A stretch of DNA of 64,000 bases from Psychromonas sp. 14N.309.X.WAT.B.A12 (GTDB taxonomy: Bacteria > Pseudomonadota > Gammaproteobacteria > Enterobacterales > Psychromonadaceae). Position numbers and translations under genes: made by a program. The notes below the pieces were generated by a model, which saw only the letters and a program-made list of their open reading frames with translations, was not told the origin of the DNA and did no database searches. The stretch lies in contig NZ_JAPNXS010000005.1 of assembly GCF_030397575.1 (NCBI RefSeq), positions 62,001 to 126,000 of the forward strand, given 5' to 3'. Below are positions 1 through 64,000 of this stretch, one piece after another (within the stretch, counting starts at the first letter, position 1; each line of letters begins with the position of its first letter).

Positions 1-358
1 TATTTCCAATGAAATCACTCGTCCTCATTCAGGAGTTAATTAGTATACTGTCTTTAAACACATTAAAACTTAAAAAGAGGTCAACAAAATACCATTTTCT
101 ATAAAATTGCGTTCTAAAACACTATAAATTTCAATATCTAAGCATATTATTATACCTATAAAAGTACTGAGGAAAGATACCTTAGAATAGGTAAATATAA
201 ATTTTTTTACATCCATTTCATTACATCAAGATGACAACTATTGAACATCAGTTGTCTATTCCAGTGATACTCAAATCCATTGCTAGCGCTATATTAATCA
301 ACTAATTCCCTGTATTCTTGCACCCTATCTATCTACCGTAATCAAAAAAGAGAAAATC
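1..358. other. Non-coding stretch upstream of prmA
   Basis: No credible reading frame is visible in these AT-rich 358 bases. A small hairpin is present: a 7-bp inverted repeat GACAACT (233-239) and AGTTGTC (250-256) around a 10-base loop. The prmA promoter presumably lies here, but I could not pick a convincing -35/-10 pair. In enterobacteria panF precedes prmA; it is not present in this window. Confidence 0.5.
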
Positions 359-1243
359 ATGCCTTGGATTCAGCTTAAATTAAATGCAAGCAACACAAAT
401 GCAGAAGCAATTGGTGAACTATTAATGGATAACGGGGCCCTATCTGCAACGTTTACAGACTCCCAAGACACACCTATTTTTGAACCTATGCCCGGTGAAA
501 CTCGTTTATGGGGAGATACAGACGTAACAGGCCTATATGACGCAGAAACAGATATGTTACCTGTAGTCGCTTTATTAAAAGCCAGCGATTTATTAGCTGA
601 TGACTTTGCGTTTAAAATAGAACAACTTGAAGATAAAGACTGGGTACGTGAATGGATGGATAATTTCCACCCAATGCAATTTGGTCAGCGTTTATGGATT
701 TGCCCTAGCTGGAAGCCAGTTCCTGATGAAAATGCGGTTAACGTTATGTTAGACCCAGGACTTGCTTTTGGGACAGGCACTCACCCAACTACAGCTTTAT
801 GTCTAGCTTGGTTAGATGCACAAGACTTAAAAGATAAAGTGGTTATCGATTTCGGTTGTGGATCAGGGATTTTAGCTATTGCAGCATTAAAGTTAGGCGC
901 TAAAAGAGTTATTGGGATCGATATCGACCCACAAGCCATTACCGCAAGTCGTGATAACGCCCAGCGTAACCAAGTATCAGACCAACTAGAGCTATATTTA
1001 CCAGAAGATGCCCCTGAAGGGATCACTGCAGATGTTGTGGTAGCGAATATTCTTGCTGGTCCATTACGTGAACTATCAAATAATATTGAGTGTTTAGTAA
1101 AACCACAGGGTAAATTAGCATTATCTGGAATTTTAGAGCAACAAGCAGAGGAATTATTGTCCGTTTACGGTCAATGGTTCGATATGGATGCAGCTGAAAT
1201 CAAAGAAGAATGGGCCCGTTTATCGGGGATAAAGCACGCTTAA
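359..1243 (+). CDS. prmA: Ribosomal protein L11 methyltransferase PrmA
   Basis: PrmA trimethylates ribosomal protein L11 in the cytoplasm using S-adenosylmethionine. At 294 aa it matches the usual family length. The N-terminal third is the L11-recognition part. It is followed by the family signature [12 protein letters not shown] (about residues 135-146), the SAM-binding loop [14 protein letters not shown] (from about residue 164), and [11 protein letters not shown], equivalent to the NPPF-type catalytic loop. The start ATG at 359 follows a purine-rich AAAAAAGAGAAAATC stretch. It is followed by dusB and fis, the arrangement known in many gammaproteobacteria, though a 126-bp gap before dusB suggests dusB has its own promoter. 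Identification is secure. Confidence 0.97.
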
Positions 1244-1369
1244 ATTACTGAGAACAAAGTGTTGCTCAATTTGCAAGCAAAATAATTTCAAAATGGTTAA
1301 TAATTAACCTTTATTCTGGGTGAAAAAATGCGTAGACTACGCCGCCTTAACTTAGAGAACGCTTAGAAT

Positions 1370-2332
1370 ATGCGCATTGGACAGTATCAATTAGACAATA
1401 ATCTTATTTTAGCCCCGATGGCTGGCGTCACTGATCGCCCTTTCAGAGAGCTTTGCCGAAAGCAAGGTGCTGGATTAGCCGTATCGGAAATGTTGTCATC
1501 CAATCCTCGTGTTTGGAATAGCACTAAATCTAAGTTACGAATGGACTACCATGACGAATCAGGTATTCGCTCTGTACAAATTGCTGGTTCTGAACCACTA
1601 GCGATGGCTAACGCTGCACAGTTAACCGTTCAGCAAGGTGCTCAGATCGTTGATATTAATATGGGTTGCCCAGCTAAAAAAGTGAATAAGAAAAAAGCAG
1701 GCTCAGCATTATTACCACACCCTGAATTAGTGAGAGCTATTTTAGAAAGTGTTGTTGATGCTGTCGATGTGCCTGTGACTTTGAAAATTCGCACTGGTTG
1801 GGATCCAGAAAATAGAAATGGATTAGAGATTGCACAGATCGCTGAAAAAGCAGGTATCCAAGCACTATCAGTGCACGGTCGTACACGCCAGTGCCTTTTT
1901 AAAGGCGAGGCTGAATACGACACTATAAAAACGATTAAAGAAAGTATAACAATCCCTGTGATTGCAAATGGTGACATTACCTCTGTAGAGAAAGCTAAAT
2001 ATGTGCTGGACCATACAGGGGCAGATGCCATTATGATTGGACGAGGCGCACAAGGTGCACCTTGGATATTCAATGAAATTAACCACTATCTAAACACCGG
2101 GCAACATGCTCAACGTTTAGCGCAAATGGACGTTACAGAAATACTCATAAATCATGTGCAAGCTTTGCATGTTTTTTATGGTGATGTAATGGGGCCTCGA
2201 ATCGCTAGGAAGCACGTCGGGTGGTATTTAAAAGAGCAAGACAGGTTAGGTTATTTTAAGCGAAAATTTAATGCAATAGACAACGCCACCGAGCAGCTTA
2301 TTGCGTTAGAAACTTATTTAAATCAATTGTAA
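1370..2332 (+). CDS. dusB: tRNA-dihydrouridine synthase B
   Basis: This FMN enzyme reduces uridine to dihydrouridine in the tRNA D-loop. The 320-aa protein has the Dus signature from residue 13 (LAPMAGVTDRPFR) and the catalytic cysteine in NMGCPAKK (Cys-100). SVHGRTR (about residue 166) and IMIGRGAQGAPW (about residue 223) are the FMN-phosphate and tRNA-binding segments. It ends 18 bp before fis, so the two form the dusB-fis operon conserved across gammaproteobacteria, where the dusB promoter drives fis. Paralogues DusA and DusC differ in these motifs, and the fis linkage supports DusB. Confidence 0.97.
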   Translation: MRIGQYQLDNNLILAPMAGVTDRPFRELCRKQGAGLAVSEMLSSNPRVWNSTKSKLRMDYHDESGIRSVQIAGSEPLAMANAAQLTVQQGAQIVDINMGCPAKKVNKKKAGSALLPHPELVRAILESVVDAVDVPVTLKIRTGWDPENRNGLEIAQIAEKAGIQALSVHGRTRQCLFKGEAEYDTIKTIKESITIPVIANGDITSVEKAKYVLDHTGADAIMIGRGAQGAPWIFNEINHYLNTGQHAQRLAQMDVTEILINHVQALHVFYGDVMGPRIARKHVGWYLKEQDRLGYFKRKFNAIDNATEQLIALETYLNQL

Positions 2333-2350
2333 TTAAAAGAGTTAACACCC

Positions 2351-2650
2351 ATGTTTGAACAAAATATTTCTCAAGAAGCACTGACTACAACAACTAATAT
2401 TCCTGCTACAGGGCAAATAACTCAACGTCCATTACGTGACTCAGTACGTCAAGCTGTTTCAGGTTACGTGGCAAAATTGAACGGTCAAGATACGACTGAA
2501 TTATATGAATTAGTATTGGCAGAAGTTGAAGCGCCAATGTTAGATATCATCATGCAATACACTCGTGGTAATCAAACTCGTGCAGCAACTATGCTAGGTA
2601 TTAACCGCGGTACGTTACGCAAGAAGCTTAAAAAATACGGCATGGGCTAA
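2351..2650 (+). CDS. fis: DNA-binding protein Fis
   Basis: Fis is a nucleoid-associated homodimer that bends DNA and regulates rRNA promoters, recombination and growth-phase genes. The 99-aa product is the normal Fis length. The N-terminal beta-hairpin arm is followed by the dimerisation helices ([18 protein letters not shown]) and the C-terminal helix-turn-helix ([20 protein letters not shown], about residues 75-94), which is nearly identical to the enteric protein. An AAGAG ribosome binding site precedes the ATG. It is the last gene of the dusB-fis operon and is followed by a clear terminator. Confidence 0.98.
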
Positions 2651-2670
2651 CCCTCACTTATTTTAATCTA

Positions 2671-2700
2671 AAAAAGCGATCTCAATGGTCGCTTTTTTTA
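2671..2700 (+). terminator. Rho-independent terminator of dusB-fis
   Basis: AAAAGCGA (about 2672-2679) pairs with TCGCTTTT, closing a short loop and followed by a run of seven T residues. It starts 21 bp after the fis stop codon. Confidence 0.9.
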
Positions 2701-2731
2701 TGCCTGAAACCCGCTAAACAATCTAATGGCA

Positions 2732-2773
2732 ATACCGCTAATTATCTACTCATTTGATTAACGGAGTTGGTAT
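2732..2773. repeat. Possible short relative of the ATACCAATTA repeat
   Basis: The segment begins ATACCGCTAATTA and ends GGAGTTGGTAT. Its ends resemble those of the dispersed repeat described elsewhere in this window, but the inverted match is poor and the body is missing. It may be an eroded end pair or an unrelated sequence. Confidence 0.2.
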
Positions 2774-2905
2774 AACTTTACCAAGAAATATCCCCTTTCC
2801 TAAATGAATACATTATCTGTTCCCATAAAAGAATCAAATATATAAAGACAGAATGGTGATTTGCCTATAATCTTAACTTATTTTGAAAGTATCAATAGGA
2901 CGATT

Positions 2906-3484
2906 ATGTTATCGCTTTCCATTAATGACCGCCTGACTAACCTACAGGCTTGGCAACAAAGCGTGTTTTGCATGGCTTTAGCAGAGCAAAATATCACTCA
3001 TTTCACCATGTTTAGCCAAGCTATTGACAGTGAAAATGCAGCTATTGCAGAAAATATTTTACAATTGTTTTGGGAAAAAATGACCGTAAAAGGCGCCAAA
3101 ATTAACTTCACTATTCAAGAAGAAAACTTTGATGCTATTATTCCGGAAAGCAGTGATTATGATTTTTATGGTGTTTATCCAGCGGTAGATTATTGTGTCA
3201 TTACGCAATGTATCTTCAATTCTTTTACCACTAAATCAAAAGAAGAAGCGCTTAATGCAAGCCAAACCAGTTTTGCAACTATCGCTAGTTTCATTGAATT
3301 ACAGACAGACCAAGAAATTGATGAAGAAGAATTATTACAAGAGCCGTTATTTATTGAGCAATTAGCTCTACAAGAGACTTTACTTAATATGTTAGAAAAT
3401 GAACGCAGCCCTGAACTTATTAAATCAATAAGAGTCCATATCAATGCGTTGGAAAGTACTAGCATTGGTATCTCAACGCTGTAG
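2906..3484 (+). CDS. yjaG: YjaG family protein (DUF416)
   Basis: Conserved cytoplasmic protein of unknown function. A longer frame opens at 2861, but the ATG at 2906 (MLSLSINDRLTNL) is preceded at the right distance by AGGA (2897-2900). It gives 192 aa, close to the roughly 196 aa of the E. coli protein. The body is alpha-helical and acidic, with a conserved block around ESSDYDFYGVYPAVDYC. As in E. coli, it sits directly upstream of the HU gene on the same strand. The E. coli neighbour nfi, between hemE and yjaG, is absent here. No function can be read from the sequence. Confidence 0.88.
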   Translation: MLSLSINDRLTNLQAWQQSVFCMALAEQNITHFTMFSQAIDSENAAIAENILQLFWEKMTVKGAKINFTIQEENFDAIIPESSDYDFYGVYPAVDYCVITQCIFNSFTTKSKEEALNASQTSFATIASFIELQTDQEIDEEELLQEPLFIEQLALQETLLNMLENERSPELIKSIRVHINALESTSIGISTL

Positions 3485-3653
3485 AATCACGCGAAATCAT
3501 TATAATTTTGTGATTTTTAACACATTAAGGTAAATAAATTGCTACTTTCTTCATTTTTAAAGTGATTATGCTTTACTTGCAAGGAATGAATGCAATACAT
3601 TAAATAAGTGTTTAAATTCTTACGCATATTTTTATACTAACGGAAGTCAAATA

Positions 3654-3929
3654 ATGAACAAAACTCAACTTGTAGCAGACATCGCAGAAAAAGCAGACCT
3701 AACTAAAGTACAAGCTAAAGCAGCTTTAGAACAAATTTTAGCTAGTGTAACTGACAGTCTAAAAGATGGCGAACCAGTTCAACTAATCGGCTTTGGTACA
3801 TTCAAAGTAAATCACCGTGCAGCACGTACAGGTCGTAACCCACAAACTGGTGCAGACATTGAAATTAAAGCAGCTAACGTTCCTGCTTTTGTTGCTGGTA
3901 AGGCGCTTAAAGAATCTGTAAACAAATAA
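3654..3929 (+). CDS. hupA: DNA-binding protein HU-alpha
   Basis: HU is the abundant histone-like dimer that binds and bends DNA without sequence preference. The 91-aa protein has the full HU fold: an N-terminal helical dimerisation region ([20 protein letters not shown]), the signature [21 protein letters not shown] (around residues 46-66, containing the arm and the intercalating Pro in RNPQTG), and the C-terminal helix. Synteny with yjaG upstream identifies it as the hupA counterpart rather than hupB, which usually follows lon. A GGAAG ribosome binding site precedes the ATG, and a strong terminator follows. Confidence 0.95.
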
Positions 3930-3981
3930 TCATTATTTGTGTCATAGAGACTATGACCTATTGTTAATGTTTAATTATATT

Positions 3982-4007
3982 AAACCCTCTTCTTAGAGGG
4001 TTTTTTT
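3982..4007 (+). terminator. Terminator of hupA
   Basis: A 9-bp stem, AAACCCTCT with AGAGGGTTT, has a four-base loop and runs into seven T residues. It starts 52 bp after the hupA stop codon. Confidence 0.92.
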
Positions 4008-4154
4008 ATATATACTCCTCTCGTATGTTTTCTCCCCACCTTTTTGTTTCAAAAATGTTAAATAATGTCAATATTCATGTTAATTTTACTAAAAATGTGA
4101 TCTAATAGGCGTTTCTATTTATCAACACAATTTATTACTCATAAGGAGTCCAGC

Positions 4155-4925
4155 ATGCGCCAAAAGGTAGAATTTACTAATGGAAGTAACATGCTTAGCG
4201 GTGTTTTAGAAACACCAACATCTGACATTAAATTTTACGCGCTATTTGCTCACTGTTTTACCTGCAGTAAAGATGTCGCAGCGGCATCTCGTATCAGTAA
4301 AGCATTAACAGCAAAAGGGATTGCTGTTTTCCGTTTTGATTTTACTGGGCTAGGTAGCAGTGCTGGGGATTTTTCGAATACTAACTTTTCATCTAATGTA
4401 CGCGATTTAGTAGCTGCAGCTGATTTCTTACGTAAAGAGTATAATGCACCTAAACTATTAATCGGTCATAGCTTAGGTGGCGCAGCCGTATTAGGCGTTG
4501 CGAATAAATTAGCTGAAACTGTAGCGGTAGTAACCATTGGTGCTCCTTCAGATGCTGCACACGTTGCACATAACTTCTCTGACCATATTGATGAGATCAA
4601 TACCAAAGGCGCTGCAAAAGTTAACTTAGCGGGTCGTGACTTCACCATACAAAAACAGTTTTTAGATGATATTAATAGTTACGGCAACAGCCATATTAGT
4701 AAACTAAAACGTGCCCTATTAGTCATGCATTCTCCTATCGATAATACAGTTAGCATTAAAGAAGCGGAAAAAATCTATCAAGCGGCATTACACCCAAAAA
4801 GTTTCGTCAGTTTAGATAAAGCCGATCATTTGTTAACCAGAAAAGAAGATGCTGAATACGCTGCAGATGTGATCGCAGCATGGGCAAACCGATACGTATT
4901 AACGCCGATTCGTATCGCGTCTTAA
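4155..4925 (+). CDS. Alpha/beta hydrolase
   Basis: A 256-aa alpha/beta-fold hydrolase of the serine aminopeptidase/esterase type; the substrate is unknown. The nucleophile elbow is GHSLGG (Ser near residue 105), the acid is probably the Asp in HSPIDNTV (about residue 196), and the catalytic His lies in KADHLL (about 223). The sequence [10 protein letters not shown] near residue 33 is typical of the subgroup that is often fused to an OsmC domain, but no OsmC part follows here. A strong AAGGAG site precedes the ATG. It is a single-gene unit converging on purD, with a repeat and a bidirectional terminator between them. Cytoplasmic location is inferred from the lack of a signal peptide. Confidence 0.85.
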
Positions 4926-4939
4926 GTTATAAAAAATTA

Positions 4940-5100
4940 ATACCAATTATATTAAATAAGTGTTCTAAAATTAGCACAGGAAAAATGATTTAGTTTGAGG
5001 CATAAATACCGTAAATAACTGTTTCATTTACGATATTTATATCGAAGAAATAAGTTATTTTAACAAGTGAAATAGATCAGTTAATGAGAATGATTGGTAT
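4940..5100 (+). repeat. Dispersed intergenic repeat, copy A (complete)
   Basis: About 160 bp bounded by ATACCAATTA (4940-4949) and TGATTGGTAT (5091-5100), which are inverted repeats of each other with one mismatch. Internal landmarks shared with the other copies are TTAAATAAGTG, GGAAAAATG followed by TTAGTTT, a pair of short complementary segments around 5010-5045, and AATAGATCA before the right end. It encodes nothing. Related copies are at 11413, 27846 (inverted), 56188 and 62308. Confidence 0.75.
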
Positions 5101-5117
5101 AACTTGTTTATAGCAAC

Positions 5118-5165
5118 AAAAAAGCCCCCGACACCTTATACATATAAGGTGTCGGGGGCTTTTTA
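5118..5165. terminator. Bidirectional terminator between the hydrolase gene and purD
   Basis: An almost perfect palindrome of more than 20 bp per arm. AAAAGCCCCCGACACC pairs with GGTGTCGGGGGCTTTT around an AT-rich centre. There are A residues on the left and T residues on the right, so it can terminate transcription from both converging genes. Confidence 0.93.
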
Positions 5166-5187
5166 CGATCAGTACTTAACTGAGGTA

Positions 5188-6474
5188 TTATTGCTCATTC
5201 TCACGTGCAATCGCACGGTAAGCAATATCGTTACGATGGAACATACCATCCCAACTAATTTGCTTAGTTAGCTCATAAGCCTTCTGTTGAGCTTCTGTGA
5301 CAGTGTTTCCGAGTGCAGTTGCGCAAAGTACACGACCACCACTAGTCACTACCTGGCCATCTTTTTCTGCAGTACCGGCATGGAACACCTTAAGACCTTC
5401 ACTTGCGCTTGGAATACCAGAAATAACATGGCCTTTAGTATAATCAGCTGGGTAACCGCCTGCAGCTAATACCACGCCAATTGCAGCACGAGTATCAAAC
5501 TCTGCAACCATACCATCAAGCTCACCATTAACACCTGCTAAACACAAAGTAACTATGTCAGACTTCATGCGTAGCATAATAGGTTGAGTTTCTGGATCAC
5601 CAAAACGACAATTGTATTCAATCACTTTAGGTGTGCCATCAGCCATGATCATAAGACCCGCGTATAAGAAGCCAGTGTAAGTATTACCTTCAGCAGCCAT
5701 ACCTTGCACTGTAGGGCGAATCACTAAGTCCATAATACGGTCATGCATTTCTTGCGTTACTACTGGTGCAGGAGAATAAGCGCCCATACCACCAGTATTC
5801 GGCCCAGTATCCCCATCACCAACACGTTTATGATCTTGGCTAGTAGCCATTGGCACAATGTTTTCACCATCTACCATTACAATAAATGAAGCTTCTTCAC
5901 CATCTAAGAACTCTTCAATCACAACACGATGGCCAGCTTCACCAAATGCATTACCCGCTAACATATCTTGAATAGCATCTTCGGCTTCTTGTAATGTCAT
6001 CGCAACGATCACGCCCTTACCAGCAGCAAGACCATCGGCTTTAATTACAATTGGAGCGCCTTTTTCACGTACATAAGCCAAAGCAGGTTCAATTTCAGTG
6101 AAATTCTCGTACCATGCAGTTGGGATATCATGACGCGCTAAAAAGTCTTTAGTAAAGGCTTTAGAACCTTCTAACTGTGCAGCGCCTTTAGTAGGTCCAA
6201 AACAAGCTAGTTTTGCTTCACGGAAGGCATCAACTACACCAATCACTAAGGGTGCTTCAGGGCCAACAATCGTCAGTTCAACATTGTTTTCTTTAGCAAA
6301 AGTGACTAAAGCATCGATATCTTCAACACCGATATTAACGTTAGACACTTTATCTTCTAGTGCACTACCCGCATTACCAGGTGCAACAAAGACATTCTTA
6401 ACTTCAGGGTTTTGTGCCGCTTTCCATGCTAATGCATGCTCACGACCACCATTACCAATAATCAGTACATTCAT
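5188..6474 (-). CDS. purD: Phosphoribosylamine--glycine ligase (GARS)
   Basis: PurD catalyses the second step of de novo purine synthesis, joining phosphoribosylamine and glycine at the cost of ATP. The 428-aa protein is of family length. It begins with MNVLIIGNGGREHALAWK, the N-terminal dinucleotide-like fold. The ATP-grasp region includes IVIKADGLAAGKGV (about residue 142). The GARS signature RFGDPETQ lies near residue 291. It is transcribed leftwards after purH, as in the classical purHD operon. However, 300 bp separate the genes, so purD may have an extra promoter. Confidence 0.97.
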   Translation of the reverse strand: MNVLIIGNGGREHALAWKAAQNPEVKNVFVAPGNAGSALEDKVSNVNIGVEDIDALVTFAKENNVELTIVGPEAPLVIGVVDAFREAKLACFGPTKGAAQLEGSKAFTKDFLARHDIPTAWYENFTEIEPALAYVREKGAPIVIKADGLAAGKGVIVAMTLQEAEDAIQDMLAGNAFGEAGHRVVIEEFLDGEEASFIVMVDGENIVPMATSQDHKRVGDGDTGPNTGGMGAYSPAPVVTQEMHDRIMDLVIRPTVQGMAAEGNTYTGFLYAGLMIMADGTPKVIEYNCRFGDPETQPIMLRMKSDIVTLCLAGVNGELDGMVAEFDTRAAIGVVLAAGGYPADYTKGHVISGIPSASEGLKVFHAGTAEKDGQVVTSGGRVLCATALGNTVTEAQQKAYELTKQISWDGMFHRNDIAYRAIARENEQ

Positions 6475-6774
6475 ATTACATCCTCACACAGTGCAGAACG
6501 TTGTTATTTCAGCGCTATTTTCTCGTCAAAAGTACTCATTTAGTGTGCTAAACTCCGTGCTTTATTGTCAAACTAGCTTGAAGTAACTCTGGCTCTGAAC
6601 CGCTTACATCATTTGGATAAAAAGGCGACAAATAGCCACCTCATTAACTAATTCATTTCATTGTATTTTTGCTAAGTGATTTAGTTTGAAGTCAAGGCAA
6701 AAGCGTCGAGCTTGCTACTGCAAGTAAGCACTTTTAACGCCGAGTTCGAGCTAAAGCATGACGCAAAAAATTAA
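6475..6774 (-). other. purH-purD spacer
   Basis: Three hundred bases without a gene. A weak hairpin with a CTTGC/GCAAG stem lies near 6711-6724, within a stretch (about 6680-6770) that is locally richer in G and C and looks like an intergenic repeat. No second copy is present in the window. No PUR box was recognised here or upstream of purH. Confidence 0.4.
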
Positions 6775-8367
6775 TTAATGACGGAAGTGACGCATTCCTG
6801 TGAATACCATCGCCATGTTATGTTCATCAGCAGCCGCGATAACTTCATCGTCACGCATTGAGCCACCTGGTTGAATCACACAGCTAATACCCGCTTCAGC
6901 AGCGGCATCAATACCGTCACGGAATGGGAAGAATGCATCAGAGGCCATAACAGAACCTTCCACAACTAGATTTTCATCTGCTGCTTTAATACCTGCAATT
7001 TTAGCACTGTAAACACGGCTCATTTGGCCTGCACCAACACCGACTGTTGTGCTGTTCTTAACATAAACAATGGCGTTTGATTTTACAAATTTAGCCACTT
7101 TCCAGCTAAACAGTAAATCGCTCATTTCTGATTCTGTAGGTTGACGTTTAGACACCACTTTCAGGTCGTCTAGCCCCACCATACCTTGGTCACGATCTTG
7201 TACTAATAAACCGCCGTTAACACGTTTAATGTCAAACTCTGTAGTTTTCGTCGCCCATTCACCACACTCTAATAGACGTAAGTTCTTTTTCGTAGCTACG
7301 ATTTCTGCAGCTTCTTTACTAACAGAAGGGGCGATGATCACTTCAACAAATTGGCGAGAAGTAATTGCTTCTGCCGTAACTGCATCTAACTCGCGGTTAA
7401 AGGCGATGATCCCGCCGAATGCTGAAGTTGGGTCTGTTTTGTATGCGCCTTCGTAAGCATCAAGAATAGTACCAGCCACTGCAACACCACATGGATTTGC
7501 ATGTTTAACGATCACACAAGCTGGCTCAGAGAATTCTTTAACACATTCTAATGCTGCATCAGTATCAGCAATGTTATTGTAAGATAATGCTTTACCTTGT
7601 AATTGTGTTGCCGTTGAAACTGATGCTTCTTGAATATTGTTTTCAACATAGAAAGCTGCTGCTTGGTGTGAGTTTTCACCATAGCGCATATCTTGTTTTT
7701 TCTGGAATTGAGCATTGAAAGTACGTGGGAATTTAGATTCCTCATCGCCTTCATTGTTCTCACCGTAAGTTGGCACCATAGTACCAAAGTAGTTTGCAAT
7801 CATGCCGTCATATTGAGCTGTATGCTCATAAGCAGCAATCGCTAAATCAAAGCGTGTTTTGTAAACTAAACTTCCATCATTTTCATTCATTTCAGACAGA
7901 ATGCGACCGTAATCAGAAGCGTTTACAACAATAGCAACATCTTTATGATTTTTTGCAGCAGCACGTACCATAGTTGGTCCGCCGATATCGATGTTTTCGA
8001 TAGCATCTTCTAACTTACAATCTGGGTTTGCAACAGTTGCAGCAAATGGGTATAAATTAACCACTACCATATCAATTGCTTGAATATCATTGCTTGCCAT
8101 AATATCTTCATCGATACCGCGACGAGCAAGAATGCCACCATGAATTTTAGGATGTAAAGTTTTTACACGACCGTCCATCATTTCTGGAAAACCAGTGTAA
8201 TCAGAAACTTCCGTCACTTTAATGTTATTTTCTGCAAGTAATTTACATGTGCCGCCCGTTGATAGAATATCAACCCCTTTGTCAGCTAATTCACGTGCAA
8301 ACTCTACAATACCAGTTTTATCAGAAACACTGATCAGTGCTCGTTTAATTGTTCGGCTATTTTCCAT
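6775..8367 (-). CDS. purH: Bifunctional AICAR formyltransferase/IMP cyclohydrolase
   Basis: PurH performs the last two steps to IMP: formyl transfer to AICAR from 10-formyl-THF, then ring closure. The 530-aa protein has an N-terminal MGS-like IMP cyclohydrolase domain (about residues 1-150, with [10 protein letters not shown] and STGGTCKLL). The C-terminal AICAR transformylase domain carries the conserved KHANPCGVA (about residue 289) and [10 protein letters not shown] (about 475). The ATG at 8367 is preceded by GAGGA about 12 bases away. It heads the purH-purD pair. Confidence 0.97.
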
Positions 8368-8539
8368 TATCTTTCACATTCCTCGGTTAATGTTTTCATC
8401 GGTGAAACATTCAATTGATTGGCTTTTCCAAAAAGTTGAACTTGCGCGCATTCTACCCGAATCGAAAGCATTTTATTCACTTTGTTAAATAAAAAAGCAA
8501 AAAAATATAGGAATTAACCTCAATCATTCACAAGCGAGC

Positions 8540-9037
8540 TCACAATCCCCTTTTATAGAGGTAACTAGCAATACCACGGCATGTCACCTCTTTGGTTTTT
8601 TGAAAGTTTAGTGCACTCATCAATTGCATGTTGAGTTGGTTCTTTTGTGAAATGACAGTTTGTAATTCAGGCAACTGATACACAATAAGTAATTGCTCAA
8701 CGAGTAAGCTTAAGGTAGGTAATAAATCTTGGTGATCATGGAAATCTGGCAATAGACGAAGAATAAATGAAGGTTCGATTTGGTCATCAATAAAGCAGTC
8801 TTGTAAACCTGTACATCCAATGACAAACCCACTCTTAACACATTGAATAGCATACATTTTATGTTTTTTATTATTCAGTAAGGTGTCAAAACAGTCATTT
8901 GCTTGTTGCTCTGATAGGATGCCAGTAATGCTATATTTCATACACAATGGGTGCTGTACTAATTGTACAAAATCTTGTTTGTCTTCGGCGGTAAAGGGGC
9001 GAACGGTTAGTTGCTGATGCTCAATAAACAAAGACAT
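8540..9037 (-). CDS. GNAT family acetyltransferase-like protein
   Basis: A protein of 165 aa from the ATG at 9037, chosen because GAGG lies 7 bases upstream; a longer TTG-initiated frame from 9088 lacks such a site. The start (LTVRPFTAEDKQDFVQLV) and the segment IGCTGLQDC resemble the RimJ/RimL-type acetyltransferase fold. The acetyl-CoA loop (Q/R-x-x-G-x-G/A) is not obvious, and the C-terminal half is divergent. The substrate is unknown and it may be inactive. It stands alone between purH and hemE, on the same strand. Confidence 0.65.
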   Translation of the reverse strand: MSLFIEHQQLTVRPFTAEDKQDFVQLVQHPLCMKYSITGILSEQQANDCFDTLLNNKKHKMYAIQCVKSGFVIGCTGLQDCFIDDQIEPSFILRLLPDFHDHQDLLPTLSLLVEQLLIVYQLPELQTVISQKNQLNMQLMSALNFQKTKEVTCRGIASYLYKRGL

Positions 9038-9130
9038 ATTAACCTCATTGATAACAAATGAGAGTTCATCATATCGTTCAAAAAACAAACAACTAACCTT
9101 AGTGGGTTAAAAATGAGAGATCAATACAAA

Positions 9131-9155
9131 TAAAAAACATGCCGAAGCATGTTTT
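9131..9155 (-). terminator. Terminator of hemE
   Basis: Read leftwards, AAAACATGC and GCATGTTTT form a 9-bp stem closed by a C(UUCG)G-type tetraloop and followed by a T-rich run. It lies 33 bp beyond the hemE stop codon. Confidence 0.88.
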
Positions 9156-9187
9156 ATTAAGTCAAATTTAAATCCAATTTTGTACGC

Positions 9188-10252
9188 TTACTGATGATAA
9201 GGAGTACTTAATTCATGCACCGCATCAACAAACACTTTCGCATTTTCTGGTGGTACGTCTAAGTGAATACCATGCCCCAAGTTAAAGACATGACCAGAGC
9301 CTTTACCGAAGCCATCTAAAATAGTAGCGACCTCTTCTCGAATGCGTTCAGGTGATGCATATAACATAGATGGATCCATATTACCTTGTAGCGCAACGCG
9401 GGAGCCTACACGTGCTTTTGCTTCTTTAATATCAATCGTCCAATCTAAACCTATGCCATCACAACCAGTATCTGCAATCTTCTCGATCCATTGACCGCCA
9501 TTCTTAGTGAATAAGGTAACAGGTACTTTTTCCCCTTCATAATTACGGATTAAACCATCAACAATTTTATGCATATATTGTAATGAGAAATCCTGGTAAT
9601 CACGTGGCGATAAAATCCCTCCCCAAGTGTCAAAGACCATTACCGACTGTGCGCCAGCTTTAATTTGTGCGTTAAGGTAACTGATCACTGAATCAGCCAA
9701 CTTATCTAATAATGTATGTAAAATTTGCGGGTCAGCAAATGCCATTTTTTTAATTTTAGTGAAAAATTTTGAACCACTTCCCTCGATCATATAAGTCGCT
9801 AATGTCCAAGGGCTTCCGGAGAAACCAATTAATGGCACTTCACCTTTTAAATCACGACGAATAGTACGAACCGCATTCATTACATACTGAAGCTCACCTT
9901 CAGGGTCAGGCATGATTAAGTTGTCTACATCTTTTTTACAGCGAATAGGGCGTTCAAATTTAGGGCCTTCTCCCTCCGAGAAGTATAAACCTAAGCCCAT
10001 TGCATCTGGGATAGTTAAAATATCAGAAAATAAGATAGCAGCATCAAGGTCAAAACGACGTAGAGGCTGTAAGGTTACTTCACAGGCTAAATCAGCACTA
10101 CGACATAGTGACATGAAATCACCAGCTTGAGCACGAGTCGCTTTATATTCTGGTAGATAGCGTCCTGCTTGGCGCATCATCCAGACAGGCGTTTTATCTA
10201 CTTCTTTCTTTAGCAAAGCACGAATATAGCGATCGTTTTTTAAATCTGTCAT
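9188..10252 (-). CDS. hemE: Uroporphyrinogen decarboxylase
   Basis: HemE decarboxylates the four acetate side chains of uroporphyrinogen III to give coproporphyrinogen III in haem synthesis. The 354-aa length is standard. The family signature [15 protein letters not shown] lies at about residues 21-35, with the substrate-binding RQAGRY. The second signature [16 protein letters not shown] is near residue 144. The C-terminal [15 protein letters not shown] is typical. It follows nudC on the same strand, as in E. coli (rsd-nudC-hemE), with 129 bp between them. Confidence 0.98.
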
Positions 10253-10381
10253 TAGTAACCTTTTCTATTTTAGCTATTGATAGCTTTTATGCGATAATTC
10301 TAAATTATTGATAGAATATACCTTCCTTTACTTCATAAATGAATTTGGTATTACCTATCACTTCGATACCTAAGCCCTAGC

Positions 10382-11188
10382 TTAACGACATCGCTTTAAT
10401 GTTTTCTCAATTAATTTCCGCGCAATTGTGCCATGCTTTGGTACGATTGGTAAATTATCAATATCATACCAATTGGCTTCCACTAGCTCATGCGGATCTA
10501 CCACAATCTCTCCGGATGCATAATCAGCTATAAATCCCATCATCAGAGAATGTGGAAAAGGCCAAGGCTGACTGCTCACATATTGAATATTTTTGACCTT
10601 CAACCCTACTTCTTCATAGACTTCTCGCTCGACACAGGCTTCTAAGCTTTCTCCTGCTTCAGTAAAACCTGCTAAGGTTGTATAAACGGGGTAATTGTCT
10701 TTGTGATGACGACTGTGCAAGGCTAATAATATTTTTTTCTTATGGCGAATAGCCACAATAATACAAGGTGATACACGAGGATAAGCGCGATGTTGGCAGT
10801 GATAGCACTTCATTGCAATTTCCCAATCTATAGGGTTCATTTTTTGCCCGCATTGCCCGCAAAATTGGTGCGTTTTATAAAACAGACTAATTTGAAAGGC
10901 ACGTCCTGTCATATCAAAAAGCAGATCATCAACACGCCCTAACAAGGAGCGCAGACCAACATATTCTCCGATTCCTACATCCAAGGGTTCAGGTAAATCC
11001 ACAAGATAACAAGGCTGTTCCATGTAGTGCCCTAATAATCGCTTGTTTTTAGTTATGCCATCGGGAAAAGGTAACTCACTAATACATCCAAAAGGGATAA
11101 AATCACCTTTATCTAATGCGACTAATTTACCCTGTGATAAAATAAACCACCATGCATTTAGCTCGTCTTTTGTACTCAATTCAGCCAT
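10382..11188 (-). CDS. nudC: NADH pyrophosphatase NudC
   Basis: A Nudix hydrolase that cleaves NAD(H) to NMN(H) and AMP and, in E. coli, removes NAD caps from RNA. The ATG at 11188 (MAELSTKDELNAWW) is preferred to the TTG 27 bases upstream and gives 268 aa. A zinc ribbon (CGQCGQKMNP ... CYHCQHRAYP, about residues 110-145) precedes the Nudix box GFTEAGESLEACVEREVYEE. The NudC-specific SQPWPFPHSLM motif, which recognises NADH, follows. All the expected residues are present. The gene is divergent from rsd. Confidence 0.95.
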   Translation of the reverse strand: MAELSTKDELNAWWFILSQGKLVALDKGDFIPFGCISELPFPDGITKNKRLLGHYMEQPCYLVDLPEPLDVGIGEYVGLRSLLGRVDDLLFDMTGRAFQISLFYKTHQFCGQCGQKMNPIDWEIAMKCYHCQHRAYPRVSPCIIVAIRHKKKILLALHSRHHKDNYPVYTTLAGFTEAGESLEACVEREVYEEVGLKVKNIQYVSSQPWPFPHSLMMGFIADYASGEIVVDPHELVEANWYDIDNLPIVPKHGTIARKLIEKTLKRCR

Positions 11189-11412
11189 AACCACACTCTT
11201 GTAAAAATGAAACAATATAATGCAACACTGAATGGGTATTAAACAAGTCTTCTAACGAGCAAATTTGTTATTGACAATCAAAAAATAATCATAGCCATCA
11301 CCGTTATTATAAGTAATGATATGGACACTTTATTTATGTCTGCCCTTTTACAATGGGCATAAGTTCACAGTAAATTGTCAATAGGTTGTGTAAACTAAAT
11401 GTCTATTTGTGT

Positions 11413-11574
11413 TAATAAATTATATTAAATAAGTGGTCTAAATTTTGTGTAGGAAAAATGGCTTAGTTTAAGGCGTAATTTTAGTTAAATAGTTGTTCCA
11501 TTGACGAAAATTACAACGAATAAATAAGTTATTTTAACCAGTAAAATAGATCAATTAATTGATGAATTAGTTTA
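11413..11574 (+). repeat. Dispersed intergenic repeat, copy B (eroded ends)
   Basis: The body matches copy A closely (ATTAAATAAGTG, AGGAAAAATGGCTTAGTTT, TAAATAAGTTATTTTAAC, AAATAGATCA), but both ends have decayed. The left end reads GTTAATAAATTAT and the right end GATGAATTAGTTTA. It sits in the 428-bp nudC-rsd gap, just upstream of rsd, so it may lie inside the rsd promoter region or leader. Nothing else is recognised in the gap. Confidence 0.7.
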
Positions 11575-11616
11575 TTAACCTAAGTCATTGATGACGATTC
11601 ACTTACAGGAGGTTTT

Positions 11617-12090
11617 ATGCTTAAAAAACTAAAGCAAGCAAAAGAGGAATGGGGTGGCACACTGTCTATCTTAGATAACTGGCTAGATGAACGACAAATA
11701 CTGGTTATTTTATATTGTAAGTTAGCAGGGTTACCACCTTACCAACAAGAAAAGCGTAGCTTACCTGAACAAGCTGTTATTACTGAGTTTTGCCAAGTGC
11801 TATTAGACTATGCTTCTACCGGCCACTTTGAAATTTATGAACAAATTATCGAAAAATCAAAGCTAGATGGCGAAGAGAACCTAAAAGTAGCGCAAGAGCT
11901 CTATTCTAAAATAAACAGTACAACAGATACTGCGCTCAATTTTAATGATACCTATGCAGAAAATGCGTCGGACCAAACTTTACTGAACTTTGATCGTGAC
12001 CTTTCAGAGTTAGGACAAGTAATGGAAAGTCGATTTGAACGAGAAGATAAACTATTAGAAGTGGTGCATCTACATCATACTTTTGCATAA
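11617..12090 (+). CDS. rsd: Regulator of sigma D (Rsd/AlgQ family)
   Basis: Rsd binds region 4 of the housekeeping sigma factor RpoD and helps shift RNA polymerase to alternative sigma factors in stationary phase. The 157-aa protein is all-helical and of the usual length. It has the characteristic WLDERQILVILYCKLAGLPP segment (about residues 23-42) and SRFEREDKLLEVVH near the C-terminus. An AGGAGG ribosome binding site precedes the ATG. The position next to nudC-hemE matches E. coli, but here rsd is transcribed divergently. Confidence 0.95.
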   Translation: MLKKLKQAKEEWGGTLSILDNWLDERQILVILYCKLAGLPPYQQEKRSLPEQAVITEFCQVLLDYASTGHFEIYEQIIEKSKLDGEENLKVAQELYSKINSTTDTALNFNDTYAENASDQTLLNFDRDLSELGQVMESRFEREDKLLEVVHLHHTFA

Positions 12091-12121
12091 TAATGACTGA
12101 GTAACTTCATATAATCTATGG

Positions 12122-12165
12122 GGCATCAATCAAGCTAAAAGCATGCTTTTAGCTTGATTGATGCC
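12122..12165. other. Perfect 44-bp palindrome between rsd and the next gene
   Basis: Twenty bases (GGCATCAATCAAGCTAAAAG) are followed by CATG and then their exact reverse complement. It lies between convergent genes, where a terminator is expected, but neither side has a run of T. It would form a very stable hairpin in RNA from either strand. Confidence 0.85.
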
Positions 12166-12178
12166 AAACTTGAATACT

Positions 12179-12520
12179 TTATAAATAAGGTACTTGAGAA
12201 TCTAAACTGTTTTTAACTAACAGAAAATACTCTTTAATAAATTCAATTTGCTCTTGTGAAGCTTTGTACTCCCAACACTTCCCTAATATTTGCTCAATAT
12301 CTTCTACTAACTTATCCCCTTCAGCCACTACCATTAAACGTGTTTCATTACTTAATTGCGGTTGCTGCTCACAAAAACTCATTAATAGTTGTGATACTTC
12401 GTCTAAAACAATATCTGCAATCACTTCGCCTGTAGCAGGTCTTGAGCTACCTTCAAAGATACTTAAATTGTCAGCAAAGTAACCAATGCATGCATCGTAT
12501 GCATCACTTTTTAATAACAT
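12179..12520 (-). CDS. Small conserved protein resembling DUF3802
   Basis: A 113-aa acidic, helical, cytoplasmic protein with no signal peptide or membrane segment. The pattern (an IADIVLDEVSQLLMSFCEQQP segment in the first half, EDIEQILGKCWEY and QIEFIKEYFLLVKNSLDSQV in the second) resembles the roughly 113-aa DUF3802 proteins of Vibrio and Shewanella, as far as I recall them. The function is unknown. It is convergent with rsd and upstream of the M23 peptidase gene on the same strand, with a 68-bp gap. Confidence 0.65.
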   Translation of the reverse strand: MLLKSDAYDACIGYFADNLSIFEGSSRPATGEVIADIVLDEVSQLLMSFCEQQPQLSNETRLMVVAEGDKLVEDIEQILGKCWEYKASQEQIEFIKEYFLLVKNSLDSQVPYL

Positions 12521-12588
12521 AATGTATGTCTCTATCTAATAATATACTTAATAGCTAATATCACTATTTTAAGCAATATTTGGAATAA

Positions 12589-13917
12589 TTAAAGCTCGCC
12601 CATTTCACGTAATGACAAGTCACGACGTTTATTAAAGGCTTTACGCTCTTTTTCAGGCACTTTTTGAGATAATGGTAAATTCACCTTCATTGCATCCACA
12701 GGTTTATTATAAACATGGAACTCATAGTGTAAATGAGCCCCAGTAGAACGTCCTGTATTACCAGACTTAGCAATAAGCTTACCCATCTCTACACGTTGTC
12801 CTTTACGAACAAGGATTTTGCTCAAGTGTAAAAAGCGCGTTGTATACTTACGACCGTGTTTGATCACGATATAGTTACCTGCCGCGGGATGGTAACCCGC
12901 ACGAACCACAACACCATCACCCGTTGCATAAACATTTGTACCAACTGGCACAGCAAAATCAGTCCCGTTATGCGGACTTATACGTTTAGTAATAGGATGT
13001 AATCGACGCGGATTAAAGCGAGAGCTAATTCTTGGATGTCCGTTAACTGGATATCGACGGTAAGCTTTCGTTAATCCTTTGCCATCTTTATCGTAATAAC
13101 GCCCGTCTTCATTGAGGAAGGCAGTGTAGTTACGCGACTTTGTTTTAATGATGACCGCCAACACCTCACTATCAAAACTATAAGCTCCTTCAATATATTG
13201 TTTGGCAACTAACACATGGAATGTATCACCCGCTCGTAATTGGCGATTGAAATCAAATTGATCCTGCAATGCACTTGATACCTGTTGAATTTGGCTAGCT
13301 GATAATCCACTTTTTTTTGCACTAACGTAAAAGCTACCAGTCACACTTCCCTGGTAATAGCTATTACGCCATTCGCCCTTTTTTATATCTAACTTTGATA
13401 CATAGGCCCCATCCTTTAATACAAAGCTAAGGGTATTTGCTCGGTCAATAATCACTTTTAACGCTAATAATTGATTATCAGGGCTAATTAATAATTGTAC
13501 TTCTTGGCCTGGTAGTAAATTGGCTAAACGAAGATATTCCGTATCAGCTTCTAACAACTCTTGCAGCACCGCAGCAGATATTCCTTCATCGGAGAATATC
13601 TCACTTAACGTATCACCCGCAGAGATTGTTTTTTGTATTTCTCGATTACCGGAGAACTCGGGAAATAATTTATCACTACCAACATTGATAGCATCCAAAG
13701 GCTCTGCAACAGCATAATCCCCTTTGGCTGTTTCACTAATAGGCAACACTAGCTCACGTTTGATTTTTTTATTTTTATCCCCATGAGTGGGAATTAAGCT
13801 AATGATAAGTAGGAGAAGAAATAAAGAAATAACCACCCAAAAATGCAAACGAGGCAAGTTATTTACAAAGAAAAGTGCTTTTTTAAACATGATTTTACAT
13901 TGGAGCAACAAAGACAT
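12589..13917 (-). CDS. mepM: M23 family murein endopeptidase (MepM-like)
   Basis: A zinc peptidase that probably cleaves peptide crosslinks in peptidoglycan to allow cell-wall growth. A single N-terminal membrane anchor (about residues 20-42) is followed by an OapA/LysM-like region (about 95-150). The C-terminal LytM domain carries the zinc ligands in HNGTDFAVP (H-x3-D) and HLHYEFHV (H-x-H), with GDGVVVRAGYHPAAGNYIVIKHG between them. The full active site is intact, so an enzyme rather than an EnvC-type activator is expected. The length of 442 aa fits MepM/YebA. The start at 13917 is uncertain; an ATG at 13890 is also possible, and neither has a strong ribosome binding site. Confidence 0.88.
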   Translation of the reverse strand: MSLLLQCKIMFKKALFFVNNLPRLHFWVVISLFLLLLIISLIPTHGDKNKKIKRELVLPISETAKGDYAVAEPLDAINVGSDKLFPEFSGNREIQKTISAGDTLSEIFSDEGISAAVLQELLEADTEYLRLANLLPGQEVQLLISPDNQLLALKVIIDRANTLSFVLKDGAYVSKLDIKKGEWRNSYYQGSVTGSFYVSAKKSGLSASQIQQVSSALQDQFDFNRQLRAGDTFHVLVAKQYIEGAYSFDSEVLAVIIKTKSRNYTAFLNEDGRYYDKDGKGLTKAYRRYPVNGHPRISSRFNPRRLHPITKRISPHNGTDFAVPVGTNVYATGDGVVVRAGYHPAAGNYIVIKHGRKYTTRFLHLSKILVRKGQRVEMGKLIAKSGNTGRSTGAHLHYEFHVYNKPVDAMKVNLPLSQKVPEKERKAFNKRRDLSLREMGEL

Positions 13918-14169
13918 AAACGATCTCGATTAGACAGGGAAAAAACATAACCGCAAAATTTAAATGTTTGCGAGTATAACCCATAGAAAAGCTATGTTTA
14001 AGACAAATAAACAGCAATTTTATTGTTCTACGACTATTAAAGTAAGAAAACAGTTCTATCTTATTTAAAAATAATAGGGTGTTATCCATCATAAAAAAAT
14101 GTATTATAGACGTCTAGATGTAAAAACATCCAAAGAATGTTAATTTAAATATCCCGAATAGGAGTTCAC

Positions 14170-15318
14170 ATGTCACGTGACTTATTTACTTCAGAGTCTG
14201 TTTCTGAAGGTCATCCAGATAAAATCGCCGATCAAATTTCTGATGCGGTACTTGATGCAATTTTAGAGCAAGATACTAAAGCACGTGTTGCTTGTGAAAC
14301 CTACGTAAAAACAGGCATGGTAATGGTAGGTGGTGAAATCACTACTGATGCTTGGGTCGATATTGAAGAGATTACGCGTAAAACAGTACGTGATATTGGT
14401 TACACTAGTTCAGAAATGGGTTTTGATGCTGATTCTTGTGCGGTATTAAATGTAGTAGGTAAGCAATCGCCAGATATCAACCAAGGTGTTGACCGTTCAG
14501 ATCCACGTGAGCAAGGGGCTGGTGACCAAGGTTTAATGTTTGGTTATGCAACTAATGAAACTGAAGTTTACATGCCAGCACCAGTGACTTACGCACATCG
14601 CCTTGTTAAAAAACAAGCCGAAGTACGTAAAAGTGGTCAACTAGATTGGTTACGCCCAGATGCAAAAAGCCAAGTAACGTTCGCTTATGACCAAGGCAAA
14701 ATTGTAGGTATCGATGCGGTTGTATTATCAACACAGCACCGTGAAGATATTAAACAATCAGATTTAGTTGAAGCGGTAATGGAAGAGATCATTAAACCAG
14801 TACTACCAGCAGAACTATTATCTGAACGTACTAAATTCCATATCAACCCAACAGGTCGCTTTGTTATTGGTGGTCCGGTAGGTGACTGTGGTTTAACAGG
14901 TCGTAAAATCATTGTTGATACATATGGCGGTACAGCTCGTCACGGTGGTGGTGCATTCTCAGGTAAAGATCCATCAAAAGTTGACCGTAGTGCAGCATAC
15001 GCAGCTCGTTATGTAGCAAAAAACATTGTTGCTGCTGGTTTAGCTGATCGTTGTGAAATCCAAGTATCTTATGCAATTGGTGTTGCCGAGCCAACATCAA
15101 TCAGTGTAGAAACATTTGGTACTGAAAAAGTAGCAAAAGGCTTAATCGTAAGCTTAGTCAGTGAACACTTCGATTTACGTCCATACGGATTAATTGAAAT
15201 GTTAGACCTAATCAAGCCAATCTACCAAGAAACAGCTGCTTATGGTCACTTCGGTCGTGAGCAATTCCCTTGGGAATCACTAGATAAAGTAGAAGCTCTA
15301 AAAGCAGCGGCATTTTAA
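14170..15318 (+). CDS. metK: S-adenosylmethionine synthetase
   Basis: MetK makes S-adenosylmethionine from methionine and ATP. At 382 aa it matches the enteric enzyme. Visible landmarks are [15 protein letters not shown] with the ATP-binding His, [12 protein letters not shown] (the GAGDQG signature, about residues 116-127), [16 protein letters not shown] (the second signature GGGAFSxKD, about 259), and FGREQFPWE at the end. AGGAG precedes the ATG. It is followed 24 bp later by sprT on the same strand, as in many gammaproteobacteria. Confidence 0.98.
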
Positions 15319-15342
15319 TCTTAGTTTAACGACCATAGATTA

Positions 15343-15837
15343 ATGCTCACGTTTGAAGATAAAAAAGCACTCGCAGCAAAAGGGGAAGATTGTTTCATCC
15401 TAGCCGAGTGCTTTTTTGATCGTCACTTTCCTAGACCGACCTACTTCTTTAACCAACGAGGTCGAAGCGCTGGGACAGCACATCTGCAAAAGAACATCAT
15501 CAAATTTAACCCCATACTCTACGCACAAAATAAAAAAATTTTTATTGAGCAAGTCGTTGCCCATGAAGTTGCACACCTAATCACTTACCAATTATTTGGT
15601 AAAGTAAGACCTCATGGTAAAGAATGGCAAAGCATCATGACACAGGTTTTTAAGCTCCCCGCTTCAACCACTCATCAATTAGATGTCAGAGATGTACAGG
15701 GAAAACTATTTACCTATCGTTGTGATTGTACAGAGCATCAACTAACTATCCGCCGCCATAATAAAATTAAAAAAGGCACAACCTACTTATGTCGACAATG
15801 TAAATCTGCATTAGTGGCTATAGGATCTGATAGTTAA
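15343..15837 (+). CDS. sprT: SprT family zinc-dependent metalloprotease
   Basis: A 164-aa SprT-like protein. The active-site helix VAHEVAHLITYQLFG (about residues 80-94) holds HExxH in the form HEVAH. A zinc ribbon follows: YRCDCTEHQLTIRRHN ... YLCRQCKSAL (C-x-C and C-x2-C, about 127-157). SprT-domain proteases in eukaryotes (SPRTN) act on DNA-protein crosslinks; the bacterial substrate is not established. It probably shares a transcript with metK. In E. coli endA and rsmE follow sprT. Neither is recognised here, and a decayed or structured region takes their place. Confidence 0.93.
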   Translation: MLTFEDKKALAAKGEDCFILAECFFDRHFPRPTYFFNQRGRSAGTAHLQKNIIKFNPILYAQNKKIFIEQVVAHEVAHLITYQLFGKVRPHGKEWQSIMTQVFKLPASTTHQLDVRDVQGKLFTYRCDCTEHQLTIRRHNKIKKGTTYLCRQCKSALVAIGSDS

Positions 15838-16462
15838 AAAGTTTATAAAATAAAGTTAACCGTGGGATTAATATTGCAGACTACTCCAACCCCCCGCCTT
15901 TATAGGCTGCAATATTAATTTTACCAATTCACCGATGGGTGGCTTATCCCATGGTGTAGACAAACTTTCATGGAAAAGTTTATCTATTAATGAGGCTTGT
16001 ATTGTGCGGTACAAGACTCATTTTTAACCTATACTAATAATGTGCGTTATCAGTATAAGTTAGCGTTACAGAAAGTATTAAAGAATAGGACGATTCTCTT
16101 ACTCTCTACAGAAATAACGGGTTTACCACCTATTAAGGACTTACTCCTTTTTATGCATCATCTTCTGGACAGGAAGATTACTTCATAAATTCAGTCAACT
16201 TAATAGCCGCTATCTCTGGCAACAACTAAATGATAATAGATATCATTATTATCTGTCAACAAGTAAAATCAATAATTTTTAAAATAAAATAAAAGCGCCT
16301 ATAGCCTAAGGTGAGAAGGAGTTATTAACCATTCTTAGTGTAGGCATTAAAGATATTTAATTAGCAACATAGTTAATCAGTATCTTATTGTTTTGTTTGA
16401 TTTTTATTCAGAAGGGGTTGTTAGAGGTGTTTTAATTCAGTCAAATTTTTTAAATTAGGCAT
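15838..16462. other. Gene-free stretch with a chain of hairpins, or a decayed gene
   Basis: No intact gene is credible in these 625 bases. From 15867 there is a series of consecutive inverted repeats: ATTAATATTGCAG (15867-15879) with its exact complement (15907-15919), CACCGATGGG with CCCATGGTG (15930-15956), AAACTTT with AAAGTTT (15962-15981), CTTGTA with TACAAG (15996-16015), and AACCTATACT with AGTATAAGTT (16026-16061). Weaker ones continue to about 16190. A 63-codon frame at 15997-16188 has no ribosome binding site. Another frame around 16130-16230 reads protein-like (GLTPFYASSSGQEDYFI) but is interrupted. A structured RNA and a frameshifted pseudogene are both possible. Confidence 0.45.
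16232..16250. promoter_or_regulatory. Fur-box-like sequence without a downstream gene
   Basis: GATAATAGATATCATTATT matches 14 of 19 positions of the Fur consensus GATAATGATAATCATTATC. No gene starts next to it: sprT ends 395 bp upstream and the next gene converges from the right. It could be chance in AT-rich DNA or a remnant of a lost iron gene. Confidence 0.3.
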
Positions 16463-16490
16463 AAAAAATCCGATACAAAGATCGGATTTT
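16463..16490 (-). terminator. Terminator of the TrmH-type gene
   Basis: Read leftwards, AAAATCCGAT and ATCGGATTTT form a 10-bp stem with a six-base loop and then a T run. It lies 26 bp after the stop codon at 16516. Confidence 0.9.
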
Positions 16491-16515
16491 AAAAAAGCAA
16501 AAAATGTTAACTAGC

Positions 16516-17262
16516 TCACTCTCTTTTGAAGTTATCTAAGATAATACCAGTTGCCATCGCCACGTTTAATGATTCGGCTTGGCCAAAGTTAGGAATAGTA
16601 ATTTTATCGGTAATTAATTTTTCAACCGAATCAGAGATACCATGCGATTCGCTACCCATAACAATTAATGCACTACTCGGTAATTTACATTGATGAATAT
16701 TTTTACCTTCTAAAAAAGCACCAAAGATAGGTTTATCTTGCGCACTTAAATATTCAGTAAGATCCGCGTGACTCACTTGCACACGAGCAAAAGAGCCCAT
16801 AGTCGCAGCAATCACCTTTGGATTGTAAAGGTCAGCACAGTCTGTGCTACACACCACATGTTTAATGCCATACCAATCAGCGACACGAATAATCGTACCT
16901 AAGTTTCCAGGATCTCCTACTTGGTCTAGCACCAATACTAATCCGGCGTGTTGCTGTTCTGGAGGGGTAAACATTTTGCATTTAACCACAGCAATGACAC
17001 TATTATTGGTTTTTAAGGTGCCAGCTTTTTGCAACTCTTCTTCGCTACTTTCAATCGTTTTGGCAATTAACAGCTGATCAGTCAGTTGCTTAGCTTGTTT
17101 GTTAATGTAGTCCGTTGTCGCAAATAAATTAACGATTTCAAAGTCAGATTGAAATAACTCACCAACATTTTTTTCACCTTGAACAAGAAACAAGCCTAAC
17201 TTTTTGCGTTGTTTTTTAAGTTCTAAAGAATGAATAAGTTTTAACTGATTTTTAGAAATCAT
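16516..17262 (-). CDS. TrmH/SpoU family RNA 2'-O-methyltransferase
   Basis: A 248-aa SAM-dependent ribose methyltransferase acting on tRNA or rRNA; the target base cannot be told from sequence. The N-terminal L30e-like substrate domain (KKLGLFLVQGEKNV...) is followed by the three SPOUT motifs: DQVGDPGNLGTIIRVADWYG, LIVMGSESHGIS and IPNFGQAESLNVAMA. The Asn, Arg, Glu and Ser residues of the knot are all present. The ATG at 17262 has GGA 7 bases upstream and is preferred to a TTG at 17289. It follows rimI with an 11-bp gap, so it is probably in an operon with holD-rimI. Confidence 0.88.
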   Translation of the reverse strand: MISKNQLKLIHSLELKKQRKKLGLFLVQGEKNVGELFQSDFEIVNLFATTDYINKQAKQLTDQLLIAKTIESSEEELQKAGTLKTNNSVIAVVKCKMFTPPEQQHAGLVLVLDQVGDPGNLGTIIRVADWYGIKHVVCSTDCADLYNPKVIAATMGSFARVQVSHADLTEYLSAQDKPIFGAFLEGKNIHQCKLPSSALIVMGSESHGISDSVEKLITDKITIPNFGQAESLNVAMATGIILDNFKRE

Positions 17263-17273
17263 GGTTTTTCCAA

Positions 17274-17768
17274 TTATAAATAACAACACATAATAATCGC
17301 ATCTTCTCGGCCATTATCTGTAGGATAATAAGCAGGACGAATATCAACTTCTACAAAGCCTAACTTTTGATATAACTTAATGGCTGTTTGATTTGATGCG
17401 CGTACTTCTAACCAAATTTCCTGCTGTGCTAATTCCCTCGAAAAGCCTTGTAAATAAATCAATAATGCTTTGCCTAGGCCTTGCCCTTGATACTCAGGCG
17501 CAATGGCAATATTCAATAGAGTCACTTCGCCAGCGACATAACTCGCAATAAAATAACCTACTATTTTATCATTTAAGAGTAATACATGGTTAATATAACG
17601 CTTCCCCAAATTGCTCATAAATAATTTTTCTGACCAAGAGTGGCTATGTGCGGCTGATTCAATGGTTAATACGTCAGGAAGGTCACTGATCGCCATAGCA
17701 ATAATGGCAGTATTATCTGGGTTACTGACGGTAGGCACAGAACTGTTTCCAAAGTGTTTGTTTTGCAT
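17274..17768 (-). CDS. rimI: Ribosomal protein S18-alanine N-acetyltransferase
   Basis: RimI acetylates the N-terminal alanine of ribosomal protein S18. The GNAT core is clear: HSWSEKLFMSNLG, then TLLNIAIAPEYQGQGLGKALL (the acetyl-CoA loop Q-G-Q-G-L-G), ASNQTAIKLYQKLGF, and the RimI-typical YYPTDNGREDAIIM. The start is uncertain. The ATG at 17768 overlaps the holD end by 47 bp and adds about 24 residues relative to E. coli. An ATG at 17696 (MAISDLPDV) would align better with the enteric start but has no ribosome binding site. Linkage to holD is conserved in enterobacteria. Confidence 0.9.
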   Translation of the reverse strand: MQNKHFGNSSVPTVSNPDNTAIIAMAISDLPDVLTIESAAHSHSWSEKLFMSNLGKRYINHVLLLNDKIVGYFIASYVAGEVTLLNIAIAPEYQGQGLGKALLIYLQGFSRELAQQEIWLEVRASNQTAIKLYQKLGFVEVDIRPAYYPTDNGREDAIIMCCYL

Positions 17769-18117
17769 GACGCTGCTCAGCAAGTATTGCTAAAGCAGGA
17801 GAATGTAATAGCTGATGAGCAGGCGCGACCTCAAGTTTCCCGATAGTAGACCATATCAAAGTAGGTAATTCCCCCTGCTGATTTTCAAATTGCGCTAAAG
17901 AGCAGTGAGTCACTTTATCTTTATCAATTTCAAAGGCATTGAGAATAGCTTGCATCAATGGATGCTGCTTATCTTCTTTGGTACACACCACCAATAGTTC
18001 ACATTGCGATAGATTTAACTGTTTATGCACTTCTTCAGCTTTAAATAACGCAGGTTTTCTTACTTGCCAATGAGTAATCCCCATCTCCTGTAAAAAAACT
18101 GCTTGTTGGTGTTTCAT
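17722..18117 (-). CDS. holD: DNA polymerase III psi subunit HolD
   Basis: HolD joins the clamp loader through chi (HolC) and helps couple it to SSB. The 131-aa protein begins MKHQQAVFLQEMGITHWQVRKP, matching the family start where the N-terminal segment contacts tau/gamma. The central LLVVCTKEDKQHPLMQAILNAF is also typical. The ATG at 18117 has AGG at the right distance; a longer frame to 18189 lacks support. The gene overlaps rimI. HolD is fast-evolving, so the call rests on the N-terminal pattern plus the holD-rimI linkage. Confidence 0.85.
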   Translation of the reverse strand: MKHQQAVFLQEMGITHWQVRKPALFKAEEVHKQLNLSQCELLVVCTKEDKQHPLMQAILNAFEIDKDKVTHCSLAQFENQQGELPTLIWSTIGKLEVAPAHQLLHSPALAILAEQRHAKQTLWKQFCAYRQ

Positions 18118-18660
18118 AATCAGCCTGACATCAAAAATAGAAGCGCTAATATAACATTGATTAGTAATGGATCGAAGTATTAGCCTCAAACTAGCACTGT
18201 TATATGATCAAAAAAATAGAGCTATTACCAAGACAGTAAGCACTTTAAATAAATTTATAGCGATTACATCAAAAAACTGAGCGTTATAAACGACACTGAG
18301 CACCAACAAGTTGACCATTTAATCAGGTTTATGCTAATTATAGTCGCCCTTAAGCTAATTAACTTAGTCAAAATTGCACTGTGCTTTAATCTATATCAAA
18401 ACCGATTTCAGTTAAGATTGCTTAAATATGTCACTTTTGGTGACTTAATATACGATAAAAATATCGTTACTTTGAACTGTGCTACATAAATCACATTTAA
18501 CATTTGTCGACACAGGTCACATAAATTAATGTGATCCATTAAGTATTTATGACATTAAGTAGACCAAAGGAAGCAATGGATGCGTGTTCTGTCACAAAAA
18601 TATAAATTTACTCAATCGTTTTTAAAGCTCAAATCCTTAAAAACTATAAGGGATTATTAA
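18118..18660. other. Regulatory gap between holD and the ABC transporter operon
   Basis: No gene is visible in 543 bases. The divergent promoters of the holD operon and the transporter must lie here. An 18-bp near-palindrome TCACAT-AAATTA-ATGTGA (18517-18534) stands 127 bp before the first transporter gene and may be an operator; its half-sites are in the wrong order for a CRP site. The ATPase gene starts at an ATG after TATAAGGGATTATTAA (AAGGGA). Confidence 0.4.
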
Positions 18661-20367
18661 ATGTCATTATTAGAAGTTAGCGACCTACGTATTGAGTACC
18701 CATCTCGATTTGGCGTACATGCAGCAGTAAAATCACTATCATTCTCGATTAACCGTGGAGAGATTGTTGGTGTTGTCGGAGAGTCAGGCGCAGGCAAATC
18801 TACCGTAGGTAATGCCATTATCGATTTACTCAGTCCTCCTGGAGTGATCGCAGCAGGTGAGGTATTTTTAGACGGTCAAAAGATATCAGGCTTAACATTG
18901 GATGAAATGCGTAAAGTTCGTGGCAATAAAATCGGCTTTATCTTCCAAGATCCAATGACCTCATTAAACCCACTATTTACTGTTGAACAACAACTCTTAG
19001 AAACTATTCATGCAAACCTAAATGTTTCACAAAGTGATGCAATAGCTCGTGCTATCAACCTTATGCAACAAGTAGGTATTCCAGAGCCTGAAGTACGTAT
19101 TAAACAATATCCTCACCAATTCTCTGGCGGTATGCGTCAACGTGTGGTTATTGCTATTGCCCTCGCGGGTGAACCTGATTTAATCATCGCTGATGAACCA
19201 ACAACGGCCTTAGATGTATCGATTCAAGATCAAATATTGACCTTAATTCGTAACCTATGTATCGATAAGAATGTCGGATGTATGTTGGTTACACACGATA
19301 TGGGTGTAGTATCAAATGTCACTGACAAAGTGGCAGTAATGTACCGAGGAGACCTTGTTGAATTTGGAGAAACCGGGAAAATACTCAGCGAACCAGAGCA
19401 CGAATACACACGTAGCCTTATTTCAGCAGTACCTCGTTCAGATCGTAAACTAGATCGATTTCCTTTAGTGAGTTACATCGAAGAAGCTCATGAACTGCAA
19501 GCTCTGGATATCAAAAATCATTGGCTAGGGCAAAGTGAGCAACAGCGTGACTATCAAGGTCCGTTATTAAATGTTGAAAATGTCAGTTTGCGCTTTGTCA
19601 CGAAAGACTCATTTTTTGAAAGTAAGCGTGAATATGTACAAGCCAACAAAAATGTTAGCTTTAGCATCAATGAAGGTGAAACCTTTGGTTTAGTGGGTGA
19701 ATCAGGATCAGGTAAATCAACTATTGCACGTGTTATTACCGGCTTATATCCACCTAATGAAGGAAAAATAACCTTTGAAGGCATAGACTTAACAGCAATA
19801 AAGTCAGAGCGTGAACGACGCCCTTTCCGTCGTCAAATGCAGATGGTGTTCCAAAACCCTTATACTTCGATGAATCCTCGTATGAAGATTTATGACATCA
19901 TTGCAGAGCCGATTCGCTTTCATAAACTAGCCGCTTCTGAGTCTCAAATTCAACAAATTGTATTCGATCTACTAGATCATGTTGGTTTAGGAAGAATGGC
20001 GGGCGTTAAATATCCACATGAGTTTTCTGGTGGCCAACGTCAACGTATTTCTATCGCTCGCGCACTAGCAACTCGCCCTCGTTTATTAATTTGCGATGAG
20101 CCAACGTCAGCGTTAGATGTATCGGTACAAGCACAAATTTTAAATCTGTTAAAAGATTTACAGGATGAGCTAAATTTAACTATGTTATTTATTAGCCATG
20201 ATTTACCAGTAATACGTCAAGTTTGTGACCGTATTGGGGTAATGCAACAAGGGCAATTATTAGAAGTTAATGAGAGCGAGCAGCTATTTACTCAACCTCA
20301 ACATGCTTACAGTAAGCATTTGATTTCTTTAATGCCTGAATTTAAAGGGTTACGGAACAGTCTCTAA
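18661..20367 (+). CDS. Fused double ATPase of a peptide/nickel/opine-type ABC importer
   Basis: A 568-aa protein with two complete ABC ATPase domains in tandem. It corresponds to DppD and DppF (or OppD/OppF) fused, as in YejF and GsiA. Domain 1 (about 1-265) has Walker A GESGAGKST, signature FSGGMRQR and Walker B LIIADEPTTALD. Domain 2 (about 300-560) has GESGSGKST, FSGGQRQR and LLICDEPTSALD. Both active sites are intact. It powers import through the two permeases encoded downstream. Placing the ATPase first, ahead of the binding protein, reverses the usual dpp order. The substrate is not identifiable from the ATPase. Confidence 0.93.
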   Translation: MSLLEVSDLRIEYPSRFGVHAAVKSLSFSINRGEIVGVVGESGAGKSTVGNAIIDLLSPPGVIAAGEVFLDGQKISGLTLDEMRKVRGNKIGFIFQDPMTSLNPLFTVEQQLLETIHANLNVSQSDAIARAINLMQQVGIPEPEVRIKQYPHQFSGGMRQRVVIAIALAGEPDLIIADEPTTALDVSIQDQILTLIRNLCIDKNVGCMLVTHDMGVVSNVTDKVAVMYRGDLVEFGETGKILSEPEHEYTRSLISAVPRSDRKLDRFPLVSYIEEAHELQALDIKNHWLGQSEQQRDYQGPLLNVENVSLRFVTKDSFFESKREYVQANKNVSFSINEGETFGLVGESGSGKSTIARVITGLYPPNEGKITFEGIDLTAIKSERERRPFRRQMQMVFQNPYTSMNPRMKIYDIIAEPIRFHKLAASESQIQQIVFDLLDHVGLGRMAGVKYPHEFSGGQRQRISIARALATRPRLLICDEPTSALDVSVQAQILNLLKDLQDELNLTMLFISHDLPVIRQVCDRIGVMQQGQLLEVNESEQLFTQPQHAYSKHLISLMPEFKGLRNSL

Positions 20368-20426
20368 TGCCGTTTCACGATTAGAACATTAACGTTAAAT
20401 AAGTATTTTCATAAAAGGAGTTTTAA

Positions 20427-21977
20427 ATGAAGTTTCTAAAAACCAAACTAGCCGTTGCTTTACTTGCTACCGGTTTAAGCTTTGCATCATCAGCGGCAGA
20501 TATTACCGTTGCTTACGACTCAGACCCAGTAACACTTGACCCGCACGAGCAACTGTCTGGTGGCGTTTTACAAATGTCACACATGCTATTCGATCCACTA
20601 GTACGTTTCACTAAAAGCTATGACTTTGAGCCGCGTTTAGCAGAAAAATGGGAACGTGTTGATGACACTACATTCCGCTTTACCCTGCGTCAGGGTGTGA
20701 AGTTCCATTCTGGCAATACAATGACTGCTGATGACGTAGTATGGACGTTTAATCGTTTAAAAGAATCTCAAGATTTTAAAGCGGTTTTCTCTCCTTATGA
20801 GAAATTAGTCAAAATTGATGATTACACGGTTGAACTAGTATCTTATGAACCTTACCCACTAGTTTTACAAACAGCGACTTACCTATTCCCAATGGACAGC
20901 AAGTTCTATTCAGGTGACATGGATGGTAAGGATAAATCAGAAATTATTAAGCATGGTAACTCGTTTGCTTCAACACACGTATCAGGTACAGGTCCATTTA
21001 CTATTGAATCACGTGAACAGGGCGTAAAAATTGTCTTTGATCGTTTTGATGATTACTGGGATAAACAATCTCCAGGTAACGTAGACAAATTAACATTGGT
21101 GCCAATTAAAGAGAATGCTACTCGTGTTGCAGCATTACTATCTGGTGATGTTGATATGATTTATCCAGTAGCACCTAACGATCAAAAACGTGTTATTGAT
21201 ACTAAAAACATCGAGCTAACCACAGTCGCAGGTACTCGTATCATTACGCTGCAAATGAACCAAAACTCAAATGAAGCATTGAAAGATGTGCGTGTTCGTC
21301 AAGCAATTGTATACGCGATTAACAATGAAGCGATTGTTAAAAAGATCATGAAAGGCTTTGCCACTACAGCTGGTCAACAAGGCCCTGAAGGTTACGCTGG
21401 TTACGATGCAGACTTAGTACCACGTTACGATCTGAAAAAAGCTAAAGCATTGATGAAAGAAGCGGGCTATGAAGATGGCTTTAAATTATCAATGATGGCC
21501 CCAAACAACCGTTACGTGAACGATGCTCAAATAGCACAAGCAGCAGCTTCTATGCTGGCTAAAATTGGTATTACCGTTGACTTAAAAACCATGCCTAAAG
21601 CACAATACTGGCCTGAATTTGATAAATGTTCAGCAGATATTATGATGATCGGTTGGCATTCAGATACAGAAGATTCAGCGAACTTCTCTGAATTCTTAAC
21701 GATGACACGTGATGCTGAAACTGGTAAAGGTGCTTACAACTGCGGCCATTACTCAAATCCAAAAGTGGATCAACTCGTTAATCAATCAAACGCAGAAACT
21801 GATCCAGCAAAACGTGCAGAGATGTTAAAAGAAGTTGAAGATATCTTATATAACGAAGCTGCATTTGTGCCTCTACATTGGCAGAACCTAGCGTGGGGTG
21901 CAAAGTCTAGCTTAAACCTTTCACCTGTTGTGAATGCAATGAACTTCCCATACCTAGGGGATCTCGTTGTTAAATAA
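20427..21977 (+). CDS. Periplasmic substrate-binding protein, family 5
   Basis: A 516-aa DppA/OppA-class binding protein, exported by a signal peptide (MKFLKTKLAVALLATGLSFASSAAD, cleavage after about residue 23). The family pattern SDPVTLDPHE, FRFTLRQGVKFHSG and TADDVVWTFNRL (about residues 30-115) is clear. It delivers ligand to the two downstream permeases. Family 5 proteins bind dipeptides, oligopeptides, nickel, haem or opines; nothing here decides between them. A GGAG ribosome binding site precedes the ATG, and a hairpin follows the gene, so it is probably made in excess over the permeases. Confidence 0.92.
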   Translation: MKFLKTKLAVALLATGLSFASSAADITVAYDSDPVTLDPHEQLSGGVLQMSHMLFDPLVRFTKSYDFEPRLAEKWERVDDTTFRFTLRQGVKFHSGNTMTADDVVWTFNRLKESQDFKAVFSPYEKLVKIDDYTVELVSYEPYPLVLQTATYLFPMDSKFYSGDMDGKDKSEIIKHGNSFASTHVSGTGPFTIESREQGVKIVFDRFDDYWDKQSPGNVDKLTLVPIKENATRVAALLSGDVDMIYPVAPNDQKRVIDTKNIELTTVAGTRIITLQMNQNSNEALKDVRVRQAIVYAINNEAIVKKIMKGFATTAGQQGPEGYAGYDADLVPRYDLKKAKALMKEAGYEDGFKLSMMAPNNRYVNDAQIAQAAASMLAKIGITVDLKTMPKAQYWPEFDKCSADIMMIGWHSDTEDSANFSEFLTMTRDAETGKGAYNCGHYSNPKVDQLVNQSNAETDPAKRAEMLKEVEDILYNEAAFVPLHWQNLAWGAKSSLNLSPVVNAMNFPYLGDLVVK

Positions 21978-22010
21978 ACAACTTAGTTAATCATATACCA
22001 CCATAATAAA

Positions 22011-22033
22011 ACGACCCAACCTCTGGGTCGTTA
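22011..22033 (+). terminator. Intra-operon hairpin (partial terminator)
   Basis: AACGACCCA and TGGGTCGTT form a 9-bp stem with loop ACCTC, 34 bp after the binding-protein stop. ATTAACTTT follows rather than a clean T run. Such hairpins after binding-protein genes usually protect the upstream mRNA and lower permease expression. Confidence 0.6.
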
Positions 22034-22056
22034 TTAACTTTATAGGAAACAACTCC

Positions 22057-23034
22057 ATGTTTACCTTTTTGGTCCAGCGAATTTTTCAAGCATTGATAGT
22101 AATGTTTGTGATCAGCCTAGTCGCATTTGCAATCCAAGATAACTTAGGCGATCCACTTCGAGAAATGGTAGGCCAATCCGTATCTGAAGCAGAACGACAA
22201 GTGTTACGTGATGACTTGGGATTAAACGACCCTTACATCACTAAGTATTCTCGTTTTATTAGTAATGCAGTACAAGGCGATTTAGGTGATTCTTATTTCT
22301 TTAAACGCCCTGCTGTAGACGTCATATTAGATAAGTTGGAGGCAACACTAGAGTTAGTGCTCGGCGCTTCTATTATTATTGTTTTAGTCTCTATTCCACT
22401 TGGCGTGTATTCCGCTATTAATCCAAAAAGTTTATGGACGAAGGCGATTATGGCATTTAGTAGTATTGGTATCTCCATTCCAGTTTTCTTAACCGCTATA
22501 ATTTTAATGTATGTTTTTGCCATTGAACTGCAGTGGTTGCCCTCCTACGGCCGAGGAGAAACACTCAATGTATTGGGTTGGGAAACAGGTTATTTAACAA
22601 CCGATGGTCTGTTGCATCTTATATTACCTTGTATCTCACTAGCCTCTATTATGCTGCCTTTGTTTATTCGTTTAGTACGTTCTGAAATGCTCGAAGCATT
22701 AAGTTCTGAATACGTGAAATTTGCGACGGCTAAAGGTCTAGCAATGAATAAAATCTATTATCAACATGCGCTTAAAAACACCATGTTACCGGTATTAACT
22801 GTAGGTGGTGTACAAATTGGCACTATGGTCGCTTACACCATATTAACGGAAACCGTTTTCCAATGGCCTGGTACAGGCTTCTTATTTTTAGAGGCAATTA
22901 ACCGTGTTGATACGCCATTGATTACCGCTTACGTGATCTTTGTTGGATTAATTTTTGTAGTAACCAACACCATCGTTGATCTATTGTATGGCGTAGTGAA
23001 CCCGACGGTAAATATCACAGGGAAAGGAGCATAA
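22057..23034 (+). CDS. ABC importer permease, DppB/OppB type
   Basis: A 325-aa inner-membrane permease with six predicted membrane segments. The first (FLVQRIFQALIVMFVISLVAFAI) lies at the N-terminus, followed by a large periplasmic loop. The binding-protein-dependent transport signature, the EAA loop contacting the ATPase, lies near residue 220 (YVKFATAKGLAMNKIYYQHALKN). The start of the protein and the extended N-terminal loop (DNLGDPLREMVG) are characteristic of DppB relatives. The stop codon is followed after 1 bp by the second permease gene, which suggests translational coupling. Confidence 0.93.
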   Translation: MFTFLVQRIFQALIVMFVISLVAFAIQDNLGDPLREMVGQSVSEAERQVLRDDLGLNDPYITKYSRFISNAVQGDLGDSYFFKRPAVDVILDKLEATLELVLGASIIIVLVSIPLGVYSAINPKSLWTKAIMAFSSIGISIPVFLTAIILMYVFAIELQWLPSYGRGETLNVLGWETGYLTTDGLLHLILPCISLASIMLPLFIRLVRSEMLEALSSEYVKFATAKGLAMNKIYYQHALKNTMLPVLTVGGVQIGTMVAYTILTETVFQWPGTGFLFLEAINRVDTPLITAYVIFVGLIFVVTNTIVDLLYGVVNPTVNITGKGA

Positions 23035-23035
23035 T

Positions 23036-23983
23036 ATGTCTAGTATAATGGAACAAAACCAAGCTCCATCTCGCTTACAGCGTTTTAAAAACTCTGATTT
23101 CATCTACCACTTTAAACGCGATAAAGTGGCGATGTTTAGTTTCGCTGTATTTTTAGCTTTTTTTATTGCCGCTTTATTTGCACCAGTCATTTCGCCTACT
23201 AACCCCTATGACCTTACATCAATCGATTTAATGGATTCTGAGTTACCACCATCATGGTTAGAAGATGGTGAAGAACGCTTTCTGTTAGGCACTGATGACC
23301 AAGGGCGAGATATTCTATCGACCATACTCTACGGCTCACGCCTATCACTGACGATTGGTTTCCTGGCCGTTGCGGTACAATTGGTGTTTGGTATCGTAAT
23401 TGGTTTGTCAGCAGGATACTTTGGTGGGCGAGTCGATAGTTTATTAATGCGTGTTGCTGATATACAACTGTCATTCTCTACTATGATGGTAGCAATTATT
23501 ATTACTGCCATTTTTAAAGCGAGCTTTGGTGCAGAGTTCTTTGCTGAATATGCAGTCATCATGCTGGTAGTGATTATTGGTATTGCAGAGTGGCCGCAAT
23601 ATGCGCGTACTATTCGCGCTTCTGTGTTAGCGGAAAAGAAAAAAGAATATGTGGAAGCGGCTCAGGTCATGGGCTTTAAGTCGATGCGTATTATGTTCCG
23701 TCACATTCTGCCAAACTGTTTATCACCTATCTTAGTAATTTCAACGGTACAGGTAGCGAATGCTATCATGTCAGAAGCCGCACTATCATTCTTAGGATTG
23801 GGGCTACCGGTGGATCAGCCATCATTAGGGGCATTGATTAGTATTGGCTTTAAATACATCTTCTCGGGTGCATGGTGGATCACAATCTTCCCTGGGATTG
23901 TATTAATCAGCTTAGTACTGGTGATCAACTTATTAGGTGATTGGTTGCGTGATGTGTTTAATCCTAAAATATATAAAGGTTAA
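23036..23983 (+). CDS. ABC importer permease, DppC/OppC type
   Basis: A 315-aa inner-membrane permease that pairs with the preceding gene. The N-terminal cytoplasmic segment is followed by the first membrane span (VAMFSFAVFLAFFIAALFAPVI). The DppC-specific FLLGTDDQGRDILSTILYGSR lies at about residues 81-101. Further membrane spans follow, and the EAA loop (EYVEAAQVMGFKSMRIMFRHILPN) is near residue 204. It is the last gene of the four-gene operon and is followed by a terminator. Confidence 0.93.
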   Translation: MSSIMEQNQAPSRLQRFKNSDFIYHFKRDKVAMFSFAVFLAFFIAALFAPVISPTNPYDLTSIDLMDSELPPSWLEDGEERFLLGTDDQGRDILSTILYGSRLSLTIGFLAVAVQLVFGIVIGLSAGYFGGRVDSLLMRVADIQLSFSTMMVAIIITAIFKASFGAEFFAEYAVIMLVVIIGIAEWPQYARTIRASVLAEKKKEYVEAAQVMGFKSMRIMFRHILPNCLSPILVISTVQVANAIMSEAALSFLGLGLPVDQPSLGALISIGFKYIFSGAWWITIFPGIVLISLVLVINLLGDWLRDVFNPKIYKG

Positions 23984-24017
23984 TACATTTAAACATTAAC
24001 CACTCTACAAATACTTA

Positions 24018-24057
24018 AATGGCCCAATAGGTTTTTACTTACTGGGCTATTTTTTTA
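24018..24057 (+). terminator. Terminator of the ABC transporter operon
   Basis: About 15 bp of stem, AATGGCCCAATAGGT with ACTTACTGGGCTATT including G-U pairs, followed by seven T residues. It may also end the opposing 98-aa gene, whose stop codon it touches. Confidence 0.85.
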
Positions 24058-24351
24058 TGCCTCTACCATCCATTTGATCTGTTTATTAGCATCATCTATT
24101 TTAATATTTACCTCATTTAACTTTTGCATAATGAGCTTTTTCAACAACGCAGCTTGCCCTGATTCAATCAATTCATCAATATGCTTTTGGCTAGCAAAAG
24201 CACACGTCACCACTAAAGACTTTGGGAAACTATCAAATTTAACCCTATGGGTTATCCACTGATAACCATTAATATCTTCCAATGCAAACTCACAGACTTC
24301 GGTTAATGTTTTACATAATTGCTTTTCTATTTTTTTATCGCTTTTCTTCAT
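24055..24351 (-). CDS. Small conserved cytoplasmic protein
   Basis: A 98-aa basic protein beginning MKKSDKKIEKQLCKTLTEVCEFALEDI. It resembles a family of roughly 100-aa proteins (start MKKxDKKLE, then G-x-x-W-x-T-H and FPxSLVVxC) found next to unrelated genes in many gammaproteobacteria. These are sometimes labelled Fis-family regulators in databases, although I see no helix-turn-helix here. No membrane segment or signal peptide is present. The function is unknown. It is a single gene converging on the transporter operon. Confidence 0.7.
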   Translation of the reverse strand: MKKSDKKIEKQLCKTLTEVCEFALEDINGYQWITHRVKFDSFPKSLVVTCAFASQKHIDELIESGQAALLKKLIMQKLNEVNIKIDDANKQIKWMVEA

Positions 24352-24484
24352 TTAAATATCTTAATCTTTTTATGATGGTGTTGAGTTAAGGGCAAATCGC
24401 TATTAGTTAGAAGATTTATTTATTATCCCTTTCTCTAGCAGTTGTGAATAATAGGTTATTGTTTAACACTAATAGGAAAGATAA

Positions 24485-24643
24485 GTGAAAGCCCCCATTA
24501 TTATTAGTTTAGTTATGTTGTCACTGATCGTTGCAGTATTAAGCCATGGCATCATTGCCGCAGCTTTTTCATTACTGGCCTTTGCTTTATTGTTCTACTT
24601 TGTGGCAAATCAGAAAACTGGAACTAAGCCACCACAAGAATAA
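24485..24643 (+). CDS. Small two-helix membrane protein, 52 aa
   Basis: A short gene with a GTG start, well placed behind AGGA (24474-24477). The product begins VKAPIIISLVMLSLIVAVLS. It has two hydrophobic stretches (about residues 4-20 and 23-42) split by HG, and a polar tail (ANQKTGTKPPQE) with PxxP character. This is the make-up of small membrane proteins that regulate larger partners. It converges on the voltage-gated channel gene, whose stop codon is 8 bp away. No family was recognised. Confidence 0.6.
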   Translation: MKAPIIISLVMLSLIVAVLSHGIIAAAFSLLAFALLFYFVANQKTGTKPPQE

Positions 24644-24651
24644 TTTTCGCC

Positions 24652-25482
24652 TTACTTCTGCTTCAATAAAGCCTTAATTTCTGCTAATTCTTGTTGTAAA
24701 TCAGCCATACTTGGTTGGTTTTCTTTATCACTTTCTAAATCAGCTTCTAACTGCCTCTCCTGCTCTAATACATTAACGACAATACCAATCACCATGTTCA
24801 AAAAAGCGAATGCAGTAAAAAAGATAAAGGTTAAATAAAAGCTCCATGACAACGGATAAACAGCCATGGTTTCATACATAACATCTGTCCAGTCCTCAAA
24901 GGTCATTACTCGGAATAAGGTTAATAAGCTCACCGCAATATCACCCCATAACGTTGGATTAATAGCAGCAAAGAAAGTTGTACCGATAGCAGCATAAATG
25001 TAGAAGATAATAAACATCAGCAGCATGACATAACCTAGCTGTGGTAACGCTTTAATTAAAGAGTTAATAAGGATACGCAACTCAGGAATAATAGACACCA
25101 TACGTAGTACACGAAAGATACGTACTAATCGACCTAATATCGCTAATTCACTATCTTCAATAGGGATTAAGCTGACCAAAACAATGAAGGTATCAAAGAC
25201 GTTCCAAGCATTAAAAAAGAAACGTTTTTTATTAGGCTCGCCAATAAAACGGATTATAATTTCAGCTAAAAAGATAACCGTAATAGCAACATCTAATACC
25301 GATAAAACCTGCAATGTTGTCGCAGACACTTCATAGCTATTAGCGCCTATCATTAATGCCGAAAAAATGATGATAGCAATCACAAACAACTCAAAGATTT
25401 TGTTATTGCGGATTTCATAAAAGCGGCGTTCTAACCCACTTAATTCAGTTTTGCTTGGATGGTTTTGATCGGTATTTGTCAT
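24652..25482 (-). CDS. Single-domain voltage-gated cation channel (NaChBac class)
   Basis: A 276-aa protein with one six-helix voltage-gated channel unit, which would assemble as a tetramer in the inner membrane. S1 spans about 30-48, S2 58-80 and S3 92-107. S4 has arginines every third residue (R118, R121, R124, R127). S5 spans about 148-170. The pore loop is followed by S6 (213-239) and an acidic C-terminal coiled coil (240-276), as in bacterial sodium channels. The selectivity filter reads TFEDWTD (194-200) instead of the sodium-type TLESWS. The extra acidic residues resemble calcium-selective filters, so calcium permeation is inferred. It stands alone, upstream of the YeiH-type gene's end. 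Confidence 0.85.
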   Translation of the reverse strand: MTNTDQNHPSKTELSGLERRFYEIRNNKIFELFVIAIIIFSALMIGANSYEVSATTLQVLSVLDVAITVIFLAEIIIRFIGEPNKKRFFFNAWNVFDTFIVLVSLIPIEDSELAILGRLVRIFRVLRMVSIIPELRILINSLIKALPQLGYVMLLMFIIFYIYAAIGTTFFAAINPTLWGDIAVSLLTLFRVMTFEDWTDVMYETMAVYPLSWSFYLTFIFFTAFAFLNMVIGIVVNVLEQERQLEADLESDKENQPSMADLQQELAEIKALLKQK

Positions 25483-25546
25483 GAGTTAAGCCCTAAAAAA
25501 TAATTAGGGCTAGCATAAAAGGAATCAGATAAAGAGTCTAGGCATA

Positions 25547-26497
25547 TTATGCCAATGTAAATTGAATATACCCTAACACGACTGATGCCACGGTTACCCA
25601 TAATAAGATACCTAATAACATTGGCTTATACCCTGCATTTCTAATCGTTTTCACCGTAATCCCACAACCAATCAGGAATAAACAGACCACTAATAAACGC
25701 TTACTAATAAAGAATACCTCTTGGTATGCACCATGGAATTGCGGCAAAAAATGTGCAATGGCAATAGCAATGCAGTAATACACAATAAACATGGGCACCG
25801 ATACTTTTTTACTATCACTTTTAAAAATGCATGCACTGATAAAAGCAACAGGCACTATCCATAGAGCACGTGCTAACTTCACCGTTGTAGCAATCTCTAA
25901 GGCTTCATCACCATAGGCAGAAGCTGCACCCACTACAGATGATGTATCATGTATCGCAATAGCACTCCACAAACCAAAGTTATATTGACTCATTCCTAAA
26001 GCATGACCAACCAGTGGAAACACAAATAACGCGATGCTGTTTAAAATGAACACTGTAGCTAAAGCATGAGAAGTTTGTTCGTTATTTGCTTGAATAGCTG
26101 GCGCCACAGCTGCAATAGCACTACCGCCACAAATCGCGGTACCTGAAGAGACTAAATGCCCAGTTTTTGAATCCATCTTGAATACTTTAGTTAATAAGCT
26201 ACCAATCAATAAAGTGCTAAAAATAGAGCCCACAATCAAGCCGAAATTACCAGAGCTTGCTTGCACAGCTTGGTCAACATTAATGCCAAAACCTAAACCA
26301 ACAATAGAGATAGCTAATAGACGCTTTGTTAACATACCTATATCAATTTGAGTTGGTACTAACCCTAGTGTCGCCAGTGTGAAACCGAGCACTAATGCAA
26401 CCGGCGAAGAGATAATAGGAGACAGGCATAATGCACCAACAACAGCGAATAGAATAATATGTTTATTACATTGTATTTTGCTAATATCACTAATCAT
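25547..26497 (-). CDS. yeiH: YeiH family (UPF0324) putative anion exporter
   Basis: A 316-aa integral membrane protein with about 10-11 predicted spans. The family hallmark GTAICGGSAIAAVAPAI (about residues 118-134) and the central AIHDTSSVVGAASAYG (about 180-195) are both present. The family (PSE, putative sulfate exporter) is poorly characterised. A role in sulfonate or sulfate export has been suggested for some members, which is of interest given the taurine genes 20 kb away, but nothing links them directly. No linked LysR regulator (YeiE in E. coli) was seen. Confidence 0.88.
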   Translation of the reverse strand: MISDISKIQCNKHIILFAVVGALCLSPIISSPVALVLGFTLATLGLVPTQIDIGMLTKRLLAISIVGLGFGINVDQAVQASSGNFGLIVGSIFSTLLIGSLLTKVFKMDSKTGHLVSSGTAICGGSAIAAVAPAIQANNEQTSHALATVFILNSIALFVFPLVGHALGMSQYNFGLWSAIAIHDTSSVVGAASAYGDEALEIATTVKLARALWIVPVAFISACIFKSDSKKVSVPMFIVYYCIAIAIAHFLPQFHGAYQEVFFISKRLLVVCLFLIGCGITVKTIRNAGYKPMLLGILLWVTVASVVLGYIQFTLA

Positions 26498-26628
26498 TAT
26501 TACCTCCTAATTTGACTAGCAGATAATATAAAAGCACCAAGATTAAGTATATTCGAAAGAATTTAATCAAAGGTTAATAAAAACTTAACAGCAGACGATA
26601 ACCTACCAGCATAAGGATTAACTTGAAT

Positions 26629-27069
26629 ATGATTTCTAAATGGGCACCTCGATTCATCCAGATGGCAGAATTAGTTGCGTCTTGGAGTAAAGATCCGTCA
26701 ACACAAGTAGGCGCAGTGATCACCGAACGAAATCGCATCGTATCATTAGGCTTTAATGGTTACCCTCAAGGTATTTCTGATAGTGCGGGAACAGATCTAC
26801 GTGAAATAAAACTACTTAAAACCTTACATGCCGAAGAGAATGCAATACTTTATGCTAAGCGCGATTTAAACGGCTGTGAAATCTGGGTCACCCATTTCCC
26901 CTGTCCTAATTGTGCAGCTAAAATAATCCAAACAGGTATTAAGGCCGTACATTGTCCAGCGCAAAGTGACGACTTTTTATCTCGCTGGGGGGATAAAATT
27001 AAGCTTAGTGAAGATATGTTTAATCAATCAGGTGTGGCCGTTGATTGGCTTCCGTTAGATGAAATCTAA
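26629..27069 (+). CDS. Deoxycytidylate (dCMP) deaminase
   Basis: A zinc cytidine/deoxycytidylate deaminase of 146 aa from the ATG at 26629; AAGGA lies 11 bases upstream, and a TTG at 26623 is the alternative. It converts dCMP to dUMP for thymidylate synthesis. The zinc site is HAEENAIL (His and catalytic Glu, about residues 68-75) plus PCPNCAAKI (about 91-99). The N-terminal segment SKDPSTQVGAVI is typical of dCMP deaminases. It is a single gene, followed by a hairpin. Confidence 0.9.
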   Translation: MISKWAPRFIQMAELVASWSKDPSTQVGAVITERNRIVSLGFNGYPQGISDSAGTDLREIKLLKTLHAEENAILYAKRDLNGCEIWVTHFPCPNCAAKIIQTGIKAVHCPAQSDDFLSRWGDKIKLSEDMFNQSGVAVDWLPLDEI

Positions 27070-27084
27070 CATTAACTATTTATC

Positions 27085-27115
27085 AGTGTGATGCTATTAA
27101 GAAGAGCATCACACT
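27085..27115 (+). terminator. Hairpin after the dCMP deaminase gene
   Basis: A perfect 11-bp stem AGTGTGATGCT with AGCATCACACT and a nine-base loop, 16 bp past the stop codon. No T run follows, so termination efficiency is doubtful. Confidence 0.55.
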
Positions 27116-27257
27116 AGCTAGATCAATAGAAAATTTATAACGTAAAATTATCAGTTATTAATGAAGGGATAAATTTTTAGCACAATTTGTTTAAATAAAA
27201 TGCAAATAATACTAGTATTATATAGTTATATACCTTATGATGACCTTCGCTCTGAAA

Positions 27258-27452
27258 TTAAAGCGTTATTAATGTCACCATAAAGTCCAAGATATTCTCT
27301 GCTACATCGTTTTCGTTGTCCTTAGTATTTCCCTCAGCTTGATAAAAACCATTCAATAATCTCAAGTTCAGTGCATGCAATTTTGCAATTAACTTTTCGT
27401 GCGTATCTCGATATATAAATTGAGTACAGTAACGATTTTTATCCCAACGGCT
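27258..27452 (-). pseudogene. Possible gene remnant
   Basis: A 64-codon open frame that reads like protein (it contains RYCTQFIYRDTHEKLIAKL and NGFYQAEGNTKDNENDVAEN) but has no start codon: a TAA precedes it directly. A frame one base off, starting with ATG near 27476, leads into the same place, so a frameshifted gene of about 75 aa is conceivable. No family was recognised. The surroundings (about 1 kb without a solid gene) fit a decayed accessory segment. Confidence 0.3.
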
Positions 27453-27492
27453 TTACATAAAGTACAGGGAATTAACACCATAAGGAAAATAT

Positions 27493-27591
27493 ATGGCTCG
27501 TTCTACAGGTAGAAAAAGATTTTGGTTCCAACTTAACAAAGATGAAAACCAACAAGTAATGAAAGAGAAAGAAGTAACAGCACAAAATTAA
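27493..27591 (+). CDS. Possible 32-aa basic small protein
   Basis: A 32-codon frame starting at an ATG that follows AAGGAA at the ideal distance (7 bases). The product is MARSTGRKRFWFQLNKDENQ followed by a lysine- and glutamate-rich tail. The basic N-terminus could bind nucleic acid. Codon use resembles the neighbours. No homologue is recalled. It stands alone in a gene-poor kilobase, divergent from the gene remnant. Confidence 0.45.
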   Translation: MARSTGRKRFWFQLNKDENQQVMKEKEVTAQN

Positions 27592-27845
27592 GCAATAAAA
27601 TAAAGAATTTAACAAGAGCAGATTAGCCCCGCTCGGTTAACATCAAACTGATTAAAGAATATCAGTTGAAGCAAGATTTAACATGCAAATAGTATAAGGT
27701 GCCTCTAACCTTATCAGCTTTCTCAAAAGCACTTATCAAGTTATCACTTAATAAGACAAGCACCATTCATAACGTGCAAAAATTAATGTGCTGCTTTTAT
27801 CTGAAGTAGCACAATAAAGCCCTTCATTTTTAACACTTCCCAATA
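27592..27845. other. Gene-free AT-rich stretch
   Basis: No reading frame is credible. Two hairpins are visible: AACTGAT/ATCAGTT (27646-27667), and TGTGCTGCT/AGTAGCACA (27787-27813, one G-U pair), the latter followed by a loosely T-rich segment. They could end the 32-codon transcript or mark a small RNA; there is no stronger evidence. Confidence 0.35.
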
Positions 27846-27992
27846 ATGCCAATCACAATAAATAGCTTATCTATTTTATTTGTTAAAACAACCCGCTTTC
27901 TCGTTGTAAATTTCGTAAAGAGAACAGCCATTTACGCCTTGAATTAAACTGATTTTTCCAGCATGAAATTTAGATAATATATTTAATGTAAT
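27846..27992 (-). repeat. Dispersed intergenic repeat, copy C (inverted)
   Basis: The reverse complement of this segment follows copy A throughout: ATTACATTAAATA at its start, GGAAAAATCAGTTTAATTCAAGGC in the body (here abbreviated to its landmarks), TTTACAACGA, AAAATAGATAAGC, and TGATTGGCAT at its end. The end at 27846-27855 is well preserved; the other end has lost its terminal bases. Its orientation relative to the other copies shows the element can lie either way round. Confidence 0.7.
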
Positions 27993-28027
27993 CGACTTAA
28001 ATATATCGTTTTTTATTTTTTAAACAC

Positions 28028-28062
28028 AAAAAAAATGGCAACCCCTTACGGATTTACCATTT
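28028..28062 (-). terminator. Terminator of the cold-shock gene
   Basis: Read leftwards, AAAATGGTAA pairs with TTGCCATTTT (one G-U), followed by a run of eight T residues, 50 bp past the stop codon. Confidence 0.88.
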
Positions 28063-28111
28063 TCTTAGAATAGTTAGCAGCTTATTGAAGCGGCTAAAAT
28101 ATCACAGCAAC

Positions 28112-28318
28112 TTAAAGTGCTACGATACCTTCAGCTTGAGGACCTTTAGGGCCTTGGCTTACTGTGAATTCTACTTTTTGGCCTTCAGCTAAAGTTTTGA
28201 AACCTTCGCTTACGATTGCACTGAAGTGTGCGAATACGTCTGGACCAGCAGCTTGCTCGATGAAACCAAAACCTTTAGATTCGTTGAACCATTTAACTGT
28301 ACCTTGAACTTTAGACAT
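28112..28318 (-). CDS. Cold-shock protein, CspA family
   Basis: A 68-aa single cold-shock domain that binds single-stranded RNA and DNA and melts mRNA structure at low temperature. The RNP1 motif KGFGFIE (residues 15-21) and RNP2 DVFAHFSAI (about 28-36) are present. The length is standard. About 300 bp upstream are gene-free, consistent with the long structured 5' leader of cold-inducible csp genes, but I could not place a cold box. Which paralogue it is cannot be decided here. Confidence 0.95.
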
Positions 28319-28621
28319 AATAATTATCCTGTTTGTATATTTGAAAACTGCCTTTAATAGGCTTGCATAGCGTAAATTAGGCTGGAACTTAAAAACTACA
28401 AACGAGGTATTATAACTAAAACAACGATATGGAGAATGTAAACAATAGGCTTTATTTCTGCTGACCTTTATAGTATCTGAACCCCAACTTAAGTCAACTA
28501 ATGATTAGTTTAAATGCGTTAAAAACATCAATAATTTACAAGAATCGGGAAACTATAATCTAAGAAAGGACAATATGTAGTGAAACTGCTAGCTTAATGC
28601 TAACAGCCACTATTTTTTCGC
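28319..28621 (-). other. Cold-shock gene leader and promoter region
   Basis: Three hundred bases without a gene between the cold-shock gene and the end of the urease operon. AT-rich; probably holds the csp promoter and a long leader. The weak inverted repeat around 28588-28612, just past the 62-aa gene, may end the urease operon transcript. Confidence 0.4.
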
Positions 28622-28810
28622 TTAAAGTTTAGCGTTTTGCTTTTTTTTATTTTTAAAGTAACTCACTGCTTTTACTATAACAACAGCAAGTAACATCCAA
28701 AATACAGCATGATAAAGCATATGTAATGCACCATCACCTAATGCATGGTCAGCGTGTGCAAAGGCTTGAGAAGTCAGTAATAAACTGAAGATAAACGTTA
28801 AAAATTTCAT
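28622..28810 (-). CDS. Small exported or membrane protein at the end of the urease operon
   Basis: A 62-aa protein with an N-terminal signal sequence (MKFLTFIFSLLLTSQAFA, likely cleaved after residue 18). A short histidine-containing segment (HADHALGDGALHMLYH) follows, then one membrane span (about 35-52) and a basic tail. AAGGA precedes the ATG, and ureG ends 30 bp upstream on the same strand, so it is co-transcribed with urease. The histidines facing the periplasm suggest metal contact, possibly nickel, but this is inference. It is much shorter than the known nickel permeases UreH, UreJ or HupE. Confidence 0.7.
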   Translation of the reverse strand: MKFLTFIFSLLLTSQAFAHADHALGDGALHMLYHAVFWMLLAVVIVKAVSYFKNKKKQNAKL

Positions 28811-28840
28811 GTTTTTTCCTTGTTAATTTTAAAAAGCAGG

Positions 28841-29452
28841 CTATTTCAGCATGCCCTGTGTTTCAATAAAGTCGATAATATCATTTAAACCTTGCTGTGT
28901 TTTCATATTACTAAAAATAAACGGTTTATCTCCACGCATTTTCTTCGCATCTCGATCCATCACTTCCAGTGAAGCTCCCACTAAATCAGCTACGTCTATT
29001 TTATTAATTATCAACAAATCGGATTTAGTAATGCCTGGACCACCTTTACGTGGAATTTTATCACCCGCAGAAACATCAATAACATATAAGGTTAAGTCTG
29101 ATAATTCAGGGCTAAAAGTGGCACTTAAATTATCACCACCACTTTCTACCAAAACAAAGTCTAAGCCAGGATGACGAGCGTGTAACTCATCAATAGCCGC
29201 GAGATTCATTGAGGCATCTTCGCGAATTGCTGTATGTGGACAACCACCTGTTTCAACCCCCATAATACGATCTGACGCTAAGGCATCATTACGAGTTAGA
29301 AATTGTGCATCTTCATGGGTATAAATATCATTTGTTACCACCGCCATTTCATATTTATCACGCAGAGCTAAACAAAGTTGACTCAATAAAGCCGTTTTAC
29401 CAGATCCGACTGGACCACCTACACCGATACGTAATAATTGTTTTTTTCTCAT
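28841..29452 (-). CDS. ureG: Urease accessory GTPase UreG
   Basis: UreG is the SIMIBI-class GTPase that, with UreD/H, UreF and UreE, drives nickel insertion into urease. The 203-aa protein has the P-loop [14 protein letters not shown] (about residues 11-24), the metal-binding CPH in [17 protein letters not shown] (about 68-84), [16 protein letters not shown] (about 102-117), and the guanine-specificity NKID (about 149). All functional residues are present. It lies 56 bp after ureF in the urease operon. Confidence 0.97.
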
Positions 29453-29508
29453 TCTATTTCTCTCATATTGCTAAAATAATTTGCATAAGCTTAAACTTCA
29501 ATTAGATA

Positions 29509-30204
29509 TTAGGAACGAAATAACCGTGTATATTGCGTTTCATGCCAAGCACTGGCCATCGCTAATCGCGGTAAACTTGCTCCAATGTCTGCATCATCAA
29601 TCTGATTTGCAATACTAATAGCAGCAGCTACTTTATCACTTAATTCAAACAGTAAATTTTGTGCCTGTGTTTGACCTAATGGCACCAACTTAGTCGCTGC
29701 AGCCACTTGATTATCTAAATATGTCCAGCAATACCCACTTTGCGCAGAGATTAAATCCAGCTCGCAAAGATAAGCAGCAATCGTAAACACACTCACAAAA
29801 CTACTTTCTGACTGTTTGAATAATTCATCGTATGGCTCACTATCAATACCATCTAATTGCTTTAATAAACGAATTAATGCTTTCCCCATTGCAACATCAG
29901 CAAGGCGTAATTCACTACTTTCACGACAAGCAATGAGGTGCTGATTATGTAATGCAAAGCTGACAAAATCCCCCTCTTTCAATGCTTGATAAAGTCGTTT
30001 TAATAACGCTAAGTCAGTGCGAGCAATCGATTCTTTAAGATTCAACTCAATCCAATCAAAGGTACTTTTTTGATTGTTTACCCAGCCCATTTCCGTTGCG
30101 TACTCCAATCCTTGTGAGAAAGAAAATCCACCGACGGGTAAGTTAGCACTGCATAATTGTAATAGTCGATTGAGCTTAATAGGGGTCGCTATATTAATGT
30201 TCAT
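29509..30204 (-). CDS. ureF: Urease accessory protein UreF
   Basis: UreF links UreG to the UreD-urease complex and acts as a fidelity check during nickel loading. From the ATG at 30204 ([19 protein letters not shown]) the protein is 231 aa, the normal length; the longer frame to 30276 runs into ureE and is not credible. The typical [20 protein letters not shown] (about residues 17-36) and the C-terminal [15 protein letters not shown] are visible. The start codon lies inside the last codons of ureE (11-bp overlap), which indicates translational coupling. Confidence 0.95.
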
Positions 30205-30670
30205 GATGGTGCCCAGCATGAGAATGGCGATGAGCATGCCCACTACCTTTACCATAAGCACCATTTTCAGGTGCAAATACTGCAGGTGTTTTATCGATTA
30301 TTAAGCCATAATTTTCAGCTAGTTCTTCTAATACGTGATCAGGTTTAAAACGTATCCATAACTCACCAACTTGTAATGTCGTATGACGGTTGCCTAAGTG
30401 ATAACAGACTTTACTAAACGTTAGCCAGTCCTTACCAATCGCAGTAGATACGGCTTCGGCTTGCCCTTTCACTTCGATTAATAACCCACATTCTGTTTTT
30501 AGGATTTCGCCCACTAAAAGAGGATGACCGCGATCTACAAAAATACCGATATCTACACCTTTATCTGTGACACCTTTGATGCGTGATTTCTTACGCGTAT
30601 CATGATCCAATGTAATCGAATCATTAATATCATCATGGGTATGATCCAACCTTTCAAATACTTGTAACAT
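30194..30670 (-). CDS. ureE: Urease accessory nickel chaperone UreE
   Basis: UreE delivers nickel to the urease assembly complex. The 158-aa protein has the N-terminal peptide-binding-like domain ([13 protein letters not shown]) and the metal-binding C-terminal domain ([13 protein letters not shown], with the conserved interfacial His). It ends in a histidine-rich tail ([19 protein letters not shown]), as in the Klebsiella protein, suggesting extra nickel storage. It lies 59 bp after ureC. Confidence 0.95.
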
Positions 30671-30729
30671 TGTTTACCATTTTCCTATTATCTTGTTTTT
30701 ATTGTTATTTTTATAACGCACGTAATAAA

Positions 30730-32433
30730 TTAGAACAAGGTGTAACGCTGTGCTAACGGTAACTCCGTCGCAGGGTCACAAGTTAATAGTTCGCCGTTTG
30801 CGCGAACTTCATAAGTTTGCGAGTCAACTTCAATATTCGGCATCCAATCATTATGAACCATGTCTTTTTTACCAATATTACGAGTGTTTTTACACACCCC
30901 CACTAAACGAGTCATCCCTGCTATTTCAGGTACATTTTTATCGATTGCAGCTTGCGATAAAAAAGTCATTGACGTTTTAGCTGCAGCACTACCGAATGAT
31001 CCGAACATTGGACGATAGTAAACAGGCTGAGGTGTTGGAATAGAAGCATTTGCATCGCCCATTGGAGCAGCGGCAATAAAACCAGACTTTATGATCATTG
31101 ATGGTTTAATCCCAAAAAATGCAGGCTTCCATAATACTAAATCAGCCATTTTTCCTACTTCAATAGAGCCAACTTCATGACTAATACCGTGACTAATGGC
31201 TGGATTAATCGTGTATTTGGCGATGTATCGTTTAGCTCGGAAGTTATCGTTTCTCTCTGTATCAGGGGATAATGGACCGCGTTGTTGTTTCATCTTATGT
31301 GCAGTCTGCCAAGTACGCGTGATCATTTCACCAACACGTCCCATCGCTTGAGAATCAGATGAAATCATACTGATAGCCCCTAAATCATGCATGATATCTT
31401 CAGCAGCAATACTCTCTTTACGGATACGTGAATCGGCAAAGGCAATATCTTCTGGAATAGAAGGGTTTAAATGATGACAAACCATCAGCATATCTAAATG
31501 TTCATCAATGGTATTGACTGTATATGGTCTTGTTGGGTTGGTTGATGAAGGTAATACATTGGGCTCACCACAAGCACGAATGATATCAGGTGAATGACCA
31601 CCACCAGCACCTTCTGTATGGTAAGTATGAATAGTGCGCCCTTTAAATGCACCGAGTGTATCTTCTAAAAAACCTGACTCATTTAAAGTGTCAGTATGGA
31701 TAGCAACTTGTACATCGTATCGCTCAGCAACCGATAAACAATTATCAATAGCTGCAGGGGTTGTTCCCCAATCTTCGTGCAGTTTTAACCCACACACTCC
31801 AGCTTCAATTTGTTCTTCAATAGCTTTGGGTAAACTAACGTTTCCTTTCCCTAAAAAACCGAAATTCATTGCAAAGTCATTGGTGGCTTGCAACATTTTA
31901 TGAATATTCCAAGGTCCAGGCGTACAGGTTGTCGCTTTAGTCCCCGTTGCAGGTCCAGTACCACCACCGATCATAGTGGTCACACCTGACATTTGTGCTT
32001 CTTCAATCTGCTGTGGGCATATAAAATGAATATGAGCGTCTATGCCACCAGCCGTTAGAATTTGACCTTCTCCTGCGATGACCTCAGTACCTGCACCTAT
32101 TTCGATATCAATATTATCTTGAATATCAGGGTTACCGGCTTTACCAATAATAGCGATACGTCCATCTTTGATACCAACATCCGCTTTGACAATCCCCCAA
32201 TGATCCAGAATTAATGCATTAGTGATCACTAAATTAACGGTTTCAGAACATGATACTTGGCTTTGACCCATACCATCTCGAATAACTTTACCACCACCAA
32301 AAGTGACCTCTTCGCCATATTCAGTAAAATCTTTTTCTACTTCAATCCACAAGTCAGTATCAGCTAAACGAACGCGGTCACCCACTGTCGGACCAAACAT
32401 ATGCGCATAAGCATGCTTATCAATTGTTGCCAT
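30730..32433 (-). CDS. ureC: Urease alpha subunit
   Basis: The catalytic subunit of urease, a cytoplasmic dinickel enzyme that hydrolyses urea to ammonia and carbamate. At 567 aa it is full length. The nickel ligands and catalytic residues are recognisable by motif: HIHF (two His), the carbamylated Lys and His in [37 protein letters not shown], the flap MVCHHLNP (Cys and His), and the Asp in SSDSQAMGR. Nothing needed for activity is missing. It overlaps nothing; ureB ends 2 bp upstream. Confidence 0.98.
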
Positions 32434-32435
32434 GA

Positions 32436-32765
32436 TTATTTACCTCCCTCTGAGTCGCTTGGAATATCACCTTGAATATCTCCTCGGAAACCAAATACAC
32501 GACGCTTGCCGCGATAAGCAATCAAGGTAACGTCTCTTTTTTGCCCTGGCTCAAAACGTACAGCGGTACTTGAAGTAATATCTAGACGGTAACCTTTGGT
32601 TATATCACGCTCGAAAACTAAGGCTTTATTGACTTCGTAAAAATGGTAATGAGATCCAACTTGGATGGGACGGTCACCGGAGTTAGCAACACTGACGGTT
32701 ATTTTTTCACAACCAACATTTAGCTCTCGAGAGCCACTATCCGTTATAATTTCACCTGGAATCAT
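32436..32765 (-). CDS. ureB: Urease beta subunit
   Basis: Structural beta subunit of the (alpha-beta-gamma) urease trimer. The 109-aa protein begins [18 protein letters not shown] and contains [19 protein letters not shown] (about residues 29-47) and [18 protein letters not shown] (about 60-77), all hallmark sequences. It lies between ureA (13-bp gap) and ureC (2-bp gap), the standard bacterial order. Confidence 0.97.
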
Positions 32766-32778
32766 AAACTTTACTCCA

Positions 32779-33081
32779 TTAAATAATTGGGTTGTGTACC
32801 GTCACCAACTTTGTACCATCGGGGAAAGTCGCTTCTACTTGCACTTCTGGAATCATTTCTGCAATACCATCCATCACTTGATCTCGGGTTAATAGCGTAC
32901 GACCGTAATCCATCATTTCAGCGACAGTTTTACCATCACGCGCACCTTCCATGATCTCCATAGAAATATATGCCATTGCTTCTGGGTAATTAAGTTTTAC
33001 ACCTCGCTTTAAACGACGCTCTGCTAATAACGCAGCAGTAAAAAGCAATAACTTATCTTTTTCTCTTGGTAATAAATCCAT
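32779..33081 (-). CDS. ureA: Urease gamma subunit
   Basis: The smallest urease structural subunit. The 100-aa protein starts [20 protein letters not shown], contains [14 protein letters not shown] (about residues 26-39) and ends with [18 protein letters not shown], matching the family throughout. It lies 12 bp after ureD. Confidence 0.97.
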
Positions 33082-33093
33082 AATAATCTCTTT

Positions 33094-34008
33094 TTATGTA
33101 TGCCAAACTCTAGGTTGATTTGCTGCTTTATTTACTAATATGGGACGTAATATTTCCCATAAGTGTATAAAAAGCTGTTTACATTGTTGTGCGTGAGAAC
33201 CGAGATAACGCATTACTAATAGCCCTTCAATATCGGTAATGCTAATTGTGCTTTGAGCATTCACCTCAATCATTTTTTGGCGTAGCTGCTCAACTAAATC
33301 TGCGCGTTGTTGTTTATCAGTTAGTTGCTTTGGGGCATAAGCTAGAAAGGTCGCAAATACACTATGCCCAGCCAAGCCTGCAGGGTGAGTTAATAATTGG
33401 TTAGCAGGTGATAAAGCGATACGATCATGATAAATCAATTTTCCATCGCAAAATAAACGGTTGAGTTGGCAGTATTTACCCTCAACAAATGGTTGTGCTG
33501 AATCAGGCAGTCCAAGACAGGTTATATCCCAGCCTAAATAAGCACTGCTACTAGTTAGCTCGATATCCACTGTATTAAATCCATCAGCTCCTTCATAGAC
33601 GATGGTTTCTTGCGGAAAATTTTCACACTTAGCATCGGCTTCAATGGTGAAATTTGTCATCTGCGCTTGTTTAGTATCACCAATCTCTAAATTGGTACGA
33701 GCACGATAAAAGCGCCCAGCACCGGGCGTAGTAAATAAGAGATGGGCTTGTTCTTGAATAGTGACATTAATACGCAGTTCATCACCTGAAACAATACCCG
33801 CAGGTGGGTGTAAAAGATAGATATGAGCACAGTCACGCCCTTCAGGGTAAAACGCTTTTTGTACTGATAATGGCCCTTTACGTTGTGTAGCAGTTAATTG
33901 CGTACCCACAGAAGTATGGCTAAACTGCAAAGATAAATGAGCAAGCCACTGATTTTTCAATGGCTTACTCATCCTAGGTTTGATTTCATCAACAACTGTG
34001 TTGGTCAT
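33094..34008 (-). CDS. ureD: Urease accessory protein UreD (UreH)
   Basis: UreD is the scaffold that binds apo-urease and UreF and provides a path for nickel. The 304-aa protein has the family patterns STVG-like SHTSVGTQLTATQRKGPLSV (about residues 31-50), LLHPPAGIVSGDELRI (about 65-80) and the TTPGAGRFYRA segment (about 93-103). The ATG at 34008 has only a distant AAGGA; an internal ATG at residue 13 (after CCTAGG) is a possible alternative. It heads the ure part of the operon, 39 bp after urtE. Confidence 0.95.
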   Translation of the reverse strand: MTNTVVDEIKPRMSKPLKNQWLAHLSLQFSHTSVGTQLTATQRKGPLSVQKAFYPEGRDCAHIYLLHPPAGIVSGDELRINVTIQEQAHLLFTTPGAGRFYRARTNLEIGDTKQAQMTNFTIEADAKCENFPQETIVYEGADGFNTVDIELTSSSAYLGWDITCLGLPDSAQPFVEGKYCQLNRLFCDGKLIYHDRIALSPANQLLTHPAGLAGHSVFATFLAYAPKQLTDKQQRADLVEQLRQKMIEVNAQSTISITDIEGLLVMRYLGSHAQQCKQLFIHLWEILRPILVNKAANQPRVWHT

Positions 34009-34047
34009 TATTATCTATTAAATCCTTTAATTGATAGTAGAGTTAGT

Positions 34048-34743
34048 CTATACCGCTAAGTACTGGCTGACGAGTTGATCATCTAAGGCACTCATCTCCC
34101 CAGAGGCAATAACTTGACCTTTTTCCATGATATGGAAGTTCTCGCCAACGGCGCGAGCAAAAGGTAACTTCTGCTCGACCAAAATAATAGTCATTCCTTG
34201 TTCTTTATTAAGCTTTAATAATACATCTCGAATCAGTTGCACGATATTCGGTTGAATCCCCTCATTCGGCTCATCTAGAATCAAAATATCAGGGTTTAAC
34301 ACCAAAGCACGGCCTATCGCTAATTGCTGTTGTTGCCCACCAGATAAGTCCCCACCACGTCGATGTAGCATCTCTTTTAACACAGGAAAAAGTTTATATA
34401 TATGATTTGGAATGGTTTTACTTTCCTGTCGACTACAATTTAAGCTGATTTTTAAATTTTCTTCAACAGTCAATTGTGGAAAAATATGACGCCCCTGTGG
34501 CACATAACCAACGCCGATTTCAGGACGTTTTTCTACACTACTTTTACTCATATCCTGGTCGTTGATAATTAGCCTTCCCGAGGAGATTGGCAACAGCCCC
34601 ATGATAGTTTTTAATAAGGTAGTTTTACCTACCCCATTACGTCCCATAATGCAGGTGCGCGATCCTTTCTTTATGTTAAGATCCAGATCCCAGAGGATTT
34701 GTGTACCGCCATATTTTTGATTTACTGATGTTAATTCAATCAT
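34048..34743 (-). CDS. urtE: Urea ABC transporter ATPase UrtE
   Basis: A LivF-type ATPase of 231 aa that, with UrtD, powers urea import. Walker A is GRNGVGKTT (about residues 34-42), the signature LSGGQQQQLAIGRAL is near 133, and Walker B LILDEPNEGIQP near 154. The NEGIQP ending separates UrtE from amino-acid LivF proteins. The urtD stop codon is only 1 bp upstream, so the genes are translationally coupled. Confidence 0.95.
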   Translation of the reverse strand: MIELTSVNQKYGGTQILWDLDLNIKKGSRTCIMGRNGVGKTTLLKTIMGLLPISSGRLIINDQDMSKSSVEKRPEIGVGYVPQGRHIFPQLTVEENLKISLNCSRQESKTIPNHIYKLFPVLKEMLHRRGGDLSGGQQQQLAIGRALVLNPDILILDEPNEGIQPNIVQLIRDVLLKLNKEQGMTIILVEQKLPFARAVGENFHIMEKGQVIASGEMSALDDQLVSQYLAV

Positions 34744-34744
34744 A

Positions 34745-35554
34745 TTAGTCTTGCTCCTCGCCTAAGTACACTTCCCTCACTTGTTTATTGGCTTGCACTT
34801 CATCCATTGAACCCTCCGCTAATACTGTACCTTGATGTAAAACTGTTACCTTACGAGCAATAGATCGTACAAAAGCCATATCATGCTCAACGACCACAAC
34901 AGAGTGTTTACCTGCTAACGAGGTTAATAGCTCAGCAGTTCGCTCAGTTTCTTGAGTAGTCATGCCGGTTACTGGCTCATCTACTAGCAACAACCTTGGC
35001 TCAGCAGCTAATAGCATACCTATTTCTAGCCATTGCTTTTGACCATGCGATAAACGCCCTGCAGGATAATATCGCTCGGCTATTAAACCGATGGTTTCTA
35101 ACACTTCATCTATTTTGTTTTTTTGCTCTCCACTCAGCTTATGAAATAAAGAAGTTAAAATACCTTTATCACCAGATAAGCTCAGCTCTAGATTTTCAAA
35201 GACAGTAAGCGCCTCAAATACTGTTGGCTTTTGAAATTTACGGCCAATGCCGGCGCGTGCAATTTCAGATTCATCTAATTCCAGCAAGTCAATTTGCTGA
35301 CCAAAACTAACCTTCCCAGTATCAGGACGTGTTTTTCCGGTGATCACATCCATTAGCGTCGTTTTACCTGCGCCGTTTGCACCAATTAAACAACGTAATT
35401 CACCATCACCTATATACAAATTAAGGTCATTAAGTGCTTTGAAACCATCAAAACTAACACTGACATCTTCTACATATAAAATCATGCCATGGCGTGTATC
35501 GGGATTAAGGTTCTCGGTTGAATATAGCGGCGAACCATGTTTATTAACTATCAT
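34745..35554 (-). CDS. urtD: Urea ABC transporter ATPase UrtD
   Basis: A LivG-type ATPase of 269 aa. Walker A GANGAGKTT lies near residue 58, the signature region is RLSHGQKQWLEIGMLLA (LSHGQ in place of LSGGQ, usual for UrtD), and Walker B is LLLVDEPVTGMT. An internal ATG at about residue 24 (MILYVEDVSVSFDGF) would give a more compact protein, but the ATG at 35554 overlaps the urtC stop by one base and is kept. Urea specificity comes from the gene cluster. Confidence 0.95.
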   Translation of the reverse strand: MIVNKHGSPLYSTENLNPDTRHGMILYVEDVSVSFDGFKALNDLNLYIGDGELRCLIGANGAGKTTLMDVITGKTRPDTGKVSFGQQIDLLELDESEIARAGIGRKFQKPTVFEALTVFENLELSLSGDKGILTSLFHKLSGEQKNKIDEVLETIGLIAERYYPAGRLSHGQKQWLEIGMLLAAEPRLLLVDEPVTGMTTQETERTAELLTSLAGKHSVVVVEHDMAFVRSIARKVTVLHQGTVLAEGSMDEVQANKQVREVYLGEEQD

Positions 35555-36714
35555 TATTTATTCTCCGCAACAGGGGGGGTATTCTCTATATCACTCTGTT
35601 TACCTTGACTAGGAGGATCTAATTTATCCATTAAGTTAGTCACTAAGCCTGCTAAGCCTTTCGGTAATAACAAAGTGACCAACACAAACAAACCACCCAG
35701 TCCAAATAACCAAGCTTCAGGCATAATCGCGGTAAAACGTGTTTTGGCGTAACTCACGACGATTGCGCCAACTAATGCTCCATACAGAGTGCCACGCCCA
35801 CCAATCGCTACCCATATAACAATCTCAATTGAATTAAGTGGCGAGAACTCTCCTGGGTTAATAATGCCAACTTGTGGCACATAAAGAGCACCAGCCACAC
35901 CAGCCAACATGGCCGAGACAACAAAGATCCACACTTTATAATGTTCTGGTTTATAACCTACAAAGCGAACGCGACTTTCCGAATCTCTGATAGCTGTCAC
36001 TACTCGGCCCATTTTAGAGTTAACAATGAAGTGACTAATGCCATAACCGATTGCCAGAACAACAGCAGTAGCTACAAATAAAGCAAGTTTTGTTGTTGGT
36101 GACTGCAATGAGAATCCAAATAGCTCTTTAAAGTCAGTTAGTCCGTTATTACCACCAAAGCCCATTTCATTTCGGAAGAATGAAAGTAATAGCGCATAAG
36201 TCATTGCCTGCGTCATAATCGATAAATACACACCGCTAACTCGTGAACGAAACGCTAATGTACCGAAGATATAAGCTAATAAACCAGGTCCAGCAAACAC
36301 CAGTAATATCATGACTAATGCATTGTCCGAACCAGCCCAATACCATGGTATTTCAGTCCAGTTTAAAAACACCATAAAGTCAGGTAGCTCGGGATTGCCA
36401 TATACACCACGATCACCGATTTGGCGCATCAAGTACATCCCCATCGCATAACCACCTAGGGCAAAGAAGGCGCCATGACCTAAACTTAATATGCCGCAGT
36501 ATCCCCAGACTAGATCAACCGCTAAGGCTAGTAAGGCGTAACATAAATATTTACCCAATAGACTGACCGTATAATCACTCACATGTAAAGCTGAACCTTC
36601 AGCAAAAAAGAGATTACACACAGTTACATAGAGTGTTGAGATAAACAGTATTGCAATCACAACATGCAAACTGCTCATTTTTTTTATCATTGGTGAATTC
36701 AGTAAAGTATCCAT
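35554..36714 (-). CDS. urtC: Urea ABC transporter permease UrtC
   Basis: A 386-aa LivM-type inner-membrane permease with about ten membrane spans. Characteristic segments are VDLVWGYCGILSLGHGAFFALGGYAMGMYLM (about residues 61-91, shown only by its landmarks GYCGILSLGHG), FFRNEMGFGGNNGLTDFK, and GRGTLYGALVGAIVV near 302. The hydrophilic C-terminus is short. The start overlaps the urtB stop by one base. It forms the translocation path together with UrtB. Confidence 0.95.
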   Translation of the reverse strand: MDTLLNSPMIKKMSSLHVVIAILFISTLYVTVCNLFFAEGSALHVSDYTVSLLGKYLCYALLALAVDLVWGYCGILSLGHGAFFALGGYAMGMYLMRQIGDRGVYGNPELPDFMVFLNWTEIPWYWAGSDNALVMILLVFAGPGLLAYIFGTLAFRSRVSGVYLSIMTQAMTYALLLSFFRNEMGFGGNNGLTDFKELFGFSLQSPTTKLALFVATAVVLAIGYGISHFIVNSKMGRVVTAIRDSESRVRFVGYKPEHYKVWIFVVSAMLAGVAGALYVPQVGIINPGEFSPLNSIEIVIWVAIGGRGTLYGALVGAIVVSYAKTRFTAIMPEAWLFGLGGLFVLVTLLLPKGLAGLVTNLMDKLDPPSQGKQSDIENTPPVAENK

Positions 36715-38336
36715 TATTCTGCCGCTCTCCCTTTTTGTGGAAATAGTCCTTTAGGTCGTTTTTGAATAAACAAGACTAGACTGACTAACACAATAATATT
36801 GGCTAATACTGGTCCCATTGATGGTTCCAATATTTTATTAAAAGTACCCATGGTCATCGCTGCCACTAAGGTTCCCCATAAATTCCCCACCCCACCAAAT
36901 ACAACAACAAGGAAAGAATCGATAATATAAGCTTGTCCTAAGTTTGGCCCCACGTTAGTTAACTGGCTTAATGCCACACCAGCGACACCCGCAATTCCTG
37001 AGCCTAAGCCAAAGGTGATCGCATCAACCCACGAACTTTTAACACTTAATGCTCTAGCCATATCTCGATTTTGTGAAACCGCACGAACATGTAAACCTAA
37101 TGAAGAGCGTTTCAAAATCATCAGTAATGAAAAGAACACCATTAGCGAAAAAATAATAATGTATAAACGATTATAGGTAATTGATAAAACTGGATTAATT
37201 TCCAAAGAACCACTCATCCACAAAGGCGCTTCTACCTGGCGATTTAACGGAGAGAAAACCGTTCTAACAAGTTGTTGTAAAATAAGGCTGATACCAAAGG
37301 TCGCTAATAAAGTTTCTAATGGACGACCTTTAAGAAAACGAATAACACCGCGTTCAATTAAAATACCAACAAAGCCCGACACTAAAAACGCAGCGGGTAC
37401 GGCCATTAATAATGAATATTCAATTAAGCTAGGGAAAGTTTGCTGAATCACATAGGTGGTATAAGCCCCTAGCATCATCATTTCACCGTGAGCCATATTG
37501 ATAACACCCATCACCCCAAAGGTGATCGCTAAGCCTATTGCAGCTAATAACAATACTGAACCTAAGCTCAATCCAAAGAACAGATTTTCAACTAACTTAA
37601 AGACACTAATTTGTTGTTCAATATCGTCAATAGCATTACTTAATTCTGCTTTTAACGAACCACCTTGCTGTGATCCTGGTATTTTCTGCAATTGACTGAC
37701 TAAAGCATTTTTAACACTTGGCTCTAAACGGTTTGAAAGTTGTTTAGCTGCAGATAACTTTTCAGCGTCGTTACCGTTCTCTAACTGCTCAACTAGCAAA
37801 ATTGCTGACATTAGGTCTCTTGCTTCACTATCTTGCTCAGTTTTAATCAGTTTATTGACAGCTGTAATAGCAGCTTTATTTGGTTTATCTAACAGTAATT
37901 TTAACGCTGAAATACGCACATCGACTTGATCACTCGTTAAATCTAAATTTGCTAATAGGTCTCGAATCTGGCCACGTAGACGGTTATTGGTTCTTACTTT
38001 TTTAATGGCTGATTTACTGACAGTAGGTAATGCTTCGTTACTCAACACATCAATTAATTGGTACTGGTTGTTAGTATCTTCAGATACTGATACCACTTGT
38101 TTATTGGCTTTTAAGTAATATAGGTCACCTGCCATTAACGGCTCTAAAATAGCACGTACTTGCGGTGCAGATGTGTCGGCAATTTGCTCGATTAAAGACG
38201 ACAGTTTATTTAATTTAGTGGAAGGCAACTGCCCAACCAACGAAATAAGTTCAGATTCACCTTGCACGTCGTCCTCTGCAGCAAATACAGGAAGCGATAA
38301 AACAAAGAAAAAGAGAAAGGGGAATAGGCGCAACAT
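36714..38336 (-). CDS. urtB: Urea ABC transporter permease UrtB (long form)
   Basis: A 540-aa protein. The C-terminal 300 residues are a LivH-type permease (LGLAITFGVMGVINMAHGEMMMLGAY, abbreviated; VVVFGGVGNLWGTLVAA near 480). The N-terminal part starts with a signal sequence (MLRLFPFLFFFVLSLPVFA) followed by about 200 residues of helical repeat-like sequence predicted to lie in the periplasm. This extension is common in proteobacterial UrtB but absent from amino-acid LivH; its role is not known to me. It lies 124 bp after urtA, a gap that may reduce its expression relative to the binding protein. Confidence 0.95.
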   Translation of the reverse strand: MLRLFPFLFFFVLSLPVFAAEDDVQGESELISLVGQLPSTKLNKLSSLIEQIADTSAPQVRAILEPLMAGDLYYLKANKQVVSVSEDTNNQYQLIDVLSNEALPTVSKSAIKKVRTNNRLRGQIRDLLANLDLTSDQVDVRISALKLLLDKPNKAAITAVNKLIKTEQDSEARDLMSAILLVEQLENGNDAEKLSAAKQLSNRLEPSVKNALVSQLQKIPGSQQGGSLKAELSNAIDDIEQQISVFKLVENLFFGLSLGSVLLLAAIGLAITFGVMGVINMAHGEMMMLGAYTTYVIQQTFPSLIEYSLLMAVPAAFLVSGFVGILIERGVIRFLKGRPLETLLATFGISLILQQLVRTVFSPLNRQVEAPLWMSGSLEINPVLSITYNRLYIIIFSLMVFFSLLMILKRSSLGLHVRAVSQNRDMARALSVKSSWVDAITFGLGSGIAGVAGVALSQLTNVGPNLGQAYIIDSFLVVVFGGVGNLWGTLVAAMTMGTFNKILEPSMGPVLANIIVLVSLVLFIQKRPKGLFPQKGRAAE

Positions 38337-38460
38337 GGACTGTTCCTTAGAATAATATATTCAGTTCATTAAATGGGAGGAACATCTCCCATTGGGTGTT
38401 TAATGACAAGCAAAGGAAAAACGACTAAGCGTTAATTCACTTTGCTAGAAAAGGTTATAT

Positions 38461-39744
38461 TTAGAATTGTTGACCAGAACATTTTGCAGTAGTGATATCA
38501 AAGTTGCCGCACTTGATTGGTGAAGTCCAATCAGCAACTAAGTTTTTAGAGCTTGGTAAAAAGTCTGACCATGCATCACCGATTACTGTATCAGGCGTTT
38601 CCCAAACTACTTCAAATTGACCATCTTCTTGAATCTCACCAATTAATACTGGTTTAGATAGATGATGATTTGAGTTCATTACAGCCGTACCACCCGTTAA
38701 GTTAGGAACAGCGATACCGATCATTGCTTGCTCTACCGCATCAACGTCAGTTGTACCGGCTTTCTCAACAGCTTTAACCCACATTTTGAAACCAATGTAA
38801 GTGGCTTCCATTGGATCATTTGTTACACGCTTATCATCGCCAATGTATTTTTTCCATTTTGCGATAAATTCAGCATTCTCTTCAGTATCAACACTTTGGA
38901 AGTAGTTCCATGCCGCTAAGTGACCAACCAGTGGTTTTGTATCAAAACCAGATAACTCTTCTTCACCAACAGAGAATGCGATAACTGGAATATCTTCAGC
39001 TGAGATACCTTGGTTACCTAGCTCTTTGTAGAATGGGATGTTTGCATCACCGTTTACAGTAGAGATAACGGCAGTTTGTTTACCTTCTGAGCCAAAGCGT
39101 TTAACGTCAGAAACGATACTTTGCCAATCCGAGTGACCAAATGGCGTGTAGTTAATCATGATATCTTCAGCTTTAACGCCATTTGCCATTAAATAAGCTT
39201 CTAATATTTTATTAGTTGTACGCGGGTAAACGTAGTCAGTACCAAGTAAAACGAAACGTTCAGCGCCGATATCATTCATTAAGTAATCAACTGCTGGAAT
39301 AGCTTGTTGGTTAGGCGCAGCACCTGTGTAGAAAACATTTTTAGATGACTCTTCACCTTCATACTGTACTGGGTAAAACATTAAGCCATTTAGCTCTTCT
39401 AATACTGGCAATACAGATTTACGTGAAACTGAAGTCCAGCTACCAAAGATAACATCCACTTTATCTTTCGCTAATAACTCACGTCCTTTTTCCGCAAATA
39501 GAGGCCAATTTGAAGCTGGGTCAACAACCACAGGTTCAATTTTTTTGCCCAATAGACCACCGTTTGCATTTTGGTCTTCAATCATCATCAATACTGTATC
39601 TTTCAGTGTCGTTTCACTGATCGCCATCGTGCCTGATAAAGAATGTAAGACACCAACTTTAATAGTGTCTGCAGCATACGCAAAGTTAGTCATTAAACCT
39701 GTTGCAACAATCGAACTTGCAACTATTAGCTTCTTCAGTTTCAT
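38461..39744 (-). CDS. urtA: Urea-binding periplasmic protein UrtA
   Basis: A 427-aa family-4 binding protein (Leu/Ile/Val type) that captures urea in the periplasm. A signal peptide (MKLKKLIVASSIVATGLMTNFAYA) precedes IKVGVLHSLSGTMAISETTLKD, the typical UrtA start. Further UrtA-like segments are IFGSWTSVSRKSVLPVLEE and LMFYPVQYEGEESSKNVFYTG. A GGAAAGGAA ribosome binding site precedes the ATG. It is the first gene of the roughly 11-kb urt-ure operon, whose promoter must lie in the 284-bp gap shared with the divergent sensor kinase. Confidence 0.97.
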   Translation of the reverse strand: MKLKKLIVASSIVATGLMTNFAYAADTIKVGVLHSLSGTMAISETTLKDTVLMMIEDQNANGGLLGKKIEPVVVDPASNWPLFAEKGRELLAKDKVDVIFGSWTSVSRKSVLPVLEELNGLMFYPVQYEGEESSKNVFYTGAAPNQQAIPAVDYLMNDIGAERFVLLGTDYVYPRTTNKILEAYLMANGVKAEDIMINYTPFGHSDWQSIVSDVKRFGSEGKQTAVISTVNGDANIPFYKELGNQGISAEDIPVIAFSVGEEELSGFDTKPLVGHLAAWNYFQSVDTEENAEFIAKWKKYIGDDKRVTNDPMEATYIGFKMWVKAVEKAGTTDVDAVEQAMIGIAVPNLTGGTAVMNSNHHLSKPVLIGEIQEDGQFEVVWETPDTVIGDAWSDFLPSSKNLVADWTSPIKCGNFDITTAKCSGQQF

Positions 39745-40028
39745 AGGTAATTCCTTTCCTTTTAGTCTTTAGTGATTAGTATTTGTACTTGGCAAATGTA
39801 TCAATCACGCCCTTTTCCAAGTGAGGTTAGTATCTAGGAATTGTGGCAAGGAAAGAATGCGTAGAAGCGCGCAATAGACTACGCAATTATGCGCATATAG
39901 AAAAAATATAAGGTCAAGTATGATACGCGCGAGCTTATACCAGTAACAACGTTTCATAACAAAGATGGCAAAGAGGTTAAGATACGCTAGGATGGCACGT
40001 AGGATGGTTAAAGGAATAATCAATTACC
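39745..40028. promoter_or_regulatory. Shared control region of the urea operon and the sensor kinase
   Basis: A divergent 284-bp gap. An inverted repeat TGCGTAG (39858-39864) and CTACGCA (39879-39885), followed by TTATGCGCATA, is the most operator-like element and lies midway. No convincing sigma-54 promoter (GG-N10-GC) was found on the urtA side: GTGGCAAGGAAAGAATGC has the wrong spacing. The element could be bound by the adjacent LuxR-type response regulator. Confidence 0.4.
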
Positions 40029-43000
40029 ATGGAATCAAACCAAAAAATACTGAAAGCCCGTCGTACCTATAATAAACTCGTCGCTAATGAGATGATGGAA
40101 GACTTTGCCTTGCGTTTTACTTCTAAGCGCGCAAGAAAATGGTCTTTGAATCGTGTCTCTATGACTGCGTTGGGGATTGTGTCATTTTTAGTATTAGAAG
40201 CGATTGGTGGAGCTATTACTCTAGAATTTGGCTTTACCAATGCAGCTTGGGCAATTCTTGCGGTAACCTTAGTAGTGTTTATCACCGGCCTCCCAATTAG
40301 CTATTACGCCGCTAAATATGGTGTCGATATTGATTTACTTAGCCGTGGCGCTGGGTTTGGTTATATTGGTTCCAGTATCGCTTCGCTAATTTATGCCTCC
40401 TTCACGTTTATCTTTTTTGCCCTTGAAGCCGCAATCATGGCGATGGCCTTAAAGATTCTATTTGCAGTGCCTTTACCGATTGGGTATATCCTCAGTACCA
40501 TTATCATCATCCCTCTAGTGACCCATGGCATTACCTACATTAGTCGATTTCAAGTTTGGTCATCACCTATTTGGGTTGCTTTACAACTATTGCCACTTTT
40601 TTTTGTTTTTACTCACAGTGATAGTCAATTTAAGGAGTGGATTACTTTTACTGGTAATGCAGGGGTGCATGGTAGCGAGTTTAATCTATTACTGTTTGGC
40701 GGCGCCTCTGCCGTATTATTGGCTTTGGTGGCACAAATCGGCGAACAGGTAGATTTTTTACGCTTTTTACCTGAAAAACCAAAGAAAAAGTCTGGTCGCT
40801 GGTGGATAGCGTTATTAGTGGGGGGGCCAGGTTGGATGCTATTCGGAGCATTGAAACTATTTTTAGGATCTTTTCTCGCTTACTTTGCACTACAACAAGG
40901 TATACCAGCAAACCTAGCCAGTGATCCTGCTCATATGTATCAATTAGCTTATAGTTATGTCTTTGATAACATTACTGTTATCTCTGTCGTTGCCTGCGGC
41001 TTTGTCATTTTATCGCAATTAAAAATTAACGTAGCCAATGCTTATGCAGGCTCGTTAGCTTGGTCTAACTTTTTCTCTCGCGTTACTCATAACCATCCAG
41101 GCCGAGTTGTATGGATGGTATTTAATGTGGCCATCGCTCTATTATTAATGGAACTCGGTATCTACCAGACGATTGCCAGTATGTTATCGGTTTATTCGGT
41201 TTTAGTATTAGCTTGGTTAAGTTCTGTTGTAGCTGATTTAATCATTAACAAGCCTTTAGGGATCAGCCCTAAACATATTGAATTTAAACGCTCACATCTA
41301 TTCGATATTAACCCTGTTGGTGTTGGCTCTATGCTATTGGCATCTATAGCTGGTTTCACCGCTCATATGGGATTTTATGGTGAGACAGCGGAAGCATTAG
41401 CCTCCTTTATAGCCTGTTTTCTACCTTTTATTACCGTGCCATTAATTGCTTGGTTAACCCAAGGTAAATATTACTTAGCCAATAATCAAGAAATTGAAAT
41501 TAAGCAATTTTGCGAGTGCCACATTTGTGAGAATAGCTTTGATCAAGAAGATATGACCTTCTGTCCAGCTTACGGTAAAGCTATTTGCTCTTTATGTTGC
41601 AGCCTAGATGTACGCTGTGCTGACCAATGTCGTCCTCATGCAACTATTTCACAACAGGCACACGATTTCTTTACTCGATTTGTCAGTGAAAAGGCCTTAA
41701 AAGTACTGACGACACCATTAACTCAGTTTATTGCATTAACCTTAGTATTAAGCCTGATAAGTGCCGCTATTTTATTTTTGGTGTATCTGCAGGTGCCCTT
41801 AGAAGGTGCGCAGGTAAAACAACTATTTGCAAATACCCTAATTAAAACATTTTTTCTGTTAATCATTATTATCGGCATTATTAGTTGGTTATTTATTCTC
41901 GCCCGGGATGGTAATCAAAATGCACTAAAAGAGCTGCGTTCACAAACCAAAGCGCTTGCCAAAGAAATTGATGCCCATGAAACCACCTCTTTTGCATTGC
42001 AGACTGCCAAAGAAGTGGCTGAATCAGCTAATCAGGCTAAAAGTCGTTATTTAGCAGCGTTAAGCCATGAACTTCGCACCCCCTTAAATGTACTGCTAGG
42101 TTATGCTCAGCTACTGCTGCGCGATCAAGCTTTACCGCCTAAGCAGCAAGAAACTATTGCAATTATTCGCCGTAACGGCCAACACCTCGCAGACTTAATC
42201 GAGAGCTTATTAGAGATATCTAAGATTGAAGCAGGTCGAGTAACACTTCAGCGCGATGAATTTAATCTAAAAGCCATCTTGCAGCAATTAGTTGATATGT
42301 TTCAGATGCAAGCAAGCAAAAAAGGCATTAAGTTTAATTATATCAGTAGCCCAAACTTACCTGATTATGTGGCGACGGATAAACAACGTTTTAGACAAAT
42401 TTTGATTAACCTGATCTCCAATGCAATTAAATTTACCGCACAAGGTTCGGTAACTTTTAAAGTCACTTACCGCAGTGAGGTAGCGAACTTTAGTGTGATT
42501 GATACTGGTGCCGGTATTGCGCTTCATGACCAAGAGATCATCTTTAAACCCTTTGAGCAAATTCGCCATTCACAATCTCAATCAACTGGTGGAACTGGAT
42601 TAGGCTTAACTATTTCACGCTCTCTTGCTGAATTAATGGGAGGTGAGATAACCTTAAACAGTCAACTCGGTCAAGGCAGCACTTTTAATTTTCGTTTAAT
42701 GTTATTCAAACTACATAAAGATCCAAAAGAGCCTGAATTAACCAAGTCAGAAGCGATTGGTTATGATGGCCCAATACAATCTATCCTCGTTGTTGATGAC
42801 AATCTCAATCAGCGAGAGTTAATGACAGATCTATTATCACCTATTGGTTTTAACATACTATTAGCAGAAGACGCAGAGCAGGGCTATCAACAACTACAAC
42901 AGCAAAAAGTTGATCTGATTTTAATGGATGTGCAAATGCCTAATATCAATGGATGGCAAATGGTCAAAACGCTACGTGAACAACATTACCATATGCCAGT

Positions 43001-43394
43001 ATTAATGCTGTCAGCGAATGCACGAGATGCAGAGTACAATCAACAGGCAGAGGGATACCATGACGGCTACATTGCCAAACCACTCAATTTAGATGCATTA
43101 TTAGGCAAAATAGCACAGTTGTTAGATTTACAATGGCAATACAAACGGACTGATAATGCTTTTAAAGATAAAGATAATCAAGCCCACAAACCTAAGTTAG
43201 GGGTTGAACAATATGAAGCCTTAATTGCAATGGCTGAAATTGGTTATCTATCTGGTTTTAAACATAAATTTGATGAAATAAAAGATGAGTACCGTTACCC
43301 AGCAGGAAGTGAATCACAAATTCTTGAATATGTTGAAGTGTGTAACTTCCCTAAAATAATTGAATATTTAAACGAGTTAAATGATGGATCATAA
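40029..43394 (+). CDS. Transporter-fused hybrid sensor histidine kinase
   Basis: A 1121-aa inner-membrane sensor. Residues about 35-480 form about twelve membrane spans resembling the NCS1 (purine-cytosine permease) fold, with GLPISYYAAKYGVDIDLLSRG and GFGYIGSS near residues 90-120. A cysteine cluster at about 495-538 (CECHICEN ... FCPAYGKAICSLCCSLDVRC) looks like a metal-binding zinc-ribbon. Two further spans follow (about 565-640). The kinase core has HisKA with SHELRTP (His-680), N-box LISNAIKF, DTGAGIA and GGTGLGLTIS. A C-terminal receiver has its acceptor Asp at residue 967 (LMDVQMP). It is divergent from urtA and overlaps its probable response regulator, so urea or a related compound is the likely stimulus (inference). 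Confidence 0.88.
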   Translation: MESNQKILKARRTYNKLVANEMMEDFALRFTSKRARKWSLNRVSMTALGIVSFLVLEAIGGAITLEFGFTNAAWAILAVTLVVFITGLPISYYAAKYGVDIDLLSRGAGFGYIGSSIASLIYASFTFIFFALEAAIMAMALKILFAVPLPIGYILSTIIIIPLVTHGITYISRFQVWSSPIWVALQLLPLFFVFTHSDSQFKEWITFTGNAGVHGSEFNLLLFGGASAVLLALVAQIGEQVDFLRFLPEKPKKKSGRWWIALLVGGPGWMLFGALKLFLGSFLAYFALQQGIPANLASDPAHMYQLAYSYVFDNITVISVVACGFVILSQLKINVANAYAGSLAWSNFFSRVTHNHPGRVVWMVFNVAIALLLMELGIYQTIASMLSVYSVLVLAWLSSVVADLIINKPLGISPKHIEFKRSHLFDINPVGVGSMLLASIAGFTAHMGFYGETAEALASFIACFLPFITVPLIAWLTQGKYYLANNQEIEIKQFCECHICENSFDQEDMTFCPAYGKAICSLCCSLDVRCADQCRPHATISQQAHDFFTRFVSEKALKVLTTPLTQFIALTLVLSLISAAILFLVYLQVPLEGAQVKQLFANTLIKTFFLLIIIIGIISWLFILARDGNQNALKELRSQTKALAKEIDAHETTSFALQTAKEVAESANQAKSRYLAALSHELRTPLNVLLGYAQLLLRDQALPPKQQETIAIIRRNGQHLADLIESLLEISKIEAGRVTLQRDEFNLKAILQQLVDMFQMQASKKGIKFNYISSPNLPDYVATDKQRFRQILINLISNAIKFTAQGSVTFKVTYRSEVANFSVIDTGAGIALHDQEIIFKPFEQIRHSQSQSTGGTGLGLTISRSLAELMGGEITLNSQLGQGSTFNFRLMLFKLHKDPKEPELTKSEAIGYDGPIQSILVVDDNLNQRELMTDLLSPIGFNILLAEDAEQGYQQLQQQKVDLILMDVQMPNINGWQMVKTLREQHYHMPVLMLSANARDAEYNQQAEGYHDGYIAKPLNLDALLGKIAQLLDLQWQYKRTDNAFKDKDNQAHKPKLGVEQYEALIAMAEIGYLSGFKHKFDEIKDEYRYPAGSESQILEYVEVCNFPKIIEYLNELNDGS

Positions 43395-44271
43395 TAGTAG
43401 TGATGTGGTGTTGGTGGTTGATGACTCACCAGAATCATTAGGCATGCTCAATGTTGCTTTAAATAGCCAAGGCTATACGGCACTGGTTGCATTAAGTGGC
43501 CAACAAGCACTTGCAATAGCAGAGAAAGTACCACCTGATGTTGTATTGTTAGATGCAATGATGCCTGAAATGGATGGCTTTGAAACGTGTCGCCGTTTAA
43601 AAATATTATTACCTAATACTCCTATTATTTTTATGACAGGCTTAACTGATGTAGAAGATATTGTGAAAGGCATTGAAGCTGGTGGAGTGGATTACGTAAC
43701 TAAACCTATCTCTCCCGATGAAGTTATTGTGCGTATAAAACGCCATATTGAAACGGCAAAATTAGCACTCAGCGCACAGGACGCATTAGATCATGCAGGC
43801 AAGACAGTGTTCTGTGTTAGCCCTGTAGGTCGTTTATCTTGGGCGACCCCCCATGTGCATGAGTTAATCGATCAAGTATCACCAGGTGATGCTAGCCCTT
43901 GGGCAACTCTTGCGCCATTAATAGAAAAATGGCTAGCGAATGATACAAAGACTGAATTAGTAATTAATTGTTTTGTTAACAAAATCAGTATTGCCTACGA
44001 ACGTCAACAACAACAGATGCACTTGCTGAGAATTGTTCAAAATAAAACACAAAAATCAGCAACAGATTTACAACAAAAGTTACCTATTACAAAACGCGAG
44101 TCTGAGGTTTTATATTGGGTTTCCTATGGTAAGACTAGCTGGGAAATATCTCAAATATTAACCATGAGCCCGCGTACCGTAAATAAACATCTGGAGCAAA
44201 TATACAAGAAATTAGGCGTTGATAATCGCACTTCTGCAGCTGCAATTTCAATCAGAATACTAGAAGGCTAG
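43381..44271 (+). CDS. LuxR-family response regulator
   Basis: A 296-aa two-domain regulator. The N-terminal receiver (about residues 8-125) has VVDDSPES, the phosphate-accepting Asp-58 in VVLLDAMMPEMDG, MTGLTD, and the conserved Lys in YVTKPIS. The C-terminal LuxR-type helix-turn-helix (about 232-292) reads TKRESEVLYWVSYGKTSWEI ... SPRTVNKHLEQIYKKLGV. The start overlaps the end of the kinase gene by 14 bp, so the two are co-translated and very probably form a phosphorelay. The divergent urt-ure operon is the natural target. The linker of about 100 residues has no recognised domain. Confidence 0.9.
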   Translation: MMDHNSSDVVLVVDDSPESLGMLNVALNSQGYTALVALSGQQALAIAEKVPPDVVLLDAMMPEMDGFETCRRLKILLPNTPIIFMTGLTDVEDIVKGIEAGGVDYVTKPISPDEVIVRIKRHIETAKLALSAQDALDHAGKTVFCVSPVGRLSWATPHVHELIDQVSPGDASPWATLAPLIEKWLANDTKTELVINCFVNKISIAYERQQQQMHLLRIVQNKTQKSATDLQQKLPITKRESEVLYWVSYGKTSWEISQILTMSPRTVNKHLEQIYKKLGVDNRTSAAAISIRILEG

Positions 44272-44421
44272 TTTACCTTATACCTAAAAGTAAGTATCAT
44301 CGCGATTTCATATTTTGGGGTAGAGGATAGTAACCTAGCTCATAAATTTTCACTTTTATCTGAAAAATAATAACCAATTAACTATAGTGTTATTATGATC
44401 TGAGTTTTTATTGCGAGAACT

Positions 44422-46506
44422 ATGAAATCAATAAATAAATACGAGCTTCTAGAAAAAGCAATTCTGAATGATCCATTACATCAATTGTTTGATGCAGTGG
44501 ATGCTATTTCTGTTCAGGGCTATAACGAAGATCGTCGAGTTATTTATTGGAATAGAGGCAGTGAAATAATTTATGGTTACACCGAAGAAGAAGCAATTGG
44601 ACAAAAAATTGAAGACCTGATTATACCTAAGGATATGTGTGAATTTGTCATCAGTGCACATCGTGATTGGGTTCAAAAAGGCATAGAGATCCCTGCATCA
44701 GAAATAACCCTTCATGACAAAGATGGTGCTGATGTTGAAGTGTTCTCTAGCCATGTTATGTTTACAAATCAATACAATAAAAAACAAATGTACTGTGTTG
44801 ATATTAATATGACAGACACCAAAAATGCCCAGGCTCAAGTGTCCTTTAAAGAACACATGTTACAAACCATTTTTGAAGCAACGCCAGATCTTTTTTTCTT
44901 AATAGAAAAAGATAGCACCATCACCGACTATTATGCTGGTAGCAGTAAAAACCTGTATACGCCCCCTTCAAAATTTATTGGTTATAAAATAAGTGAGGTA
45001 TTACCTGCCGACGTTGCTAAGAAATATAATACATATATAAACAAAGTGATTAAAGAAGCAGCTCCATTCACTTTTGAATATGAACTTATGTTGCCTCACG
45101 GGTTAACCTATTTCGAAGCGCGTATTAATTATTTGCCTGAATACCAACAAATATTAACGATCGTACGTGATATTACTGAACAACATAGATCGTCACAAAC
45201 CATTAAACAACATGCGTACTATGACACTCTCACAGCCTTACCTAATCGCTTTTTATCGTTAGACAGATTATCACAAATGCTCAATGAAGCAGATCGTAAC
45301 AATGAAAATGTAACGGTCTGCTTCCTAGACTTAGATGACTTTAAAAAAGTAAATGATTCTTTAGGTCATGAAATAGGCGATAAGCTATTAATTGAAGCAG
45401 CTAAACGCTTAAAAAAAGCAACCCGTAAAACAGACACTGTAGGTAGATTAGGCGGAGATGAATTTATTTTATTATCGCCAGGTTTACACGATGAAATGAG
45501 TATCAAAGTCGTTGCACAGAACTTACTTGAGGTATTCCGTAAGCCCTTCCACATCGATGGTCGAGAATTAATCGTTACTTTAAGCCTGGGTGTCGCTGTT
45601 TCACCAGATAATGGCACTACAGTTTCAGATCTTTTACGAAATGCTGATACCGCGATGTATCAAGCTAAAACGTTAGGTCGAAACGCCTACTCTTTTTTCA
45701 CAAAAGAGATGAATACAGCCATGATACGCAGGTTTGAAGTGGAAGAGCAGATGCGCAATGCCCTTGAACGTGACGAGTTCGAGGTATTTTATCAACCTCA
45801 ATTCGACTCAAGGACACAAAACGTTATTGGTGCAGAAGCTTTATTACGCTGGCATAACCCCGCTTTAGGAAATATTTTTCCTGACGAATTTATCCCTATT
45901 GCAGAACAAACAGGTCTAATCGTTCCAATTGGCCAGTATGTGATCAACGAATCCCTTAGCTTTTTAAGCTTATGGCAAACTCAGCAAAACAATGATTTTG
46001 TAATGGCAGTCAACTTATCTCCTCGTCAATTTCGAGATAAAAAACTTCTTAAAGTGATTAAAGAAGCACTTAAAAAAGCCAACCTTAGTCCTGACCATTT
46101 AGAATTAGAAATAACGGAGGGTGTATTAATGACAGGCCAGTCTTACATTACAGAGGCCTTGATTGAACTACAAGAATTAGGTGTGAAGTTATCCATGGAT
46201 GACTTTGGTACTGGTTATTCATCACTCAGTTATTTACGACAATATCATTTCGATGTGCTTAAAGTTGATAGAAGTTTTGTGAATGGTATTACCATTAACA
46301 AAGAAGACCGAGACTTGGTTAAAGCGAGCATTGCGATAGCTCATAGCTTGGGTTTAAAAGTAGTCGCCGAAGGCGTAGAAATCAGTGAACAGCTCAATAT
46401 TTTAAATGATTTAGGTTGTGACTACGTACAAGGTTATTACTTTAGTAAACCAATGCCGGCTCAGAAATTCTTAGATTATACAGAGAATTACCAGAGAGAA
46501 ACTTAA
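44422..46506 (+). CDS. PAS-PAS-GGDEF-EAL cyclic-di-GMP enzyme
   Basis: A 694-aa cytoplasmic protein. Two PAS domains (about residues 15-130 and 140-255) are followed by a GGDEF domain with intact GRLGGDEF (344-348 for GGDEF) and an upstream RKTD I-site five residues before it. An EAL domain has all its landmarks: GAEALLRW (about 470), NLSPRQF, ELEITEG, DDFGTGYSSLSYL, KVDRSFV and EGVE. Both diguanylate cyclase and phosphodiesterase activities are possible. Lacking membrane spans, it senses an internal signal such as redox, oxygen or a ligand. It is a separate transcription unit 150 bp after the response regulator. Confidence 0.93.
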   Translation: MKSINKYELLEKAILNDPLHQLFDAVDAISVQGYNEDRRVIYWNRGSEIIYGYTEEEAIGQKIEDLIIPKDMCEFVISAHRDWVQKGIEIPASEITLHDKDGADVEVFSSHVMFTNQYNKKQMYCVDINMTDTKNAQAQVSFKEHMLQTIFEATPDLFFLIEKDSTITDYYAGSSKNLYTPPSKFIGYKISEVLPADVAKKYNTYINKVIKEAAPFTFEYELMLPHGLTYFEARINYLPEYQQILTIVRDITEQHRSSQTIKQHAYYDTLTALPNRFLSLDRLSQMLNEADRNNENVTVCFLDLDDFKKVNDSLGHEIGDKLLIEAAKRLKKATRKTDTVGRLGGDEFILLSPGLHDEMSIKVVAQNLLEVFRKPFHIDGRELIVTLSLGVAVSPDNGTTVSDLLRNADTAMYQAKTLGRNAYSFFTKEMNTAMIRRFEVEEQMRNALERDEFEVFYQPQFDSRTQNVIGAEALLRWHNPALGNIFPDEFIPIAEQTGLIVPIGQYVINESLSFLSLWQTQQNNDFVMAVNLSPRQFRDKKLLKVIKEALKKANLSPDHLELEITEGVLMTGQSYITEALIELQELGVKLSMDDFGTGYSSLSYLRQYHFDVLKVDRSFVNGITINKEDRDLVKASIAIAHSLGLKVVAEGVEISEQLNILNDLGCDYVQGYYFSKPMPAQKFLDYTENYQRET

Positions 46507-46560
46507 TCACACTCTTTCAAGGTGATTCTCCCTTCATTATCAGTCTTTTTAATAAACATT

Positions 46561-46589
46561 TTGAATTAATTAGACGATCGGTCTATTAT
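46561..46589 (+). promoter_or_regulatory. acuR promoter with operator in the spacer
   Basis: A -35 element TTGAAT (46561-46566) and a -10 element TATTAT (46584-46589) are separated by exactly 17 bp. The palindromic operator TAGACGATCGGTCTA (46571-46585) fills that spacer. Transcription would start about 7 bases after the -10, at or next to the acuR ATG (46596), giving a leaderless mRNA. Repressor binding would block polymerase directly, so autoregulation is expected. Confidence 0.7.
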
Positions 46590-46595
46590 ATTGTG

Positions 46596-47228
46596 ATGAC
46601 AATAGAAATAACAAAGCCACGGCGTGGTAGACCGCCAAAAAATACGACTGATAATCGAGATACACGCGCAGAACTAATACGTAGCGGACTCGAACAACTG
46701 ACTGAAAGTGGATTTTCCGCATCAGGTATTGATCCTATATTGAAAAAAGTGGGCGTACCGAAAGGATCTTTTTACCATTACTTTAGTAGTAAAGAAGCTT
46801 TTGGTTTAGCCGTGATTGATAGTTATGCAAACTATTTTGCGCATAAACTGGATACATATTTATTAGATGAGAGCTATCCAGCACTCACCCGTATTGCTAA
46901 CTTTGTAGAAGATGCAAAGTCAGGATTGGCTTATCACCACTTTAAGCGCGGCTGTTTAATTGGCAACCTAGGTCAAGAAGTGGACTTGTTGCCTGAAAGC
47001 TTTCGCCCCATTTTAAGCCATGTTTTTATTACTTGGCAAAACCGTATAGCTGACTGTTTAGAGCTTGCAAAAGCAAACCATGATCTATCACAAAGCGCAA
47101 ACACGGAAAAGCTAGCAGAATACTTCTGGATTGGCTGGGAAGGTGCAGTCAGTCGAACACGATTAACACAAAATACGACACCAATAGATAACTATTTTCA
47201 TCATTTTATGACGGGATTACCCCGCTAA
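46596..47228 (+). CDS. acuR: TetR-family repressor AcuR
   Basis: A 210-aa TetR-type regulator. After a basic RGRPPKN N-terminal arm, the helix-turn-helix reads FSASGIDPILKKVGVPKGSFYHYFSSKEAFG (residues about 38-68, abbreviated as GVPKGSFYHYF). The C-terminal domain ends with WIGWEGAVSRTRLTQNTTPIDNYFHHF, the AcuR-type pattern. In Rhodobacter AcuR represses the acrylate-inducible acuRI operon and releases DNA on binding acrylate. A GTG at 46593 is an alternative start; neither start has a ribosome binding site, which fits a leaderless message. Identical operators precede this gene and acuI. Confidence 0.88.
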   Translation: MTIEITKPRRGRPPKNTTDNRDTRAELIRSGLEQLTESGFSASGIDPILKKVGVPKGSFYHYFSSKEAFGLAVIDSYANYFAHKLDTYLLDESYPALTRIANFVEDAKSGLAYHHFKRGCLIGNLGQEVDLLPESFRPILSHVFITWQNRIADCLELAKANHDLSQSANTEKLAEYFWIGWEGAVSRTRLTQNTTPIDNYFHHFMTGLPR

Positions 47229-47248
47229 AATTTATTTTCAATATTTAA

Positions 47249-47263
47249 TAGACGATCGGTCTA
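47249..47263 (+). promoter_or_regulatory. AcuR operator upstream of acuI
   Basis: TAGACGATCGGTCTA, identical over 15 bases to the sequence in the acuR promoter. It lies 14 bp before the acuI start codon and immediately before the AGGAG ribosome binding site. A TCTAAT -10-like hexamer overlaps it. Confidence 0.8.
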
Positions 47264-47276
47264 ATAGGAGCAATAT

Positions 47277-48260
47277 ATGTTCAAAGGCGTTTTAATTGAA
47301 AAAGATGAACAAGGATACCGTTCTGCTTTACAACAAATAGAAGAGAGTGTGTTACCGGAAGGTGATGTCACCATCAAAGTAGCTTATAGCACTCTGAACT
47401 ATAAAGATGCATTAGCAATCACAGGTAAAGGACCTGTTGTACGTAACTTCCCAATGATCCCCGGAATCGACCTCGTTGGTACAGTAGAAGAGACTGCTAG
47501 CGATAAATTTAAAGTCGGCGATCAGGTTTTACTTAACGGCTATGGTGTAGGTGAGGTTCATTGCGGCGGCCTCGCTGAGAAAGCACGATTAAACAGCGAT
47601 TGGTTAATTCCTTTACCTAATGCTTTTTCTGCTCGTCAGGCCATGTCCATTGGTACTGCTGGTTACACAGCTATGTTATGTGTGATTACATTAGAAAAAC
47701 ATGGCATTACTCCTGACAGTGGTGAAGTTTTAGTAACAGGAGCAAATGGTGGTGTTGGTAGCTTTGCTATTAGTATTTTAGCCAAACTAGGCTATCAAGT
47801 TGTGGCTTCTACTGGGCGTATGGAGCAAACCGAGTACCTCACCAAATTAGGGGCATCAGAGGTTATTGACCGTGCTTTATTAACTGAACCAGGCCGTCCA
47901 TTAGCCAAAGAGCGTTGGGCAGCAGCAATCGATGCAGCTGGCAGCCATACACTTGCTAACGTTTGTGCAAGCCTTAAATATGGTGGCGTAGTCGCTGCTT
48001 GTGGTTTAGCACAGGGTATGGATTTATCTACCACTGTTATGCCATTTATTCTACGTGGTATTACCTTAGCAGGTATTGATAGCGTAATGCGCCCAACAGC
48101 AGACAGGGTTGAAGCTTGGGATCGATTAGCTAATATTTTAGATGCATCAGTATTTGATGATATTGCCAAAGAGATTACGCTAGAAGAAACGATTGATACT
48201 GCTGAACAACTGATTCAAGGAAAAGTACGCGGACGCGTGGTTGTGAATATTGCAGGTTAG
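47277..48260 (+). CDS. acuI: Acryloyl-CoA reductase AcuI
   Basis: A 327-aa zinc-free medium-chain reductase of the YhdH/AcuI family that reduces toxic acryloyl-CoA to propionyl-CoA with NADPH. It has STLNYKDALAITGKGPVVR (residues 39-57) and FPMIPGIDLVGTVEE at the N-terminus, the nucleotide-binding VTGANGGVGSFAISIL (about residue 153) and the NADPH-discriminating TGRMEQ. Acryloyl-CoA arises from DMSP or from 3-hydroxypropionate. No DMSP lyase or demethylase gene is nearby, so here AcuI may serve detoxification. It follows acuR with its own operator. Confidence 0.9.
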   Translation: MFKGVLIEKDEQGYRSALQQIEESVLPEGDVTIKVAYSTLNYKDALAITGKGPVVRNFPMIPGIDLVGTVEETASDKFKVGDQVLLNGYGVGEVHCGGLAEKARLNSDWLIPLPNAFSARQAMSIGTAGYTAMLCVITLEKHGITPDSGEVLVTGANGGVGSFAISILAKLGYQVVASTGRMEQTEYLTKLGASEVIDRALLTEPGRPLAKERWAAAIDAAGSHTLANVCASLKYGGVVAACGLAQGMDLSTTVMPFILRGITLAGIDSVMRPTADRVEAWDRLANILDASVFDDIAKEITLEETIDTAEQLIQGKVRGRVVVNIAG

Positions 48261-48287
48261 CTTTGTAACAGGTAAGAACAAAAAATG

Positions 48288-48316
48288 AAATATGCCCACT
48301 TTATGTGGGCATATTT
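48288..48316. terminator. Bidirectional terminator between acuI and ald
   Basis: AAATATGCCCAC and GTGGGCATATTT form a 12-bp stem with loop TTTAT and are followed by a T run, with A residues on the other side. It serves acuI and, in reverse, ald. Confidence 0.92.
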
Positions 48317-48318
48317 TT

Positions 48319-49449
48319 TTAAGCAGAAAAAGGGGTCGCTAATGCTTCATCTGGAGATACAAAAGGAATATTTAAGCTTTCAGACACGCTAAGGTTAGTC
48401 ACTTTACCATGCATTACATTTAAACCATTTTTCAAATGTTTATCTGTTAATAAAGCGTCTTTATAACCTAACTTAGCAAGACGTAATATATACGGTAATG
48501 TCGCGTTATTAAGCGCAAATGCAGAGGTTCTAGCAACAGCTCCAGGCATATTTGCTACACAATAATGCACTACATCATCAACAATGTAAGTTGGATCACT
48601 ATGCGTTGTTGCTTTGGACGTAGCAAAACACCCACCTTGATCAATGGCAACATCCACTACTGCAGAGCCAGCACGCATTTTTTTAATCATTTCTGCACTT
48701 ACTAATTTAGGTGCCGCAGCCCCCGGGATTAATACACCACCGATCACTAAATCAGCATCTAAAACTAATGATTCAAGGTTATATTTATTAGAGTAAGCGG
48801 TTTTAATAGTGGAACCAAATTGTGCATTTACTTTACGTAGGGTATCAATATTGTTGTCAACAATGGTAGTGTCTGCCCCTAATCCAATTGCCATCTGTGC
48901 TGCATTACAACCGACAACACCACCACCAATAATTACTACTTTAGCTGGTGCAACTCCCGCAACACCACCTAACAATAAACCCACACCACCATGTGACTTC
49001 TCTAAACATGCAGCGCCTGCTTGAATAGACATACGTCCAGCCACTTCCGACATTGGGGCTAATAACGGTAAGCTACCATTATCACTGGTCACGGTTTCAT
49101 AAGCGATGCAAACTGCTTTACTATCAATTAGGTCTTGAGTTTGCGCAGGATCAGGAGCTAAATGTAAATAAGTAAATAATAATTGATCAGGGCGCAACAT
49201 TGCACGCTCAACAGCTAATGGCTCTTTTACTTTTACAATCATCTCTGATTGAGCAAAAACCTCTTCAGCTGTCGCAAGTATTATTGCACCTGCATCAATA
49301 TATTCTTGGTCACTACAGGCAATTCCTTGACCTGCTGATTGTTGGATATAAACCGTATGCCCTGCTGATGTAACTTCTTTAACACTAGCTGGTGTCATAC
49401 CTACACGGTACTCGTGAACTTTAATCTCTTTTGGTACGCCGATAATCAT
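48319..49449 (-). CDS. ald: Alanine dehydrogenase
   Basis: Ald oxidatively deaminates L-alanine to pyruvate and ammonia with NAD. The 376-aa protein has the standard features: MIIGVPKEIKVHEYRVGMTP at the start, MSEVAGRMSIQAGA (about 133-146), the NAD loop VVIIGGGVVGCNAAQMAIGLGA (about 170-191, abbreviated GGGVVG) and ANMPGAVARTSAFALNNATLPY near 298. GGAG lies 6 bases before the ATG. It is divergent from an Lrp-type regulator. In taurine-degrading bacteria Ald regenerates the pyruvate used by Tpa, which matches the neighbouring genes. Confidence 0.96.
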   Translation of the reverse strand: MIIGVPKEIKVHEYRVGMTPASVKEVTSAGHTVYIQQSAGQGIACSDQEYIDAGAIILATAEEVFAQSEMIVKVKEPLAVERAMLRPDQLLFTYLHLAPDPAQTQDLIDSKAVCIAYETVTSDNGSLPLLAPMSEVAGRMSIQAGAACLEKSHGGVGLLLGGVAGVAPAKVVIIGGGVVGCNAAQMAIGLGADTTIVDNNIDTLRKVNAQFGSTIKTAYSNKYNLESLVLDADLVIGGVLIPGAAAPKLVSAEMIKKMRAGSAVVDVAIDQGGCFATSKATTHSDPTYIVDDVVHYCVANMPGAVARTSAFALNNATLPYILRLAKLGYKDALLTDKHLKNGLNVMHGKVTNLSVSESLNIPFVSPDEALATPFSA

Positions 49450-49628
49450 ATACTGCTCCTTAGAATGATAGTGACTTGTTTAATAAATAAGCGTTATCAA
49501 CAGTATAAAGATTAATAAATAGTTTTATTCGCTCTATTTTTTTATTTTTCTGTATTTTTATAGATTAAAATATTACATATAAGTATTATTGCAGTTAATA
49601 ATTTTACGATATTGAAAGGATGCAGTTT

Positions 49629-50093
49629 ATGTCACTAGATAGGATAGATAGAAATATATTACGAGAGTTGCAAAAAAATGGCCGAATTTCGAATGTAGAA
49701 TTATCTCAAAAAATTGGGTTAAGCCCAACACCTTGTTTAGAGCGGGTTAAACGTTTAGAAAAGCAAAAAGTCATTCAATCTTATACCGCTCTACTTGATC
49801 CTGAGCATTTAGGCGCCTCTTTACTCGTCTATATTGAGTTAACCTTAAAACGTTCTAGCCCAGATGTATTTGAACGCTTTAATGAAGCAGCGAAACAACT
49901 AGACTCAATCTTAGAATGTCATCTGGTTTCTGGTGATTTTGATTACCTCTTAAAAACCCGAGTTGCAGATATGTCAGCTTATAGAAAAGTACTCAGTGAA
50001 ACACTATTATCACTGCCTAATATTAAAAGCTCTAAAACCTATGTTGTAATGGAAGAGGTAAAATACCTCACCACTATCAATATTCCTAATTAA
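49629..50093 (+). CDS. Lrp/AsnC-family regulator, probable AldR
   Basis: A 154-aa leucine-responsive-type regulator. The N-terminal helix-turn-helix (MSLDRIDRNILRELQKNGRI, then LSQKIGLSPTPCLERVKRLE) is followed by a RAM ligand domain (LLVYIELTLKRSSPDVFERF, HLVSGDFDYLLKTRV). The ATG at 49629 is chosen because AAGGA lies 9 bases upstream; the ATG at 49620 overlaps that site. Its divergence from ald, across 179 bp, is the classical arrangement of an alanine-responsive activator of ald. It is highly similar in pattern to Lrp itself, so it could also be a global Lrp paralogue. Confidence 0.9.
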   Translation: MSLDRIDRNILRELQKNGRISNVELSQKIGLSPTPCLERVKRLEKQKVIQSYTALLDPEHLGASLLVYIELTLKRSSPDVFERFNEAAKQLDSILECHLVSGDFDYLLKTRVADMSAYRKVLSETLLSLPNIKSSKTYVVMEEVKYLTTINIPN

Positions 50094-50130
50094 TCAATAC
50101 TAGTATAACCATCCAAATAAGCACTGACTT

Positions 50131-50157
50131 GATAGACCTTAAACGTTAAGGCCTATC
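50131..50157. terminator. Hairpin between the Lrp-type gene and the SDR gene
   Basis: GATAGACCTTAA and TTAAGGCCTATC form a 12-bp stem with one imperfect pair between two convergent genes. There is no strong T run on either side, so it is a probable but weak terminator. Confidence 0.5.
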
Positions 50158-50172
50158 AATAATTTAAGGTGT

Positions 50173-50940
50173 TTATTTTTTTACAATTTTAAAATTGTCC
50201 CACGCCTGTGATGTTGGCATAACTTCTAAACTGTTAATATTAAGATGCGCAGGCTGCTCCGCTATCCATAAAATAATATCTGCAATATCTTCTGGTTGAA
50301 TCGCGTTAGCGCCTTGATAGATTTGATCATACTTATTTTGGTCGCCATTAAATCGAACCAAACTAAACTCACTCTCAGCCATACCTGGCTCCAAGCTCGT
50401 CACTCGAATACCTGTGCCTGCAAAATCACTACGTAGATTACGTGAGAACTGTGCAACAAAGGCTTTACTTGCGCCATATACATGACTACCAGGATATGCC
50501 CAGTTACCAGCAATGCTTGCCAAGTTAATAATAGTTGAAGAAGGTTGTGCTTTTAAAGTCGCTAAAAAACTGTGAGTCACATTGACTAAACCTGTGACAT
50601 TAGTATCAATCATAGTATGCCAATCAGATAGTTTTGCTTGATCAGCTGGCTCCGCTCCTAATGCAAGACCCGCATTATTCACTAGAATTGCTACTTGTTT
50701 AAACGCATCCGGTAAGTTGCTAGTAAATTCAGCAACCGCTTCGCTACTACGAACATCTAACACCGCATAATAAACACTAGTTAAAGGTGATAACTCTTCG
50801 GTCAATGCCTTTAAGCGCTCTTCTCTTCTACCGGTAATAACTAAAGGGTAACCCTGTTGGGCAAATTTTTTCGCCGTTGCTAAACCAAAACCAGCTGTTG
50901 CACCGGTAATAAGTACTACAGGACGTTGTGATGCAGTCAT
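50173..50940 (-). CDS. isfD: Short-chain reductase, YdfG/IsfD type
   Basis: A 255-aa NADP-dependent short-chain dehydrogenase. TGATAGFG (residues 13-20) is the cofactor loop, followed by TGRREER for NADPH preference and NNAGLALG (about 89-96). The catalytic Ser is in LASIAGNWAYPG, and Tyr/Lys are in VYGASKAF. It resembles YdfG (malonic semialdehyde and 3-hydroxy acid reductase), the group that includes IsfD, the sulfoacetaldehyde reductase that makes isethionate. Its position directly after tpa favours sulfoacetaldehyde as substrate. Malonic semialdehyde is the alternative, so the symbol is provisional. Confidence 0.7.
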   Translation of the reverse strand: MTASQRPVVLITGATAGFGLATAKKFAQQGYPLVITGRREERLKALTEELSPLTSVYYAVLDVRSSEAVAEFTSNLPDAFKQVAILVNNAGLALGAEPADQAKLSDWHTMIDTNVTGLVNVTHSFLATLKAQPSSTIINLASIAGNWAYPGSHVYGASKAFVAQFSRNLRSDFAGTGIRVTSLEPGMAESEFSLVRFNGDQNKYDQIYQGANAIQPEDIADIILWIAEQPAHLNINSLEVMPTSQAWDNFKIVKK

Positions 50941-51014
50941 ATCGAATTCCTTAAAAATACAAATGAGAATGTATCCAGTTGCTTAATTTAAAACCCTGAA
51001 CACCTATAATAGAG

Positions 51015-51056
51015 AGCAGTAAGATAAAGTTAAATAACAATCTTTACCTTACTGCT
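51015..51056 (-). terminator. Hairpin between tpa and the reductase gene
   Basis: Read leftwards, AGCAGTAAGGTAAAG pairs with CTTTATCTTACTGCT (15 bp, one G-U) around a 12-base loop. CTCTATTAT follows rather than a T run. It may protect the tpa transcript or reduce read-through into the reductase gene. Confidence 0.5.
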
Positions 51057-51089
51057 ATTAATCCCGCTTAGATAGGGGCAATTAATAGA

Positions 51090-52460
51090 TTAAAGATCTG
51101 TAAACTCAGTAAATACAGCATCTAATGTATCAACAATAAAATCAGCTTCTTCATGTGTTAACGTTAATACAGGGCAGAAACATAGGGTATTATTTAGATA
51201 TTTAAACGAACGGTTAGTACGTCCGATAATTAACCCTTTTTTCATACATGCACCAGCAATTTTAACGGTTACCGTTTCAGCAACAGGTGTTTTAAGCTCT
51301 TTATCGCTGACGAGTTCGATACCTAGTAACAAGCCTTTACCGCGTACATCGCCAATAATGGCATGTTTTTCCGCTAAACCATGGAATTTTTCTAATAAGT
51401 AATCCCCCATTACAGCACAGTTTTCAACTAGATTTTCTCGTTCTAAAATAGCTAAATTTGCAAGTGCTGCTGCAGGGCCTGCTGTGCAACCTGCGTATGT
51501 ACTAACATCACGGAAGTACATTTCACGATCATCCCCTTCCGACAAAAACTCTTCGAAGATGGCTTCTGTAGTCACTACACATGAAATGGCTGCGTAACTA
51601 GATGCTACCCCTTTTGCTAGCGTCACAATGTCAGGCTTTATACCGTAGTGCTGGTAACCAAACCACTCTCCCGTTCTGCCCATGCCACATACCACTTCAT
51701 CAATATGAACTAACACGTTATATTTTTTACAGATTTCCATCACCGCAGGCCAGTAGCCATCAGGAGGAGTTATCACACCGCCACCCGCGGTAATTGGTTC
51801 AAAAATAACAGCACCTACCGTATCAGGCCCTTCTCTTAGGATCACTTTTTCTAGTTCTTTTGCCGCTAAAATACCGTAATTAGCCACATTACCAAATTGA
51901 CTGCGGTACTCACAACAATGTGGAAATTCAACAAAACCAGAAGCAAATGGACCGTAATGTTGACGGCGCTCTTCTTGCCCTGTTGCACTTAGCGTACCGA
52001 TCGTTGAACCATGATAATCACGCTCACGATATAATATTTTATGTTTCTTCCCACCATATTTTTGCTGGGAAATTTGACGTACAATTTTAAACGCTTTTTC
52101 ATTGGCTTCAGAGCCTGAGCTTGCGTAATAAACACGGCTCAAACCAGGCATTTTCTCTAATAATTTTTCAGAGAATTCAGCTGCAGGTTCAGTACCTGCA
52201 GTACTTGCAAAGAAATTAAGTTTAGCTATTTGATCGCGTACTGCATCTGCAATTTCTGTACGTCCATAGCCTACATTCACACACCAAACACCACCTGATG
52301 AAGCATCAAGGTAACTGTTTCCCTTAGCATCCCAAACGCGAGACCCTTCACCCTTCACCATCACTAATGGGTCTTGATTTTTTAATACACTATGTTGACT
52401 CAAATGGTGCCATACGTGGTTACGATCTCGTTCGATTAACGTGCGTGTTTGTGCTTCCAT
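51090..52460 (-). CDS. tpa: Taurine--pyruvate aminotransferase
   Basis: A 456-aa class III PLP aminotransferase that moves the amino group of taurine to pyruvate, giving sulfoacetaldehyde and alanine. The whole length follows the Tpa pattern: WHHLSQH near the start, DASSGGVWCVNVGYGR, YYASSGSEANEKAFK, KYGGKKHKILYRERDYHGST, FVEFPHCCEYRSQFG, HIDEVVCGMGRTGEWFGYQ and the PLP Lys in TLAKGVASSYA. The HCCEYRS segment in particular matches characterised Tpa proteins from memory and argues against beta-alanine or GABA transaminases. A strong AAGGAG precedes the ATG. AGAGCCANNTTTT motifs lie upstream. Confidence 0.87.
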   Translation of the reverse strand: MEAQTRTLIERDRNHVWHHLSQHSVLKNQDPLVMVKGEGSRVWDAKGNSYLDASSGGVWCVNVGYGRTEIADAVRDQIAKLNFFASTAGTEPAAEFSEKLLEKMPGLSRVYYASSGSEANEKAFKIVRQISQQKYGGKKHKILYRERDYHGSTIGTLSATGQEERRQHYGPFASGFVEFPHCCEYRSQFGNVANYGILAAKELEKVILREGPDTVGAVIFEPITAGGGVITPPDGYWPAVMEICKKYNVLVHIDEVVCGMGRTGEWFGYQHYGIKPDIVTLAKGVASSYAAISCVVTTEAIFEEFLSEGDDREMYFRDVSTYAGCTAGPAAALANLAILERENLVENCAVMGDYLLEKFHGLAEKHAIIGDVRGKGLLLGIELVSDKELKTPVAETVTVKIAGACMKKGLIIGRTNRSFKYLNNTLCFCPVLTLTHEEADFIVDTLDAVFTEFTDL

Positions 52461-52487
52461 CTGCCCTTCTCCTTGAATTAATGTGTC

Positions 52488-52518
52488 ATACCAATTTTGT
52501 TGATTATGTGATTGGTAT
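52488..52518. repeat. End-only remnant of the ATACCAATTA repeat
   Basis: ATACCAATT (52488-52496) and TGATTGGTAT (52509-52518) are the two ends of the dispersed repeat, separated by only 12 bases. The body of about 140 bp is missing. It lies 28 bp upstream of tpa and would form a hairpin in a leader transcript. Confidence 0.65.
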
Positions 52519-52585
52519 AAATATCGTCCATTTCACATTAACTTAGAAATAAAGTCTTTCCCTAGCACCAGCTGAATTATTCGAT

Positions 52586-52599
52586 AGAGCCAGATTTTT
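52586..52599 (+). promoter_or_regulatory. Candidate TauR site 1
   Basis: AGAGCCAGATTTTT, matching the proposed motif AGAGCCANNTTTT. It lies in the divergent tpa-tauE gap and forms an 8-bp inverted pair (TAGAGCCA/TGGCTCTA) with site 2. Confidence 0.4.
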
Positions 52600-52624
52600 A
52601 TCTTGGATATCTCTCAATTTATAG

Positions 52625-52638
52625 AAAAACATGGCTCT
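52625..52638 (-). promoter_or_regulatory. Candidate TauR site 2
   Basis: On the minus strand this reads AGAGCCATGTTTTT. It faces site 1 at a centre-to-centre distance of about four helical turns. A third copy lies upstream of the MocR-type regulator gene at 60599. Confidence 0.4.
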
Positions 52639-52721
52639 ACAATTAATCATTTTTGGCCCTACTCTTACCTTTCAAATGCAAGGATAGTAGCCTCGAAAAT
52701 TACTAATATTAAGGAAGATAA

Positions 52722-53459
52722 GTGGAACAAATTTGGTACGTAATGCCTATTGTAATCTTTGCAGCGATAGTCCGAGGCTATAGTGGTTTTGGCTTTGCTG
52801 TCATTGCAGTGGTTGGTTTAAATTTCTTTTTTGAACCTCAGCAAAGTGTCGCTATTGTATTGTCTCTAGATGTCCTGTGCAGTATTAATCTGTGGAAACA
52901 AGCGGTTAAACAGGCAGACTTCCCGACTCTTCGTAAACTTATCTTCGGTGCTATCTTAGGCCTACCAATCGGTTATTGCTTCCTATTACTGATTCCAGCA
53001 GAGATTTTAAAACTACTTATTTGCGTAGCGATCCTCGGCTTGGCATTATTGCTTTTTTCTAGCTTTAGACCATTTAATGCCGATAAAAATAGCAGCAAGA
53101 TAGGCTTTGGTGTGGCCGCTGGAGCAGGGACAGCAAGCGCTTCGATTGGTGGACCAATGATAGTTTATTATATGTTATCTAGTCATTTGAGTACCAGTAC
53201 ACAGCGTGCCACTATGATCTTGTTTTTCATTGCAAGTGAAGGCCTTGCGGTAATCTCGCTAATCAGTGGAGGGTTAACCGATAGTACCTTACCCACCGCA
53301 GTATTAGTCTTAATCCTACCGGCGCTGATTGCCGTGAAATATGGTCAGTACTTATTTAACAAAAAGCCTCCAACATCATTAAAAAGCTTTGCTTTACCGA
53401 TCATGGTAGTGGTTGCACTGTTAGGCATGGCTAATAGCTTTGTCACTTTGACGGCTTAA
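52722..53459 (+). CDS. tauE: TauE/SafE-family membrane exporter
   Basis: A 245-aa integral membrane protein with about seven to eight spans. It starts with GTG behind AAGGA. The repeated family pattern is visible: AAIVRGYSGFGFAVIAVVGLNFFFEPQQ at the start (landmark RGYSGFGFA), and GVAAGAGTASASIGGPMIVYYMLSS (about residues 125-149, landmark ASIGGPM). Members export sulfite, sulfoacetate or isethionate (TauE, SafE, IsfE). Divergent from tpa across a region with two motif copies, it probably exports the sulfonate product of taurine deamination, though exact substrate is inferred. Confidence 0.82.
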   Translation: MEQIWYVMPIVIFAAIVRGYSGFGFAVIAVVGLNFFFEPQQSVAIVLSLDVLCSINLWKQAVKQADFPTLRKLIFGAILGLPIGYCFLLLIPAEILKLLICVAILGLALLLFSSFRPFNADKNSSKIGFGVAAGAGTASASIGGPMIVYYMLSSHLSTSTQRATMILFFIASEGLAVISLISGGLTDSTLPTAVLVLILPALIAVKYGQYLFNKKPPTSLKSFALPIMVVVALLGMANSFVTLTA

Positions 53460-53480
53460 GATGTAAACCTGAAAAATTTA

Positions 53481-53513
53481 AAGCCCTGCATAAACTCGGT
53501 TTATGCAGGGCTT
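53481..53513. terminator. Terminator after the TauE-type gene
   Basis: AAGCCCTGCATAAAC and GTTTATGCAGGGCTT form a perfect 15-bp stem with a three-base loop. The T-rich side is on the leftward strand; rightwards only ATAACAAG follows. It most likely works mainly as an mRNA end or bidirectionally. Confidence 0.8.
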
Positions 53514-53524
53514 ATAACAAGTGG

Positions 53525-53707
53525 TTAGCAAACTGAAAAGGCGCTTCCGCCCGACTTCGAAGTTATAGACAGAGAAGCAACAGAAGGTGATGACAAATAG
53601 CCACTGATATTGGTGACATCGATACTGCTTTTAAACACTTCAAATAAAGATTGGCCATTGGGTGAAAGCTCGATATTGTCCAATACTAATAGCGTCCTCA
53701 GAAACAA
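53525..53707 (-). pseudogene. Possible remnant of a secreted-protein gene
   Basis: A 60-codon frame without a good ribosome binding site whose product contains LDNIELSPNGQSLFEVFKSS and a Ser-rich C-terminus ending FSVC. The adjacent frame upstream (about 53695-53760) also reads protein-like (TTPAIEFVKAKLFVSED), suggesting a longer gene broken by a frameshift. The rest of the 53460-54075 gap shows no gene. No family was recognised and it may be chance. Confidence 0.3.
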
Positions 53708-54075
53708 AAAGCTTGGCCTTTACAAACTCTATAGCGGGTGTTGTTGTATTAATGAGATAACTTAGTCAATCGCTCGGTGTTTTTGCAGAAACATCGGCGC
53801 TTAATAAAAGAGTCGCAGCGACTAAGCTTGTTGAATATTTTTTAAATATTTTAAGGCTCCCTTCCAATTAAAATTATCAGTAATACTTTTCTTCAAAAAG
53901 CAATAAAGCGTAAGTTGATCGCAACTTTAGGTTCATGTGAACTTTATAATGTTTTTGACAGGATTAAGGTGTTCGTATGAAAGAAAACTGGCTAAAACAT
54001 TCATCATTTGATGACACATTCTTGTCATACTTATTTGAGAAGCTATATTGATACTTAAATGGGGATAAAAAAATT

Positions 54076-54783
54076 ATGTTAATTACTGCACATCGAGGCT
54101 TATCTAGCGTAGCCCCAGAAAATACCTTAATTGCCATTCAGAAAGCCATTGAACTAGGGGCCAAGTCGGTAGAGATAGATGTACAGATTAGCAGGGATGG
54201 TGTGCCCGTTGTGATTCATGACTTTACCGTTAATCGATGTACCAATGGACGAGGCTTAGTGCAAGATATCGATTATCAGGATTTAGCTCGGTTAGATGCT
54301 GGATTATGGTTTTCCGATGAATATGAAAATGAACATATCCCTACTTTAGCCGCGGTGCTAGCACTGATAAAGAAACACGGTATCGCCTTAAACATAGAGT
54401 TAAAAATACAAAATGAAATACATATATTGGCTCTCTGCGAACAAGTAATCGCCGTTATTGAGGCCAGTAAAGTCACTACTGGACAATTAGTGTTCTCAAG
54501 TTTTCAACATCAAGCTTTATTATTATTAAAACGCCTTAAACCAAGTATTCGTCGCTCTCAGTTATGGGAAAAAATTCCTGATAATGCCTTAAAAATGCTA
54601 GAAGATATCTATGCCTTCAGTGTCAATTGTGATTACCGTTTTTTAAAAAAAGAACAAGCCATTAAAATCAAACAGGCGGGCTATCAAATACATTGTTATA
54701 CGATTAATGATCCAGCATTAATTGAGCCACTAAGGCCCTTACATGTGGATAATATTATTACCGACTGGCCGCAACGCTTTTAA
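54076..54783 (+). CDS. Glycerophosphodiester phosphodiesterase (GDPD family)
   Basis: A 235-aa cytoplasmic GDPD that splits glycerophosphodiesters into glycerol 3-phosphate and an alcohol, comparable to UgpQ (no signal peptide, unlike GlpQ). The active site is complete: HRGLSSVAPENT (residues 5-16), the metal-binding SVEIDVQ (E and D), VIHDFTVNRCTNGRG (His and Asp), and LNIELKIQ. C-terminal YTINDP and DNIITDWPQ are also typical. It is followed 19 bp later by a DeoR-type regulator that probably controls it. Confidence 0.92.
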   Translation: MLITAHRGLSSVAPENTLIAIQKAIELGAKSVEIDVQISRDGVPVVIHDFTVNRCTNGRGLVQDIDYQDLARLDAGLWFSDEYENEHIPTLAAVLALIKKHGIALNIELKIQNEIHILALCEQVIAVIEASKVTTGQLVFSSFQHQALLLLKRLKPSIRRSQLWEKIPDNALKMLEDIYAFSVNCDYRFLKKEQAIKIKQAGYQIHCYTINDPALIEPLRPLHVDNIITDWPQRF

Positions 54784-54802
54784 GTATGAGGTGAGCATCA
54801 AG

Positions 54803-55528
54803 ATGAGTATCGAATTATCAGATAGGCAACGTCATATTTTATCTTTAATAACACAACAAGATTATTGTTCCATTGAACAACTCTCAGCTGACTTTTCAAT
54901 CACCAAACAAACTGTCAGACGCGATATTAATACCTTATGCGATTTAGGATTAGCACGCCGTCATCATGGTGGAGTGAGCGTTCCCGCCTCCTTAGAAAAT
55001 AGTAGCTATGTTGCACGTAAAACGTCTTTCACAGATGCCAAACAAAAAATTGCAGCACAAGTTGCACAAGAAATCCCTAATGGCAGCACTTTATTCTTAG
55101 GGATTGGCACCACTATTTCTGCTATCGCAGAACAACTCGGAGGCCATCAAAAATTACGCGTGATCACGAATAACTTTGAAGCTGCATCCATCTTATCTCA
55201 CTATGATCATATTGAAACATGGATTGCTGGAGGTCGTTTACGCAACGGAGATAGGGATATTGTTGGAGAAAGTAGCCATGATTTTTTCCAACAGTTTATT
55301 GCAGATATTGGCATTATTAGTTGTGCTGCGATTACTACTTTAGGCAGTACAACACATAAACCTGTCGATTGGTGTTTAGAGCATGAACTACAAGAAGCAA
55401 AGGTAAGCCAAGCAATCATCAACAACAGCTTGCAAACGTGGTTAGTGGCTCATGGTACCAAATTGCATCGACAGGCAAATACTAAAGTTGCCCCCTTAGA
55501 TAGCTTTAATCAAGTATTTAAGGGGTGA
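54803..55528 (+). CDS. DeoR-family regulator, GlpR-like
   Basis: A 241-aa repressor starting at the ATG at 54803 behind GAGGTGAG; a longer frame to 54743 overlaps the phosphodiesterase gene and is unlikely. The N-terminal helix-turn-helix (RQRHILSLITQQDYCSIEQLS, then SITKQTVRRDINTLCDLGLARR) and the sugar-phosphate domain (GSTLFLGIGTTISAIAEQL, VITNNFEAASIL, GGRLRNGDRDIVG) fit GlpR, the glycerol-3-phosphate repressor. The neighbouring gene produces glycerol 3-phosphate, which supports this ligand. Other glp genes are not in the window. Confidence 0.83.
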   Translation: MSIELSDRQRHILSLITQQDYCSIEQLSADFSITKQTVRRDINTLCDLGLARRHHGGVSVPASLENSSYVARKTSFTDAKQKIAAQVAQEIPNGSTLFLGIGTTISAIAEQLGGHQKLRVITNNFEAASILSHYDHIETWIAGGRLRNGDRDIVGESSHDFFQQFIADIGIISCAAITTLGSTTHKPVDWCLEHELQEAKVSQAIINNSLQTWLVAHGTKLHRQANTKVAPLDSFNQVFKG

Positions 55529-55548
55529 ATAAAGTCACTTAAATTTAT

Positions 55549-56157
55549 TTAAAATGTAGGTAATAAAACACGAGTAGCATCAATGAACATCTGCACCGAC
55601 ATCATTAATAGCAACATGCCCATTAAACGCTCTAAGGCTTTTAAGCCCTTATCTTTTAAAATTTTGTAAAGCTGTGGTGAGCATAACAAGACAAGTACAG
55701 CGAACACCCAAGCCAATAATAATGCTGTAAATAGCCCACCGGTATGTTCCGCGTTAGTTTTCGCCAATACCAATAAAGTCGCCAATGCACCGGGGCCGGC
55801 AATCATTGGAATAGCAATCGGTACTACCAAAGGCTCATCGCCTTTACTGGTTGCAAATAGGTCACCACCACTAGGGTTAGGAAAAATCATTTTTAAGGCG
55901 ATCACAAAGAAAATAATACCACCGGCCAAGCTAATTGCAGGCGTTTCTAAATGAAACAGGCTTAAGAATTGCTCTCCAAAAAACAGGAAAATAATCAAAA
56001 TAACCAAGCCAATCAACATTTCTCGAATAATAATTTTAGAGTGTCTTTTTTTATCTATATTTTTTAGAATACTTAATAACAAAGGCACACTGCCAAATGG
56101 ATCCAATATAAAGAACAATAAAACAGCCGTTGAAAAGATTGAGAATGTATTTTCCAT
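55549..56157 (-). CDS. MarC family membrane protein, YhgN-like
   Basis: A 202-aa inner-membrane protein with six predicted spans. The family landmarks LLFFILDPFGSVPLL (residues 14-28), SLAGGIIFFVIALKMIF (about 76-92) and VPIAIPMIAGPGALATLLVLA (about 112-132, landmark IPMIAGPGA) are clear. The family (UPF0056) is of unknown function; the older link to antibiotic resistance was withdrawn. It resembles YhgN more than MarC itself. It converges on the DeoR-type gene and is unrelated to the taurine genes around it. Confidence 0.88.
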   Translation of the reverse strand: MENTFSIFSTAVLLFFILDPFGSVPLLLSILKNIDKKRHSKIIIREMLIGLVILIIFLFFGEQFLSLFHLETPAISLAGGIIFFVIALKMIFPNPSGGDLFATSKGDEPLVVPIAIPMIAGPGALATLLVLAKTNAEHTGGLFTALLLAWVFAVLVLLCSPQLYKILKDKGLKALERLMGMLLLMMSVQMFIDATRVLLPTF

Positions 56158-56187
56158 AAGCAGACACCTTACCTGGTAAAAAGCGAA

Positions 56188-56343
56188 ACAATAATAATAA
56201 ATAAGTAATCTAATTTTTGCACAAAAAATGGCTTAATTTAAAAGGTAAGCAGGGGTAAATAGTGGATATCTTTACAACACTTACAGCCCCAAATCAGCTA
56301 TTTTGACAAACAAAAGAGACCCGTTAATGAGTGTGATTGGTAT
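56188..56343 (+). repeat. Dispersed intergenic repeat, copy D
   Basis: The right end GTGTGATTGGTAT (56331-56343) is intact. The left end has decayed to ACAATAATAATAAATAAGTAATCT. The body retains AAAAATGGCTTAATTT and GGTAA, but the right half (56260-56325) differs more from the other copies. It lies between the MarC-type gene and the UspA gene. Confidence 0.6.
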
Positions 56344-56390
56344 GGGCATTATATTTTTTTAAACGTTGGCGGCAAGGTAGGATTTAAATA

Positions 56391-56422
56391 AAAAGCCAAG
56401 TTAATCAAATAACTTGGCTTTA
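56391..56422 (-). terminator. Terminator of the TRAP-UspA operon
   Basis: Read leftwards, AAAGCCAAGTTA and TAACTTGGCTTT form a 12-bp stem with a six-base loop and then a T-rich run, 15 bp past the uspA stop codon. Confidence 0.88.
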
Positions 56423-56436
56423 AGCTAAATTGAAGG

Positions 56437-56934
56437 TTATCGTTTACGTTCTTTCAGTGGCACCACTAAAACAGGGATACGTGAGCGCGCTAGTACATTC
56501 CTTGCAACACTACCCAAGAACGTCTCTACAAAACCTTTTTCATGGGTCCCCATTACAATTAAATCCACTTCACGTTCTCGTGAATTTTTTAGAATGGCTT
56601 CCATAGGAAAAGATTCAATAATATTAATCGATTTAATTTGCTTTCTCACAGCAAGATCTTCTGGGTCTGTCACTTGCGCCCAAAAGTCCTCCTGTTTTGT
56701 CGCCAATTTGGCTTTTGCTTGACGTTTACGAGACCCTAACATTTCAGCGCGTTGTACCGAGTCCATCACATAACTTTCTAAGGCAATTCTCGCATCACTG
56801 GAAAGCTTTTCTACTACGTGTAATACATGTATTTCAGCCCCCGTTTTTTTTGCTAAAAATGCAGCATATTTAAAGCACTCATTAGAACCCTGTGATAAGT
56901 CGGTACAGTATAGAATTTTATCAAATTGAAACAT
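56437..56934 (-). CDS. Universal stress protein (UspA family)
   Basis: A 165-aa UspA-fold protein. The N-terminal KILYCTDLSQGSNECFKYAAF and the C-terminal IVMGTHEKG-x9-GSVARNVLARSRIPVLVVP hold the ATP-binding G-x2-G-x9-G(S) motif. An insertion of about 25 residues in the middle (around residues 55-85) is longer than in minimal UspA proteins. It follows dctM by 57 bp and ends the operon. UspA genes are commonly linked to TRAP transporters, including those of taurine clusters. It probably modulates transporter activity or stress response. Confidence 0.88.
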   Translation of the reverse strand: MFQFDKILYCTDLSQGSNECFKYAAFLAKKTGAEIHVLHVVEKLSSDARIALESYVMDSVQRAEMLGSRKRQAKAKLATKQEDFWAQVTDPEDLAVRKQIKSINIIESFPMEAILKNSREREVDLIVMGTHEKGFVETFLGSVARNVLARSRIPVLVVPLKERKR

Positions 56935-56991
56935 AATCTATCCCTTTATTGTTAACCTGCTTTAGTTGTTTGAAGCAGGTTATTAAACAAT

Positions 56992-58335
56992 CTAATATCC
57001 TAGTAGTCTTGGCATGGTCAACGCGATTTGCGGTATATACGCAATAATAATCACCATGATTGTAGACACAAATGCAAACGGCAATGCTTTAGCAGTTACT
57101 TCTTCTAAAGGTGTATCGGAGATACCTGAAGCAACAAATAAGTTCTCACCCAATGGCGGCGTTGAAAAACCAATCGACAAGCTACATACCATCACAATAC
57201 CAAAGTGCACAGGGTCAATCCCTAGCGTGTAGGCAACAGGCAACAATACCGGCGTTAAAATCATAATCGCCGCAAGCGTTTCCATGAACATCCCCACAAA
57301 TAACAAGAAAGCAATAATCAATAACCAAATTAAGTATAGGTTATCAGTTAAACTTAACATTGATTCAGCCACAATCCCTGGTATTTGGTTTTCTACTAAG
57401 ATACGACCAAAGGCGGTAGCAGTAAATAGAATTAATAATACTCGACCTGATAACCAAGTTGTTGTTTCTAAAGAGTGAATAAGATCTTTCATCTTCAACT
57501 CTTTATGGATAAATATCCCCACAAAAAGTGTGTAAAAAATAGCAATAATTGCTGATTCAGTCGGAGTAAAGAACCCCGAGTAAATACCGCCTAGAATCAC
57601 TAATGGTGCTAAGATAGACCAAATGCCTGAACGTGCTGCTTTACCAATTTGCGCAATCGACCAACCTTCGCCGCTACCTTTAAAGCCGTAGCGACGACAC
57701 TGAATGTAGTTAAGTGTCATTAAACCTACAGACATCACCACTCCTGGTAAGAAGCCAGCAATAAACATTTTTGGAATAGAGATACTTTGGAACTCGCCGT
57801 GTTTTGCAATCGCATCTAATGGCACAACTAACCCCAAGGCTGAAATACCAAAGATAACCATTGGAATAGAAGGCGGAATAACAATCCCTAGTCCACCCGA
57901 TGATGCAGTCACCGCAGAGGCATAGCCTTTATCATAACCACGATTCACCATCGCAGGGATCATTAGCATACCAACTGCGGCTGTCGTCGCTGGACCTGAA
58001 CCTGAAATAGCACCAAAAAACATACACGCTAAAATAGCAGCAGCAGACATACCACCAGTGACAGGACCTGCAAAGCTTTCAGCTAGAGTCACTAATCGTT
58101 TAGATATCCCAGATGCTTCCATCAATGCGCCAGCTAATATAAACGCGGGTAATGCCATTAATGGAAATGACCCCACCGAGTTAAAGGCAATTTGTACAAA
58201 TTTAATTGGATTTTCATCTAGGTAGAAAAATGACGCCAAAGCAGCAATACCTAATGACACCATCACAGGTGCGCCCAGAATTAATAAGGCTAAGAAGGAT
58301 CCAAATAGGACCATTACTATGGATGCTTCACTCAT
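56992..58335 (-). CDS. TRAP transporter large permease (DctM/TauM type)
   Basis: A 447-aa inner-membrane protein with about twelve spans, the ion-coupled translocation subunit of a TRAP transporter. Typical segments are LMALPAFILAGALMEASGIS (about residues 54-73), MFFGAISGSGPATTAAVGMLMIPAM (landmark ISGSGPATTAAVG), VIPPSIPMVIFG and GFSTPPLGENLFVA (about 393-406). The start overlaps the small-permease stop codon by 4 bp (ATGA), indicating coupling. Taurine is the likely substrate from context, but TRAP substrate cannot be read from the permease. Confidence 0.93.
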   Translation of the reverse strand: MSEASIVMVLFGSFLALLILGAPVMVSLGIAALASFFYLDENPIKFVQIAFNSVGSFPLMALPAFILAGALMEASGISKRLVTLAESFAGPVTGGMSAAAILACMFFGAISGSGPATTAAVGMLMIPAMVNRGYDKGYASAVTASSGGLGIVIPPSIPMVIFGISALGLVVPLDAIAKHGEFQSISIPKMFIAGFLPGVVMSVGLMTLNYIQCRRYGFKGSGEGWSIAQIGKAARSGIWSILAPLVILGGIYSGFFTPTESAIIAIFYTLFVGIFIHKELKMKDLIHSLETTTWLSGRVLLILFTATAFGRILVENQIPGIVAESMLSLTDNLYLIWLLIIAFLLFVGMFMETLAAIMILTPVLLPVAYTLGIDPVHFGIVMVCSLSIGFSTPPLGENLFVASGISDTPLEEVTAKALPFAFVSTIMVIIIAYIPQIALTMPRLLGY

Positions 58336-58928
58336 AGGTTATTCTCCATCTTCCCTGTGTGTTTTTTGTTTTCTACATCATTAGCTGTAGATTCTTCTTG
58401 CATGTCGTGATTCATTAATTCGTTCATCTCTTGCGATTCAGGATCAATTACCTCAACACCTTTAATATATTTTAAGTAGTTAACTTGTAAGATACGGATA
58501 GTCATTAACACAAATGCGATTGGTAGAATTAAGTAGATATATTTCATTGGAATACCTAGCGTTTGAGACTTCCAAAACAGATTCATTCTGTTGAAAACAA
58601 AGTCATAACTTAGGTAGATAAAATAACTATTAAAACTTACCCACAGTAGATCTGAAGCTAACTCAAAAAAGGTTCGGAGTTTTTGTGGCAGCCATTTGTA
58701 GTGAAAAGTAACGCGGTTATGCGCTGACAGTTTTGCTGCATAACTTGACCCCAGAAAAACGAACCATACAAATAGGTAAACGGATAGCTCCTCACTCCAA
58801 GTAATGGAATGGCCAAAAAGTTCGCGGGAGAGAATTTGAGCAAAAAGCAAAGTAACAAAGGTTACCAGTAATGCTCTACATAGATAACTTTCTAAGTTAT
58901 CGAATATTTTAAAAATTATTTTCATCAT
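58332..58928 (-). CDS. TRAP transporter small permease (DctQ/TauL type)
   Basis: A 198-aa membrane protein with four spans. LESYLCRALLVTFVTLLFAQI opens the first, followed by the DctQ-family ITWSEELSVYLFVWFVFLGSSYAAK segment (landmark WSEELSVYLFVW, about residues 38-49). The C-terminal cytoplasmic tail is acidic, rich in Glu and Asn, and longer than usual. It pairs with the DctM subunit, whose start it overlaps. The binding-protein gene ends 114 bp upstream. Confidence 0.92.
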   Translation of the reverse strand: MMKIIFKIFDNLESYLCRALLVTFVTLLFAQILSRELFGHSITWSEELSVYLFVWFVFLGSSYAAKLSAHNRVTFHYKWLPQKLRTFFELASDLLWVSFNSYFIYLSYDFVFNRMNLFWKSQTLGIPMKYIYLILPIAFVLMTIRILQVNYLKYIKGVEVIDPESQEMNELMNHDMQEESTANDVENKKHTGKMENNL

Positions 58929-59042
58929 TGTGTCCCTGTTCCCTTGAGAGAGAGCAGCACCTTGCTCTTAAAATAGGTTGTTATGCTGTTGTGCCTGCAC
59001 CAATAAAAAGGGAGTGTTTCCACCCCCTTTTCAAACTATCTT

Positions 59043-60050
59043 TTAGATTTTCTCACGACCTAATAGGCTCAGTAATTCATTAATTTTATCTTTACCGCCT
59101 ACTTGCTCGTAAAACTCAGGCCATACACCTGCTTGTGCTTTTTTAACCCACTCTGCTTCATCTTCTAACTGGTCAATTTCCATACCGTATTTAGAAACTA
59201 GCTCTTCTTTGATGCTGCCTTCTTTCTCTTTAATCCAAGAAAGGCTGTATTCAGTCGCTTCTTTACCAGCTTCTAAGATTGCTTGCTGCACTTCTTTAGA
59301 TTGGTCTTGGAAAAGAGACTCAGACATAATTAAAGGCTCAAGAGAAAATAGGTAATGAGTCTCCGTTAGATATTTTTGAATTTCAGCAAATTTCATAGAG
59401 TAAATCGCTGCATAAGGTGTTTCTTGGCCATCAACAACTTGTTGTTGTAATGCAGTAAATGTTTCAGACCATGCTACTGGTGTTGGATTCACACCAAATG
59501 ATTGATAAGTTTTAATAATCAGATCACTTTTTGGTACACGAATGAACAACCCTTTCAAATCATCTAAGTTTTTCACTGGACGTTTTGAGTTAGTTAACAT
59601 TCTGAAACCTGAGTAGCTCCAAGCAAGGATACGAACATTTGCTTGTTGTAATGTTGTTTCTGTTAAACGCTTTTCAATATCACTGTTAATCACTTTTTCT
59701 GCTTGATCAATATCTTCAAATATATATGGAAGAGAAAGTAGACCTACAGAAGGGCTGAATGGTGCTAAGTTGTTAGCTGCGATGATAGACATATCTAAAG
59801 TACCTAGTGCCACATCATTGACTGTCGCCTGTTCAGAGCCTAACTGCCCATTAACAAATAACGTAGTGTTAAATTTGTCATTAGTTTTTTCAGCTAAGAC
59901 TTCAGTGAATTTGATGCCTAATGCTTCTTGAGCACTACCACCACCATCACCAACAGCCATTTTCCATGTTGCTGATAACGCACTGGTTGATAACACTAGA
60001 CCTGCAGTCAGTGAAAGGGCTTTAATAAGTTTCGTTTTTTGCATTTCCAT
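59043..60050 (-). CDS. TRAP transporter periplasmic binding protein (DctP/TauK type)
   Basis: A 335-aa DctP-family binding protein with signal peptide MQKTKLIKALSLTAGLVLSTSALSA. The ATG at 60044 is better placed behind GAGG than that at 60050. The family pattern is clear: FTEVLAEKTNDKF, VNGQLGSEQATVNDVALGTLDM (landmark GQLGSE), and the substrate-contacting Arg in RMLTNSKRPVKNLDDLKGLFIRVP (about residue 150 on). VVDGQETPYAAIYSMKFAEIQKYLT is also typical. First gene of the TRAP operon, divergent from the MocR regulator, so probably taurine-responsive. Other C4 or sulfonate ligands are possible. Confidence 0.92.
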   Translation of the reverse strand: MEMQKTKLIKALSLTAGLVLSTSALSATWKMAVGDGGGSAQEALGIKFTEVLAEKTNDKFNTTLFVNGQLGSEQATVNDVALGTLDMSIIAANNLAPFSPSVGLLSLPYIFEDIDQAEKVINSDIEKRLTETTLQQANVRILAWSYSGFRMLTNSKRPVKNLDDLKGLFIRVPKSDLIIKTYQSFGVNPTPVAWSETFTALQQQVVDGQETPYAAIYSMKFAEIQKYLTETHYLFSLEPLIMSESLFQDQSKEVQQAILEAGKEATEYSLSWIKEKEGSIKEELVSKYGMEIDQLEDEAEWVKKAQAGVWPEFYEQVGGKDKINELLSLLGREKI

Positions 60051-60759
60051 TACCTCATTTTTTATGATGATTTTTTCGCACTAGATATAAGCGCGAGAAT
60101 CCTAATTGAATCTAAAAAAGACCTTTTCCAGATCCATATGCAGCATACGAGCTAACATACTTACTTTTATGGCATAACCTGTTATGCCAACATTATCATT
60201 ATCCAATTGTTACTTATTTAGGTTATATTTATTAATCACAATACAGATTAACAAACAAAAACAAATAATAAAAACAACTAGTTAATAAAATATTTCATCG
60301 TAATACGATTATTGTACGAACATGATTCGAGAGTCCCTAAGGGAACAATTGCATAGCTTATTGAGCAACAAAGCAACTCTCTAAAAACATAAAATAGAAT
60401 ATTAATACTAGGTTATTTCCCATTATTTAAAATATAATTAACTTCGTATCTATTTAACTTAAACCTTGCAAACGTTTGTAACCATTTGCTGAACATTCCC
60501 ATTTTTCTGACGCCACCATGAATCGCTTTTTATTATTTTTGTATGATGTTCATGATCTGCTTTCCTTATTTAAACTACACTTCGACAAAATTAGTTACAG
60601 AGCCAATTTTTGAAATTAATGGGCCACAAGTTAAATTTTGACACCATACCGTGATAAATCTTGGCTTAGAAATTGCCTATCTATAAGGTGGTGAGTTGCA
60701 TTGAAAACCAGTAACATTTTTCACCAAACAATTTGCTCGAATTTTATACAGGTGACGTA
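60051..60759. promoter_or_regulatory. Divergent control region of the TRAP operon and the MocR-type regulator
   Basis: About 700 bases without a gene. GGCATAACCTGTTATGCC (60171-60188) is a perfect 18-bp palindrome about 120 bp before the binding-protein gene and is a likely operator. AGAGCCAATTTT (60599-60610) matches the motif found twice upstream of tpa. A T-rich stretch near 60520-60545 and long AT-rich runs near 60230-60300 are compatible with promoters, but none can be assigned. Confidence 0.5.
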
Positions 60760-62274
60760 ATGGTTGATTTTTTAATAAATATTGAATTGCATCAAAATAG
60801 TACTTATCAGCAACAGATCCGTGAAAAATTAGTCGAGTTAATTGAACAAGATACCTTTGGTGACAAAGCCTTACCATCGGGTAGAAAGATGGCACAGTTA
60901 TTAAAGGTATCACGTAATACAGTAGTATTAGTTTATGAAAGCTTGGTCGATGAAGGTTATTTAGTTGCACGGAAACGCAGTGGATTCTTTGTTCATCCTG
61001 ACCTACTTATGGTGCAACGTCTCACCAATTCGGTGCAAAAAGACCCTGAAGGATTACAACGCACAGCACGTCAACCCGACTGGTCTAAACGAATGTTGAA
61101 ACAACCCAGTCGATTATCCACATTAAATAAAGATGAAAATTGGTTAAAATACCCTTATCCATTTATTTATGGCCACATCGATGTTAATGAATTTCCACTT
61201 TATCAATGGCGAGAATGTTCGCGTATTGCAGAAAGTAAAGGCAAACTCCATGAATGGGTAGAAGGTTATATCGATATGGATGACCCTCAACTGGTCTCAC
61301 AAATACGCCAACAAATTCTCTCTAAACGTGGTATCACAGCCAAATCAGATGAAATACTGATCACTTTAGGCACACAAAACTCACTGTTTTTATTAACCAA
61401 CTTATTAGCCGATCAATCAGTCACCTTTGGTGTTGAAAACCCTGGCTATGCGAACTTGCGTCATATCATCTCCCTGTGTGATAGCCCAATGAAAGCACTT
61501 GATATTGATAATGCGGGCTTACAGCTGGGTAAACAATTAAAAGGCTGTGATTATGTGTTCACAACCCCAAGTCACCAATACCCAACTACGGTGACTATGA
61601 ATGTAGAGCGTCGCAAAGGCTTATTAGAGCAGGCCTGTAAAGATGATTTCATCGTGATTGAAGATGACTACGAGAGTGAAGTTAACTTCATTGAACAACC
61701 ATTACCTGCATTAAAAAGCTTTGACCAAGATGGTCGCGTTATTTATGTAGGCAGTTTATCTAAATCTTTAACACCCGGCATTCGTATTGGCTATTTAGTA
61801 GCAGATAGCTCATTAGTTAATGAGTTACGTAAACTACGCGCTTTACATTACCGCCATCCACCCTCTAATAACCAACGTATCGCGGCACTCTTTATTAGCC
61901 AAGGTTATTATGATAGCCATGTTAGACGTATGCGTCGTACCTTTGAAAAGCGATGGTTATTAATGGAACAAGGTGTAAAAAAATATCTCAGCACCTGTAA
62001 AATACATGCCACCCCTGGTAGTTTTTGCTTTTGGATTGCCTTACCTATTAATGTCTCTAGCCATGATTTACGAGATAAAGCCGCGCAACATGGAATATTA
62101 ATAGAATCAGGTGATACGCTATTTATGCAAAAAGATGCCCCTAAGAATTATATTCGGTTAGGTTTTTCTGCCATGAATAGTGACAAAATTTTGCCTGGCT
62201 TAGAAATTTTAGGTGGCCTCATCACTGAGTTAAGCCATGGTTTTATCGAACCTTTACAAAAACGTGTTGTGTAA
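60760..62274 (+). CDS. tauR: MocR-family regulator, probable TauR
   Basis: A 504-aa fusion of a GntR-type winged helix and an aminotransferase-like domain, starting at the ATG at 60760 behind AGGTG; a TTG at 60733 is less likely. The DNA-binding part holds LPSGRKMAQLLKVSRNTVV and YESLVDEGYLVARKRSGFFV. The PLP domain has the Lys in SLSKSLTPGIRIGYLV (about Lys-335), VIEDDYESE and NPGYANLRHII. MocR regulators sense amines through PLP; TauR in Rhodobacter activates taurine genes. Divergence from the TRAP operon and shared motifs upstream of tpa support that role here. Confidence 0.82.
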   Translation: MVDFLINIELHQNSTYQQQIREKLVELIEQDTFGDKALPSGRKMAQLLKVSRNTVVLVYESLVDEGYLVARKRSGFFVHPDLLMVQRLTNSVQKDPEGLQRTARQPDWSKRMLKQPSRLSTLNKDENWLKYPYPFIYGHIDVNEFPLYQWRECSRIAESKGKLHEWVEGYIDMDDPQLVSQIRQQILSKRGITAKSDEILITLGTQNSLFLLTNLLADQSVTFGVENPGYANLRHIISLCDSPMKALDIDNAGLQLGKQLKGCDYVFTTPSHQYPTTVTMNVERRKGLLEQACKDDFIVIEDDYESEVNFIEQPLPALKSFDQDGRVIYVGSLSKSLTPGIRIGYLVADSSLVNELRKLRALHYRHPPSNNQRIAALFISQGYYDSHVRRMRRTFEKRWLLMEQGVKKYLSTCKIHATPGSFCFWIALPINVSSHDLRDKAAQHGILIESGDTLFMQKDAPKNYIRLGFSAMNSDKILPGLEILGGLITELSHGFIEPLQKRVV

Positions 62275-62307
62275 AATGAATTAACTTAAAATAGTATCGC
62301 TCTAATA

Positions 62308-62419
62308 ATACCAATTACATTAAATAAGTGTTCTCAATTTTGCGAAGGAAAAATCACTTAGTTTAAAGCATTAGTTGAGCCTTTCGAAGATTAACTTCGT
62401 TAATTAGTATGATTGGTAC
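62308..62419 (+). repeat. Dispersed intergenic repeat, copy E (internal deletion)
   Basis: Both ends are intact: ATACCAATTA (62308-62317) and TGATTGGTA (62410-62418). The left half matches copy A (CATTAAATAAGTGTTCT, GGAAAAATCACTTAGTTTAAAGC). About 50 bp of the right half are missing relative to copy A, and GAAGATTAACTTC forms a small hairpin in its place. It lies just after the MocR-type gene and may double as its transcript end. Confidence 0.72.
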
Positions 62420-62577
62420 AATATCCCATATTAAACTAATCACCGCCTTGGTGATTAGTGACAAACTTATTACTCCCCCTATCATCTGATATCACCAATA
62501 GTATTATGATGTGAATTTCGACACTGTTTGCTTGTCGATTGTTGCAATCAAAAAATAGCTCATATATCATCCAATAA

Positions 62578-62596
62578 GATAACGATAACTATTATC
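62578..62596 (+). promoter_or_regulatory. Fur box of the siderophore locus
   Basis: GATAACGATAACTATTATC matches 16 of 19 positions of the Fur consensus GATAATGATAATCATTATC. It is followed by AAAATGATAGTTG, which extends the repeat. It lies 96 bp before the FhuF-like gene, a normal distance for iron repression of the promoter. Confidence 0.8.
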
Positions 62597-62691
62597 AAAA
62601 TGATAGTTGCTTTGTCTCTGAGGCATACCTAAACCGTACGTTCAGTTCAATCATCTATACTAATTAATAGGCGTATTTACCCTTAACCATT

Positions 62692-63441
62692 ATGTCTAAT
62701 CTAGCTAAAAAACCAGATTCACTCACCTCCATGTTTAACTTATGCAAGCAAGTTATCCCCTATTTAGAGGGTAAGTTTGAAGATGTAGATTCATCATTGT
62801 TAATGACGCTTGAAGATGACCAGTGGCTTAAGGGAAATCATTATGACCAAGCTACTATCCGTGCATTACAAAATGATTTAAAACATCACCTCCCTAATGC
62901 AGGTAATGCTTACTACCAAGCTAGAACTTGGCATCTATTATGTTGGCAACCCATCTATATCGCTTTTATCAGTATCTATGGGCTACAAAAATTACCAGAT
63001 TTTTCCTGTTTTAAACAACAACGTCAGCACAATGCAATTATTGGCTATGTATTCCAAAATAATACAATGTTAGCAGGCGATATAAAGCAATTGATCGTAC
63101 AAGCAGGATCACAACTTGCCCCTTTGATTGAACATTACCGAATACAGCTTGATCACATTGAGCGCTGTCGTCCAGGTTATGCCCATCGTTTTGTTGCCGA
63201 TTTAATTTTTGGTAATTTACTGAAAGTAAAAGAATTAGTAACAGGTTTTAATGATCAAGATATTTTATTACATGCTCAGCTCTGGGTTGATGCCATGGGC
63301 TTGCCCCACAAGTTATTGGATTCGTTAAAACCTCGACATGATAAGACTATCGACTTCATCAGAAGCAGTTGCTGCCTTGCTGATAAGATAAATGAAAACC
63401 TCTGTGCAGATTGCCCAAAAGTACATAAAAATAAACAATAA
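62692..63441 (+). CDS. FhuF-like siderophore ferric-iron reductase
   Basis: A 249-aa cytoplasmic protein related to FhuF, which reduces iron in imported ferric siderophores. The C-terminus holds the [2Fe-2S] cysteine motif of the family, Cys-227, Cys-228, Cys-238 and Cys-241 (CC-x9-C-x2-C). The mid-region YQARTWHLLCWQPIYIAFISIYGL (about residues 75-98, landmark ARTWHLLCWQP) matches the longer reductase subfamily found next to siderophore ABC genes in marine gammaproteobacteria. A Fur box lies upstream and an ABC ATPase gene starts 10 bp downstream, so it belongs to an iron-regulated uptake operon. Confidence 0.85.
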   Translation: MSNLAKKPDSLTSMFNLCKQVIPYLEGKFEDVDSSLLMTLEDDQWLKGNHYDQATIRALQNDLKHHLPNAGNAYYQARTWHLLCWQPIYIAFISIYGLQKLPDFSCFKQQRQHNAIIGYVFQNNTMLAGDIKQLIVQAGSQLAPLIEHYRIQLDHIERCRPGYAHRFVADLIFGNLLKVKELVTGFNDQDILLHAQLWVDAMGLPHKLLDSLKPRHDKTIDFIRSSCCLADKINENLCADCPKVHKNKQ

Positions 63442-63451
63442 GATTCTAATC

Positions 63452-64000
63452 ATGAGTTTAACCAATCAACAAACTGCTTTACCTATTAGCCTAACCACCC
63501 ATGACCTAGTTGTGGGCTATTCAATGCCTGTTGTTAAAGGCGTTGATTTAACTATTCAACCAGGAAAAATTAGCATATTAATAGGCTCTAATGGATGTGG
63601 AAAATCAACTCTATTAAAATGTTTAGCCCGTGTACTCCCTCCCATTAGTGGTCAAGTATTGTTAAATGGCAAAGCCATTCATCAGCAACCAGCTAAAAAA
63701 GTGGCTAAAATGATGGCCTTATTGCCACAAGGGCCAATCGCACCAGAAGGTTTATCGGTTAAAGAGTTAGTCTCACAGGGGCGTTACCCACACCAAAGCT
63801 TTTTAAAGCAATGGAGTAAAGAGGATGAGCAAGCGGTTGAACAAGCAATGCAGCAAGCAAATGTTGAAATGCTAGCAGACCGTTCTATTGCTGATTTATC
63901 AGGTGGTCAACGACAACGATGTTGGATTGCTATGGTATTAGCACAACAGACAGATATTATTTTATTAGATGAGCCGACCACTTACTTAGACTTAAAAGTA
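63452..64000 (+). CDS. Iron-siderophore ABC transporter ATPase (partial)
   Basis: The first 183 residues of an ABC ATPase; the gene runs off the window. The ATG at 63452 follows AAGATTCTAATC. Walker A is GSNGCGKSTLL (about residues 46-56), the signature LSGGQRQRCWIAMVL is near 149, and Walker B with its following turn is IILLDEPTTYLDL (about 170-182). The YLDL ending and LPQGP/GRYPHQ sequences are typical of FecE/FepC-type ferric-siderophore importers. The permease and binding-protein genes are expected just beyond the window. The Fur-box-controlled reductase gene precedes it. Confidence 0.92.
   Translation, partial: MSLTNQQTALPISLTTHDLVVGYSMPVVKGVDLTIQPGKISILIGSNGCGKSTLLKCLARVLPPISGQVLLNGKAIHQQPAKKVAKMMALLPQGPIAPEGLSVKELVSQGRYPHQSFLKQWSKEDEQAVEQAMQQANVEMLADRSIADLSGGQRQRCWIAMVLAQQTDIILLDEPTTYLDLKV

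Follow-up and report, generated by a model that had tools for sequence, protein, structure and literature searches.

What does a membrane-bound hybrid histidine kinase encoded divergently from a urea uptake and urease operon detect, and which genes does it control? The locus lies within a 64-kb stretch of DNA (hereafter the window) and contains the following features.

29509 to 34008, minus strand: urease genes ureD, A, B, C, E and F, downstream of urtE (open reading frames; names assigned from the sequences)
34048 to 39744, minus strand: urtABCDE, proposed target operon, divergent from the kinase gene (open reading frames; UrtA model)
39858 to 39873, no strand: weaker second site, TGCGTAGAAGCGCGCA (score 5.4; exactly 22 bp nearer urtA)
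39880 to 39895, no strand: main candidate palindromic operator, TACGCAATTATGCGCA (best matrix score in 64 kb)
40029 to 43394, plus strand: hybrid sensor histidine kinase, 1121 aa (open reading frame; HisKA, HATPase_c and Response_reg)
40086 to 41468, plus strand: NCS1-carrier-derived sensor domain, approximately residues 20-480, 12 hydropathy peaks (hhalign, hydropathy)
41517 to 41630, plus strand: eight-Cys module C-x2-C-x11-C-x7-C-x2-C-C-x5-C-x3-C, residues 497-534 (conservation)
41724 to 41906, plus strand: two additional transmembrane segments, centred at residues 576 and 616 (hydropathy)
42036 to 43112, plus strand: kinase core and receiver (Pfam; motif positions)
43381 to 44271, plus strand: response regulator, 296 aa, with a receiver (Asp58 in VLLDAMMP) and a LuxR/GerE DNA-binding domain (Pfam; motif position)

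We propose, with a probability of roughly 60%, that the kinase and its regulator form a two-component system with an NCS1-carrier-derived receptor for urea or amides, acting on the divergent urea operon. Urea, or a small amide such as formamide in most relatives, would bind directly in the carrier fold. The ensuing change in conformation would be relayed to the kinase core by the eight-Cys cytoplasmic module together with the two additional spans, altering the phosphorylation of His680. The adjacent LuxR-type regulator, the presumed binder of the palindrome in the divergent gap, would then switch on, rather than repress, the urea uptake and urease operon, and perhaps its own gene too. The computations establish the NCS1 relationship, the conserved modules and the linkage to urea and amide genes.

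The kinase gene is genuine and, because the protein and its gene order recur in many species, the locus reflects more than chance. As described in the earlier note, the kinase gene is divergent from the urea operon, in which urtA (38461 to 39744, minus strand) is followed by urtB-E and the ure genes, and the open reading frame of the LuxR-type regulator shares 14 bp with that of the kinase. The UrtA model scored 576 bits on the window's urtA against a cut-off of 493. The putative identities of urtB-E follow from gene order, and those of the ure genes from their sequences. Analysis with Pfam placed HisKA at residues 670-736, HATPase at 784-891 and the receiver at 919-1028. The position of His680 within SHELRTP agrees with these domains, bearing out the H-box and receiver proposed previously; the receiver Asp967 lies within LILMDVQMP. 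With its receiver and GerE domain, the partner completes a pairing of hybrid kinase and LuxR-type regulator, and no Hpt domain was found in these two proteins by Pfam at E 1. A GGDEF/EAL gene adjoins the regulator in one locus (L033) but was rejected as a conserved partner, being elsewhere distant or weak and present in few loci.

The sensor domain was identified by profile-profile comparison. Using hhalign, residues 20-469 matched a profile of 25 NCS1 proteins with a probability of 99.25 (E 5.7e-20, 410 columns), as compared with 1.56 for SLC5 (24 SSF proteins), 0.33 for NCS2 and 0.26 for SNF as control carriers. The profiles drew on both strands and sequences were kept by length (NCS1, 25 of 30; SSF, 24 of 25; NCS2, 25 of 25; SNF, 24 of 25). 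Thus, by sequence, the membrane domain belongs with NCS1, a family of nucleobase carriers, and not with SLC5, none of the controls exceeding 1.6, and the match to another fold entertained in the earlier note was not observed in the profile comparison. The relationship was repeated in further profile-profile comparisons with Mhp1 and CodB, extending across approximately 400 residues. Similarly, the dozen or so predicted spans correspond to 12 hydropathy peaks before residue 489 (mean over 158 rows). The sensor escaped identification by single-sequence and one-sided profile searches, except for weak matches of a cytosine-permease model to 5 of 44 family members (best, 1.1e-5); PF02133 matched none of the 44 at E 10.

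Unlike Mhp1 and CodB, the domain is fused to a kinase, and its differences extend to individual residues. Glu133, Gln236, Glu239, Gln240, Lys332 and Asn334 were invariant in all 158 rows. Lys332 aligned with Ser312 of Mhp1 and Ile333 with Thr313 (posterior 0.99), and Glu133 aligned with Gln121. Ser312 and Thr313 belong to the sodium site of Mhp1 and Gln121 to its substrate site. This sodium-site pair is therefore not kept in the kinase. The site varies within the NCS1 family, as the pair is Thr and Thr in CodB and Gly and Ile in a carrier from the window's own genome (L031). The invariant Lys332 at the position of Ser312, together with Glu133 at that of Gln121, suggests that the receptor may be sodium-independent. 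Trp220 and Asn318 of Mhp1 had no aligned counterpart in the sensor domain.

It is unlikely that the protein is a working transceptor, with an NCS1 domain that has retained transport of urea or an amide and a kinase that monitors the transport cycle, as in CbrA, which both transports and signals. The invariant polar pocket-side positions are consistent with such a role, as is a stand-alone NCS1 relative (L063; 27% identity) that matches PF02133 and retains Glu at the 121 position and Arg at the 312 position. L063 occurs in an amide-hydrolase gene group, with genes for a carbon-nitrogen hydrolase and for a UrtA-like protein as its neighbours; this relative also counts towards the NCS1-derived receptor proposed above. 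Against a transceptor, genes for a high-affinity ABC uptake system are already present alongside the kinase, and Lys332/Ile333 replace the aligned sodium-site pair. CbrA is reported to be a histidine transporter in the available text of PMC7096432, yet that of PMC5764959 describes the Amt-type kinase Ks-Amt5 as binding without translocating.

We evaluated the linkage of the kinases in a phylum draw of 398 genomes, which contained 57 kinases. Urea (urt/ure) or formamidase (fmdA) genes occurred within the flank of 55 of these, the other two being at contig ends; in an order draw, 29 of 30 kinases were linked and the remaining one was at a contig start. Accordingly, homologues adjoin urea or amide genes, as the earlier note anticipated, and the lack of linkage that it had weighed against itself did not arise. 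One kinase (L089) faces an aliphatic amidase instead, and among the 80 nearest named loci, three (L120, L122 and L132) had none of these genes within approximately 10 kb. Beyond the clade to which the window belongs, the majority of relatives adjoin fmdA, not urease. Thus, urea plus small amides is a more apt description of the input. Judged from gene context, this is the likely ligand class, and the pattern suggests that a former transporter may now act as a switch for urea and formamide genes. Urea versus formamidase linkage required four changes on the tree. No convergent pocket residue parting the urea-linked from the formamidase-linked clades was found, only mild shifts such as those at 323 and 397.

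We consider it decidedly improbable that the NCS1 domain senses some other input, such as a nucleobase, a breakdown product or nitrogen status, with the linkage reflecting only the genes controlled. Structurally known NCS1 carriers take cytosine and hydantoins, and the pocket-side residues are the same in the urea and formamidase clades, but the kinases are linked to three types of hydrolase for small amides (urease, FmdA and aliphatic amidase), which share the chemistry of the carboxamide group.

A conserved palindrome, with consensus TACGTCA-WW-TGACGTA, falls in 39745-40028, the gap named in the earlier note. It was found in 48 of 55 representative gaps, as compared with 5.0 expected. Using a matrix built from 33 formamidase loci, positions 39879-39896 ranked first in the window (13.8 versus 10.0 for the next match); the degenerate consensus alone was not enriched there (2 found, 3.19 expected). 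Scores of at least 12 were obtained for 65 of the 68 formamidase gaps held out from training, including 31 of the 34 that resembled no training gap. A second site scoring at least 5 at 22-bp spacing was present in 10 of the 52 gaps examined, most of them Psychromonas-like.

The palindrome follows the target operon. Directly before urtA, 25 of 42 kinase-bearing loci reached 12, as did all 14 of the long-gap loci that were scored, whereas none of 34 urtA upstream regions from kinase-negative genomes did so, one scoring 10.0. The 42 regions represent 40 distinct ones with 24 hits because L292 and L305 share one site and L052 and L094 are one genome; the region taken for L302 covers the wrong flank of the kinase and is devoid of urtA. 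When urtA is located away from the kinase (L127, L275 and L285), the site accompanies urtA. The best matrix match was inside the kinase gene in L040 and away from these genes in L103. It is very improbable that the palindrome is the target of a different regulator, for example a general nitrogen regulator, and that the kinase pair controls other genes. A urea-type urtA distant from the kinase carries the site in a genome with a split kinase gene (L353), and 14 of 41 scanned loci, including L122, L132, L297 and L298, had no site of at least 12. Nevertheless, the difference between kinase-bearing and kinase-negative genomes, and the single occurrence of the exact main site in the window's genome, argue for the kinase's own regulator.

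In the proposed receptor, the Cys module may have a role in signalling. Cys497, 500, 512, 520, 523, 524, 530 and 534 were conserved in 157 of the 158 rows, with a gap in the remaining one; Cys495 was not conserved. The count of eleven Cys given previously for residues 495-538 should be nine, eleven being the total for residues 1-700. By contrast, the two additional spans described there were recovered as hydropathy peaks after residue 489, at 576 and 616 (mean over 158 rows). The block of Cys module and two spans is almost confined to NCS1 kinases, which account for 57 of its 59 matches in the 398 genomes. The module had no Pfam match above chance, and known zinc proteins, of which CRIPT was best, were rejected as relatives at chance-level similarity. 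The suggested nickel input is unsupported as the module is equally conserved in formamidase-linked kinases. That the module is the main redox or metal input and the carrier domain mostly a membrane anchor is barely plausible: the eight Cys are near-invariant, but the carrier domain is conserved at least as strongly, the charge distribution places the module on the kinase side of the membrane (by a simple hydropathy count only), and the linked operons need different metals or no known common one.

A broader reading stands at even odds: a widespread kinase class in which an NCS1 carrier, its sodium site taken by an invariant Lys, would have become a carboxamide/urea receptor, joined to a nearly class-confined eight-Cys, two-span transducer and a palindromic operator, with urea sensing arising about four times from amide sensing. 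The part of this reading by which such carrier-derived receptor kinases are so far undescribed is just as finely balanced; literature searches found no NCS1-type sensor kinase. Kinase receptors derived from carriers are already known from the SLC5 and Amt families; NCS1 would, if the reading is true, add a third family, and the existence of a stand-alone relative allows the transition from carrier to receptor to be tested. Many proteobacteria would then possess a sensor devoted to urea and formamide use, together with a specified DNA site, and this could serve as the basis for a urea or amide biosensor.

Among known systems, CbrA, CrbS and RpuS (SLC5/STAC) likewise combine an N-terminal sodium-symporter-type carrier with a histidine kinase in nutrient-use control, according to the available text (PMC7096432, PMC5715377, PMC9100948, PMC13022988). 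The window kinase differs in its NCS1 carrier, in having the eight-Cys module and two spans where those papers, as available, name STAC, and in its proposed urea and amide operon targets. Ks-Amt5 is also a nitrogen carrier turned receptor before a histidine kinase, but its carrier is of the Amt family and its ligand ammonium, with no Cys module named in the available text (PMC5764959). The kinase of Ectopseudomonas guguanensis G3 is likened here by description, the available text naming it just a hybrid sensor and mentioning no carrier domain, Cys module or operator; together with a LuxR regulator, it lies next to a second urtABCDE set, with fmdA at a neighbouring tag (PMC13296017).

The kinase and its adjoining LuxR-type regulator are encoded by overlapping ORFs, and the urtA-E and ure genes are divergent from the kinase, as the earlier note had described:
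40029..43394, kinase ORF
43381..44271, regulator
The two ORFs have 14 bp in common. Pfam matches were to HisKA, HATPase and receiver domains in the kinase and to receiver and GerE domains in the regulator. Hydropathy averaged over 158 aligned sensors revealed 12 peaks and then two more, at residues 576 and 616, in agreement with the predicted twelve or so spans followed by two. The eleven cysteines proposed for residues 495-538 were miscounted: there are nine, eight of them conserved. These eight were kept in 157 of the 158 rows, the remaining row having a gap. A GGDEF/EAL-like gene (44422-46506) follows the regulator in the window and in locus L033; its conservation is not general.

The membrane domain was evaluated using a profile of 44 members (residues 1-488), none of which matched PF02133 and five of which weakly matched the cytosine-permease model (best, 1.1e-5). 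Compared with the profile of 25 NCS1 proteins, the sensor profile yielded a probability of 99.25 (E 5.7e-20, 410 columns), versus 1.56 for SLC5 (24 proteins), 0.33 for NCS2 (25) and 0.26 for SNF (24). The resemblance to purine/cytosine permeases noted earlier is thus borne out. The NCS1 probability was 98.9 with another alignment and 98.5 with one anchored on Mhp1, rising to 99.3 after adding L063, a stand-alone protein of 497 residues from another genome. L063 matched PF02133 (1.8e-9) and, short of its cut-off, the NCS1 model (3.7e-16); it shares 27% sequence identity with the sensor of the window kinase. Searching 398 genomes with L063 retrieved mainly NCS1-type kinases. Its gene neighbours encode a carbon-nitrogen hydrolase and a protein resembling UrtA that scored below the UrtA model cut-off. 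In two genomes (L063:3735-8135 and L300, ~8900-13300), a UrtA-like binding protein, a carbon-nitrogen hydrolase and a stand-alone carrier of the NCS1 type are encoded in one gene group, which may serve the uptake of amides or nitriles.

In the Mhp1-anchored alignment, Gln121, Trp117, Ser312 and Thr313 of Mhp1 correspond to Glu133, Phe129, Lys332 and Ile333 of the kinase (posteriors 0.92-0.99), and Trp220 and Asn318 have no aligned counterpart in the kinase sensor. We take Ser312 to belong to the sodium site and Gln121 to the substrate site. L063 carries Glu, Arg and Ile at positions 121, 312 and 313. Invariant in 158/158 rows were Glu133, Gln175, Gln236, Glu239, Gln240, Asp242, Gln330, Lys332, Asn334 and Asn337. 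From these alignments, we infer that the sensor may have a sodium-independent binding site; ligand binding and a role for the Cys module are likewise putative. The Cys module with its two spans matched 59 times in 398 genomes, 57 times within NCS1 kinases; the other matches were a kinase that lacks the carrier domain (G121) and a weak, partial one (G006). At L064:7857-9713, the carrier domain is absent from a 618-residue kinase that retains the spans and the last part of the Cys module; the regulator relative is encoded on the opposite strand.

Sequence comparisons give good support both for descent of the sensor from NCS1 carriers and for the predicted control of operons for urea or amide use. 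The order draw yielded matches in 33 of 295 genomes: the window genome, 30 further kinase loci, L063 and the carrier-less L064. The linkage to urtA, which the earlier note proposed to survey among homologues, recurred here, with urtA-E-like genes divergent in 29 of the 30 further loci and the remaining locus cut by the contig start. The link to urea held only in part, however, as most newly fetched kinases of the phylum draw lie beside fmdA. Specifically, that draw matched in 55 of 398 genomes at 61 places, four of them partial or stand-alone, leaving 57 kinases. Within ~9 kb of the 52 newly fetched kinases we found fmdA (36), ureC (9), urea-type urtA (5) or a contig end (2); the other five, examined in the order draw or as the window, were all linked. 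A scan of named genomes detected at least 583 relatives, of which the nearest 80, a biased set, were kept: 73 were linked, three lay at contig edges, and in L120, L122 and L132 urea, formamidase or amidase genes were not found (L120 by tblastn only). The three samples share genomes, and their counts are not additive. The formamidase scored 775 bits (cut-off 500) in the formamidase-linked loci examined, and UrtA-like proteins exceeded the UrtA model cut-off in L053, L058 and L060. In L089 (8644-9684), the remaining locus of the 80, the place of urt or fmd opposite the kinase is taken by a gene for an aliphatic amidase (718 bits, cut-off 427). Two loci, L041:2130-5503 and L061:2137-5504, have a kinase gene broken into two frames, which may reflect decay or assembly error.

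Among open-licence papers, we found no description of an NCS1-type sensor kinase. SLC5 and Amt kinases are covered in this literature (PMC7096432, PMC5764959, PMC13022988, PMC8534201, PMC6368324), and PMC13296017 notes a LuxR regulator and a hybrid kinase adjoining a second set of urtABCDE genes, close to fmdA.

A FastTree tree was built from 157 sensors of 162 loci (one removed for length, four duplicates). It required four changes between 101 formamidase-type and 46 urea-type rows, versus 39.7 in shuffles; 10 rows had no label, and the starred branches alone require at least three changes. Formamidase linkage would be the older state because it is outermost on the tree, which is midpoint-rooted with long branches L060, L062, L297 and L298. 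In L297 and L298 (~8.2-10.9 kb), the same sensor module is on a shorter kinase core without a receiver, adjoining another receiver-kinase and fmdA.

The urtA-kinase gap, conserved in 12 same-genus genomes, contains a palindrome of the type TACGTCA-WW-TGACGTA, a putative operator that the regulator may bind. TACG-N8-CGTA (≤1 mismatch) occurred in 48 of 55 chosen gaps, where 5.0 would be expected; a spacing of 10, the runner-up, gave 23 of 55. With a matrix built from 33 formamidase gaps, the top match in the window was 39879-39896 (13.8; next, 10.0). A score of 12 was reached by 65/68 held-out formamidase gaps, many of them near relatives of training gaps, versus 8/405 shuffled gaps, and by 31/34 held-out gaps that had <10% of their 12-mers in common with any training gap. 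Whole-locus scans placed a site ≥12 in 27 of 41 loci and none in 14; the L103 site lies away from these genes, and the top match in L040 is within the kinase gene. Directly upstream of urtA, 25 of 42 regions (24 of 40 distinct) reached 12. Of the 17 misses, 14 had gaps of 1.2-1.7 kb that often hold a porin-like gene, L304 had its site upstream of the ORF that begins its operon, L039 scored 10.1, and L067 was left out of scoring; the site was ≤400 bp from the kinase in 14/14 long-gap loci scored. At L045:6721-7659, and at corresponding positions in L066, L067, L069, L094 and L099, the porin-like gene lies between urtA and kinase and is preceded by the operator. In L127, L275 and L285, where urtA is separated from the kinase, the operator remains with urtA. 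In 10 of 52 gaps, six of them Psychromonas-like, another site lies 22 bp closer to urtA; the window copy scores 5.4.

The exact operator occurs once in the window's genome. Three-mismatch sites there (24 more) equalled the control (25 vs 27), and within the window by itself the degenerate consensus showed no enrichment (2 vs 3.19 expected). As a kinase-negative control, 34 of 37 urtA-bearing genomes were fetched (G144, G255 and G267 left out): none of the 34 upstream regions reached 12, one scoring 10.0. The rank test, made without correction for kinship, gave p 8.5e-6. Where a kinase-bearing genome has a second urtA, that copy carried the operator in one of six cases. In that locus, L353 (G175), it lies ~138 bp upstream of a urea-type second urtA with a score of 21.0, and the genome's kinase is split.
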